Part shown: positions 1 through 64,000 of the stretch, piece after piece | How positions within the stretch are numbered: position 1 is the stretch's first letter | How the letters are laid out: every line of letters starts with the position of its first letter | Assembly: GCF_949628215.1 (NCBI RefSeq) | Contig: NC_134288.1 | Span: 1,736,001-1,800,000 of the forward strand | Length of the DNA: 64,000 nt | Reading direction: 5' to 3' | Source of the DNA: Phalacrocorax aristotelis | Taxonomy: Eukaryota > Chordata > Aves > Suliformes > Phalacrocoracidae | Program-made: the position numbers and the translations under genes | The notes under the pieces: model-generated | Database searches by the model: none | Told to the model about the DNA's origin: nothing | Seen by the model: the letters and a program-made list of their open reading frames with translations, nothing else

Positions 1-1189
1 TGCTGTAAAGAACTCCTCCCTCCAAGTCCTACAGAAAAACAGGCTTTCTGGAGAGAATGACTGGAGAGTGCTGCTGAGAGTTTTTCCACCCAAAATCCAA
101 AGCCTAACCGAATACCCTTCTGGAGGTTTAAAATATTAAGAAATGTCATTTCTCTACAGGAGATCAGGTCTCTGTGCAGCTGCTCCCGTTTTGATTTTAT
201 TTCTTCTCTCATAAGAGAGTCAGGATACAGTAATACTGTGACAAATTTCCTGGTAAGGCCAGTTAACTTTCAAAGGAAGCCACGTGGCTCAGCAACTGTT
301 TGAGGAGCGCATGAATTTCTAGCAAACACTGTGATGTCTTGCTGCAGGTAACGCGCTTAGGAGAGAGGCTCGTAGGCCTGGCCATTTTGGACATGTGCCT
401 TGAGACCTTTGTTTGCCTCTCCACAAGAAACACAGAAAAGCTGGGAACGCTTGCTGTAACCGGCAAAGAGCTGCTAAATCCAAAAGCTGTGGTTATTACA
501 CTTGGTGACTTTTTTTTTTTAAATGCCACATATGTTCTCTGCGGTTGTCTTCTCATATGGCATATACTGAAACATGCTCTGGCTAAAAAAACAGCCAGGA
601 AGACTGCAATGCACAACAATGGTAAAGATAAACACCAACATGAGGCACCGTGTTTCCTCTAATAAAATTCAAATGAGAAAGGTTTTACTGTAGTTTTCAG
701 TTAGGGGGAATGAGCACAAACATGCGTGTCCAGAAGCTGAGGGGTTATGAAGAAGACAAAGCTCGTAAAGCTACAGCTTGGGGGCAGCTTTCAGAACCAT
801 GCCGAGGTGAGCGACAGAAAAGCTCTCCGCTTCCCATTCCCCAAGGAAGCCTGAAGGAATCAGAACTCCGAGTTTTCTGAGACATTCTAAAAGCAAACAA
901 AGCCTAGGGACACGCAGAAATCAAACTGACAAAATACGTTAAGAAGCCTTTCTCTGACTATTTTAAAGAGTTACAAAAGAAATAAAACAAAACCTTGGGT
1001 TACAAAATGTCAACGCATCCTCACTGACATCTTACGCAGACGTCACCCCCGCACGAAGTCAGGGCTGAGGAACTAAAATCAGAAACAACGTCCCAGGTCG
1101 AGAAGAAGCTGACAGTCCCCCGACTGCTTTCCACGTCTGGGCCAGAAATGTTTTCCCCCCCGGGACACGAAAGGCTGCCCGCGGCACGG
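1..1189. other. Non-coding stretch left of the first CpG island
   Basis: I see no exon with convincing coding content. The short open frames here have no recognisable motif. If the leftward gene inferred from the adjacent CpG island is real, this is the start of its first intron. Confidence 0.4.
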
Positions 1190-2460
1190 AGCCCAGCCAC
1201 GGCTACTCAGCCCCGGGCCGGGAGCACGGGGCTGGCTGCGGAGCTTACAGGTTGGGGCGAAACGCGGGGCCGGGAGCGCCAGGGGAAGCGGGGCCGGCCG
1301 GCCGGGCGCCCTGGCCAGGGGCAGCGCGGCCCGGCGGAGAAGGGCAGGCTGCAGGCCGCGGCCAGGCGGGCTCCCCCGGCGCCGGGGCCCCAGGCCGCGG
1401 GACGCTGACAGGCTCCCGGCCAAGGAGCCCCGCGGCCCCCGGCCCCCCCCCGGCCCGGGCACCCCGGGCCGGCCCCGCGAGGCGGTCGGCCGGGCCCACG
1501 CACCGCTCCGCGCCCCCGCCAGGCCCCGCTGCCCCTTCCCGCCGCCGGCCCGCCCCGCGCCGCCGGCCCGGCCTACCTCCCTGCCCGGGCCGCCGCCGGC
1601 CCCGACACCGCCGGGCCGCCGCTTCCGCCCCACCGCCTCTGTCACGCCCGCCGCCCGGCCCCCGCGCCCCCGCGGGCGGCGGAGAGGCCCCGGCCACAGG
1701 CCGGGCCGGGCCCGCCCCGCCCTCACCTGGCGCCGCCGCCGCTGCCACCGCCTCCGCCTCCGCCGCCGCCGCGCCCGCGCGCAGGAGGGCGGGGGCCGCT
1801 TGGGCAGACGGGGGCGCGCGCGTGGCCCGCGGGGACGGGGCGGGCGGACGGGCGCGGGGGCGCGCTCGGCCCGGGGGCGCGGCCCGGGACAGCCCGGGGA
1901 CACGGCCCGGGGACGCGGCCCGGGACAGCCAGCGCAGGCCGCCACCGCCGCCACCGCCGCTCCGCCTCCGCCGCCCTCCGCCGCCGCGGCACGTGACCCG
2001 GCCCGCCCCGCGCGCGCCTGCGTCCGAGCGCGTGCAGTGGGGGGGGCGGGGGGAGCTGCGCCCCCACGCGTGGTGCCGGTGCGTGGGCGGCCGAGGCGAG
2101 GCGGGGCGTGTCCACCGCTGAGGCGCCGGGACCCCTCCCCATCCCGGAGCCGGGGGCTCCGAGCCCTCAGCCGCCGCGGGAGGGTGGGCCCGGTCCCCGT
2201 GGGGAGGTCGGGGACCCTTCCCCGCGTGGGGCGGGAGGGGCCGTACCCCCCTCGGAGGCCCTCCCGCGGGGACATCTTGGCTGCTCCACCCTGCCCGGCC
2301 TGTGGGGCGGGCCTGGGCTGCCGGGAGGGGGGGAGACTCCGGCCGTGTGGGAGCCTCCATCCCTAGTAGGAGCAGGGCCTTGGTGGGGCGGGCCCTCAGG
2401 GCAGGGCCCGAGCGGGGTCCCTGTCTCCCCTTGAGTGGGTGCCGGCCGCCCGTGGGGTCG
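1190..2460 (-). promoter_or_regulatory. CpG island, probable promoter and first non-coding exon of a leftward gene (NCOA6?)
   Basis: This 1.3 kb block is extremely rich in G, C and CpG and has many GC boxes. On the minus strand it has good splice donors: CAG followed by GTGAGG with the exon ending at 1727, GAG followed by GTAGGC near 1577, and CCT followed by GTAAGC near 1248. That pattern fits non-coding first exons of a gene transcribed to the left. In human, NCOA6 lies next to the 3' end of GGT7 in this orientation, so NCOA6 is a guess from gene order remembered from human. No NCOA6 coding sequence is visible here. The long open frames on both strands are by-products of high GC content. 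Confidence 0.6.
1990..1997 (-). promoter_or_regulatory. CACGTGAC E-box (USF/TFE/MYC type)
   Basis: A perfect CACGTG core with the flanking AC of USF or CLEAR-type sites lies in the CpG island, about 265 bp upstream of the main candidate donor. The RAB5IF promoter carries the same octamer at 39783-39790. Confidence 0.4.
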
Positions 2461-2650
2461 GCATCCGCCACTGTAAACACGTGAAAAGTATTTTCTGGGG
2501 GAAGTTTAAGAAAAAAATAATAATTAAGGCCTTTATAGGAAATGACTGGGAAAGGGGGTTTGATTCAGAGGAGCTTTTCATCTGACGGTGTGGGACTTCA
2601 CGAACACCGAGGGATTACACTGCGTTTAGTCCCACCGCTGGGGATGCGAG

Positions 2651-2713
2651 TCACAGAATCACAGAACGCTTTGGGTCGGAGGGACCTTTAGAGGTCACCT
2701 AGTCCGCGAAGCC
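2651..2713 (-). repeat. CR1 LINE 3' end fragment
   Basis: About 63 bp resemble the reverse complement of the CR1 3' terminus. Two copies of the CR1 terminal octamer (CACAGAAT, CACAGAAC) are followed by the familiar TTTGGGTCGGAGGGACCTTT segment and a degenerate continuation. The element is oriented on the minus strand and heavily 5'-truncated. Confidence 0.75.
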
Positions 2714-5700
2714 AGAGAGTGACCTGGTACGCGCTTGGCAAAGGCCGCAGCGCTGACTTTTCATTAAAAGTCTGTTTCTGTGGTTAACGAACAGGCCCGT
2801 GCTGTGCAGCGGGCAATGCTCGCTCCCTGAAAAGACCCCTCGGCACGCAGCTGGGCTTTACAGCAGCTATGATCCCCGTGGAACGGCCTGCAGGACACAG
2901 CCCTCCAGTCTGCGTCTTCCTACAAACCTTTATTAATATGAGAAATGATAAATTAATATAAAAAGGCAGCAGCACTGCAGAAATGTCCGTTTTTCTTTCT
3001 GCCAGTCATCGCTTTAAGCACAAACCTATTGCCTGGCAGCGGTAAAGAAAAGGAACACATGGCAATCGCTATTTCAGGCTAGTAAAATAATCAGAAGTCC
3101 TTTGCGGGAAAAGCAAAGGCTTTGGTCCTGCAAAACTATGTGTGATTAACGTTAGTACCTCGAGCCGGTTCTGCTGGCTTCGGAGGGGGGTGCAGGCCCC
3201 CCGACATTGGCTTTATGCAGATCACTGCTGATTAAATGACATGAAGGGAGCGAGACGGTTTTTCGTTTTGCAAAGCCTTTTAAATACAATAATCGCACAT
3301 CTCATTTGTCACTATAGCTTGCAACGCAGAAAAAACAAAATCTCTTTTTTTCAAATTGATGTATAAATGCATTCCATAAAAAACCCCAAAACAAAATAAT
3401 GGATATCATGGTTCGTATGACTTATCTTAATATTTAAATATTGTCGGTGTGTGGAAAGCTGCAAGCAGACTGCTTGTTTTCTTTGTGTGTGCAGCTCTAA
3501 AGCTCGCTGCCGGCAGACAAGCATTGAGTAATTCTTTACTAAACAATTGTTCTCTTCATACCTGTTGCGATTTATGTCTTCCGCAGTTTCTGGGAGGGCA
3601 CCCCAGCTCCAGCACCTCTCTGTCTGCTACAGACGAGAGAAAAGCCTTTCCCCAAGCCCCAGGGGACCCTCAGAGGTGTCAGAAGAGGAGATGGGACATC
3701 AGCCACAGGTGTGGTAAGGAGGAACATTCATGACACCTGATTGTCAGGCGGTTTCTGTTCGCATTAGCGCAGGCATTTCCCCTGCTCCTGTCCTTGAGAC
3801 AGGCTGGAACCTCAAGGAAGCTGAGAGAAAACTTCCTCCGTACCTGAGAATTACCTTTTTTCCACGCTTGTCTTCGTGCTTTCCTCTAGTTCAGGAGACA
3901 CTTCTTAACCCAGCTGCATCTAACATCCTCCTCCAGCCTGAGCTTCCCCAGAAGGCTCACGCATTTCCCGCTCCGGCGCAGTTAGATCAGAGTGCTCCTT
4001 CCAAAAAATCCCCATTTCCCACCAATGCTGCTGTGCTTCTCTTGCAAGATTGTGCTTCAGGTATTTTTGTTTGCTTGTTTTTGTATGTATTATCTACGTT
4101 AATAGTGGGCACATCTCGTATACCAGAGCGACAAGAACAAGTAGAATGCTACTTTTCAAAACCTGAGTTTCTGGAAGCACAATATTGAGGTATCTCACTA
4201 AGATCTGCTCAAGCCATCTAAGTGCTTTGACTTTCTGACCTAGGCTTGAGAGGTCCCACACGGATAACTTTCCTGTGCCTAATCACACATGGAGTTTGCA
4301 AACACGCCCTTCCTCCATTAGCAGCTTGGTCCCTTGTACACCCACTCAACGCTTTGTAGTGCGCTGCTTCTGATGGCCTTTCCTCATGCTTCTGCTCACT
4401 GTCAGACCAACAGCTGGAGGAACCCTGTGGGTTTGCAATCCTGCATACTGCAGCCAGCGAAAGGCATGCACCTCACCAGCTGCCCATGCGTTCGGCAGGA
4501 GACCGACGGGCACCTGGCAGCGGTGAGAAGGGAATAATGTGACATGGAGGACTGCGAGAGGGAAGAAGCATGGGACAGCTCAAGCACTACTGCCCTGGTG
4601 TCCTGCTGCCTGCAAGCGCAGGCGCGTCTCTGCGGTGAGATGCACTGTAGGCAGGTCTCCAGAGCTGTAGGTATTACACAGCCTGGATCAAAGCTGTGTA
4701 GCGTAAATGTTTCTAGATCTTGCCTGGCCTCTGTACACCATAACCAAGACAGGAGATTTTTTTGGGATCTAGATCTGTCCTGTCATTCTGTGTTTCTGGA
4801 GCCCCTCCATGAGCAGACCCTCATTTTGGTTTGGAATCTGAAGCTTTGGTGCAAAACAAATGATAGATACTAATATGTCACCTGCAGAGGAGGGCTACGT
4901 ACAGCACGCAGAGACAGCTGTTTGAGCTGCTTCATTGCCCGCAAGCAGAACAGAGAAATGCATCTGAGATCACGACAATCAAAGCTGTGGTTATATTTAC
5001 ATGCATTTTCATATGACAGTATTTTTAAAGGAAAGGTATTCTACAGGAAAAGGTAGACTCATGACCAGCTTTAGATTTTTCCAAACTTAAATATTATACA
5101 ATGGCTTGAACAAAATCATTTCTCCTCTAATACCATTACGATGTTCACTTAGAGAAAAGGAAGGGAGACCTGTTGCATTGCAGTCACAGTCACTTTTGAT
5201 CTGGGATTTTGTTAAACTGTGAGTGCGGTGGACAATTGGCTACAGACGTGGTAGGTAGGGTGGGGGTACAGAGGAGTCATCCCCTCCTTCTCGGCTCCAA
5301 GGAGATGGAAAGGTGAGAGCCACCGGGTGGGGAGCCCTGGCTCTGCGGGGGCCAGTCCTGGTGGATGAAGGGTCACGGCTGCCAAGTGGCTGTTGTGAAA
5401 CGGGCCATTCCGTCCAGGCAGCAGGTCAGCTTTGTGGGGACAATCTGCACCTAAACATGCTGTGGCCACTGGAGGGCCCTTCTTGGGCAGCGCGTTTCAG
5501 TGCTCGAGCGCGCCTACTCCAAAGGCTCTTCTGTCATCCGCACAGATGTGTTTCATTTTTAGACAGTGCCCTGCCTCTCCAAAAACCAGCTCTGCCTGCC
5601 AGAGCTCTCCTTTCCCTGGCTAGCATGCAGATGTCTGTCACTGAAGTATGGAAGATCTTTCTGCTGTGATGAAAATACCCCGGTGCTACAGGAGCTCTTC

Positions 5701-8700
5701 CCGCTCCACCTGATTCTTTGCAAAACCTTACAAATCTTCAGTGTTTTTGAAGTGTTCATGAAAGAGATGCAGGTTTCATCTCAGGGTGTTTACCAAGGCC
5801 TGACTCCCCTTCCTCTCCAAGTTAGTGCCTGGGATCAGTCCGCGGAAGCCTGTCGAACTGTGCAGCGGGTAGAAGGAAGCTCTGGGATGGGCCAGCCAGG
5901 GGGATTCAGGGGGACCCGTCTGGAGAGTCCGGCTCCTCCCTGGTAGCCAGCCAACCAGCTGACGCTGAAAGTTCAGACTCACCGCCCCAGCTTAGGGACC
6001 CCTCAGAGAGACACTGGCAGAGCTGCAGCAGGGCTGTAGGACAACTGTTGTCATCCCTGGAGACTGGGGACCTGAACCTGCTGCCCCACCTATGGTGGCA
6101 GCGGCTGCTCTCAGCCCTCACCTGCCCCTGGAAGCCCCCAGGCCCCTGAGGCACAGAGGGAGGCATGCTGCCAGAGCTGCTCGCTGGAGTGCAGGAACAC
6201 CCGGTGTGCCCAGTGCCTCTCTTCAGCTGGTCTCACACCCGTGCCCAGGGGCAGCAGACGACCCCCGGCCCTTTCTGCCCCTGTGCTGGGTGCTGCGCCA
6301 AGCTGCACCGGCAGCGTGGCTCTAACCACCCTGACAAGCCCAGCAGCATCTGCCCCCATCCAGACCGGTGGGAGCAAGGCACGCTCCAGCCCCTCTTGGT
6401 GTCCGGGGCTGAACGGGACAGTGATGGGAACAAAATGGCACAGCCAAAGGGCCGGAGCATCCTCAATCCCCCAGCTGCAGGATGGAAGCGCTGCCTTCTG
6501 CCTCGGCCCCGCTTCAGGCTTTTATACACAGCTATCAGCTTGTTAAGCTAGTGAGCAGCTAGCAAAACACTGCTCGTCATCTGTGCCCGTGAATGGCACT
6601 GAGCCTTTGCAAGAAATACTGACAAACCGAACTAATGCTTGGCAGCAGAGCCTGTCTCCAGCTTTTCCCAACGTAAAAACCAGTATACGACGATGGGGAG
6701 CAATGCAAACGTAGGCAGAGACAAGCTAATCGCGTTCCACATCATAATAGCCACTTTTGGCAAACGCATCTCTTTTTTTTTTTTAATTTATTTTTATTGG
6801 GTTTATTTTGTTCCTTCAAAATTTTTCTTTATTGTTTTTCTCAGCCACTTTATAATTTGTATTTTGTGTTCTGGGCTCCTCATTAACATTTTCATGTAAA
6901 AGTTGCAGGAAAAATTCTGCTTCAGAGCTGTTAATACATCTGCAAGAGCCAGACCAAAAACAATGCAGTTACTCTGCACACGCACATCTCCAGAATACGG
7001 CCCTTTATTTCACAATGTCTATCTCACCTGTACAGAAGGAAACATGGGGTATTTCTTGGTACCTCACATTAAATTCATTGGATCTCATCACAACAGATGG
7101 ACTCAAAGTATCAGAGACACTGGGCCAATTAGCAGATTAAAGGTTTCCATATCAAATACATCTGTGCCATACTGATGCTGGTTTTAAACAGAGAAAATGG
7201 GAAATAACTCAAAATATCTTTACTTTTCTTATCCATGACCTAGGGGCCTAACTCCCATCTTCCAGTTATTTTAAATTTTCTCTTTTTTGCAACATAGGCC
7301 ATGATCCAGCAGAGCACTTAGGAACATGCTTTATTTTAAAATCCTGAATAACTGCTGTGAAATTGTACCTTGGGGCCTGTAAGTGCTCTTTTGAATCAAG
7401 ACGTGTCTTTAACTCCCAAATGAATAGTTTCCAGAATCAGAAGCGAGTAGGTGAATTCAGTTAATAAGCAGAAATTTTATCTTTCAAAGTGTTTTGTGAT
7501 ATTCCATGCAAAGTACTGAAAGCGACAATGACTTGACCACTTACTTTACAGCTGTGCACAGTAAACCTCTGTGCCTGAGGGACAGATCACTGCTGTACCA
7601 TACCAGAAACCCCCGAATTTCCACCAGTGAGATTCAGTGCAGAAAACGGCATCCTTCCCTTCCCGTGAAACCAGAAGAGTCTGCTCTAAGACACGTAAAG
7701 TTTTATGAATCCTCCCACTTCTGGGGCTGCTGACAGAAGAATAAATAAATAGATTTGATGTCCCTATGCTGAAGAAAGTCTCCTCTTGCTCTACGGGCAG
7801 TGTGGTGGCACAGAAGACAACTTCCCAATGACAGCATTGTACTTCCCGACTCTTGGCTGAGGCCACTGCTGCATTCGTAACAGAAAATACCATTGATGTT
7901 CCTGTGTGCTAGGGAGCTGCCATGCTCTTCTCATGGGTGGCTGCGCTTCAGCGGAGCATAAAAGCATCTCTGTCCTTCCTCGCCACAACGTGCAAGGCTT
8001 CACGTAAGATGCTTCGAGATCCTCAGCTGGCAGGTGGCAGGAACGATTAGACCGATTATCTGCCACAGTGCCCTGACCGCCCCCAAACGACCGGCATGCT
8101 CCCCGTGTCAAATGGCAATGAGTATTAGAAGGTGTGCTACAAACAGATGGGTGTTACGGGGTCCCTCAGGAGGAGGGGTGGGCGTGACCCGTGTAATCAT
8201 CAAATGAAAGACCAAAACGACCATAAGCAGACATACATATATAATATGTACAGTGGCCATGGATGCATTTGCACCATGAAGGAAATAATCAAATTTTAGA
8301 CGACAGAAAATGATCAAATTCCAAAATTTTTTAGTGCCAGGTGCCTCTGTCTAACTTGCTAGTAAAAAGAGAAGGAAATGTCCAAATGTGGGTTGAATGA
8401 AGTGCTGCAGCTGTGAGATGTGGTATTATTTCTTTGCTCTATTTCAGACAAGAAATGCAGAAGTATTCTTGTATTTTGCACTACATGCTGCAGACTGAAA
8501 ATTATCTCAGTACTGTTGGTTTGTACCTTTTCTCTCACTGTCTTCAGCTTTTCCAGTAGAGCCACCAGTATCAAAATAGGGAGCTGAAGTACAGGCATGA
8601 ATTTAGTAAGCAGAAAATCCCAAGCCCCTCTGCAGGGATTACACGATTCAGGCTTTCAGAGCAGACTGAGCTAAGGCAATGTAAGGAAAGCCCTGGACCT

Positions 8701-9559
8701 ACCTAAACACTCTCCGTGTGGTTTTCAGCCTGTGGTCTGTGGATTTTTACAAGTCTGTGGAGTACTGCTAAGATATCTCCAAAAAGTATCTAAGAAAATT
8801 AGGCCCATTACCACTAAGCTTAAATTCACCATGGAGGAGGCTGAACCTCTGTAAGAAAACTGTGGGGTGGTCCACAAGTTGTTGGAAGTAAAACCATTGC
8901 TCCGGTTACAACATCAGACTTCCAGTGAGTCTGCACAGCGACCTGATTCAGAATATTTGCGTCCAGAATGCAAGGTGTGTAGGGATGTGAGAAAAGGAAC
9001 TACGCAGGAGGCTGCACGCTGGTAAAAATCAGCTGGCCCATACGGAGTATTAAAGGACTCCCTGATATTCTAGCTACACGCACCTACAAACACTACATTA
9101 GGCTGTATTAATCGTTGGCTTACAGAAGAGGCAAAGAATGAACTTGAGAAAGACAGGGAGATGAAGACGACAGTACTGTCATCAGCTCTTTTTTTCCTTT
9201 GCTAATGTTCCTTCTCACTGAAGTTAAGATGTGGGCTAGAATTGGGCTTTTCAAAAGACTGAAACTATTAGCAAGACTCTGAGAAAAAAAAAAAAAAAAG
9301 GCTCCCTGCACTCATGTAACAAGTACTGGGCTGCCTGCAATTCGAATCATTTAAAAAGAAAAGAAAAAAAACCAGAGCGCTGTACGTTGGTGCTGCTAAC
9401 CGCTCTGGTATCGGCCTGGGTGGGAAATGCAGAGTCTGCTCAGCAGTGTGTATGCAGGGCTCCTGCCCTGGGGAAAAGGAAGGGGCCATTTCACAACATG
9501 CATGTCACTTGCGGTGATTTGCCTAAGCCTTGTTCAGTGAACACGTCATCAGGTAGGTG
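2714..9559. other. Intergenic region and GGT7 3' UTR
   Basis: The GGT7 3' UTR must start at 9559 and run leftward, but I could not place its end. On the minus strand the nearest AATAAA motifs I noticed are near 7330-7335 and 7014-7019, more than 2 kb from the stop codon. There is no convincing coding sequence on either strand. Open frames at 3449-4188 (plus) begin with a non-ATG codon or lack motifs. Confidence 0.45.
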
Positions 9560-9723
9560 CTACAATATTGTGGCTCCAGCAGCATCCACGCTCCTGGGGT
9601 CCTTCAGGCCAATGATGAAACTGTTGGTTCTCCTGGCCCCATGAACTAGGGAGACCACTTTGACTTTATCCACTTGATGGCCCCTGGCTACAAGGAATTC
9701 AATATCTTCTTCAGGAAACTCAC
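9560..9723 (-). CDS. GGT7: GGT7 terminal coding exon 15
   Basis: It encodes residues 611-664, including SEFPEEDIEFLVARGHQVDK and LVHGARRTNSFI, and ends DPRSVDAAGATIL with a TAG stop at 9562-9560. This closely matches the C-terminus of mammalian GGT7. The acceptor is CCTACAG. Confidence 0.96.
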
Positions 9724-12700
9724 CTGTAGGGATTTTAAAAGAGGAGTTTGTAACTGAAACCACTGTTGCCTTTGATGCAAAGCTCTGTTCTAACCCTGTT
9801 GGGATGTGCAAGTGTGAAGTAAACTGCCTGCAGCTCTCTTCAGAAGATGTCCCAGCTAGGGCGAGCCAAGCGGCCAAGGAGGACCCGCGTTCACCGCTCT
9901 GAGGAGCCGCCTTTCAGCTCTCAGCAGCAAAGGCTGTTCAGAGCTGGGCAGTGCTCTGTGCAGTGGGGGAAATGAGAGGATTCGGAAGCCCATTTAAAGG
10001 TGTGGAAGACCCTCCTCTGGAAAAAGGGGAAAACATGTTGTTGACACCTATTGTAGTTATTCTCCTTACAGAACGCGAGGCAGTCCCCACTCTTAGAGCT
10101 TAGTTACAAAAAACAGTTATTAACAGTCATTAGTTAAAATAAGACACAAGGCAGCTCAAAACAAATGGTAGTAGAACAAGTTGCCAAATGACAAACTTTG
10201 TGATAAACCTTCCAACTTCCCCTTCATGCATTTCTTCATCTTCCAGCCATCTACCTTAGGTTCCTTGCTCTTCTGTTTTTGTTTCATTTTATGTTTTGTA
10301 AGTTCTGTATGAAGTGCCTGAGGATACGAAGCTGGGGGTGCAGCTGGACAAACTGAGCGGGCACACAGAAACCCCACAGTTATTTAAGCTATATACATTG
10401 CAGATGTGTCTCAATGTATACCTTGTTGCCAAATGTCCAAACGCACAAATTAGGACCTTTTGAAGTTCTGGATTTGTTTTAATTACGTTCTAGTTTCCAA
10501 GTCTGCAGGTCACACTCACCAGACATTATTAGATTTTCCTCTGAAATGGGAAGGCCTAGAAACTTTACCTGTTTTGTGTGAAATGGGAACCAAATTTCAC
10601 TTAGGGTTCACTCTGGTAAGGTATGGGGCTTTGCGAAAAACACCAAATAGACCAAGACTTGTAATAACAATGACAAGAGCTGGCAGTCTCCAGAGCGTCA
10701 GCACTGAGACTGCATTTCCAGCACTGTCAAGCCACAAGCCTTGCCACACGCCTTGTCTTCTCCTCAGCTAGTGGAGTTAAGGGAAAGTGAAAGAATATAA
10801 TTTATGGCAATGGTAATGTAGTGTAGGAAGATCTGCTGGCTTTCAGGACCTGTCTGGGTGAAGCTGTGGTTGCAACCTTGTTTATTTGGATATCCTCAAT
10901 GGCATCAGATTGCCTAAAGGTTTTAAGTACAGGACAAGGCTGCTACCAGGTGAGCTGGGACAGAGGGAGGGTGGGGGAGAAGCACCTGAAAGTGTTTGGC
11001 TGGTCACCTGATGACCAGGGAGCATTCCCAAGACAAGAGGGAGAGGGCATTGCTCAGCAAGGGGTCCAACCTTCAAAGAAGCTAGGTTGCTGCTTTTTGT
11101 CCTCCCCAAAACCCTCTGCACCCACTGGGGACCCTAGAACATGGTGAGCTGTGCGCTGGGCTGTTACACTTCCACGGCGGCATGCTAAGAAAATCCTGCT
11201 CCTTTTCTAAACACACTAGGTCTGTAGGCTGCACCGCACTCAGCGTCCATACTCACTGTCAACCTGCAAGGTGTTGGAGTGAAGCTCTGGGTGAAGTCGA
11301 CCAAGTGACAAACTTTCACTCAGATTCTTGTTAAATGTTAAAACATTGACCAAAACCTGCAAAAGAATAAAAGATCCTCAATTATAAAAAGCGTAATGAG
11401 AATAGGAGAAGCCAACTTCCTGAGCATCCCCCTGTTGGTGGCTCCAACATCTGCAGATGCAGCAGGCAAAGAAGATTTTGAACCGTTTACCAAACCACAT
11501 GAACTAACGCAGGGTTTTGCATATACAAAGAGGCCCTTGAAGTATGGTCTGTATATTGTTGGTGGAAAAGCGGTACCTTTTCAGGATGGCATGGGCTTTT
11601 TGTCACATAGTCCCTGCTAAATTAGGAGAATTGTGCGTCTGGAACGTGATGTAATCTCTAAATACGTGTTTGTTACAGCTAAAAGCTCAGCATGTGACTT
11701 CTCCAAACAAAGCATTAGGAAGCAATGGTTGGCTTTAGTTCTGCTCTGAATAATGCCTTCCAAAAGGTAAGGAAAATGGGAGCCATTCTGTTGTGCCTTT
11801 CTTTTTAGCAATCCATTGCTGTTGTGCATGCAACTAAGCTATTGGCAAGTACTTCATCTCATGACAAATAAAAAATTGGGAAGAGCTGCCCAATTTATAG
11901 CAAGTGCTGAGTAGGGAGGAATTCAGTCAGGAATGCACTAAAAGGAGCTTTTCACAGGGAGAAGGGCGAAAGGGTTGCCAGTCTCCTGCAATTCTCTGAA
12001 TAAAAAATGCTCCTTTTTTTCCCTAACAACCCTTAAACAAGCTTTGAACAGGTATTAGAATGACACAAAACCATTACAGATTTTGCCAGGATGCTTTTCC
12101 TCTACAATTATGAGCAGTGCCACCAGGAAAAGTGCAAGAGAAGTAAACTAGTAGCTCTTAGAGATTTGAAAAACCAAATGTGTGGAACTGGTGACATCAA
12201 AGACTAAGCCAGTAATCCTGTGGCCACCAGTTTCAACACAGCCTGGGACATTATGAAGGGAAAGCCTATACTGCATGAGGGGACCCTACTCAGCGTTGAG
12301 CTCAACAGCTGCTCTGAGAGGATGGATGCCTGGCCACAGCACCAACCTGAACGATGCTGCTCAGGGCTTTGTCCCCGTTGTTAGCTCCCAGACACAGGTA
12401 GGTCCCACACATCCCCTCGGATGGTCTCACGATGGTGGGCAGCAGGAAAGACAGAGGCCGTTTCCGAGGCTGAATGAGATTTTGCTGCAGTCGAAGAAAA
12501 GACACACTAAAATATTTCAACGAGTTGACTAAAGCTTTGCTGGTGCTCAAGTTGCACAGGTTAACTTCTTACCCTTTATGCTTCAGACAGCGATTGTACT
12601 TGTGTAGTTTTACACACACTGCTATGATGATGCTCTCTGATGTTAACAGGATCTGTCCCATTTCATGTCATGGCATTGTTTTACAGAAGGTATACGGAGC

Positions 12701-15700
12701 CATTCACCCACTTCTAAAGTACCAACCCAGCAAAGTGGGGTGGTTTTACAATACACGGCAAGCAGAAACAACAAGGCAGCACTGGAAGCCACCAGTACTG
12801 GTCTGTAATTGTTTCTTTCAAAGATCCAAGGGTTTTTTTTCTGCTATCTGTTACTTTTAAATGTGCAGAGCAGCAATTCATAGAGAGAGTCCTTAATTCA
12901 AGTCCACAGAAAAAGACGGTTGCTTTAAAGTGCATCTGGACTGCAGGGAAAATAGGTAGCTGCGATGTGCAGTGTCTTTTGATAAAACTGCATTATAATG
13001 ATAACTGATACACATGAAGCCTTCTGTTTACTCTGTTTCAGTGGCTCATATAATGAAAAAATAGGACCTTTCTACAGACTGTTGTCTCTCAGTTATTAAT
13101 AAGGCATTAAACAGCCTACCTGTTGTGAAGATGAGAATAACATTGAAAAAAAAATGGTACAGACAGCTCAAATAAAGAATTTGTCACGTTGTTCATTACC
13201 GGCCTGGGAATGGAGTGGTTCATTGTTTTATTTTGCCAGGAGAAGTCCAACATCTGGCTGTTCAGGAGGACTCCAGATGGTGTTATTATTCCACTGCCAA
13301 AGGGACGATTCAAAGAACTGAAAAGAAACATGAAGAAATCTCATTAAAATCCTCCCAGAGATTTTTGTACTCCTCAAGGCTTTCAGGGCTCCAATATTCT
13401 GTCCCATCCTGGTTTGATAGAGACTCTTGGGTAGTTCTTTAGGGCTGGTTAGATGTGAGGAGTCGAAGTCTCCATGTACGTAGGAGCAGGAACCATGTGG
13501 GCAATAAGCAGCTCTGCCCCTCTCTGTGTTTAAGGATTCCCTCTAGGTGATGGATCTGTCTCCATGCCCCTATGAGTCTTCAAATTTGCCCATCACCGCT
13601 TCTCCAGGGAGCAGATTCAGGCCAATCCAGACATGTTTCCCTGTGAGATGGCTGTAGGATTGCACAGGGCAGAGCAGCACCAGCTCACACATCTCCACCC
13701 CGTCTTCCCCATTTCTCCTGTTGCAGGACTAACTGGGACAGAGCAGCCCAGCTGCTCCAGGTCTGGTCCCATCCTGTCCTGCTGAACCTGCTTTCTTCTC
13801 TCTGCTTCCACCCTCTGAGTACATTATGGAGGGAAGAAGTAAATCCTTTACCTTACAACTGCAACAATGAAGTCATCAGGTCCCATAACAAGGACCTGGC
13901 TAGCAGCAGATCCACTCTCCACAGAGAAGTGAGGCATGTGGAGATCGGATGAGAAGGACTGGGAGTCATTAATCAGCTGGCGCAGGGAATTAGCTTCTGA
14001 TTTGCTTCAGCAATGAGGAAGGAAAAGAGGAAAGAAAGCCATGAGCCTAGGAAGCTGAACATCTCTTGGTCTCTCTGTGGGGGTACACCTACACAGCTAC
14101 TGGTGGCATCTCCCTGAGGGGGCTGGCACTGAGGACAGGGAGCTCCTTCAACTCACCCGATGGAAGGAGACAAGATGGCTCAGTCCACACAGAGAGGCAA
14201 TGCCATGGATCTCCCAGGCTCTGTCTACAGTGGTAAACTCACTCCCGATGGACAAGGGATGGCACCACCTGGCTGAATGACAGTCCTCCAGGAGGAGGGC
14301 AAGTCAGGTCCAGCTCTGGCCCCCAACTGTGGCTAAACCTGGCTCTGAGGTGGGAGGCTGGGCTGAAACCCAGGCCTGGCCTCTCCCGCATGTCTGGGTG
14401 TACTGCAAAGCCCTGTGGTGGGGGAGAGACAGAAACTGCATGTGTGGTCATGACCACGTGGATGGTCATTTGTCTGACTTGCTGAGAAGGAATATTTAGG
14501 TGGGTGAGAAAGTGGGAGGAACCCTCAAGATCAAGGTGGCTCGAGGAAACCTCTGTATGAGGACATCCCATGACCCATCCCCAGAGCCCCATGGTATCAG
14601 CTAACCCTTGTGAGAAGAGTGAGCCCTAGGAGGACACTCAAGGACTGACCTTTCCTCAGTAAAACAGAGGTAGAAAAACCTCAGGTTTCCCTCTACACTG
14701 AAAAGAGCAAATCCAGGAATGATATCCAAACCACACGTCTTGCAACCGTCACCATCCCTGTCAGGCTTAGACCTACCTCACCATGCCTTCTGCAGCGTGA
14801 GTGATGGACACATCATCAGATGGGTCTCCCAGGTTGCTAGCTAGACTCAGGGCTATTTTTAATGTCTAAATGAAAGAAAGAAAGTAAAGAAAGTAAGGGG
14901 AGGGAAGGGAGGGAAGGGAGGGAGGGAGGAAGGAAGGGAGGGAGGGAGGAAGGGAGGAAGGGAGGAAGGGAGGAAGGGAGGAAGGGAGGAAGGGAGGAAG
15001 GGAGGAAGGGAGGAAGGAAGGAAGGAAGGAAGGAAGGAAGGAAGGAAGGAAGGAAGGAAGGAAGGAAGGAAGGAAGGAAGGAAGGAAGGAAGGAAGGAAG
15101 GAAGGAAGGAAGGAAGGAAGGAAGGAAGGAAGGAAAAAGGAAAGGAAAGGAAAGGAAAGGAAAGGAAAGGAAAGGAAAGGAAAGGAAAGGAAAGGAAAGG
15201 AAAGGAAAGGAAAGGAAAGGAAAGGAAAGGAAAGGAAAGGAAAGGAAAGGAAAAGGAAAGGAAAGGAAAAGGAAAAGGAAAAGGAAAGGAAAAGGAAAAG
15301 GAAAAGGAAAGGAAAAGGAAAAGGAAAAGGAAAAGGAAAAGGAAAAGGAAAAGGAAAGAAAAGAAAAGAAAAGAAAAGAAAAGAAAAGAAAAGGAAAAGA
15401 AAAGAAAAGAAAAGAAAAGAAAAGAAAAGAAAAGAAAAGAAAAGAAAAGAAAAGAAAAGAAAAGAAAAGAAAAGAAAAGAAAAGAAAAGAAAAGAAAAGA
15501 AAAGAAAAGAAAAAGAAAAAGAAAAGGAGAAAAGAAAAGAAAAAAGATTTAAGTGGCCCTGGAAATACAACTTTTGATACTCCAAACAGGAAAAGGTATC
15601 TGGTCTCCTGGCACATTGGCTAAAGCCTATGAAGAAAAATGTCTAAAAGCCTGGTCCTGGGAATACCTCAGTGCAAAGGGCTGCCACACGAGTATGGGGA

Positions 15701-18700
15701 TCAAAGGGCATCAGTTTGGCGTGGCAAACTGTGTGCTGGGAGAGCTGAGTGTATCCAGCAGTGTGCTTGTACAAGGTGGAACATGCCTGGCAGGAGCTGA
15801 CCAGCTGGCTCAGCCCAGCTCAGTGGTACCGCTGCATTGCCAGATGGCAGACAGGGTCACCAGGATTCCACTTACTTTCTGTCTCCATTCCTGAGTGGTC
15901 ACCACAACAGCAGAGATCACCCAGTCCCACCCAGTGGGACAGTGGGTCCTGGGCTCGCTGTTGCCTCTGGACGGCAGCTCCACTGGCACAGCACCACTGC
16001 CGAGCAGAAATGAGCTACTCTGCTCACCAGCTGCAACCCATGGTCCTAGTTGTAAGTCATTCAAAGTGTTTGAACAGAAAGTGCTAGTCCCAGCACACAT
16101 AAGGGAATGATAGTATAAAAAGAGGAAGGGATCTGGTTTCTCATACGTGCAGAATCCTGCCTAAGCCAGCTCATTAAAAATGGGAAGATGCAATTTCGTA
16201 AGACACAGTTTATCCAGCCCTGGTTTTACAGTGCGTAGCCAGAGGACAGGAGAAATTTGCTCTTCAATCAAGCCAGCTTCTGCCTAGCAGAAACACACCA
16301 GACTTCCAGCTTGCAGGTCATGCCATTTTCATTCAAGATTCAAGACAGTACATTACCCCATAGGTAGATAGCTACATATGACTTCTGTTTTGGTATGTGC
16401 CACACATCAACAACTTCTCCTGAAGTGTCATCATTTGTCTTCCGATTTACAGTGTAGAACATGATTAACTTCTGGAGAAGGTGGTGTTTCCATGAAACAG
16501 TCTCCTGACCACCATACCATATGGAGGATGTACAAGAGGCTTGGTGGCCAAGGAAGAGCTCCACTGAAACAAGCAGGCCTTCTTGGTCATGGCTGCCCCA
16601 GGGCTGGACTATCTGTGCCTACCTAGCACTCAATCTCAGCCATGTGATCCCAAATAATCAGGGTTACACCTCTGAAGTGACTGCCCTTTATCTGGAGGTT
16701 GCTGTTCCTCAGCTGGGACAGGATAACCAATGGGTGAAACTCGGCCTGGTGCAAATGCAGAGCAAATAGATTCCTCCAAAGCTTCCTGGAAGCGAGCTCA
16801 GAAATAATTTAGGTGAGTCAACCTTCCCTGCCTCTGCACAGGCCTAGCAGCGTGTAACACCTCCAGTTGCATTTTTGCTGAGAGGCAATAACTTCCAAGC
16901 ACCCACTCTCCTGTCTGCTACAAGGATGTGGTTATACCCTTGCTTAAAATTTCCAACTCATAAAACCCAGCTGTGGATCTGTTAAGCATCCAAGAACATA
17001 ACTCTGCTTACAGTGCAGGAAATGGAGCACTTGCTTGACTTCCTGGGAAGCTGCAATGTTTCAGTAGGGCTGACAGCCCTGAATACTGGAAAAATCATGA
17101 TCTGGACCACTGAGATCATGAGGTGGGCTAAGATGTAAAGATTAAAATAAAAACAGTGTTGGGTCAGTTTTCCTTGTCATCGCCCCGCATAAGGTTTTGC
17201 TTGCAGCAACGCATTGCTGACTCTCCTTGCAGTGCCCTGCCAGTGCTCTGGTATGGCCGGGGCCACTGGAGCATAAGAGGTGGCGGAAATAGATGGGAGC
17301 ACCCCGAGCTGCTGAGGGGTCATTCTGAAGGGATGATCACACACAGGAAATGGGAAAAAGCCACAGTTCGTCCTTCTGAAAAAGCTCTGCCTAAGCAAGA
17401 AAGCTCAGCTGAGCAGGAGGCTCCAGCACCTGCACCTACCTGAGGCAGCACAGTTCAGATTCACACCTTAGCAGTCTATTTGCTCATTCTCCTGCAAATT
17501 ACCTACAAACATTTTTGTGCAACCAAGGAATAAATAAATTATTCTCTAGCAGCCCAAGAGATTGAGCCAAATATTGAACCTTCTCTTACCTCTGCCATCC
17601 AGTGCAAGATATTCCCCCTGGATACTTGACTTGTGATGTTAAAGCCCTCAAGGATGTTCAGTGCTGTGATCAGTGCAGGACCTGCATGTGGAGGTGGGGG
17701 ACTGAAAACAAGATGACCTGTGAAGGGAAGATGAGAGGAATGAAGCTGCTTTTGTCAGATACTGTCCAGTTATAATACTTTCCCATAAGCTAGTGTCCTT
17801 AAACCTTTCCGGATTTGAGGGGAAATAAAGGAAAGCAACATTATTTGAAAAGGATTTCCCAAAATCTTTCTGTTGTATTTTGCTGTTTCTTTACGACAGA
17901 TGAAAGAAACCCGAAGAGGATGCTTTTTTTTTACATCTGAAATTCAGTTCTTGTTGGTTGGCTGGTTGGTTTCTGGGCTGCAGTATGGAAGAACAGAGAT
18001 AAAATAGGTTTGCAACTTTACAGCTATATGGAGAGTAAGTACAGGGATTTCTATAAAAGAAGGACATTTTAGAAACTTTTTGCATGAAGTAAGTTTTTCT
18101 CCCTTGTAGATCAACTTTGGGAACTGTCTTCAGACATAGATGCTAGCCTATCGTCCAGCTTCTACTAGATATTGCATCAATATGTGATCATGTTGCATTT
18201 TTACACTCTAATACTATCAAAATACCACCAGTCACTATCAAGGACAAAACCAGGCCTGTTTCAAAGTGCTGAAAAACTCCTGAACTGCCTACGATGCATC
18301 AGTGTCAGCAGGCAATAGCAGGAAACTCCATGGAGAGCTTTTCTGCAGACACCTCAGCGCAGCTTTGATTCAACTCTGTGCGCTGGAGAAATACTGTCAC
18401 CAGCTCTTGCCAGGTGAAGCAAACGTTTAACTGGGGTTGCATGGCAGCGGGTCAGGCATTTACCTCGATAGACTGTGTGGACAGGATCCTCCACTACAAC
18501 ACTGTAATTGCTGAAGTCTTCCTCCACCAAGACTCCTCCATAGTTGTGGACCTGCATAGGAGAGCAAAGCAGTGCACACTGAGGTCAGGCTTTCTCTGTT
18601 CCTTGTGCTGGTCCAGGTGAACACACGCCAAACTGTCGGACTTTTAGTCCACTGAGACTCCCGAGCCAAGTGCCAGGTTCTTAAGGATACCCTGAAAATC

Positions 18701-21700
18701 TGTGCTTTCATGGCCTTGGTGGCCTGGCTCACCATTCAGCACCGCCCTGCACCTCACCTGCAAAAGCTCACCCACCCCACAGATGCTCCGAAGACATTCT
18801 GCCTACAGGCGAGGGTGGGGACTGGCATTGCCTCGCAGCCAGGGAGGCAAGCATGGGTATATTAAAGGCAATGAAGCACTTGAATACTGCCAGGATAAAA
18901 GATATATATGGATCCAGGAGAGAAGGAACCTGGGTGTAGCAGGTCACCATCACTAGAAATTTTTAGCATACAATTTTCACCCTATTTTTAATTATTTCAG
19001 GTGACAGTGGGTCTGCTGTACCCTTGGTCTTTCTGTTAGACTCTCCTAGAGGTACAATTTACTGGACTTGGTAATTTTTGTGAACACAGTAAAGAATGAT
19101 AATTCCCTCCACTGCAGGTCTTCTGTGGTTGTCACAATGCAGATGAGGTAGGAGCATCGCAACTGCACTCTGCTGATCTTAAAAATCCCCTGAAGGAGGT
19201 AATATTCTCAGTTAGCATACAGGCGCTACTGTGCTTATGAGCCGACTCTTTCCTTTTACCCAGGAGAAGCCACACAATCCGGTGAGAGGTTCTGCTGGGG
19301 TGAGTTGCTGCTAGGAGTCCTCTGTATTTCCATCCAAAAATGGGCAAGAACAAATAACCTGTGCATGGGCTGATTTCTAAAACTAGCCAGCTAACTTGGC
19401 AAGAAAACTCCTTCTCTGCCAGAAATGGATGAATCACTGGAGCAGGAAAGGTAATGCAGGGCACGTTGTGGGGGAGAGCATGTCAAACTACCCCAAAGCT
19501 GCAAAAGAAGATGTATCCCCTACTTGGGATCCCTGCCCCCTTCCCAAAGCAGTCCCAGAGAACAGGCCAGGTTGAACCCAATGGCTGAGACAAGCAGGCA
19601 GGTGCCTGTGCCAGGAGCTGGCTCCCTGGAGCTCGGCCAGTGGAAAGCCTAGGCAAAGCAGTTGGGAGTGGGGCAGGAGGAGGCTGATGGCACAGAAAAG
19701 GGAGAAATCCTGGTCAGCCACACACTGCAGACACCGTCTCAAATTCCCCAGCGAGCACTTTTTTGCACCTGTGCCTTCCGCCACGGGACGGAAACAAAGG
19801 GTAGGGTGTTTTGGAGCTTTACTTGATTTCACCACATTGATGCCCTCCTTTTTCTGGAACACTAAACACCGTGGGAAGCCAGCACTTTGCTCTGCTCTGC
19901 AACCAAAGCTGGAATTGCGCACTTGATCCCAGAGCTTGCCGGGGCCTTTGGTGTTGCAACCCTGGGCCTTCCTCCTCCACAGAGAGTTTGTGCTTCCTTG
20001 CGGCAACCCTCAGGTCAGGGGAATGGGGTGATAAACCAGGGTTTAGCTGTGGAGATGCACCACAAGCTTGGGACTCCTCCTGTTCCTCATTCTCCACCTC
20101 TGCTGTGGTCCAGGTGAACCGTAGGACATTCCCAAACACAGAGCTCACAAATGTCTAAGGCTTGAGCTGAATGAACCCATTACTGATGACATGTTGAAGA
20201 TGCATCACTTGAACCATGGTGGTAGGGAAGAATGGTGCCACAACCACCCTGACTGCAGCTACAGAGGTATAAAAGTTGTTTGGTTTATTTTTACCAGAAT
20301 AATTACTTCGTTTGTTGTTGCTACTTTTTTCCAGAGCACCTCTAACAACAGGAGTTAAAGTAGGGCAACCCTAAATGGGATCGAGCCTGTCTGATCCTCT
20401 GCCACAGGGCTCACAGTTTTATTTTTAAACCATCCTCAGGGAGTCTCTATCTTACATTTCCATTAACAACAAAAAATTGCTACTCAACAGTGGGGAACTG
20501 CTTGTTATGGGGAAAAAGGTGCTGTCACTAATACTAACACAGCCCAGAGGAGGTCTTGGAAATTTAATTTCTTTTTCTTTCGAAAAAACAGTCTGTCCTG
20601 GTTATGGAGGAAATGGAGGTTTCACTTCTATAGGCTGTGGAAGTGACATGTATGTCATTTACACCACTGCAGTGACAGGGGCAAGAAAGCAAAAGGAGGC
20701 TCCACATATTTGTCACCATTATTGTGCTGACACTTGGCTATGGCTTATCTCCAGGTTGTCACCTTAAGCAGGTGACATGGCATGTGGCATCCCCAGCCCA
20801 GGCTGTGCCGTGTGGTCTGGGGTGGAGACAGGGACAGACATTGCTCACCTCAGAGACGATCTCCTGGGTCAAGTTTCCACTGTAGAAAGCTGACACCCCT
20901 TCTGTGCCCACCAGCTCCAGGATGGCCGCGAGGTCCAGCCGCCTGACGAACATGCCAGGCAGCAAGGGCTGGCCATCCGGCAGGAAGATCTCCCGAAATT
21001 TTTCAGAGTAGTTCAGGTCCTTCAGTTCACTTATGGCTTTGGCTGTGGGTGAGAAGGAGGACATCCAGAAAAGCCATGGTGTGGGAATGTGCAGGGGACC
21101 TGGAGTCACTGTGCGCCTGATGGGGATGTTGGAGACTTGCTGCTGCCTCTTGCTCTACCTCAAAACTAGAGGGAGGCTGGATCGTGCATCCATTACAGCT
21201 GGTAAGGAAACCCAAAGAAACCCCAGCGCCCTTCCCTGGGAGGCTGCCCAGTGTCGGCTACTCTGACCTGTCCCTGACCTGCCCTGGGAAAGGGCTCCAG
21301 TTTTGCTGCCACCATGTCCTCCCCTTGCAGACTGTGGCTCACACATTGCTCAGCTCCCAACACCATCCATCTCCAGGTCCGAAGAGCCTTAATTTCCCAT
21401 GAATAACCATCTACACCCCCAGCTGCCTCACACCCAAGTGCAGTGGCCAGTGTGCTCCTTCATGCTAAGCAGTCACCCTTGGGTACCCATCAGGCACTCA
21501 CCCAAATCGTGTGTGACGTTAAACCCATCCTGGGCAACACTGGCAGCGAGGCCCAGCAGCTCGGACCACAGGAGTCTGCCAAAGGAGAAAGGACAAGAAG
21601 AAACGTGCCTTGGAGCGGTGCAGCAGGGCAGGGTAGTGGGGAGCTCAGCTCTGCAGTTGGGGGCTCCTGAAAGACCAGGCTAGTGGCCAAAAGGAGCACT

Positions 21701-24700
21701 GAGCTTTTGGTGGGTTGTTTCTTTTTAGCAGGATCATCTCAGTGCTCCACAACGTGCACCAGAGAGGAATGTCAGTGCAAGGACAGGGGAAGGGGCATCT
21801 CTGCAGAAAAATCTCAAGCCAAGCCCTGGCCCTGAGCAAGTCATTCAGACCCCTCCCTCCCTGTCCCAACAGGGCATCGCGGACAGCCACACTTCTTAGG
21901 GTCTAGCTAAAGAGAGAATGAAAATACACAGACACGCATTAAAATGTTCTGTGCCTATTTCTAAGAGAACATTTATTGTCTGTCTTGATAGCCAAAAATT
22001 TTGCTTTCCAGATAATGTGACCAAGCAGAATTATTTCTTTTGTTGCACAAAGTACCAAAAAATGAACATATTTTTCAATATAAGCCTCCAAGTACCCTTT
22101 AGGTAATGATTTTGACCGGTGGCTGAGAACATGATCTGATGGCAAGGGCTCGTGTGCTCCCAGCTCCCCTGCAGGGACCCCAGGGCACAACTTGTGCAGC
22201 GTGAGGACAGCCTGCCTGTGCCAGCCATGTGTCTTACCTCCCATGTAACTGGTGCGCGTGGTGCATTCCTTGTATCATACCTGGCACTCCCACCAGCAGA
22301 CCTGGCTGTAAAATAGGAAGGACAAAAAGGAAGAGTAGTCTCCTTCCCATGAGGACAGGGGATGTGGTCCCCAGTTGCAAGTAAAGGAGATGCAAGTCAT
22401 GTTCCATGGGAAGTCTCTGCATACTCTTTAGGAGAGGGAAAGAGGTCTGTAGCAACACACTAAATTAGGGAATACAAGATTTTGGAAGGGAAGAGGCAAA
22501 AATTCAGTCCTGGTCTCAATCCAGTTTGTTCAGAAATAACTCAGCAGAACAACATGGGATTGTGCTCTTTCCTGGGTCTCTTGTTGTCCTGACTCCCCAC
22601 TGCCGGAGGGACATGCCTCTTTAGTCGCCAAGCCTGGAGGCTCCAGGCATTTTGGGGCTGCCAAAGTAGTATTTTCCCTGGACTCCCCAGGTCTGTAGGG
22701 CCTGGGATCTCCCACGGTGGGAGAGGTCTTCTGTCACTTCCCTGGGCCTGAGAGTAGTGGGGAGAGGAGAACTGGAGACATCCAGAGCTACAGCCCTGGA
22801 GGGGTCAACTGTGGGACACTGGTCCTCACCTTGGTGTCCTTCTGCAGGTCCCACTCCAGTGGGATGCCGAGGGGAGCCACCTCGCGGAAGTCGATCACCC
22901 AGCTCCTGTTCTTCCGGATGTCATGGACCAGCATTACCCCACCCCTGCAGCGAGACGGGGGTCACGGCACAGCACTGGCTGTCCCTGCAACAGCTGCTGC
23001 CGTAAAGTCGAAAGGAAGACAGCGGGTGCCAATGGGGCTCGGGCCAGTCCCAGCATGATGGGGCCACCCTAGCACGTCACCAGCCTCAGCAGTGACCCAG
23101 GGCCAGCCAGTGGTGTAGGGGAACGCTGCTGCCCTTCCCCAGAGAGCAGATCTGGACAACCAAGCCAATGCCGGTGCGGGACACAGGCAGCCCCCATGCT
23201 GAGCCTGCAGCACGGCTGGATCAGTCCCTGTCAGCCTGGCCAGAGGCTCTGTTCCACTGCCAGGCTGGGACTATCTGGGATTTTCTTTCTAATCCAAGCA
23301 GTTTTGCAACAAAACAGGGTTTTTGCTTACAACAGCAATCCGTGGCACAGCCTGGAGAAGCTATCAAGTGGCAGTGTTTTATGCAATGCTCCCAAGACCT
23401 CCTGCAGAGCTGAGAGCACCAGGCTCACGTAGATGCCACACTGGGGATGAGGGCTGGGAGGAGGCTACCCCTCGCCGCCATGCCTCCCCTGGCTGCTGCC
23501 TGGAGCCGGGCTCGGACCTCAGCCTCCTGCTGCAGCAGAACCAGAGCTTATGGAGGGAAGGACTCAATCTCTGAAAGCATTGGGACTGAACCCAGGGTGT
23601 TGCAAGCTCCTGGCACACTCGCAGAGGTGCTTGGCAGCCTATGGTGACTTTCTCAAACCTCCCAAGCCTAAGGCTTGGACTCTCCTAGCAGCCACTATAG
23701 CAGATGCAGCTTTTCCCTCCCTGGAAGGTCTCTGTCCCTCGCTGTCAAGTCAGTGAACAGGAAGAGTCCCCGTCCCTGTGCAGACGTGGATGCGTCCACT
23801 GCCTGATATCAGAGACCTGGTACCACGTGCTGGGACTCGGGCTACCATGAAGCATGTCTCAGCTGGTGGGGGAACCACCTGCCTGAGGACAGCCACAGAC
23901 AACAGCACGAGGGTGAGCGATCAACACTTACCCGCCGATCCCTGATGTGTGGGGGTTGACGATTCCTGCACAGAGGGCCGAAGTGATGGCTGCATCTACT
24001 GAGGAGCCCTGCTTGTTGAGCACCTCTATGCCCAGCGCTGTACAGCGGGCAGCATCCGTGACCACGGCACCACGGTGGAAGATCTGCCGGAAGAGGACAG
24101 CGGTTGTGCCCAGGGAGGGGTGCTGGGGCTGCCCAGATCTTTGCCTAGCTCTGTGGGACCTAATGCCTGAGGCCAGCACCAAGGCTGCGGCTGATCTGCA
24201 TTTTCAGGTACCTCCAAATGCTGGTGGGAGCAATATGTCCCTTGGCATGTCCCTGTGCCAGGGCAGCTGTGGCTGCTCTGCATGTAGCCATGGCCATCAG
24301 CTCAGCCGGCTTTCAACAGTAGGCATGCTAAGCTGGTGGGCCATGTCTCACCCTGTCCTCCACAACCCCACAGCAGGATCAGACTAATCCTCAAGAGCAA
24401 CGGGTGACGGTGTGCTGTCACTGCATTGCAGCAGCGTGGTCACTGGAAATGGGACTACAGCTGCAAAGAACGCAGCATCCCCCGAGTACCACGCCTTGTT
24501 TTCATCCTTCCCTGGTGCCAGTGCCAGCGATAATACAGTCACATGAAGTTTTAAAATGTTCATTTTAACCCCACGGTAAATCGCAGCATCTCAGCATGAG
24601 CCAGAGTGGCCTTGGGAAGTGCGAAGATGGACGGGCCACAGCAGGCTGGTGGGCAGGACCGGCCCTTCCAGTGGTTCCACAAAAGGGACCGCTTTGCAGA

Positions 24701-27700
24701 GCCTCCCTCCGGCGCTGCATCCCAGCCAGCCATGGGGCCAAGCCACTCCACTCCCAATGGCTGCGTTTTGCATGCCAGTGAGAGAGCAATAAATTAAAAA
24801 AAAAGGCAAAACTCTTCCACGTCGACTTGCAGGCAGCTCTGCCCTGCTGGGCAGCATAGGAGAAGACAATGGTGACAATTGGCTGCCCCTTGACCCTTCT
24901 CAGGCTGGAGTACTTGGCAGATGTTCTGCAGGAAGATATGACCCCACAGCTGTGCTGCCTTTGCTCTGAAATTTAGCACTGATCTGTGGGACAGGTTAGC
25001 AGGAGGTTCAGCTCTGTTTTCAGCTATTCCCCTGCTTGGTCCTGGATGGATCCTTCCAGAGGTCAGCCTGGGCATACAGATCTACAAGCTCTCTCCAAGT
25101 GGAGGGGTACGAAAGATGCCCACTGCTTAACTACGGAATGCTTTCTGATAGCACTCATGTCTGGCTCAAACCACAGCTGGAGCCACAGCAGTGGGGCTGC
25201 CTGTTTCCCCCCGGCAACACCCCCAAACCTGCCAGGCACAGCCACTCACACCCTGGCCGCGGGGCAGGTGCCAAGAGCACAGCTCGCCTCTCCCAGCACA
25301 ACCGCCAGCCACAGGAAAAAGCGTTCAAGACCATTTGGGGTGGAATCACAGAGAGGGGCTCGGCACCCAGGGTCTCACTGACACTGGCTGGGGCTCACCA
25401 GTGCTAACCCCCCTAAACTGCTGGCAAGTAAGAAAATTAGGGAGCTTCTCCTAATTTCAGAGACAAAGCCCAGCTGCAAAGCCACTGTTTTGTCTTACCT
25501 GAGGGTCCCCAAAATAGATCTGCATGATCAGGGCCACAGTGACCCCCGTGGCAAAGGTCAGGCAGGCGGTGATGATGACAGTCAGCCCATCCTGCCGGCA
25601 GCTGCAGTCTCCAGAAAAAGGGTCCTTGCTGGTCTCCCGGAGAGGGGACACGTCCTGGCTTCCCATCTCTGATGAGGACGAGGGCAGGCGCTGGAGACGC
25701 GCAGACTTTAGGAAGGAGTCTGGGTCTTTGAGGGCAGCAGGGAGAAAACAAATGTTAGTTATTGAGCAACACTGGGCTCTTATTGCTGTGTTTACCCAGC
25801 GCTAACATTACACCATGCCCCCTCCTGCAAGGCTATTACCTTCCCTATTGATCCCAGCTCTCAAGAGACTTTCTGGCTCAGATGCTGCTTTAGTTCATTT
25901 TACTGATCCTTTCCTTTAGCTCTAGTAATTCCAAACTACTTTCCTGGAGATTAAGAGGGGCAAAAAAACCTGAATTTTGCTCCATTTCAGTCCATTCATC
26001 AGTCTTCAGTGATGGGCCCACAGCTACTGGAGGTGTTCTTAACACAGCACTGACTTGCAAACAGGTCTCTGAAATGCAGCAGGACTGAAGAAGAGGAAAT
26101 TAAGATATAAAAAAAAAATTCCAGCAGCCTTATTTGGAGCTATGCTTGAGCTAAAGCACCCGAGCAGAACAGAGGCGAAGCAAAACATGTGGCCCGGGCA
26201 CAGGAAATACCTCTACAGAAGCATGGCAAAGTAAGGGCAGAGAGGAGCAAACCTGCAAACCGGAGGGGCTCGGGGCATCCACCCATTCTGATGGCAGGAA
26301 AGGCTCTGCTTTAACTTCTTGCTTCCTCCAGCTGACGAGGCCCACTGTGAAACCAAGCTGCTCGCTGGATGCCCAGCTGCAAGATGCCAAATGCAGTGGG
26401 GCAGGGTTTTGCTGGGCATCCGCCAGAGAGCAAACAATTCTCAGAAGGATGAAAAAGTCTCTCTATTGCTCTGAAAGATGCCTTGAATCTCTGCTTGCAT
26501 CAGCTACTGCCTTTGTGGCGGGGAGGACACTGGCTGAGCATGCTCTGCCTGCACGTGGGCACTGCTGGGCACACAGAGCTGTTGGTGCAGCCATGGGGAC
26601 ATGCCGTCCCTGCTGGGCACCGAACGGGACCAAGCAGCTCAGGGCATCATCCAGGGCTCCTAGATGAATTTTTTCAGGGGCTGCCAAGAGCCAGTGGGGG
26701 CTTCAGTGCCCGCACATCCATGGTGGGAAGAAGAGGAGCAGTGAGGGCAAAAGACAAGATGAGAAGCCTGTCCCTCCACACAGAGGATGTTTCCTGGGTT
26801 TGGGGTAAGGGAGAAGGGAGCAAGAAACTCCACATTGCCCATCACCCCGCTGTGCCTCTCCATCTGCTCTGGCAGACAGCATCTCCCTGGGGATTGCCAG
26901 CCCTGTCCTTGCCACGACATTAAAAAGACCTCCTGGGTGCAGCTCTCCTGGGGCCAGGCAGAGTGTTAGTTTTAATTTCAGTGATGCTGCAACCAGGAGT
27001 GAACCGCCTGCAGCCGGGGAATCCCCTGAGGGTGAATTTAATCACATTCATACTGCAGTGATTTAGGAGCCGACTCAGCCTCCCTCAGCCCAAGCCTGCG
27101 CCTCTGAGCGTACACAGAGTCCCTCACTGGCATGTCTGGTCTGAGTGAGCTGGGCCTGCAGCATATAGGCAGAGTGGGAGGGCTGGCTGGGGGGGAATGA
27201 TGGGCCTGGGGTGCCCATGGTGGGGCCCACGACTGGCCTGGCAGGGGATGCCATTGGGGTGGGGTGTCACATACAGCCCCTGGCACCACCCCAGTGGGGC
27301 ACCAGCCCCACCAGTGGGGAAACAGTGAAGAGTAAGCTGGGCTCCTCTACTCGACCCCTCCAGGACGCCGTCCCTCTGCTCTGCTCCTGTAGTGCTGGTG
27401 GCAGGCCAGCCGAGCATGAGGGGTCATGAACATCCAGGGAGCAACCATGGGAGAGGACAGGCCATGGCAGGAGATGCAGATGTCCCATCATTCTCTGCCA
27501 CAGACATCCTGCATGGCCTTGGACAAGTCACTCGGTCTCTCTGACCACTGGTGCTGCGTGGGGACAGCAGGGCTGTGGTTTAGGGGTGGGAGTGGCTGAA
27601 AGGGGCCAGTCAGGAGCACAGAGGGCAAGGAGCAGCCTGCGAGGCCAACATGCAGGTGTCCATCCCACCACCAATGCCCACGCTCAGATTCCACCAAACC

Positions 27701-29000
27701 CTGCTTGGCTTCCATGGGTGCTATGAAGGAGACATGGCTTCATGGGGAAACCAGCACTTTGGGGAATGAGGGCCACCTCAGCTCTGGAGCCACTGCAGAG
27801 GGAGCACGGGCTCTGGCAGGAGCTGCAATGTGGGACCCTTCAGTCCTCTGGGGGGTCCATCACCTGCACCAGCAGCAGAACAGAAGCTTCCTCCTTTTAA
27901 TGAGATCTTCTGGGCGGTAGAAACCAAAGGTCTGGGTTTCCTCCCTGCCAGTCCAGCAGATAATGTAGCATGGAGAAGCACAGCCAGCTGTTGCAATGCA
28001 CAAGCAGCATTGGATGAGCACGTGTTTCCACGTGTCAGGAGAGCAGCAGCTCCTCCAGCCACCCCAGGAGACAGACACCGCGCCTGGCAGGGCGCCGGCA
28101 CAGCTGAAACCGCGCCAAACTCTGCTCATGCTCCGCATGTGAGACGAGAGGCCTCGCGCTTTTGGAAGAGCTGTTCCTGCAAACCTGCATGTGGCAGCTT
28201 TGCCCTGACAGTGCAGGATGGCGTGGGATGAGGACGGGCAATGGGAGCTTCACCTGGCGGTCACAGTGACACAGGGCAGAGGACAAGGGGCCCGTGGGTC
28301 CCGCTCAAACATGGGCCTCAGGGTTTTGGGGTCGCAGGGCAGAGACCTGCCCGCAGGGTATGAAGCAGCCCCGGGGGTGAAGGGCAACACTGCTTGGAGA
28401 AACATGACACGAGGGAGAAAAAAATGTTTCTCTGGACTACTGAGAAGGAAGCAATCAACTGAAAACAGGCAAAGGGTTTCCGCAAGGATGGAAGGAGCAC
28501 CTGACTTTATTACGGCCCTGCGCCTGGCAGGAGGGATCACTAGCGCCATGTCAGACCCCCGGTACCTCTGGCTATGTTCCGTGCCCACGGCCCCGCAAGG
28601 TAAAGCAGGGGCCGGGGAACAGGAGGACGTGGGCGCCAGGGGCAGGGAGCCCTTCGGCCCGGCCGGGCAGCGCCGGGGAAGGCGGTTTGGAGGGCGGGCG
28701 GGGACTGCTGTCCGAGGGGACCCCCGGGCCTGCGGGAGGCCGCGGGCGGAGCGGGGGCCCAGGGGTATGGGGGGCGCGGGGGGCCGCGGGCGGGCTCGGC
28801 CGCCGCCCCTCACCCGTGTCCTGCTCGCCCAGGAACGCGTCCTCCTCCTTCCTGGCGCGGAGGCCGCCCTCGGCCGCGCTGCCCGCCTCCTCCTCGGGCA
28901 GCCGGGGGAAGCTGGTGATGCTCATGTAGTCCACGGGCGAGTCGGCGGCCAGGGCCCGCTGCCGGCCTCCCGCCGCCTCCGCCGGCACCGGCACCGCCAT
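9560..29000 (-). CDS. GGT7: Gamma-glutamyltransferase 7 (15 coding exons, complete, 664 aa)
   Basis: The coding exons join as 28814-29000, 25499-25725, 23932-24083, 22830-22944, 22238-22305, 21502-21575, 20849-21042, 18464-18551, 17590-17717, 14777-14865, 13852-14004, 13200-13317, 12347-12484, 11257-11356 and 9560-9723. All junctions are GT-AG and stay in phase, giving 1995 nt or 664 residues plus stop; human GGT7 is 662 as I remember. The product is a type II membrane protein. It has a cytoplasmic N-terminal region with the SPVDYMSITSFPRLPE motif, one transmembrane helix at about 110-132, and a gamma-glutamyltransferase fold outside. DFRE (207-210) contains the Arg that binds the gamma-glutamyl carboxylate in GGT1. 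The nucleophile position (about 473-474) reads Ser-Ala instead of Thr, and the Ser-Ser oxyanion pair of GGT1 is Ser-Phe, as in human GGT7. GGT7 enzymatic activity is not well established. It is neighboured by a CpG promoter on the right and RAB5IF upstream on the same strand. Confidence in the identity is very high; single splice sites are read by eye. Confidence 0.96.
11257..11356 (-). CDS. GGT7: GGT7 coding exon 14
   Basis: This 100-bp exon encodes residues 578 to 611 and reads VLVNVLTFNKNLSESLSLGR, then LHPELHSNTLQVD. The acceptor is TTTTGCAG and the donor is GTGAGT. Confidence 0.92.
12347..12484 (-). CDS. GGT7: GGT7 coding exon 13
   Basis: It encodes residues 532-577. RKRPLSFLLPTIV corresponds to the PLSSMCPT oxyanion-loop motif of GGT1, with Phe replacing the second Ser. 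LGANNGDKAL lies at the glycine-loop position. The donor is GTTGGT. Confidence 0.93.
13200..13317 (-). CDS. GGT7: GGT7 coding exon 12
   Basis: It encodes residues 492-531 and reads SLNRPFGSGIITPSGVLLNS, then QMLDFSW. This corresponds to the small-subunit motif (FGS, SGILLN, DFS) of GGTs. The acceptor is TTTTCAG and the donor is GTAATG. Confidence 0.94.
13852..14004 (-). CDS. GGT7: GGT7 coding exon 11 (autocleavage/nucleophile region)
   Basis: It encodes residues 441 to 492. It covers LRQLINDSQ and the region that holds the autocleavage site in active GGTs, here ESGSAASQVLVMGPDDFIVA. No Thr is found at the expected nucleophile position. The acceptor is GCTGAAG and the donor is GTAAAG. Confidence 0.9.
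14777..14865 (-). CDS. GGT7: GGT7 coding exon 10 (behind the giant polypyrimidine tract)
   Basis: It encodes residues 412 to 441 and reads TLKIALSLASNLGDPSDD. The acceptor ATTTAG abuts a roughly 680-nt pyrimidine-rich repeat. I chose the donor GTAGGT (exon end 14777) because it alone keeps frame with exon 11. A competing GTGAGG donor lies 5 nt upstream (exon end 14782). Confidence 0.88.
14871..15547. repeat. Giant polypurine (plus) / polypyrimidine (GGT7 sense) compound microsatellite
   Basis: The plus strand has a short GAAA-rich lead-in with isolated T at 14871, 14885 and 14894. Then comes an uninterrupted purine run of 653 bp (14895-15547). Blocks follow in order of rising A content: mixed GGGA/GGGAGGAA, GGAA tetramers, GGAAA pentamers, GGAAAA hexamers, and finally GAAAA pentamers. 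In GGT7 pre-mRNA it forms the end of intron 9 next to the exon 10 acceptor at 14866-14867. Homopurine runs of this kind can form intramolecular triplexes. Confidence 0.98.
17590..17717 (-). CDS. GGT7: GGT7 coding exon 9
   Basis: It encodes residues 369-411 and reads HLVFSPPPPHAGPALITALN, then ILEGFNITSQV, ending in LHWMAE. The acceptor is CTTCACAG and the donor is GTAAGA. Confidence 0.93.
18464..18551 (-). CDS. GGT7: GGT7 coding exon 8
   Basis: It encodes residues 340 to 369 and reads YGGVLVEEDFSNYSVVVEDP, then VHTVYRG. This matches the conserved GG(V/I)L-EEDF-NY motif of the family. The acceptor is TATGCAG and the donor is GTAAAT. Confidence 0.94.
20849..21042 (-). CDS. GGT7: GGT7 coding exon 7
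   Basis: It encodes residues 275-339, including YSEKFREIFLPDGQPLLPG and AFYSGNLTQEIVSE, which contains an Asn-Leu-Thr sequon. The acceptor is CCCACAG and the donor is GTGAGC. Confidence 0.94.
21502..21575 (-). CDS. GGT7: GGT7 coding exon 6
   Basis: This 74-bp exon encodes residues 250 to 275. It includes LAASVAQDGFNVTHDL, with an Asn-Val-Thr glycosylation sequon. The acceptor is TTTGGCAG and the donor is GTGAGT. Confidence 0.92.
22238..22305 (-). CDS. GGT7: GGT7 coding exon 5
   Basis: This 68-bp exon encodes residues 228 to 250, PGLLVGVPGMIQGMHHAHQL, the GVPG motif conserved across the GGT family. The acceptor is TTTTACAG and the donor is GTAAGA. Confidence 0.94.
22830..22944 (-). CDS. GGT7: GGT7 coding exon 4 (DFRE substrate Arg)
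   Basis: It encodes residues 189-227. It completes the glycine run, then reads VMLVHDIRKN and VIDFREVAP. Arg209 matches the substrate-binding Arg107 of human GGT1. The acceptor is CTGCAG and the donor is GTGAGG. Confidence 0.94.
23932..24083 (-). CDS. GGT7: GGT7 coding exon 3
   Basis: It encodes residues 139 to 189, including GAVVTDAARC and KQGSSVDAAI, the start of the GGT domain with the usual GGT signature SSVDAA. It ends in the glycine run HTSGIGG. The donor is GTAAGT. Confidence 0.95.
25499..25725 (-). CDS. GGT7: GGT7 coding exon 2 (transmembrane segment)
   Basis: It encodes residues 63-138. It contains the conserved DPDSFLKSARLQRLPSSSSE stretch, a Cys-x-Cys before the membrane, and the signal-anchor helix LTVIITACLTFATGVTVALI ending in QIYFGDPQ. 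The donor is GTAAGA. Confidence 0.95.
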
Positions 29001-29420
29001 CGCCGCCGAGCTGCCGGAAGGGGCCGGGCCTGCCGGGGCGGCCGGGCGGCTCCTCCCCGCGGCGCGGCCCGGAGCGGGAGCGGCCGGTGGCGGGCCCTTG
29101 AGGAGAGAGGCCGGAGCCGGGGCGGGGCCTGCACAGACGGGAGGCCGGAGCCGGCCCTGGGCTCGCTCTCCTCCGCCCTGCCCCGGCTGCGGGAGGGGGC
29201 AGCCCCGCGTGCGGGGGGCCCGGGAGGCGGCTCGGGGCGGGCCGAGGCGAAGGGCCGCTCAGGTCTGGGCTCCCCAGCCTCCATCGGGGAGGGTCGCACT
29301 CCACCGTTCCACCCATTACCACGGCGGCAAGGGGGCTCTAGGAGCCAGCGGGACGCCATCCGCAAGAGGCACCGCGGCATCGCCCCAGAGCGGGCCGTGT
29401 GTTGTCTCTCGCAGCCGGCT
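28570..29420 (-). promoter_or_regulatory. GGT7: CpG island promoter of GGT7
   Basis: This CpG-dense block covers the first coding exon and the region upstream of the ATG at 29000. It has several GGGCGGG-type GC boxes (for example near 29120) and no clear TATA box. The transcription start should lie roughly 29010-29200. Open frames of up to 532 codons on the other strand are artefacts of composition. Confidence 0.75.
28814..29000 (-). CDS. GGT7: GGT7 coding exon 1
   Basis: It encodes residues 1-62 plus one base. The ATG at 29000-28998 is followed by MAVPVPAEAAGG and then the conserved SPVDYMSITSFPRLPE motif. The donor is GTGAGG. The exon is embedded in the CpG island, and its N-terminal residues are Ala-rich through high GC content. 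Confidence 0.93.
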
Positions 29421-32400
29421 CAGCCTTCCAGCGTGGATCCATCGTGCATGGCCCGGCTGGGGATAAGAGCTGAAGACCGCGGCCCTCCCCGTAGCACAAC
29501 AGGTCTCGGTTGGTGTTTTCAGCCCTGGCACCGGTGGCTCTCGCTGCTGCTGGCTCCGGCAGCACCGGCACGTGTGTCAGGGTGGGCTGAGGCTGTCCAG
29601 CATCACGGAGCCAGGTGGGTGCAGGCAGAGCCCCAGCCGGGGGCAGAGAACCAGCCATGCCTGGGGCAAACCCGAGCTGTGCTTCCCAACAGCTCCCATT
29701 TCGCAGTTTTGATTGACATAGATACAGCAGGGGAGGCCTGGTTTGTATGGACGTTTCTGAAATCAAGCTGGCTGAAACATTTCATTTTTCCCCTGTACAC
29801 TTCTTTCAGAGGTTGACCTAAAATACACCAGTAAAATAACTGGGAGATGGAAGAGGTTCTTTCGTTCTGGGCTGAACAAAATGCTTCAGGTTTGTGCAAA
29901 TTACTTCCCTCTACAATGACACTGGCCTCTCCCTCCCAGCTGGGCAGATGCACTTAGCTGTTTGGCTGCCAGATCTGAAAAATCCATCCTCTGCCTTGAT
30001 CTATGCTAGACATCTGTCATTTTGGGAGAAAGAGCATGTTAAGTGCTGGGCTGTTTTGCTCTGGGAAGTCACCTAAGAGGTACATGTCCTACTTTCTCAT
30101 CCTCCAGTGAGTCAGCTAATGCCCCCTGCTCTTCCCTACGTAGGCAGCTCCAGTAGATCACTCAATGCGCCTTAACACAGGGACATGTAAACCTTCCTTT
30201 GCTGTGGCAGTGGTAAGGTTTCGCCAGTGCTCTCCAGCAGCCTGAAGGCATAATGAGCGCTGCAGGTTATTAACTACATACTCGTGGGAGGATAGTTGGG
30301 CTTTTGCAAGCCAGTCCCAGCCTGCTCTGTTTTTAGACATCTCTCCAGCCTTCCTATCGCCAGCAGTTGGAGGTGGTCCCTTCCCCACCAAAGCAGCTCC
30401 CTCATGGCCAGGAGCTTTGTGTGTACTGCATCCTCCTCCACCCATTTGCCTGGCAGAGTATTAACAGACATCCTTGAAATGATACACCCTAGGAATTGTG
30501 GGCAGGGACACTGCTGTCCCAGAAGGTCTCAGCTGTCAAATATACATGTGACTTAACAGTGCTTGAAAACAAAGCTGTTCTTCCTGGTTCCTGGGGTTTT
30601 GAGACCCTGCTTGCCCCAGACCAAGCCAGCCTCTACTACTCTTGTGTTTCTGACAAACCAAAATGAATCAGCTCTGTCACCTGTGGGCAGCTGAATCTCA
30701 GCAACTGCAAGCACAGCCTTTGCAAGCTTGGAAATCAAGCTGGGGGAATGCAGAGGTGATGACACCTGCACAGAGGGGACAGAGGCTCCTCAGTGGTCTG
30801 CTCCCAGTCCCAACAGGCACCACTCACTTTAAGGACATCCCAAGCACTGTTAAAGACAAATTATGTCAGCAACATTCCCTTGCTGGCCCAAAACCACAGG
30901 TAACCAGTTTACATCATGCTGTATGCTCAGCCGTCACAGCTGCAGAGTTACCCTGTGGCGGGCAGCAGCTGTTTTAGCTGGGGTCTGACAACTGATGTCA
31001 CCGAGACACAAGGTGCCCAGCTGCACAGCCACCTCTCAACACCTGTTAGCACACCTTTTCACCCACACCGTTTTTCCCTTTAACACCAAAAACTAATCTG
31101 CATTAAAATTTTAACAGATATTATGCTTGAAGCCCAAGACTGACCATATGAATTTTCTCTGCCAGTTCCACACCAGAACACACTTGCTCCTCTCCCCACA
31201 AGGAGGTTAAGCCAAAGAATATCTCCGTTTCCTTCCTGCCAGAGATTAGCTTCTTTTTGCTGAAAGCCAAAGTGATGTTCCTCCAGGTCTGCAGCTAGCA
31301 GCGAGCTTCACAGAGCCTGCAGGCAGTACTGCCTCTTCTCCGCAACATCATGTAGACCCCATAACGATGCAGCCTCCTGGTGGAGCCATATCCTGATGGC
31401 TGTGGCTCCTGCAGCTCAGCTCTCCAGCGCAGGAAAGACCTTTTTCTCCCGAGTCACTGCTCCACGGTAGCACAGACCCCCTGCCAGCCATTGGTTTAGT
31501 CCCCTGCCCTTCAAGGAGAGGAGAGTGCAGAGCCAGCATGCTCATTGTGCCAGTACCAAAACTGCTGAGGACAGAGGTGCTGCCCAAGCCCATTCCCCCC
31601 ACTGCAGCCCATACTCCTGTCAGCTGCTGCTCTTTGGTCCACCTACATGCGCTCTGCTAGATCATCCCTGTGTCAATCTCTCAAGTATCTGAAAAAAAAC
31701 CCCTTAACAGTGCGCATCACTGCAAGATGCTCAGCTCCATTCCACAGGCTGCCACAACCCCTTGAGCTTCTTAAAATTAAACTAATTTCTCTGGGGGCAG
31801 ACACCATAGCTCTAGTTCTGTTGGTGATCAGCACAGGGGAATACCTGCTTCTAGCCATTGAGGCACCCCTTAAAACAGAAACCTTAAGAAATTAAAAGCT
31901 TGCAGCTGCGCAATTGCAATCACTAACTTATTTACCAGGAGCCTCAAGGAGATCCAGAGACCAATGTCTCTTCCACATGGTCATGATGCTCCTCAACTCA
32001 GCTTCCAGCCACTAGAGCTGTCAAGAACTGCAATGACCAATAAAATCAGCTGGTGGGAGTACAGGCAAGCAAGGAATAAAGCAAAAGGGCAGGTAAGCAA
32101 CTCTCCAGCTCTGCATTCTCACTCTGGTCTCTGGACCAGACTTGGGAACTCTGCAGTGCAGCAGTGGTTCTGCCACAATTGCATGTCACGGGGCAGGGAC
32201 AGCTGCTGAAGGAGAAGAACACAGCTTACATAGAGACAACACTTGGCTTAATCTGCTTAATTACCCATTAAAGCACAGATCTAAGCATTGGCTACTACTT
32301 CCACTGCAAATGCTTCTGGCCCCTTCTAAAAGTGCAGGGCTCAAGCCTGTGGCACAAGAGACTTGAGAATCCCAAAGAGCTGCTGGCTTAGATATTTACC

Positions 32401-32499
32401 AAAAATCAAACTCTTAAATGAATCCCACACTCCCACCATTTTACAAAACTTCAAATACCAGAGGCTACAGAAGCTGCACAGTGGATTATCCAGACAACA
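29421..32499. other. Intergenic between GGT7 promoter and RAB5IF 3' end
   Basis: There is no recognisable exon, RNA gene or full repeat. Human GGT7 is followed on this side by ACSS2 in my memory; no ACSS2-like sequence is visible here. Confidence 0.45.
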
Positions 32500-32505
32500 T
32501 TTATT
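32500..32505 (-). terminator. Distal AATAAA poly(A) signal candidate for RAB5IF
   Basis: A canonical hexamer on the minus strand lies about 1.7 kb past the RAB5IF stop codon. It would give a long 3' UTR. A closer hexamer exists at 34131-34136, so this one may be unused. Confidence 0.3.
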
Positions 32506-34130
32506 AGAGCATTTCAAGTATACAATGATTTTACTGATGGCTGTGAGCAGCTAAAACACAAACAGATGCCAGTAGGAAAGGGTGACCTAGAACTAGCAGG
32601 CTACGCAATCCTCTTGGGAAATTAATGCTTTCAGCTGAAAGAAGAGGAAAAGAAAGTACCAGACTAAAAGACTGAGCAAGTTTGGGGATGGGAAGGAGAA
32701 AATGTAGATTTTTTTTATTTGAGATCACTTACTTAAATTGGCAACTCACAAGTAGCAGAGGCTATCTGCTATTGCACTCTCCCCTTGGCATCCCAAGGAC
32801 CTAAATTAGCCAGGTGCGTTTTTTCCACGAAGGACAGCACTTTCCCTGGCAATGGAGGCCTGCACCGGTGGGCGATTCTGGAGCCCTAGCTCAGCACTTA
32901 AGAGATTTAGATCCCTGGCTTTGCATACTCACATATGAGAACCAGGCTGTTGGACTTCCATCAGCGAGGAAGCAATGCAGACTTTCAGCACGAGCACATT
33001 AAAACTATCAACTCCTCACTATAAGGCAGCTTTAGGTCAGGACTCTTTTCGGGTGCCTGAGCTGTTGTTTAGAAAAGCAAGGACCACATGGCAACAAGAC
33101 TACGAGGTCCTCTGACAATAACAAGGACTGTGCGTGTTTCCCAAGAACTATTTCTGAAAGACACATCTTTAAAAGTATCTTAAAGCAGAGACTCCCCCAT
33201 TGATGCACAAGAAGGGCATGACTACAGAGGAACCGAGCTATGAAGTGACCAACTCATACAACGCACCTCACAAACCAGAGGCTATGTACTTCGCCTGATT
33301 TGCAAGTTAATAATTCTGCATTTAAGATAATAGCTGCCTCAATTGTGTCTTAGTGTCCTGCATTTATTAACAAGGAGCAGTTGAATTCAAGAGCTTAAAA
33401 AAACCCCAGAATTTAAATGCTTAACATTTAAAAGGGTATCTCCAGAATGACTGTCCTTCAAGACCACTAAGCTCTGAGGTATGCGATGGCAACTTAGTAG
33501 TCAGGCTAGCAGAATGCAGCAGAGTTTCTAAGCCTCCTGAATACACCTTCGTTAACAAATGAATCACAATTTTTTTCTAGCAAAATTGCTTAAAAATTTG
33601 TCTTCGGCAAAGACCATTTAAAAATTCTGGTCAACAGCTGATTTGCAAGGAAAACAAAAAATATTAGAAATGGTAACAATACAGTCTGTTTAATCAAATC
33701 AGATCTGATTACTCCGAAAACTTGCTAAGGACAGCCACTCAGCTCATATGGATACTGCAGTGCCTTCTTCCCACTTTTTAAAAACTGTTTGTCTAAAGGA
33801 TAACAATGGAAGACAAGTCAGGATTTAATGACAGATTTCAAACAGAAGGGCATACATACATTAAATTAACAGATTCAACCTTCAGCACACAGGAGTTTTA
33901 TAGGGTTACTGGCTAGAGTCACAGAAAGTTCCAAGTTTGAACAGTCTTGAACCACTTCCAAAAATTCCAATGGCTTTTTAATAGTTCCGACGATTAACGG
34001 GTATATAAAATGGAGACAGACTTCTCCAGCAGAAGAGTTGGGGGGCTCTTCTGGGCTAATCAGACCACTGGTACAGAAGAGAGTTGATTTGACTTCCCCC
34101 ACCTTCCCACCAGTTCACTAAAGACTATGA

Positions 34131-34136
34131 TTTATT
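34131..34136 (-). terminator. RAB5IF: Proximal AATAAA poly(A) signal of RAB5IF
   Basis: A canonical hexamer lies 56 nt past the RAB5IF stop codon on the minus strand. It would give a very short 3' UTR, which suits a small housekeeping transcript. Confidence 0.55.
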
Positions 34137-34191
34137 AAAACCTTCTCAATTTACTGACAACTGATGTAACAGGCAAAAGCTGCAGGCTGTG

Positions 34192-34233
34192 TCAATCATA
34201 GTGGATGGCAGTATAGAAGATTATCCAAACAAC
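34192..34233 (-). CDS. RAB5IF: RAB5IF terminal coding exon 4
   Basis: Its coding part is only 42 nt and gives [13 protein letters not shown] and TGA (34194-34192), the ending of the canonical isoform. The acceptor is CTCCACAG. Confidence 0.92.
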   Translation of the reverse strand, partial: VVWIIFYTAIHYD

Positions 34234-37200
34234 CTGTGGAGAGGAGAGGAAAGGAAGTGAAAGTTATTTTGATGCCTCTGGAGAGGGTTCAGACACAGAA
34301 AACAAGCCTCACGCCTTGCTCTCAATAGAGGACTGGGGGCTGAATTCCAGCTTTGAGATGATCTTGGAGAGATGTTATGATCATCACGTGCCACAAACGG
34401 TGGCACTCAACTTGCTTGCTTTCTGGGGTGACTAGCCTCTCCACATTAAAATCCCACCACAGTCCCTCTAGTGATTTAGAAACACCACCAAAGCAAGTGC
34501 TGAGTGCATTCAGAGAGTTGGGGGAGGGGAGAAAGGGAAAAACAAAAGACACCCAAAACACCAGTTTGGGTATAACTAGCTCTAGATGAAAATCCACCAG
34601 GATAATCTGGGACAGAGGATGGGAAGACATAAAAGTTGAGTGGTAGATGCAGAAGTATAGCTGCCTGTTCCTACATCCTATCCGGCAGAGAAATCCCAGG
34701 CATTAATACTGTATTTCATAGCCAGTAGCCATCGCTTTTTGGCATTTTTTTTTTTCCCAACCAACTCCACTTATTAGATGATGTTAAAACATCTCTCTTC
34801 CACCAGTGCACCACCTCACCTGCTTTTCTTGGAGGCCTTTTCCCTCAGAAAGTGTACCAACACAATTCAATAATCAACTTAAAGAAAGCAAGAGGCATTA
34901 CCAGAAACAGTGCAAAAGATGTCATGAATCCTTCCTTTGTTAGCTCCCATGTCCCGCCATACTCCTCCTCATCTATCTGCTGGAAGCTACTGAAGTAGAG
35001 GTACAGAACACCAGCATTGATCAGGCAGAATCTGTAAGAAAGAGATTACTGTCAGTGCAGTGATACAGGGTGCAGGTATCCAACGTGTCGTATGGCAATG
35101 CAGCAGTGAAGCATCTTTCATCTGCAGCAGAGAAGCAGCAAAGAGGAACACTGTTCCTGCAACGCTTCCCAGGCAGCTCAGTCACTTCCTTAAAAGAGCA
35201 CCTCCAGGTCTGCTTGCCATAGCACCCTCCTCCTAGTAAGGCTCAACAGACAGCAGCTGAAAGCTGGAATTATCAGCAGATCTGCAAACCCTGCAAGTTT
35301 TCTCATCCTGCACATCAGCAGCAGTCCTGCTCCCACACAGAATCCAATTGCCTTGTGTGTGCTATTTGATTTTGAGGCTGCTAAGAGGGCAGACTGTAAG
35401 ACTCTATGCTCAGTGTTAGATCCCTGTTAACATCCCATGACCAAATGCAGTGCCTTAGAGATGAGAGCCAGAGAAGACTCGATAGTACCCCCAGAGCCAC
35501 AGCACTGAGGTTCAACTTGAGACAACTCTTACGGCTCTCTAGTCTGTGCCAACAGTTACGCTGCAAGGGAGAGAAAAAACGTGACCTCCTGTTTGTCCTT
35601 AGACACTTTTGGCTTTACACCACCCCAGCTTAGGGCTGGGGCAACCTGGGGAGTGACAGGTACATTTCCTTGAGAGAAGGCTGCATAGAAAGGGCAATAC
35701 AGGAAGACATACACAAAACTTCAGTGACTGGCAGCAAGCTGTGAGCAGCTGTGTGACTGCATACCACAGAGAAACCACGCACACAGCTCTAGAAACTTTT
35801 AGTTTTCCCACTGTACACCAAACCGCTTTTATTTCTTATTAACGTTTAGCACAGGAATTGGCCTGGGTGTCTGAAGGTGCCTTGTGAACTAATGGATGAC
35901 TAAGTAAGAACAATGCTTCTCAGCTACTCCACATATGTTACTGCGAGCACTTTACATTTAACTGTTTGCATGTAGCTATCAAGTTGCTGTTGGAGCATCA
36001 CTGCTTTACAGCCCTTTTTCCCTATATTTCAAACTCCCCCCTGCCTTAGAGACACTTGCTGCTACTCCCTCTACTTTCTTGCCACAGCAGGACACTCCAG
36101 AGGAGGGACAAGATGACAAGTCAGTTTTGCCTATGAAAAGCTGTGAGGTTGTGAGCTTGACTAGGCAGCGACATTTGCAAATAGGGACTCCTCAGAGCAG
36201 ACGCAGCATCTTCCCATGCCCAGTGTTCAGAGCAGGGCTGTGTTTCCCGTCCCTGGTGTCCCTCCAGAGGCCTTCAGGCATGTGCCAGGACCCAACAAGT
36301 TTTCATTGCATAACAGAGTGCTCACTGCAGCCTTCAGACACCTGCTGGGAGGTGACCTGAATCCCACGTCTCGGTAGGGATCCAATGCATACATACCCTT
36401 CCAGGCACTGCTTTTCCCCCACACCATGGCTGAAAGAACAACTTCAGCAAGCTGAGAGTGCTGCAGGAGTGCTGCCAATGGTGCCACTTTGCCAGCTTGT
36501 TATCTACCGTCTTCGGTGTTTTGCAGAAACCTTTTCTTTTTCAAAAAGAAGCTGCCCCTCTTGTCTACTAACAGAGCCTCCTGTCTGAGGAAGGCTCCTG
36601 AATCAAAGGGGAGGACTACCACACCTTCCCCTCTATGGGCCTTACTCCGTAGGTGGCTGCACCAGGCACCATACTGAGCCCCTATTCACACATGCAGGAA
36701 CTGCCTACTTCCCAAGTCAATTGAACCCCTTGTTCCCTTCTTCTACCCCAGCCCCCTTTAATAATAATAATAAAATAAATAATTTTTAAAAGCATTAATC
36801 AGGCTGAGGAGAGAAAAAGAAGCCGATGAAGACATGATTTGTATTAATTTCTTGATACATAACAGTCTGGAATGCTATGCTGGCTTTAAGACACATGGCA
36901 GACGGAGACTGTGTTTGACCAGCCCAGTGTTTATAGCACAGCTTTAAACCAGACACCAAGTAAAGTCCAAATGTGGGAAAGTACATGAGACAGAAAAAGA
37001 AATAAACCTTACACTGCTATTCCCACGAATCCCTTCAGAGGAACTACTCCCCAGATGATTCCCAGAATAACTGCAATGATCTGCCGGAACCAGTAGATGA
37101 CATCTAAAAACTCATCCTGAGGAGATAAAGCACAAAAAAGATTTTGGCATTTACTATGTTTCCTTTTTTAAAGCATCAGATAATTAACAGGTGAAAATTT

Positions 37201-39657
37201 AACACAGTGAACACTTTGTTTTCCATTCAAAGTACAAGATACTGTACTCAGTGGCTGAAAGCAGCTTATGGCATCACACACCCTGGACTTCTCTGCTTCT
37301 AAATTAAATACGTGGCCTTGTCCTCCAACAGGCTAGCTGCAGAGGCAAACCAGTATCTAGTTTACTAAGATTCAGTTCTTTAAAAATTCACTGGAACAAA
37401 AGTTTAAAGACCTATTTATGCTTTAAGACTGCTATAGCCACCCTCAGTGCCCCAGGCCCTCCCCTACCCAGAAACAAGTGCTACCAGTAGCCAGTACTCA
37501 GGCCAACGCCAAACCACAAACCACCTCTCACACATACTACAAGCACATCTGCGTTCTTGCAGAGCAGCACTGAAGTGGTCATTCCTGTTCATTCATAGGG
37601 CTGATACAACTGTAGGTGTTACAGCTGGACAATGCTAACTCACACTTTACATAAACCCCACTTCTCCTTGCATCTTTTTTCCTAGCCTCCCCAAGGAAGG
37701 GATTGCCCCAGCACACGCCCAAACGGCCTTAGTGATTTTACTGTAGAAGACACAAAGTTGTTTGGCTCCGTGCAGAAGACTATGTCCCCATCAGAGATGG
37801 TAGTTTCTCTCAGTCACTATGTTTCTCAGTCGTTTTAGCCTTTGGTTCACATCCTATTGTGTCAAAGCATTGGCACAGCCCCTCATCACTCCCCTTGCTA
37901 ACTCTGAAATTTCTGCCGAATTTGTCGGGGGGATGAGGTCAAGTACAGCAGAGCCCCACCAGTTCTGTTAGCAACAGCAACTGATAAGAAAAAAGCAGAG
38001 ATTCATATCTGGCCCCAGGGAAAAGCAGGACAGAGTCCACACCTTCTCCACACTGAAAGGCAAAGCCAGCAAAACCGGGGAGCAGCTGTCCTGCTCCATC
38101 CATGCGGCCGCTGTGCCCGGATCATGCTAGGGATACGGCAGGACCTGGGATGAGCAGGAGCTCAAGAGCACCTTGCAGGTGTGCTGCTGGGGGCAGCAGC
38201 AGGAAGAGGCACTGACCAGGAGCGTTACAGCACATAGGAGATATGCACAAGAAAAAAGGCTTCACTAGTGCTAAAAACACTGTGAAGTCTATAGCTGCCG
38301 TGTTTTCACTCACACTTGGAAGGTTTGCTGCCAAACGTGAGCAAAACACGCAAGTTGAGCACACAGGGGCAATTTTGTAGAAACCAAACCTCTTTTGCAT
38401 GAGATGGCGAGGCTAGAAACAGTAAAGCAGGCTGCAGACAGCTAAGCAACCACCACAGTGTTACTCTGCTGTGAAAGCGTACCCGTGCTGTGACACTGTA
38501 ATGGAGAAGCTCTCACAGGTCTGTTCCTGCTGCTGCCCTTTCCCTTCAGGCCTGGCAGGTCAGCCTGATTTGCAAATACATTTTTCCCCCCCAACTTCTT
38601 AATGTAAATTGTATTTCTAGTTTTCTTTAAATTACACAAAGTAAATTTGTATTTATTCCCGGAACAGTTTAATCCAAAAGCCAAATTTAACTGAAGTATC
38701 GTAGTATAAACGCAGCTTGTGTTTTCTTTGGCTCCGCGCCCAACTAGCGGAGGAGAGCTGGGTCTGCCACAGGCTACAGCACCGCAGGCGTGCCACACCT
38801 GCCTTCAGGAAGCACTCGGAGGGCAAGTTCGCTGGCTAAGAAAGGACACAAAACACCCCGCACTGGTTGTCCAAGTGTGGAAGTCGCAGCCGGATTTGAA
38901 GAGTGCTACGTTTACCGGGACGCCTGCCAGGAAACAGCCCTAGCCTCACCTACGGAGCTGCGAGCCGCAGGGCGCTGCCGAGGCAGCCGCTCGGCGACAC
39001 CGGGCTGGCGCAGGCCGCCCCGGCCGAGGACACCGGCCCTCCCGGCCGGGCTGGAGCACGGCGGGCGCCGCCGGCCCCTCCTGCAAAAGGTATCATTTAG
39101 GCAAACTTCGGAAACGCGTGCGCGGGAGACCTCCCCGGCACCTTCCCGCAGCCCGTCTAGGGCCGCCGCAGCTCCGAACAAGACCGGGCCGGACCGAGAC
39201 GCCGTGCCGGGCGCTGCCCCCCCCGCTGCCGCCCACGCTCCTCCTCCTCCTCCCTTCATACGCGCTCCGGGGCCAAGCCCCGCGCCTCGCCGGCGGCGGG
39301 AGGCCGCTCCCGGCCCCCTCCAGCGGAGCCTCCCCCCGCCACAACGCCCGAAGCCCAGGGACCGGCGGGCAGGTCGCGGCCGCCCCGGCCCCAGCGCCGC
39401 CGGGCGAGAGCAGCCCCGCCGGCGGAGAGCGGTGCGGGGCCGGGCGGCAGGGACACCTCAACCCGCCGGGCCCGCGCCTAGCGGCAGACCCCCGGATCCC
39501 TTCCGGGCCGGCGCCGCCGCGGCCCCACCTTGTCGTGCCAGGCAGAGTCGCTGCGCAGCGCCTTGCCCCACACGGAGCCGCGCCCGGCCGCACCGCCGTT
39601 GGCCACCGCGTGCTGGTGCGCGTGCGGCGGCTCCTCCCTGCGCCGCGCGCCGCTCAT
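34192..39657 (-). CDS. RAB5IF: RAB5-interacting factor (C20orf24/OPTI/RCAF1), 4 coding exons, 134 aa
   Basis: The exons are 39529-39657, 37013-37116, 34902-35031 and 34192-34233. They are GT-AG and in phase, giving 405 nt including the TGA stop. The frame starts [11 protein letters not shown], then has a GC-driven His/Ala/Gly-rich stretch, then [20 protein letters not shown]. Hydrophobic segments lie at about 53-72 and 75-98, followed by the acidic [17 protein letters not shown] loop and a last membrane helix that ends in [11 protein letters not shown]. This matches human C20orf24 as I remember it. The family (Rab5ip/EMC6-like) sits in the ER membrane; RAB5IF is the obligate partner of TMCO1 in the multipass translocon, and a role in respirasome assembly has also been reported. 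It is divergent from MYL9, with 5.3 kb between the first exons. Confidence 0.95.
34902..35031 (-). CDS. RAB5IF: RAB5IF coding exon 3
   Basis: It encodes residues 78-121 and reads [20 protein letters not shown], then [20 protein letters not shown]. The acceptor is CTTACAG and the donor is GTAATG. Confidence 0.95.
36760..36787. repeat. Short AAT/AAAT low-complexity repeat in RAB5IF intron 2
   Basis: A run of AAT trinucleotides followed by AAAT units lies about 230 bp downstream of exon 2 in the transcript. Confidence 0.8.
37013..37116 (-). CDS. RAB5IF: RAB5IF coding exon 2
   Basis: It encodes residues 44-78 and reads [20 protein letters not shown], then [14 protein letters not shown], including the first membrane helix. 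The acceptor is TCCTCAG and the donor is GTAAGG. Confidence 0.95.
39529..39657 (-). CDS. RAB5IF: RAB5IF coding exon 1
   Basis: It encodes residues 1-43, from the ATG at 39657-39655 to SDSAWHDK. The donor is GTGGGG. It lies in the CpG island. The His-Ala-Gly-rich stretch at about 12-27 is longer than in human as I remember it. Confidence 0.92.
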
Positions 39658-39782
39658 CCTCCCTCCCGCCCCGCTCCGGTCCCGGCCACGGTCCCGGCCC
39701 CGCCGCCGGCCCGGAAGCGGCCGCCGCGCACCGTCACCCGCCCGCGCCCCCGCTCCGCCAATCGCAGCGGCGTCTCGCGGCA

Positions 39783-39790
39783 CACGTGAC
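39783..39790 (-). promoter_or_regulatory. CACGTGAC E-box in the RAB5IF promoter
   Basis: The CACGTG core with flanking AC lies about 130 bp upstream of the RAB5IF ATG and 21 bp from a CCAAT box. Sites of this type bind USF and MiT/TFE factors. Confidence 0.45.
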
Positions 39791-39880
39791 AAAGGCGAGC
39801 GCCGCTCCCCGTATGGCGGAAGGTAGGGGTCGGCCGTCCTCCGCCCGGCGGGGTCCGGCCCTGCCACCCGCCCTTGTCTT

Positions 39881-40823
39881 AGAGTCCTTAAGTCATGAAG
39901 GTTGGAAAAGCCCTCTGAGATCATCAAGTTCAACCGCCAACCCGACACCACCATGGTTCCTAAACCATGTCCCCAACTGCCACGTCTACATGATACTCGA
40001 ACACCTCCAGGGATGGTGACTCCACCACCTCTCTGGGCAGCCTGTGCCAGTGCCTGACCGCTCTTTCGGTAAATAAATTTTTTCCTAAAAGCCAATCTAA
40101 ACCTCCCCTGGCAGGGCTTGACGCCGTTTTCTCTCACCCTATGGATAATTACCTGGGAGAAGAGACTGACCGCCGCCTCGCTACAGCCTCCTTTCAGGTA
40201 GTTGTAGAGAGCGATAAGGTCTCCCCTCAGTCTCCTCTTCTCCAGGCTAAACCCCCCCAGCCCCCTCAGCCACCCCCCAGCACACTTGTGCTCCAGACCC
40301 TGCCCCAGCCCCGCTGCCCTTCTCTGGACACGCTCCAGCCCCTCAAGGGCCTTCTTGTCCCGAGGGGCCCAAACCTGAGCCCAGCATTTGAGGTGGGGCC
40401 TCCCCAGTGCCGAGCACAGGGGCCCCATCCCTGCCCTGCTCCTGCTGGCCACACCAGTGCTGACACAAGCCCGGGGGCTGGTGGCCTCCTTGGCCACCTG
40501 GGCACTGCTGGCTCATGCCCAGCTGGCTGTCAGCCAGCACCCCCAGGGCCTTCTCCGCCAGGCACTTCCCAGCCCCTCTGCCCCAGGCCTGGGGCGCTGC
40601 CTGGGGTTGGTGTGACCCAAGGGCAGGACCCGGCACTGGGCCTTGTTAAACCTCATACAACTGGCCTCAGCCCATCGATCCAGCCTGTCTGGATCCCTCT
40701 GCAGAGCCTTCCTGCCCTCCAGCAGATCAACACTCCCGCCCAGCTCGGTGTCATCTGCAAATTCACTGAGGGTGCATTCAGCCCCCTCATCCATATCATT
40801 GATAAAGATATTAAACAAGACTC
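39881..40823 (-). mobile_element. CR1 LINE, 5'-truncated, with decayed reverse transcriptase C-terminus
   Basis: About 940 bp read on the minus strand as the end of CR1 ORF2 plus the 3' UTR. Visible motifs are [20 protein letters not shown] with FADDTELGG (the YxDD-type catalytic block), [37 protein letters not shown], and [20 protein letters not shown]. The frame is broken by shifts, so it encodes no working protein. The 3' end lacks clear terminal octamers and lies just outside the RAB5IF promoter. It is dead as an autonomous element. Confidence 0.95.
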
Positions 40824-42944
40824 ATGGGAGGGGGGACCCTCGGTGTGCAGGGCAGCCCCCCTGGCCAGGCTCCCCTCCTCCCAGGATGTTCTGACTGCAC
40901 TGTCTGCTCAAAATCCACAGTCATGCCTAGCGCCTTCTGTAGGCGGGCTGCAGGGCTGGAGGTGTTGGGAGTGGGAGAGCCTTTAGGATAAAACACAGCT
41001 GTGCAGGGCATTGCAGCTTGTTACCTCTGTTTATTCGAGCAGACATTACAGCAGCCAGACATATGCCGTCTGTAGAAATTATGCCCTTGGAAGTGTATGC
41101 AAATAAAATAATCACATGTGGAGTCCTAAAGATTCACCTATTTTTTTATATTCTTGCCTTACAAGAGCAATGGTATTCAACTTAGACACTCCTCATGAAA
41201 AAACATGTTGGGAATTACTTCTTCAGCATGGGGTGGGCAGGGTGATTGGTTGGGGTTGATTCACCATTATCCCCTTCAGGGTGTGCTTATGTGGGCAGGT
41301 GGGCAAAGGCTGGATTTGTGACGATAAGTGATCAAATTTCGTGTATGTGCGTGTGTGTGGGTATAGATACCTCCTCCTGGCGGGTGGCATGATAGGTCGT
41401 TCAGGTCCATGGTGCTGGGCCTGCTCAGGGTGTTGCTGGAAAACCTTGATCCTGTTATGAACCTTGCTGGTGGTGGTGAGGCCCGAGTCCTGCAAAGATA
41501 GCTCGTATGGAGCCGTTCCTTCCTCGCTTGCCCGTGCGCATCCCCACTGGTGCTGATGCATGATGAGGTTCACTGTTTCATTTCCCCATTAACAAACCCC
41601 AGGCCCAAGGTCCTGCATTTCTTTCTGTTGCACAAACTAGCAACCACGTGACGTGATGAGCATCTTGGGAGCCTGACTGCTCTGTGTGAAACGCTAAATA
41701 CTTCAGTAGCAGCCACCTTGCTGTGGATTTCAGCAGGACCTGGGAACCTTCAGGAGTAGACTGGACCTACCCGAGCTGTGTGTGGTTATCACAGAGGAGA
41801 GCAGGCAGATGAGTCCTTGTCCCAGACCTCCAATCACTTCCAGACAAGGCCATGTAATTTAAATACAGATTATGCAAAATTACTTTTGTACTCCAAAAGT
41901 ATCTTGCCCTGCTCCAGCTATCAGGCCCCTGAGCACATGTCCAACCCCTTGGGCATTTGCCACAAGCCAAAGGCTGGTCCAAGTCAACAGACCCATGTTG
42001 CATTAGCAGGAAGGGGACGGACATTGCTGTATCTCCAGCAGCACCTTTGCCTCTGACACCCCCACCATCACAGGGGCCTTTGCTGAGGGGCCAGGTTTCA
42101 CACGTCCAGCCCCAGCCTTGCTCCTGGTGTGCTCCTCAGGTGCTTGGGGCATGGCAGCCCCTCTCCTGCTCCACTCTGTGATGGACACAGTGGGACCCCA
42201 GGCCTGATCTCTTCCAGGACTTTAGGCTGTGTCTTAGGCATGTGCGGAGTCTTGTTGTCCCCAGCTCCGTGCTCCTGCCCCAGGCCACTTTGCTGGGGTG
42301 GAAGTGCTTGCATGATGATGAGACACCTGGATCAAGGAACTGATCTAAAATTCATGTGCTAAGAAAAAAACCTGGCTTGTTTTACTCCATCTCCATTGCC
42401 CAATCTACTTCCCAGAGAGAAAAACAAATTAAACTGGGGCTTGAAAGAACAAGGAGGAGGCAGGAGAGATGGCAGAGGATGTCACAGAGGTACAAACAGG
42501 CCCCTGGTAGGGGATGTGGGTTGGCAGGCACATGGAAGTAGGGGAGGAGGATTACATGGGGAGCCCTGGGCACAGGCAGGGGAAGGTGGGAAGGGCTGGA
42601 TGGGGCTCAAGGGAGAGCCTGAGGGGATGTGTGAGGTGTTCCAGCAGCAGCCCCTTAGATCCACACAGCTTCAGAGGCTGTAAAGCATGTGAGGAGCTGC
42701 CATGTCCATACTGCCCCTCCTCACCAGTTCCCACCCTGCAGGGCGCAGCCTGACACCTGCCCAGTGGTGAGGAACAGGGGCTTGGAGAAGGACAGCGACC
42801 ACCCCAGAGGGGCTGGAGAGGGGTCCTGCCTCCTGCCAGGCTCCCGGGGACCACTTGGACACTGTGGAGGCTGGGGCTTCCCTCCAGCATAGACAAACCT
42901 GGGACCAGCCACGGGGTGGCAGCTTCGGCTGCTGACTCCTGGGA
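40824..42944. other. Intergenic stretch upstream of MYL9
   Basis: I see no exon or RNA gene. The part around 40990-41200 is AT-rich; the rest is of moderate GC content. Confidence 0.4.
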
Positions 42945-43431
42945 TTTTTCTTTTTCTTTTCTTTTCTTTTCTTTTCTTTTCTTTTCTTTTCTTTTCTTTT
43001 CTTTTCTTTTCTTTTCTTTTCCTTTTCTTTTCTTTTCTTTTCTTTTCTTTTCTTTTCTTTTCTTTTCTTTTCTTTTCTTTTCTTTTCTTTTCTTTTCTTT
43101 TCTCTTTTCTTTTCTTCTCTTTTCTTCTCTTTTCTTCTCTTCTCTTTTCTTCTCTTTTCTTCTCTTCTCTTTTCTTCTCTTCTCTTTTCTTCTCTTCTCT
43201 TTTCTTCTCTTCTCTTTTCTTCTCTTTTCTTCTCTTTTCTTCTCTTTTCTCTTCTCTTCTCTTCTCTTCTCTTCTCTTCTCTTCTCTTCTCTTCTCTTCT
43301 CTTCTCTTCTCTTCTCTTCTCTTCTCTTTTTTTCTCTTTTTTCTCTTTTTTCTCTTTTCTTCTCTTCTCTTCTCTTCTCTTCTCTTCTCTTCTCTTCTCT
43401 TCTCTTTTCTTTTCTTTTCTTTTCTTTTTTT
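42945..43431. repeat. 487-bp polypyrimidine (plus) compound microsatellite
   Basis: The run contains only C and T. It begins with CTTTT pentamers, passes through mixed CTTTT/CTTCT units into CTTCT pentamers, has three longer T runs near 43327-43352, and returns to CTTTT. Read on the minus strand it follows an AATAAAAACAAAAC motif, which could mean it grew from an old poly(A) tail. It lies about 2 kb upstream of the MYL9 promoter. Confidence 0.98.
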
Positions 43432-44539
43432 GTTTTGTTTTTATTAAAAGGCAAGCCTCCTTTGGACCTCCTGGCCAGACCATGGGCATGGCAAAGGCTC
43501 TGCGCTCTCCCTGGCTTGCCTCTGCCTTGGCATAGCACTCAGCAGTGTTTCCAACCCCATCTCCACGTTTGGCCAGCTCCTGATTCCTCCCGCAGCACAG
43601 CCTGTCCTTTGGAGGGGATGCAGGCAGGACACATGCCTCCAACAAAGGCTGAATGGCCTCCATGGCTCCCCTGTTCCCTGGAGGAGGCAATGCCCTGGCA
43701 GGTTTTGTCCAAGCAGCACAGGGACGTGGGTAGGATGTACCCAAGTCTGGCAGGCTGTTGGCAGAGCTGGTTTCTGGTCTTCTGAGCCATGAGGAACAAA
43801 ATCTGTGCCCTGGGGAGGGGCTGGGCAGGCTGCTGGAGGGCAGGGCCATTGCTTTTGTGTCAATGATGAAACAGGGTTTCTTGACTTTTTAACTGTGTTT
43901 TTTGTAGTGATGCCCCACAGGAGAATGGCATCTAAAGATTAATTTGTGTCACTGCTAATTTCTGCTCTTCACCTGTGTTGCTGCGAGTGCAGCCCAGATG
44001 CTGTCCCCTTGGCATGGCTCTGCCACACTGGGAAGTGCCCAGGGGTGACGACAGGGTATGGTCTTCATCCCTGAGCTCCCATGTCTCCATGGGCAATGCC
44101 CGAGCCATGGGCAGTGCCCGGGCAGAGCAGACCCAGCTGCCTGCTCCAGGGTTGGGTGAATCCCCCTCAGAAACACACCTGGTGTCTCCCTTTCCCACTT
44201 GCCTACTCCTCTGTAGGCTGAATTCTGGCCCTAGTGTCATGGGGTCCTGCAAACCAAAGATAAATCCCACCTGGGATGAAGTACGAGGGGTGAGCATCAC
44301 CCTCCTGAGGTGGACCCCACAGGACTGGGAGCTCGTCTTGGTGACTGCAGGACTGGGATGAGGCACAGGGTTGCTTATGGGGAGGAAGTGTGAGCAAGAC
44401 CTGCTGCCCTGGAGAGGTGTTACAGAACTGGTGCCTGTGTTGCCTCTGGTGGAGGGTTGGAGCTCCCATTGCCCCGGCCTCTGGGCTCCAGACCCCAGCT
44501 CGGGAATGGGGCAGGTCCCTGGCTGTTCTCTGCTCCAGG
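43432..44539. other. Distal upstream region of MYL9
   Basis: No gene is recognised. It may hold enhancer sequence for MYL9, but nothing in it identifies itself. Confidence 0.35.
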
Positions 44540-45014
44540 CCACTTTTTAAAGGACCTTTAAGGGGCTGTTTAACCGGGTCCTTCTGGGGGCTCGCAGCCC
44601 AGGGCAGGGGCAGGGCTCACCCCTACAGTGTGGTCCCACTTGACCACTCACAGAGGCTTGCAGCCAACTTCGGTGCAGCCTTTGGATGCCCTCGAGGCCT
44701 CCCCATGTAACCCAAGCCTGCTGGCAGGGGCCTGCCTCGGCCACACTGCTGCAGCCAGAGCTGCTCCAGGAAGCCCAGGGCAAACCGCCACCCGTGGGCC
44801 CCTGTTTGGGGTCACCCGTGGGTGCCCATGGCTCTGCAGGGCATGGTGTTCCCCTGTGTTACCAGCCTGGGAGGCGCAGGGACGCCGGCGGGGACCTTCC
44901 CAGCCCCCCGGGCGCTACCCCGAGCTGCGCATCTCCCCGCGGGAAAGCGGACACGCGTGGGCCACTCCTGCCCCCCTTTCGTCTATATAAGGCCGGGAGC
45001 GCCGTCCCACGGCC
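44540..45014 (+). promoter_or_regulatory. MYL9: MYL9 promoter with TATA box and CArG-like motifs
   Basis: A TATA box (TATATAA at 44984-44990) lies inside CTATATAAGG, one base off the SRF CArG consensus. CCTTTAAGG (44555-44563, one base short of a CArG) and CCTTGTATGG (45045-45054, one mismatch) are further near-matches. Smooth-muscle contractile genes are typically driven by SRF and myocardin through paired CArG boxes. The combination of a TATA box and CpG-dense surroundings fits an inducible muscle promoter, with a start near 45015. Confidence 0.6.
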
Positions 45015-45181
45015 CCGCGGCCCCGGCCCCGCCGCATTCTTCTGCCTTGTATGGGCCGAGCCGGGATGGGCGGGCGGCACCGCCCCGGTCCCCGCCGCCC
45101 GCCCGCCCCAGGAGCCGTGCCGCCGGCCGGGCCCCGGCAGAGCAGCGCCGGCCGCCCCGCAGCTCCCCCGCTCCGGTCCAG
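45015..45181 (+). other. MYL9: MYL9 non-coding exon 1 (inferred)
   Basis: It starts about 25-30 bp after the TATA box and ends in TCCAG followed by a GTGAGG donor at 45182. It would splice over 6.8 kb to the acceptor CCCCTAG at 51931-51940. Human MYL9 also has a non-coding first exon, from memory. The exact start is inferred. Confidence 0.6.
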
Positions 45182-45835
45182 GTGAGGCGGCTGCGCCAGG
45201 GTCCCGGCCCCGCCGCTCCCCGCTCCGCTGGACGGGACGGGAGCCGAGCGGCCACGGGGGCGGCCGGCACCGGGGGGAGCGGGGCGGCCTCGGTGGGGCG
45301 GGAGGGACCGGGCGGGATGGAGCCGGCGGCAGCTCAAGGGGGGGAAGCGGCAGGATGGGAGGGGGCGGCTGCCCCGGGGAGGGCGGGAGGGAGCAGCCCC
45401 CAGGCGCCCCACCACTGCTGCGGTGCTGGAGCTGGTGCCGGGGTCAGCCCTAGGGAGGGGGCGACACGGGGGTAGGAGAGGCCCCGGGGCGCCCCTGCCA
45501 GGCACCCCTCTGCCCGGGCGGGCGGGGAGAGCCTCTCTCCGGGGCCCGGCAGGGGTGTCCCAGCTGGAGGCGGGGGGAGAATCGGCTGGAGCAAAGCTCT
45601 CGGTAACTGCCTGCAATGACTTGGAGCTGGGAGATCCCGGCTGCCCGGGATGGCAGTGCTGCAAGAGTAGGACCTGTTGCCTGTGGCTTCACCCGCCTCC
45701 TGGTTTGTGAGAGCTGTTCGTGTCTGGAACATCTGCTTTTCCCCCAAGTCTTTTTTGCTGATGGCCAGAGCCAACATCCAGGCGCATACATGATGCTCCA
45801 GAGATCTCCCCAGTGACTTGTGAGCCACTTCAGTC

Positions 45836-45841
45836 AATAAA
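45836..45841 (+). terminator. Intronic AATAAA in MYL9 intron 1
   Basis: A canonical hexamer lies about 650 bp into the first intron. Use of it would yield a short non-coding transcript from the MYL9 promoter. No strong GU-rich downstream element is evident, so it may be inert. Confidence 0.25.
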
Positions 45842-48800
45842 CTGTTGTAAGGCAGAAAAGCTTTATCTTAGTTCCCTCAGTGTTAAATGCAGAGGAACGC
45901 TATGTTTTGTTTAGCCTTGCCCATGAAAACTTGAGGTCCTCTTGGCATCCCTCCCTGCATGCCCTTTTGGTAAAAAATTTTATGACTGTGATAAAAGCCA
46001 GGGAGGCTTTGAAACATGGATGTGTAGGAGAAGGTGGCAGCTGAAGCAGCATTCTTTGGAGAGGAACATCCCCAAGTGTCAACAACCACTACTGCTGACC
46101 AAAGATGGTTGGGTTTCTTTAGTCACTTGAATTTTTTTCCTCTCGTCACTGGCAGGCTCTGTGCAGCTGTAGGAGGAGTTTGCGGTCACCTCCCCCTCTG
46201 AGGCACTGCAGCCAGATTCCCCCACTGAGGTGAGCCCCTTAATTCTCCTGGGAGAATATCAAACCCAGTCCAGGGCATGTTATGCTGGTGGTCTGAGGTC
46301 ATGAAGACCTTCTGCCCCATGGTCCTGTTTCCCAGCCTCCCCAGGCATCAGAAGGGTGTGAGGCGCTGGGTCTTTGGGTGGTGATGGTGTCTGTGCGTGG
46401 CCGTCTTGTGGTGGCCCCAGAAGCTGTGTTTTGGAAGGGTTTGCATGTGCTACATGGGCATGGTGAGGTCCTTGTCCCCTAAACTTGGTGGGAAGGAGAT
46501 AGCCCAGAAACCGTCTTTTGAACTTGCAGCTGAGCCTCACAGCTGCACATGGGCCTGGCCAGGTCCCTGGTGTGCAGCAGGAGCCATGGGAGCGCTGGGA
46601 TGAACTCCCCCTCCTGGGAGCTGCTGCACACTTACCTTTGGCTCCCTGATTCTACCCTGCTCCTTCTCTGCACATGAAACCTGCTCGCTGGCTTCAGTGC
46701 TGGTAGCTGTGGCTGGTCTGGGGACACAGCCCAGTGCTCGGGTTCTGCTTTCCCCTTGCCTCCAATCTCCCTCGCCCACATCCATCTCTAATAAGGCCAA
46801 AAAAGGAACAGGATGGCAGCCCGCCTCCATTCCTGCAGTGCCTCCTGCAGCTCCTGGTGCCTTTGGCCAGTGGTGCAGCTTCCCCGGCAGCAGGGACGGA
46901 GCTGAGCAACGCCACATCCCAAGGGCATCCTGAGCAGGGCTGTGCTGGAGGAGAGGGATGGTTTGGCAATAAAATAGGCAAGGAAGATGAGCTGTTCCCT
47001 GCTCACTCCTCCAGCATACGACAGCCTGGTCCGTGTGTCCTGCTGGTTCTGGAGGCGGGATGTCTGCTCCTGGGCAGACAGAAAGGCTTTGCGGGTGGAA
47101 GGATGCCCTGGCTGCAGCACTGCCTGCAGCTTCCTGTGCCAGTGTGGGATGCTGCAGGACATCACCCACGCAGGCCGTCGTGCCACCGTGGGAGAGGGGA
47201 TGGGAACTGCTGCTTGTGCTGAACTACAGGACCTCCTGTGGCGCTGCAATGTGTCGAGGTGTGGCTGGCCATGCATTGTGGAGGGCCAGTGCTTGCCTGT
47301 TAGTAAACACAGCTCCGTTGTGGCTCGCTGGTACTAGCTGCTAACTTTGGGAAGACTATTGGGCAGAGATTTAACCACAGTCCCTCCAAGGGGCTATTGT
47401 TCACCCTGCAAGGGTGTTCTCTGGTACAGCCCAGGCTGTTTGAATTGCTCTTTCCCTACCCTGACCAAAATCATCTCGCTGCTGGGATCTTGTGGCGGAA
47501 AGGAGCTCACTGCAAGCAGTGATGGTATCCATCTCCAGCTGTGCTGGACACCGCAAGGCAGCCCCATGCGGTGCTGGAGCCTCGTCAGCACTTTTAAGAG
47601 GTGGCTCCTGCAGTTGTATGGCCAACTTTGGAGGGGCCACCCTTGGGAAACCCTTAGCAGCATATCCTGGGAGATCATTGCTTCTGAATACACAGGAACA
47701 CCCTGGGGCCTGGGGCCAGTCTGCTGCCATCACAAGGGCAGCTGCCCTGTCCCCCTCGCCGCCCGGGCACCCCTCCTTCGTGCCAGGCAGACCTGCCACA
47801 AGCCTGCTCAGCCCACTGGCCCAGCAGCAGCTCCCCTGTTTCATTTTTCAGCTGTGATAATGAGCTGGAGCAGCACAGGCAAAGATGCGGGGTAGGGAAG
47901 GGTGGAAGTTGGCAGGAGGGAGGAGGACGGGGCTGGGACAGGACTGCCTGCCCTGGCAGCACTGCGATGTCCCTTTGGCTTATCCCACCCTCCCCAGCAT
48001 ACTTAGGAAGCAGCACCAGGATGGAGTTTGGTTTTTACCAAGTGAAAATACATGGTCATTTATTTTTCTGGTAACTGTGGGTCTTTGCTCTTTCTCTTTA
48101 AAATGAAACTATTTTCTTTACTAACTTCTGAACTTTTAAAGCCAGCCCTGTGGCCCCTTGGCTTTGACTCCAAAGTGGGGAAGGCACAAGTCCAGTGGTG
48201 CAGGAGGCAGGGGGATCATCTTGGCAGGAGCAGTGGCAGAAAGATGAGGGAATAAGGGCAGCTGGTGATGGGGCGAGTGTGGTGATCAGGTTGGTGCATG
48301 GCCTTTGTGCCAGGCTGGCTGGGGTCTCACCCCAGTGCTAACCTTGGCTCTGCTGCCTGAGATCAGCAGCTCCTGGGCTGGAGCAGTGCTGGGGTGGGCT
48401 TTCAGCAGGAGGTGGCAGGAGCAGGACCAGCCTCTGTGCGTTTCCTTCTTGCCAAGCAGGAAGCTGGAGGTTTGGTGGCTGCACCCACTGGCTCAGCCGA
48501 GTCCACCCCAGCGTGCAGGACATAATGGCTGGACATTCCCTGAAATGGTCTGAGCAGCGGGTTTTTGGGAATCCCAGAAAGCATGGGCTTGAACACCAGG
48601 AGTGTGGCTGCTGAGCTCTTGTGTGGAGCACGGTTTGCCCTGTCAAATCCGGCCTTGCTGCAAAGCACTTCTGTCTCACGCAGGAGGCACCTTTCCCTGC
48701 ACTGACCCAAAGAAGTCTCTTCCCATTTCCCAGGCAGCCCAAGGAGGTCTGCTCACAGCAGAAACAGAATGATTAGGAGATGACCAGGCCAAGCTGGACC

Positions 48801-49011
48801 TTGGGACCAAGCATCTTTCCAGGGCATATTTTGCATCAAACAGCAAAACCATGTGCTGTCAAAATCACACTTAATCCCCTTAACGAGAACCATCTCTCTG
48901 GAGGGGGTGCCAAGCTGTGCTTCTGCTGCTGGTCACAGCCGGGACAGGGTAAATATTTAGATAATATTAATTCATGTGGTGAGAGCAAAACTCCTGTTTA
49001 TTTCTCTAGTC

Positions 49012-49035
49012 TTCTGCTAATAATTCTGCTAATAA
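49012..49035. repeat. Two tandem copies of a 12-bp AT-rich unit in MYL9 intron 1
   Basis: TTCTGCTAATAA occurs twice in perfect tandem. It lies within a small AT-rich island inside an otherwise GC-rich intron. Confidence 0.8.
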
Positions 49036-51960
49036 TTCAGCATGTTTTGAAAGCTGAGCCCAGTGCCATGGGCCAGCAGCAGAGCTTTTATTGCTGGCTC
49101 TGGCCCAGCACAGCAAAGTTGTGGTGTTCAGCTGAGCTTCCCCACAGTGCTGCCTGGGGGATGGTCACAGGCCGGCCGCGCACCCTGGTGTCTGGCAGGG
49201 CACGCAGAAGGAGGCTGTCTATTGCAAAGGGCTTCATGGTGCAGCAGTGCTGGAGGAAGCAGCGGGCAAGAGATGGGCTGCGGGGGGTGAGATCTGCCCA
49301 CCCAGCTGTGGGCATGGCTGGACTCTCCGGTCCTGCCGCTCTCAGCTGGCTGGTGACAAATGTCTCTTTCCTGGTGGGCACTGGGAAGGGACCAAGTGTT
49401 TGGGGGATGATGGGGTGAGTTGATGACTGCTGTTAGGTGCTGGGTGCTGGCCAGGGCAGCTGGGGCAGTGCAGGGCAGGGGGCTGACAGCAGTGTGGTTT
49501 CTATCCCAGTCCTGCAGCCACTGGGGCTCATGGGGGATGAGGTGGGGAATGTCTACCGGGGGACATGGAGCATGTTCGCTGCAGGTGAAGGGCCCAGCTT
49601 GGGCTCGGTGGGTGCTGCCAGGCTTTCTGGTGTGGTGCACCCACAGTGGGGGGGTGTCAGGGTGGGGGGAGGGTCCCCAGCCCCCTCCGAGCTTGAGTGG
49701 AGACCGTGGTGCCAGGCAGCCGTGCTGGCACTGACACTGTAGCTGGTATTTGGCACTTACCACAGGCCCCCCCTCACCCCTGTGATGTCCTTCCAGCACA
49801 GCTAGGGAGCCGGAGGACTGCAGCTGCTTAGGGACCTGTTCCAGCCCCCACATCTGCAACGCCTTGAAAGAGGGATAGCAGGAGGGGAGGGAAAGAGCTG
49901 GAAAGCAGGTACAGTCTGGGGAGGGCTTGGCAGGAGCTGTGCAGGAGATGGCTGTTTGCCCCAGTCTGTGCCAGCACTGGGGTCCCACTGGGAAGGATGC
50001 TCCCCAAGGCCCTGCAGTGTCCCGGGGTGGGTCAGCATTAAGGACCCAGCTGGGAAGCAGATCCTGGAGCAGCATGCCCAGGGTGGCCAGACCAGCCAGG
50101 CACGGTTGCTGGCACGCAGCTTGCTGGTGGTGTTGCTTTGTGCTGCTTCTTGCAACATGATGTTGCTCCTTAACTGCTCCACATCCCCTGCCAGAGAAGG
50201 CAGGAACCCAGGCAGCCCTGCTGCCCACTGTGGCACGGGGCACACAGCACAGCACAGTAATAATATTCTGCTCTTCTTCCACAGAATTAATTCATTAACC
50301 ATTAATTTAATGTTCCCTCCCCAGCTGCTCCCCATGCCAGATGCTGACCCAGATGGGGAAAATGAGACACAGGGCTGCATGTGAGGAAGAAATGCTTGCA
50401 GCAGAAACATGAGGGCTCTGAGCAGCGTCTCTCCTTTGGGCTGACCTTGCCCCAGACTTTCTCTCAGGGCCGTGCTGAGCTGGCAGCCACCACCATCCCG
50501 CTGCCAGGCTGGTCTTTGCTGGCATCTTGCTGAGTTACCCTCGGCAGGATTCGACTGGGAGGGGTCTGAGCATCCACCTCTCAGGCACCATTGGTGGTTG
50601 CTGGGGGTGCCGAGCACCCTGTATAGATCCCATTTGGGTCCCCAGCAGCCATGGTGCAGGGTGCCTTAAGTACTGACTGCATCCCTCAGCCTGGCAGTGG
50701 CAGGGGATAGATATCACCAAACCCCTGCTTGGAGTCTCTGAAGGTGCTTGGGTACCACCTTGGGGTGGGAACGGGCTGTCTGCTCCAGCCCAGCTCTGCT
50801 GGGCGCTTGCCAGCATGGGCTGGGGGCAGGACGCCCTCCTTTGAAAGACCAGGTTTTCCTGCCAGGGTCCTGCCTGGTGGTGTTTGGGGTCTGTGCAGCC
50901 CCTTTGCCATTCCCCATGGGACATGCATTGCCACAGCCATGTCCTCAAAGGTCTGTCCATCCCACTGCTGTCCCCCTCTTTGCCCCTCTGGGCTGTTCCC
51001 TTCTCCTGGCATTCATTACCTGTAACAACAGCACCAGACCTCAGCATGCTGTGGTCTCAGCATTGTTTGGCCGCTCTCCCTCTGCCACGCAGGAGCTTTG
51101 CAGCCCCTGGAGGTCCACTAGCCCCCTCCCCTCCACTTTGGTGCCCTTCCCTTGGGCTCCCCGGGCAGACCACGGGGTGCATTCAGGCCATGGCGGGGAG
51201 GGAGGCAGCGAGCGGCCTTTGGCCCGGCAGTGGCAGGAGGTGGGATGGATGGAGGGTGGGACGGAGGGGGAGGGGAGGCAGTGGTATGTAAGGAATGTGC
51301 CCGGAGCAGATAACCCCTTCCTGCTGGCTGGGTGCTGGGTGCTGTGTGAGCCCATCTCCTGGGATGCAGCTGGGGGCTGCTTTTGCCCAGGGAAAGGGAG
51401 CATGCTGGGGAGACCTGTCACCCTGGGAGCTGGGCCAGGGATGGCTGGGGAGAGCCTTGTCAGAGGAGGAGGGGAGGCCTGGGGGTGGGGGGTATGGCTA
51501 AGCTCTGCCTAAAATACTGAGGCACCTGTCCCCATGGTCCCCCGGGACTGTCGGCAGGAGGGGATGCTGGGTGCTGGGCTTGGCATCTCTCCCTGTGCCT
51601 GGGATGCAAAGGGGACAGGTAGCAAGCAGGTTTGGGAGTCTGGGGGCTGAGGGTGCAGGCAGGGACCCCTGTCTGCAGCCAGTGGGGACAGCCCTGGGAA
51701 GGGGTGCCAGTGAGCACTGCCTGCTCTTGTTACTTCCCAGGGGACTCAGAGCTTGAGTCTCACCTGTCCCCATGTCTGATCCTGCCTTATCTCACTGTTG
51801 CCGAACTGTGTGACAGCCAGGGGATCTGAGGCACAGGACTGGAGGTGCCAGGAGTTGTGTGTCCCTGCCTCTGCTCCCACCCCCTGGGCTCTGCCTGTCC
51901 CCGGCCCTCCTGACGCTCCTGCCTGCTGCCCTGCCCCTAGCTACCACCCCAGCCGCCAAG

Positions 51961-53869
<1,909 letters not shown>

Positions 53870-55560
53870 AGCCTGGGGCCGGTCACCCCCTCTGCTTCCT
53901 CCTGCACATGCTCCCCACCCCTCGGCCCCCTCTTGCTCTCCCACAGCAGGCTCCCCCCGTGGGAAATACCTCCCAGGACCAGCACCCCACATCGGGTCAC
54001 GCTTGGAGGGGAAGCGCTCCTGTCACTGTGCTGCTGTGTGCCCATCCATCAGCCCCAGACCTCCCCTCCCATCGCCTCTCCCACCCACAGGCTTGCCCTG
54101 CTGGGAGCCCCAGCCTTCCTGTGACCCCCCCCAGCAGCTGTTGACCCCCTTGAAGCCACCATGCCGCTGGTCCCTGGGGCCAGGGTGAGCATCCCAGGTG
54201 AGCGCTGGCCTGCAGGCATTTTGGCTAGCTTGAGCCCAAGCAATCCCGGTCTAGGGCTGTAGCAGAGAGAGAAGGCATCTCTCCCCTCTCCTCCCGCACT
54301 CCCTTCCTTCATGAAAGAAAAAACACTGTTTCCTTCCCCCTGGCTGTTTTATGGCTTTAGAGCCTGTCATCTGAGAGATTTGGGAAGCTGAAGTGGCGTA
54401 CGAAACCTGATGGGTGTTATATAGAGATGTGCCATGTGTGGCTTCCTTGTGGATGGGCGCCATGCTGTGCCGTGCTATGCTGCCTGCCTGCCTGGTGGGT
54501 TTGCAGGGCAGGTTCGGGCACTGCATCTCCCCACTTCACTGCCATTGCCAGCCAGGGACTCTTCCAGCAGTGCAGCCTGTTTTCAAAGCCAAATTGCTCC
54601 TAACCCATGTAAAATCAGCTTGACCATAATTTTCCACCTTTGCTGATGGGATGAGGGTTGCTCTGCTCGGCCCCTGTGTTGGTGTGGGCAGACAGGTGGG
54701 CTGAGATACGCTTGGCAAGGTGCTGGCCACGCTCCCCTCATCAGCTGGTTTGGGGTCCCAGGGGCTCGGCTACCCTTCTGCATCACCCTGAGTGGGCCGG
54801 TGGGGGGTAAGAGACAGGGAGGGTAAGAAATAGGAAGGAGGGTTGTCCCCTTGGTTTGGTTATCACCACCTTGACAAGGGTATGGGAGCGTGAGGGGCTC
54901 CTGCCTTGCAAAGGTACCATCTTAAGTACTGCCTGAAGTCAGCCCATCTCCCTGCCCGAAGGATGAGTTTCCTGCATGTCTTTATTTAAAATGGGGGAAA
55001 AAGTGATGACAAACTTACAGAACCTGGCAAGGGCAGAGATCCTCCCAGCACACTGGGAAAGCTCAGGGTCTGCGGGGGCTCTGTGGGTGCTGCTGGGATC
55101 AGGGGGGTCAGCAGCCCCATCCTTGTTCAGAGACCTGCCAGGCCCTGGGCTCTCACCTGGGAGACAACCCGCAGCTGAAAAGCTTCTCCTTGCTTCTCAG
55201 TGCTTCTATTTCCCAGGCACCACCAACAAAATGAAACATGAACTAAATTAATCAGGGACGCAGATATGGGAAAGGCTGAACACGTGCTCTCCTGGGGAGC
55301 TCCCCAGGGTCATGGCTCACGCTCTGCAGCCACAGCCGCACACCAGCCCACCACCAGGCTTGTAGATGCCAAGCTCCTTCCCTAATTCCCTGCTGTATCA
55401 GGGAAAAACTTACAGTTGTCCCGCTTCCAGTGCAAAGTCCCAGGCCTGAAGTCTGCTGGAGGGCAGGATGCGTTTTAAAGCGCCCCCTTCACTGGGATGC
55501 ACACCAAAGTGAATGTCTCACAGACATCACTCTGGGGCAGAAGGGCTGATGCTGGAGGTC
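53870..55560 (+). other. MYL9 3' UTR and downstream region
   Basis: The 3' UTR starts here, but no canonical poly(A) hexamer was found on the plus strand up to 55260. Cleavage may rely on a variant signal. No other gene is seen. Confidence 0.4.
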
Positions 55561-55815
55561 GAATCATAGAATCATTAAGGTTGGAAAAGACCCTTAAGAT
55601 CATCGAGTCCAACCGCTAACGTATCACTGCCAAGTCCACCACTAAACCATATCCTCAGGCACCACGTCTGCCCTTCTTTTAAACACCTCCAGGGATGGTG
55701 ACTCCACCACCTCTCTGGGCAGCCTGTGCCAGTGCCTGACAGCCCTTTCGGTGAAGAATTTTTTCCTAACATCCAACCTAAATCTCCCCTGGCGCAGCTT
55801 GAGGCCATTTCTGAC
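55561..55815 (-). mobile_element. CR1 LINE 3' fragment, antisense
   Basis: It starts with two overlapping copies of the CR1 terminal octamer (ATCATAGAATCATTAAGG), continues through GGTTGGAAAAGACCCTTAAG, and shares the CACCACCTCTCTGGGCAGCC segment with the copy at 39881-40823. It is 5'-truncated to about 250 bp. An intact 3' terminus marks it as a genuine insertion. Confidence 0.95.
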
Positions 55816-58794
55816 CTAGGAAAGGACCTCCAGCTTCTTCAAGGTCTCTTCTGGAGGCAGCTGCATCCAGAAGCAATGTTCAGCCCCTCTGACCCCAAAT
55901 GATCAGCTTGTGTGACCAGCCCAGAGTCTCCCGGTGTTGCGAGTGGGATGGTCTTGGTGGCTGGCCGCCAGCAGAGCTGCCAGAGGCTCCAGTGTGGGGC
56001 TTGCGGAAGCACTGTCTCAAGCAGCTCCTAAAGCTGCTGTGTCTGAACTGTCCCCTTCACCAGCACAGCTGTGGTTACACCACAGGACTCTCAGGAGAGG
56101 GCATGCTTCAGCCCTGATTCCAGCAAAGTAGAGGAACTTTGCTCGTTGGCACTGGGGTACATTTGGGAAGAGTAAATATGGCCCTTGCAAAAGGGAGTCC
56201 TGCCTCCCCCACCTCCTGGAGCTCCTGGAGCAGGTGGATGAAGAGGTTATCTGGGTAACAAAGATGGGGTTGTCTTGCCCACCGGATGGAGGGGCCGTGG
56301 CACCCAAGCATGGGGCTCCAGTGCTGGGGTTGGGCAGAGCCATGCAGTGCTGGAGGCGGTGAAGCAGCTCATGCTACAACTGACTTGGGCTGAGCCCTGC
56401 ACCACAGGGCTGTGGCACAAACAGTCGGACACTGGGTGTTTTTGGGGTGCTACTTGTTCGCAGCCGGTGCCCAGCCAGCATGCAATGGCCCGTATCAGCA
56501 CTCTAATGCAACTGTCGGTCTCCTCGCCGCGCGGGTGGCGATTGCTTTTAAACCTTTAAACCTGGCTTTAAAGCCCTGCTGGAGGTGCGTGAAGGAGCAC
56601 ACCAGCCCGAGGCTCCCACTCCATCCCTGAGCAGGGGAAGGACAAACCCGGCTATCATTTCCTTCCTGATTAACGCCACCACAACTCCAGCCCAGGCCAT
56701 CGAGCCTTGGCTTTTGTAGAGCAAAGGCAGGCTATGAAACAGTAAAAAAGCCCTGTTAACACTGCTCCCAGGACCAGTCCTACTGGAGGAATCCCAGCCT
56801 GCAGGGAGTCTGGTGGCCCTGAGCAGGGAGCAGTACCCCTGCTGCTGGAAGGCTAGAGCCAGGCCCCAGGGGCAGGTCTGTAGCCAACAGCCAGCACAGC
56901 TGACCACAAATCCAATTTTCCTTGCCAAACAATCCAGATTAAATATCAGAGGGTTGGCAAAGGGTGAAGGGAGTCCTGCCTGGGACAGGTCAACGCCTTT
57001 GGGGGCTGCCTTGGGTTTCCAGCATCCCCCTTCGGGCTCTTGCTGGCTGATTGTTTTTAAAATTGCTGAAGTTTAATAGTATTATCATGTCAATGGGCCT
57101 GGCCAGACTTTGCCGGGCTGGCTGCCTGGGGACTCAGCCTGGACAAGCCCTTTAGCGAGAGCAGGCAGGGAGATGCCCCATAGACCCATGCCCCGGAAGG
57201 CTCCTAATTCCCCATCAGCTGTGGGCTCCCTGGCTCCTGCTTCAGGCTGGGTTTGCCCAGGGACTTAGGCTCCCCAGGTGTTGCACTCGGGCACCCAGTG
57301 GGATTTTTCCAAAGTTGCTTCCACACTACCTGTACCTCCAGCCCAGGGAGCGCAGGAGGGTTCATGGCCCAGCCCTGGGCAGGTATTTGAGCCCAGGGAC
57401 TATTTCCCAGTTGTCTCAGTTAGGCAGAAGACTAATACAGCCTTTTTCAAAGGGTAGGAGCAAAAGCAGACTGCTCGGAAGGACAGTCCTGCCTGGGCAT
57501 GGCAGCTGACACAGACCCCGGGGGGCGGCCGGGGGGGTCTCTGTGGTGTCACCCACCAGGAGCAGGCTGGGCGCCTGGGCAGGGAGCAGAGCGGGCAGGA
57601 TGAATGCACCCTGCCTGGTAACGGCCCCGGTTTGCAGGCAGGAGCGAGCCTGGTGTGGGAGGGCTGGCTGGGGCAGGGGATGCACCACGCGCTGGGGCAA
57701 ACTTGCAGCAGATGGGATTTGCACCCAGGGCTGGCCCCACACCTTGCCTGTGGTTCACCAGCCTTTACTGCATTTGCATTAACGGAGCAATAGCAATTTG
57801 GAGGTATGGTTTCACTCAGGACATTGAAGATTTAGCAGCAACTAAACAAATGCTTTAAGGGATTCTCCTCTTATGCTATTTAATCCTTTATTACACCAGG
57901 CAATCTGCTTTGCACAGACCAAGACCCTGCTTTAAATGAAAGTTTTTATGCAGCTTTTCTCAATAACCGAACAGATACCCATCTTTTTCCATGCAAGCAG
58001 AAAAGAGGGGAGGAAGGGGAGCTGCAGCACAGCCTGAAAAGGTGGTGGAGCCTGGGAGGGGAGAGCTGTCCCCAGGGCAGCTCCTGCACCAGTGTGCCAT
58101 CAAGTACCTGCAGCAAACAAGCTCTGCATGGAGAAAAACGGAACAGGACCCTTGGGGCTGCTGTGCCCCATGAGCACACGGGTCCCTGGAGGATGCACAC
58201 ATGCATGCTGTGCTCGGTGTTGCTTACCTGCTTGTCCTGAGCATCTGGCAGAGGGGGAAGGTGTGACGCAGACCCATCACAGAAGGGCATGGAGCACGGG
58301 GTGGGGAAATCCTGTGGGACTCACATCCTCGACCTGCTTGCATGTAAACAGAGCGATTTGGCCTCCAAAACTCAAAAGGTCACCTTGGGCTCTGCTATTG
58401 CAGTGGAGAGGTGCAGGGAGAGCAGTGGCAGCCCCATAAGGCCTCCGAAGGCCTCACCCGGCCCATTGGCAATGGACACAGCAAAGGTCCCACCTCGTGC
58501 CTCCTCGATCACCGCTCCTGCTTTGAAACACCTTCCACTTTCATGGGAGCCGTCATGTGTTGAGCTTCTGATTTCCCATTTAATAAGTGAAAAAGCCACC
58601 GAAGCACCGGTGGTGCCTCAGGGTGGCCTGAGGTCCCTGGGGCTGTCACCCACCCCCACCCCAGCAGCTCCTGTCTCCAGGCCTGGCCCTGCAACCAGTG
58701 CCTGCCCGTTCCCTGCCTGCCGACACCAGTAGCGCCTTGGTGCTGGGCTGCAGGATTCAGACTTAACATGGCGGAGCAGAAGGACCCTGTGCGG
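55816..58794. other. Intergenic region between MYL9 and TGIF2
   Basis: No exon was recognised. An AT-rich segment at about 57760-57970 contains an ATTTGCAT octamer and stands out from GC-rich flanks. Confidence 0.4.
57772..57779. promoter_or_regulatory. ATTTGCAT octamer (POU/Oct type) in an AT-rich island
   Basis: A perfect octamer motif lies in a block of about 200 bp of low GC content between MYL9 and TGIF2. It is a candidate enhancer core; chance occurrence cannot be excluded. Confidence 0.25.
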
Positions 58795-59268
58795 TGCCTT
58801 GTGGGGGTGCCCGTGGGTGGGTGCCTGTGGGTGGGTGTTGCTGCGTGGGTATCCCTGCACAGGTGTACCTGTGCGAGTGTCCCTCCATGGGTGTCCCTGT
58901 GCGAGTGTCCCTGGGTGGCAGTCCCTGTGTGGGTGTCCTGGTGCGAGTGTCCCTGGGTGGATGCCCCTGGGTGGGAGTCCCTGTGAGGGTGTCCCAGTGT
59001 GGGTGCCCTGGTGCGGGTGTCCCTGTGCGAGTGTCCCTGCATAGGTATCCCTGTGTGGGTGTCCCTGGGTGGATGCCCCTGGGTGGGAGCCCCAGTGCGA
59101 GTGCCCTGGTGCGGGTGTCCCTGTGCGAGCGTCCCTGGTGCGGGTGCCCCTGGGTGGGAGTCCAAGTGCGGGTGCCCTGGTGCGGGTGTCCCTGTGTGAG
59201 TGTCCCTGCATGGGTGTCCCAGTGTGGGTGTCCCGGTGCGGGTGCCGGGGTGCAGCTCTATGCGGGGG
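58795..59268. repeat. Minisatellite with 15-bp unit, about 31 copies
   Basis: Degenerate tandem units of the type GTGTCCCTGTGCGAG and variants (GGTGG, CATGG endings) run for about 470 bp up to the TGIF2 CpG island. Because 15 is a multiple of three, open frames run across it on both strands (185 codons on plus, 197 and 357 on minus) with five-residue repeats. These frames are not taken as genes. Confidence 0.92.
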
Positions 59269-59385
59269 TGGGGGTTACCGCCGCATTCCTGCCGCCCGGC
59301 GGGTGCGGGGGCTCCCTCCCGCCGGGCACCGTGTCCGGGAGCGGGGGCTGAGCCCCATCCCCACCGCGGGGCCGCTCCGGGCGCC

Positions 59386-59404
59386 GGGGGGGGGGGGGGG
59401 GGGG
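59386..59404 (+). repeat. Run of 19 G
   Basis: The uninterrupted guanine run is directly followed by CCG triplets in the TGIF2 CpG island. It can form a G-quadruplex and is prone to sequencing and length errors, so the exact length in the genome may differ. Confidence 0.85.
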
Positions 59405-59699
59405 CCGCCGCCGCCGCCGCCGCCGCCAGGTACCGGCCCGGGGCTCGGCGGGGCGGGGGCTGGGGTGCCCGCTGCCCGGTGCGGCGGCGGTGACAGCCGG
59501 GGGCGGGCGGGCCGGGGCCGGGGGCGGGGGGCCCGGCCGAGTTCCTGCCTCCTCGGGAACAAAGGGAACTCTGTCTCGGCATCTGTCACCGCCGCCCACC
59601 CAAAACTTTTCGCTGCGCCTCGGCCGCCCGCCCCGCCGCCGCGGGAGGGTCCCGTCGCACCCCCGGCACCGGCACCGGAGCGGCGGCGGCGGCGCGACC

Positions 59700-59751
59700 C
59701 CGGCGCGGCCCATGCAAGGGCCGAGGCGGCGGCGGCGGCGGCGGCCCGGGG
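59700..59751 (+). other. TGIF2: TGIF2 non-coding exon, donor side (inferred)
   Basis: A good donor, CCCGGGG followed by GTAAGA, ends an exon at 59751. It would splice to the acceptor TTGCCAG at 60681-60683, 35 nt upstream of the TGIF2 ATG. The start of this exon is not determined; an alternative donor lies at 59430. Confidence 0.45.
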
Positions 59752-60718
59752 GTAAGAGCGCAGCCGGGGCGGGCGGCAAACATGGAGTCCCGGCCGGGCG
59801 CGGCGGGCCGGGCCGGGCCGGGCCGGGGGGCGGCGGGGCCCTGCCGCCTTTGTGCGGGCCGGGCCGGGCCGGGCCGGGCGCCGCCCCCGCCGTGAAAAGT
59901 TTGTGGGAGTCGCGGGTGGGCGCGCTCGGGCGGGTTTTGTTCCCTTTCCGCGTCGCGTCTAACTTGGCCGATGTTGTTTGTTCGGCCGGGGGTTGTTTTT
60001 GGGCCGGTTTCTGCCCTGGGCGGGGGCGGGGGGGGGTGCGGGCTTTGGGGCGGCGGGCGAGTTTTCCAGCGTCTCTTTCTTTCTCCTTCGCGGCGGCGGC
60101 GGCGGGGGGGGGGCCGGGGCTCGCCGCTCCCCCCGGCTTTGTGTCGGCGGCGGACGGGGTGGCCCCGGGGCCGCGCTACCTGTTGCGGCCGGGGGGCGGC
60201 GGGGGCGGCCCCGCCACCCCCCGCCTCCATCCCCGCCGCACAATGACCCCGCGTGGTTCCATCTCCCCGAAGCAACTCCGACCTTCCAGCTCCGGCCCTT
60301 TTCCCCCTGCTGAGATTTTTTAAAAAAATTATTATTTTTGATATTTTCTCCCTAAATGTTTCATTTTTCCTCGCCTTTCCCCCCGAACCCCGCTTGCGTG
60401 CGCAGGGCTCCCGCCTGTGCCGTCTCCCTAGACCTCCAGGGGCTCTCTTTAGGCAGAGCGAAGTGCCGCGGGGTGGGCTGTTGTCTCCGCCGCTGCCTGT
60501 AGCTTCTCCTCCCCTCGGGGGGGGCCCTGCCTCTGGATCCCCCCACCTCGGCCGGCCGGGAAGGGGGTGATGAGCCGCTCTCCACCTCGGAGGCGGTGGG
60601 GGGCTGTCTGCGGCTGCAGCCCGCGCCCGCTCCCCCGGCCGGGATGCCGCCTGATGCCCGCTCTTTGGTTTCCACCTTGCCAGGCTTTAACCAGGAGAGA
60701 TCTGCGGGCAGCTCCACC

Positions 60719-60922
60719 ATGTCGGATAGCGACCTCGGGGAGGACGACAGCGCCACATCCCCGGACCCCTTGCAGTCCAACAAGAGGAAGAGAAGGGGCA
60801 ATCTCCCCAAGGAGTCTGTGAAGATCCTCCGGGACTGGCTGTACGAGCATCGCTTCAATGCCTACCCCTCCGAGCAGGAGAAGCTCAGCCTCTCGGGGCA
60901 GACCAGCCTCTCCGTGCTGCAG
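60719..60922 (+). CDS. TGIF2: TGIF2 first coding exon (partial gene; rest is right of the window)
   Basis: The ATG lies in a good context (CACCATGT). The exon encodes 68 residues: [10 protein letters not shown], a linker, the basic [11 protein letters not shown] stretch, and helices 1 and 2 of a TALE homeodomain with the three-residue loop Ala-Tyr-Pro at 48-50. It ends at SVLQ with donor GTAGGA. The DNA-contacting helix 3 (WFINARRR in the family) must be in the next exon, which I do not see before 64000. TGIF2 is a nuclear repressor that binds TGACA-type sites and SMADs in TGF-beta signalling. The [10 protein letters not shown] start and [11 protein letters not shown] identify TGIF2 rather than TGIF1. 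The linker before KRKRRG is longer than the human one as I remember it. Confidence 0.96.
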
Positions 60923-63900
60923 GTAGGAGCCAGTCCCCCACATGCCGGGGACGCAGCTGGGTCCTCTGCCGCGGTGCTTGGGACAGGCCAGAATGGGAGA
61001 ACCCCACCAGAGATCCCAAAGGACTTAGAGCGCTGGAACCACTTCTCTCTGAAGGGCAGCAAGGAGACAAGGGAGGGAATGGCAGGGGAGTAAAGCCACC
61101 TGCGATGTGGGCAGCCTCTTTTTGGGAGAGGTCTGAGCCCCAGGGACCAGTTTTATGGCAATGCTGGAGCAGAGCTTTTTGGCCAGGCAGCAGATGGAGG
61201 GACTGGGATGGGGACAAACTAAGCTGTACCTTGTTTTTAGTAAAACCTGCCACAGGAGGGAGGGCTTCAGGGGGCGCTGCTTTATCCTGTTCCCCTGGGT
61301 ACCCCCAGCAAAGGGGCCACAGCTGCCATCCCCTGTACGCAGAGAACTATCCTAGGGAAGAGAGGCTGGACTGGGCTTTGACCCCAATGGGCCATTAGCA
61401 GCACTAAGTACTGGCTGTGCCACTTGGCCCCAGTCACACCAGTTGCATCAAGGGGAGCCCAGCCCAGCTGAGTGCCCCGGGGCAGGAGTCCCCCTAGCCC
61501 TGCTCCTGCTTGCAGGTCGATGTTCTTGTGGTGCTGTGACAGGTGCCTGGCCAGGAGCCCTGGCTAGCAGTGGGGGTGAGCAGTGCTTTTCCTTCCAGCT
61601 TTGGCTTTCACCCTGTCTGCTGTTAGGGTGGCAGGGAGAACCGGCCTGCAGCTGCCTGTCCCTTTGAGCCACACAAGGGCCAGCAGCCTCTAGGCAGGGG
61701 GACCCCTGTCTGCCCAGGGCCCTTTCCCAGCCTGGCAGGGCAGGAGATAAGCGGTGGCTTCACTCTTTTCTCTGGTCTGGGGGCACAGCAGGGTGGGAAA
61801 CAGCTCTTGTGTGCAGGGGAGCAAGCAAGGGCCAGTTGGTTTTGCAGCCGAGCCCCTCTCTTTGGGGCTTCCTCTGCACCTCTGGCTCCTTTCCCTGCAG
61901 CTCGGCACAGTCCTGGCCAGCTGTCCTGGCCGCGGCCCAGACACCGGTGTGTAGGCAGTGGCTGTCTGGTTTTCTTTTTCCTGGCTGGCAAAGCAAACTT
62001 TCTTTTTAATTTTAATGTATTTCTTTCAATGCTGGCTGTGCAACAGATTTGTGTCTGGGCAGCTGCTCCAAGCGGGGAGGCTGGTGGTCCTGGGAGGGCT
62101 TGAGTCAGAGCTGGGGGGAGCAGCAATGGGTTTAGGGTTGTGGGAGTCTGGGCTTGTCCTGGACTGGGGTTGGCGCGGTGCTGCCTGGCATGCGGGGGTT
62201 TACCCCAGGGGTTGCGGCAGTGGGACTGGCAGATGCCTGGCTGTCCATGCCCCGAGCTTTTTGGGACCAAGGAGGGTGTTAGCAGGCATGTGGCCTTGTG
62301 TTGAGGTGTGGTGTTGCCGTGTGCCGACTGTTGTCTGCCCTGTGGGACCCCCTACAGGGGACGTGTGCCTGGTGAGGAGGCTGCTCCTGTCCCCGCCAGG
62401 TAGGGGGTCCCAGCCTGGTGGCATTTCCCAGGGCCAGCTGAGGGCTGTCACTGGGATTTCTGTCAGCCTGATGTGACAACAGGATGCTGTGGGGGCTGTT
62501 CCATCTGATGAGAGGTGGAGGTGTGGGGCACCCCACTGCAAGGCTGGAGCGGCTGCTGGGTTCGATCCGTCAGTGTCAGTCTGACCCCTCCGGGAGCCTG
62601 TTAAGCGCAGGGCTCTGCTGCAGCCACTGGCTCAGCATCCCCTGGTTGTTTATTTCTACATCTCCCTGCCTGGTCTCGTGGCCTGGGGAGCTGAAGCCAG
62701 GTGCCGGTGGCCAGGGATTGGGAGCACAGCGACCCTGGGTCTCCAGGGACACTGGGAAGCCATGTGTCTCCCTTGCAGAGAGTTGGGAGATGAGAAAGCA
62801 GTCCCCACTCCTGCTGAGGCTTCCCAGACAACAGCAGGTTTCCAAGCTCATGCCTTCCTGTGGGGATGGACTTTTCGTCTCGCAGTGGTGGTGGGGACAG
62901 ACACTGCCCAAAGTGACAGTCCAGCGTGTACTGGTGGTGGGGCCAAGTGATGGCCATGGGTTGTTTTTTTTTTTTTTTAAAAAAAGCTGCTTGCTTTGAA
63001 CCCGAGGAGTATCCCAGCTCCCCTGGTGGGTGATGCGTGTGGTGTCCTGCAGTGTCACTGGTGGTTGTGTGTGCCTGTCTCCGTGCCGCGTTTACCGGAG
63101 GGAGTTGAATGCTGGAAGGAGAATGGCGGGCGGACCGGCAGGATTTTGGGGGCCTTCTGAGCGCTGCAGAGTTGGTTGGGCTTTCTGATGGGAGTCCAGC
63201 CCTCTGGTTGGGGATTACAGAGGTTGATGGCCGTGGGATTGCAAGATCACATCAAGGGGACTCAGCTAAGGCTTGCAAGGGAGGGTGTTCGGAAGGGAAA
63301 AGCAGGTGAGACTGGTGTATTTGAGGGTGTTAAATGCCAAATATTGTCTCAAAGACAAAAAAAGGACAACTGAGATCTTGCTGTGATCAAAGTGGTGGTA
63401 AGTTCTTTCTCCCTGGGGAAAAATATTTTATGTAGCTCTTGATTTAGGAAAGATCAGTCTTTTTTTTCTCTGATTTATTCTCTTCTAATTGTTTTCTAGG
63501 AAGAAGGCAGTTATTTTAATGTAGCATTTTATATAAAGACGCTGAAACAATACCTGGCTGAGACTGAATACATGGCCCCTGTGTTTCTGAAGGGCTTCCA
63601 GAGGTGTAGATGCAGAGTTCTGCCTTTTTGGTGTGCAGATGTTTGGAAGAGTCTTTAAAGTTAGCCGTAACCTCACTGGTTGGCAGGAGGCGTGGGAAGG
63701 TGTTGATGTACTGCCGCAATCCCTGCCACTCTGTTAGAGGACAGGGGGCTGCAGGTCTGCAAACTGATGGGTTTTAGGGTTTTCCATCCATGCTGCTGTC
63801 CTGCTGTCCTTCTGCTCCATGCAGCCTCAGTGCTCCTGTCCAGGGTGGCAGCATGTTGGTGCTGGCATGAGCGTGTGAAGCATGGCCAGGCATGCTGACC

Positions 63901-64000
63901 TCTGGGGTGGGTTGCCTGGAGAAGGGAAAACTCCCCCCAGACCGGGGACCTGCTGGAGGCCGTTGGGCTCTGAGCTGGCTCTCTGCAATGCCACAGCCTC
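60923..64000 (+). other. TGIF2: TGIF2 intron (open at right edge)
   Basis: No exon with the homeodomain third helix or the C-terminal repression region is visible, so the intron continues beyond the window. It contains only short T-rich and A-rich runs (for example 62964-62986). Confidence 0.7.

Follow-up and report, generated by a model that had tools for sequence, protein, structure and literature searches.

The window analysed here is the whole 64,000-nt stretch of Phalacrocorax aristotelis DNA (contig NC_134288.1, 1,736,001 to 1,800,000), and it contains GGT7 on the minus strand (Table 1). A tblastn search with human GGT7 as the query placed 15 stretches on the minus strand, in order, each at E 8.4e-4 or better; four further weak matches (E 3.0-3.8) were set aside. 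The exon junctions, from 29000 down to 9560, were picked by AG/GT dinucleotides, reading frame and similarity to the human protein. The predicted 664-aa protein is identical to human GGT7 at 466 positions. G_glu_transpept is its sole Pfam family (E 1e-133), and gamma-glutamyltranspeptidases are its top sequence matches among solved structures. The open 15-exon model and the Pfam match bear out both the gene name and the numbering of exon 10 and intron 9 used in a preliminary description of this DNA. The neighbourhood of exon 10 is found at one place in the assembly (1.279 Gb, 352 contigs).

Table 1. Features of the GGT7 locus and of the second tract, in window positions. Negative numbers in the last column are distances upstream of exon 10.
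Feature	Position	Strand	Description
GGT7 coding region (predicted)	9560..29000	-	15 exons, open 664-aa frame; junctions set by AG/GT, frame and similarity to human GGT7
GGT7 exon 10	14777..14865	-	89 nt, not a multiple of 3; first base 14865; tenth of 15 exons
GGT7 intron 9	14866..17589	-	2,724 nt; the purine/pyrimidine tract makes up 24%
Putative conventional 3' splice site of intron 9	14866..14894	-	candidate branch sites -29 (14894, CCCUUAC) and -20 (14885, UCUUUAC), U-rich tract, UAG
AG exclusion zone	14868..15558	-	691 nt; 18-55 in the other 13 GGT7 introns
Compound microsatellite, pure homopurine (plus strand) / homopyrimidine (transcript)	14895..15547	-	653 nt in GGT7 intron 9, -30 to -682
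Exon-proximal block, mixed GGGA/GGAA	14895..15011	.	64% G on plus strand; C-rich RNA
(GGAA)30 block	15012..15131	.	50% G; core of the longest perfect mirror repeat
GGAAA/GGAAAA block	15132..15356	.	37% G; contains (GGAAA)22 at 15139-15248
GAAAA block	15357..15547	.	21% G; contains (GAAAA)22 at 15399-15508 and all 35 transcript UCUU motifs
Distant branch-site candidates	15548..15550	-	-683, -684 and -685, just beyond the tract
Second pure pyrimidine tract	42945..43431	+	487 nt, TTTTC/TTCTC units, outside GGT7

The intron 9 tract consists of 394 A and 259 G on the plus strand with no C or T, and is bounded by T at 14894 and T at 15548. This base count agrees exactly with the 653-base pure-purine run, transcribed entirely as C and U, that the preliminary description had reported about 30 nt upstream of exon 10. 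The last tract base is 29 nt short of the exon. The same description had taken the tract as the end of intron 9, which is right in that the tract lies inside the intron and near its acceptor, but the intron continues beyond it. The tract divides into 138 G+A units, mostly of 4-6 nt, which are near-perfect and arranged in ordered blocks, so that it qualifies as a simple tandem repeat. The G fraction drops stepwise from block to block going away from the exon (0.64, 0.50, 0.37 and 0.21). The units follow one order, GGGA, GGAA, GGAAA, GGAAAA, GAAAA, which resembles a layering by successive rounds of expansion. Neighbouring blocks are about one base apart per unit, which would fit variant units that arose and then expanded in turn.

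The length of the tract was compared with chance expectation. In 200 simulated 64-kb sequences, generated by a first-order Markov model trained on the window minus its two tracts, the longest purine or pyrimidine run averaged 18.9 and reached at most 27 bases. Outside the two tracts, the longest real run in the window has 24. A 200-kb sample of the contig that holds the window, C13 (20 of 20 stretches of 10 kb, with 162 N within two of them) contains two runs of at least 30 and none of at least 40. Given these three values, the 653-base run is not a product of chance composition. The tract is a real, unusually long and extreme compound microsatellite.

Motifs of this kind were counted over the whole assembly of 1.279 Gb. 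(GGAA)10 has 19,882 placements, (GGAAA)8 6,262 and (GAAAA)8 6,345, while a single mixed control motif, (GACAA)8, has 16. A reversed-pattern control gave nearly equal counts and is uninformative because these motifs are mirror-symmetric. Placements overlap, and the matches listed (100 per motif, all on contig C1) were grouped by hand into 4 (GGAA), 5 (GGAAA) and 5 (GAAAA) loci. This suggests on the order of 1,000 loci of at least 40 nt genome-wide, a rough figure taken from contig C1 in which compound arrays are counted more than once. For 320, 640 and 1,300 loci of at least 40 nt, placed uniformly in a genome assumed to have 150,000-180,000 introns, the chance expectation in pyrimidine orientation is 1.9-2.3, 3.8-4.5 and 7.6-9.1 arrays within 100 nt upstream of an acceptor, and 0.6-0.7, 1.1-1.4 and 2.3-2.7 within 30 nt. 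With about 1,000 arrays genome-wide, a few adjoining acceptors are therefore expected by chance and one case needs no special cause; the estimate covers all arrays of at least 40 nt, and a 653-nt array is rarer than that class. The window holds a second long tract, upstream of a gene that we take to be MYL9 from its translation. Two tracts of at least 487 nt in one 64-kb window are a local excess over the contig C13 sample, to be read with the caveat that windows holding long tracts are the ones a reader would flag.

The flanks were then inspected for traces of a mobile element. The upstream flank of the intron 9 tract (15548-16150) has a single match genome-wide, which is its own place, so the tract is not like a retroelement tail. 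A transposon origin is not supported, as neither this flank nor the single-copy stretch left of the second tract (42700-42944) has a match elsewhere in the genome. Repeat pairs were not found within either tract flank, each flank being searched separately, so that the result speaks for pairs inside one flank. The window has no Rfam match at gathering score.

Other tandem arrays were seen along the way. A 14-bp minisatellite, CCCTGTGTGGGTGT, occupies 58785-59244 of the window in about 33 copies with 71% match, and the gene downstream of it is presumably TGIF2, judging from its translation. On contig C13, a 42-bp GC-rich satellite with 238 copies and 91% match fills nearly the whole 10 kb from 500001 to 510000 (L002, 4-10000). 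Contig C1 carries (GGGAA)22, which is the AAGGG motif of RFC1, near (GGAAA)30 at about 3.87 Mb (L022, 1120-1232 and 1499-1666). Feather-type keratin gave at least 150 matches (150 of 257 candidates scored) and none in 14 control genomes. The feather-type keratin genes stand in dense arrays on contigs C23, C156, C25 and C2, with many identical scores and regular spacing, which suggests recent tandem duplication.

We then inspected the acceptor next to the tract. The AG of intron 9 is at 14867-14866. Between it and the tract, the transcript has adenosines solely opposite T at 14871, 14885 and 14894 (-6, -20 and -29), at the very distances given earlier. Adenosines were scored with the human branch-site matrices of Gooding 2006, Tables 2 and 3; the latter derives from 19 mapped human branch points, and its zero entries were set to 0.02 except at the branch adenosine (PMC1431707). 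With the Table 2 matrix, the scores in bits are 4.0 (-29), 3.71 (-6), 2.97 (-20), 2.58 (-683), 1.43 (-684) and 1.08 (-685). With the Table 3 matrix they are 5.72 (-29), 5.2 (-685), 4.14 (-6), 3.65 (-20), 2.34 (-684) and -1.43 (-683). No other listed adenosine back to -756 outscores -29 with either matrix, although the margin is narrow with Table 3. The -6 site is probably too close to the AG despite its 3.71 bits. The Table 2 scores of -29 and -20 support the earlier proposal of these two as the plausible near branch points. Even so, -29 does not stand out, as 5.4% of the adenosines in all GGT7 introns reach a score of 4 or more; it also lacks a purine at -1. In 8 of the other 13 GGT7 introns the top branch score in the search region is higher than that of -29, some of these top sites being too close to the AG.

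From -25 to -5, pyrimidines make up 90% and U alone 67%, and none of the other 13 GGT7 introns has so high a U fraction. The tract begins exactly upstream of the -29 adenosine. Because it stops just upstream of the best-scoring branch adenosine, it is not a polypyrimidine tract of the classical kind, which would lie between the branch point and the AG. As far as motifs can tell, the acceptor looks complete without the tract, having a candidate branch site, a U-rich stretch and UAG.

Long AG exclusion zones have been studied in human, where 165 of 67,334 exons have a zone of at least 150 and were examined (PMC1431707). There, a repetitive element is held responsible for the 369-nt zone of exon IDB1079466.8106, whose one good branch site is at -17; another exon has a zone of 1,126 nt and possible distant sites (PMC1431707). 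The GGT7 exon resembles exons of the IDB1079466.8106 type in that an AG-less repeat upstream of the acceptor inflates the zone and a conventional candidate branch site remains (PMC1431707). It differs from that exon in the length of the zone and in being pure pyrimidine.

Protein-binding motifs were counted in the tract transcript. PTB prefers UCUU-like RNA and poly(C)-binding proteins (PCBP) prefer C-rich RNA; a PTB-repressed exon is defined by UCUU/CUCU clusters close to its acceptor. UCUU occurs 35 times in the tract transcript, whereas the other 13 GGT7 introns have 4.0 copies per 653 nt. All 35 copies lie 491-682 nt from exon 10, the 461 nt of tract nearest the exon have none, and CUCU is absent from the tract. 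Exon 10 thus does not have the layout of a PTB-repressed exon, since UCUU is in excess, yet every copy is at least 491 nt away. The preliminary description had expected many copies of PTB-type proteins on the tract, and this is partly borne out: the sites are many, but the exon-near part is C-rich (CCC, CCUUCC). Such RNA would fit the preference of poly(C)-binding proteins, not that of PTB. As RNA made of C and U only cannot pair with itself, the tract transcript should be unstructured unless it meets purine-rich RNA.

Two kinds of mis-splicing can be read from the gene model. If exon 10 is skipped, the frame shifts and translation ends 4 codons into exon 11. On the far side of the tract the nearest AG is at 15560-15559; splicing there adds 693 nt, whose last codon, next to exon 10, is TAG. 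Minus-strand frames are open through the tract because C/U codons hold no stop. A coding extension through the tract was nevertheless rejected, as the 693-nt addition ends in TAG and no normal protein is expected from it. The product of either mis-splicing should be degraded, and a length effect would therefore act on dose rather than on isoform.

The tract was compared with known repeats in human introns. The CFTR (TG)n repeat is likewise near an acceptor; its motif is different, and a length association is known for CFTR only. Specifically, (TG)n length is associated with inclusion of CFTR exon 9 (PMC13174678, preprint). According to the same preprint, splicing-associated short tandem repeats in human cortex are enriched in the 100 bp before the exon they affect, with a bias to T-rich units; the GGT7 tract therefore sits where effects are most often seen (PMC13174678). 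The AAAAG/AAAGG/AAGGG repeat in RFC1 intron 2 (CANVAS, human) resembles the GGT7 tract in its motif series, its intronic location and its orientation, with the purines opposite the gene strand and hence CTTTT or CCCTT in the transcript (PMC11373605, PMC10563062). In these features, namely an intronic AAAAG-AAAGG-type repeat with a pyrimidine transcript, the GGT7 tract matches RFC1/CANVAS-type repeats. The RFC1 repeat, however, is far inside a large intron, at the 3' end of an Alu, whereas the GGT7 tract is 29 nt from an acceptor and has a single-copy upstream flank (PMC11373605). An RFC1-type origin at a retroelement 3' end does not fit, since the flank 15548-16150 and the acceptor/exon 10 side are each found once in the genome. 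The GGT7 tract also mixes tetra-, penta- and hexamers, unlike the RFC1 repeat. We know of no disease link for the GGT7 tract.

Several other readings of the locus have to be weighed. In one, an ancestral branch site (15548-15550, in CACUUAAAU) was parted from its acceptor by the growing repeat, and this site is still used across about 685 nt without an intervening AG. The 691-nt exclusion zone would agree with such an arrangement, and so would the -685 candidate, which is followed directly by the U-rich UCUUUUUUCUUUUC and comes close to -29 with the 19-branch-point matrix (5.2 and 5.72). PTB exon 11, GABBR1-type exon 23 and alpha-tropomyosin exon 3 resemble the GGT7 exon in having a very long AG-free, pyrimidine-rich intron end after a possible far branch site. 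In three human long-zone exons, mutating a near candidate (-51, -217 or -81) changed nothing, whereas inclusion was abolished or reduced by mutation of the far sites; PTB exon 11, with a zone of 381 nt, requires a site at -351 and not the high-scoring one at -51, and nPTB, with a zone of 438 nt, has a predicted branch site at -389 (PMC1431707). A well-scoring near site is thus not always the one used. On the other side, the zone is explained by repeat composition alone, the distal sites score 1.08-2.58 with the larger matrix against 4.0 and 2.97 nearby, and the best-scoring adenosine is not a far one with either matrix. The far site of PTB exon 11, UACUGAC, reaches 7.52 bits and is a strong consensus, whereas the GGT7 far sites score below the near one, which is a difference in score and no proof (PMC1431707). 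The near site is still favoured, because the far sites of the three tested exons had a strong consensus or were highest-scoring or so described, and none of their unused near sites is as close as -29 (PMC1431707). We regard a distant branch point as quite unlikely. Its fuller form would make exon 10 a natural distant-branch-point exon built of simple repeat, in which a microsatellite expanded inside the acceptor polypyrimidine tract, pushed the branch site about 685 nt off and made exon 10 and GGT7 dose length-dependent, and this is very improbable. If an expansion between branch site and AG did take place, orthologues without the tract would have CACUUAAAU directly before UUUCUUUCAUUUAG. Unlikely, too, is a regulation by length in which PTB and other CU-binding proteins, bound in many copies, would lower exon 10 inclusion as the tract grows and set GGT7 dose via nonsense-mediated decay. 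That exon 10 inclusion could depend on repeat length had been suggested in the preliminary description. The excess of UCUU, the early stop upon skipping and the enrichment of human splicing repeats within 100 bp upstream of exons are in its favour, as is the statement that the RFC1 transcript keeps the pathogenic repeat (PMC10563062). The distance of all UCUU sites from exon 10 argues against it, and so does the position of the tract upstream of the best-scoring branch site rather than between that site and the AG. One study also states that intron retention and exon use in RFC1 are unchanged by CCCTT/AAGGG expansions (PMC11373605).

An effect at the level of DNA is a further candidate, in which a G-quadruplex or triplex in the purine-rich template strand would slow the polymerase in intron 9 and affect GGT7 output or local mutation. 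The template (plus) strand has quadruplex-type motifs at 14897-14926 and 14936-15010, and the longest perfect mirror repeat, with arms of 62 nt, spans 15011-15134. A homopurine mirror repeat or four G-runs would make the tract a potential former of triplex (H-DNA) or quadruplex structures, a prediction from motif matching. AAGGG repeats form both structures in vitro, while the nonpathogenic RFC1 motifs, among which AAAAG and AAAGG are named, form neither, and more than half of the tract is made of units like the latter two (PMC10563062). Such an effect is accordingly improbable in our estimate. Least probable is an artefact in which the tract is real and its assembled length wrong. GA-rich sequence is a known cause of HiFi coverage dropout (PMC9186530), but 138 clean, ordered units free of C and T are unlike a noisy consensus, the window has no N, and the neighbourhood of exon 10 is placed once.

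The reading we prefer, with a probability of about 0.73, is that the tract is an expanded repeat, neutral for the most part, next to a normal 3' splice site of GGT7 intron 9. A compound homopurine/homopyrimidine microsatellite would have lengthened through slippage of its repeats, close upstream of an acceptor that is otherwise normal. U2 would pair at -29 (or -20), U2AF would bind the U-rich 25 nt, the first downstream AG would be used, and the repeat would leave with the intron. The tract would be mostly a bystander, a non-self-pairing RNA that may hold CU- or C-binding proteins without deciding exon 10 inclusion. A length effect or a distant branch point in GGT7 intron 9 is possible, but the sequence shows no positive sign of either; most likely the tract is neutral or weakly modulating. 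Among the matches listed in literature searches on distant branch points, repeats and acceptors, RFC1, bird microsatellites and GGT7, we recognised no paper describing the GGT7 tract, which is no proof of absence. The tract is an extreme example of an already described situation and involves no new mechanism. It shows how far a repeat can grow beside a splice acceptor without visible damage to the acceptor sequence. If its length varies between individuals, the locus would offer a natural experiment on whether pure pyrimidine RNA on the upstream side of a branch site has any bearing on splicing.
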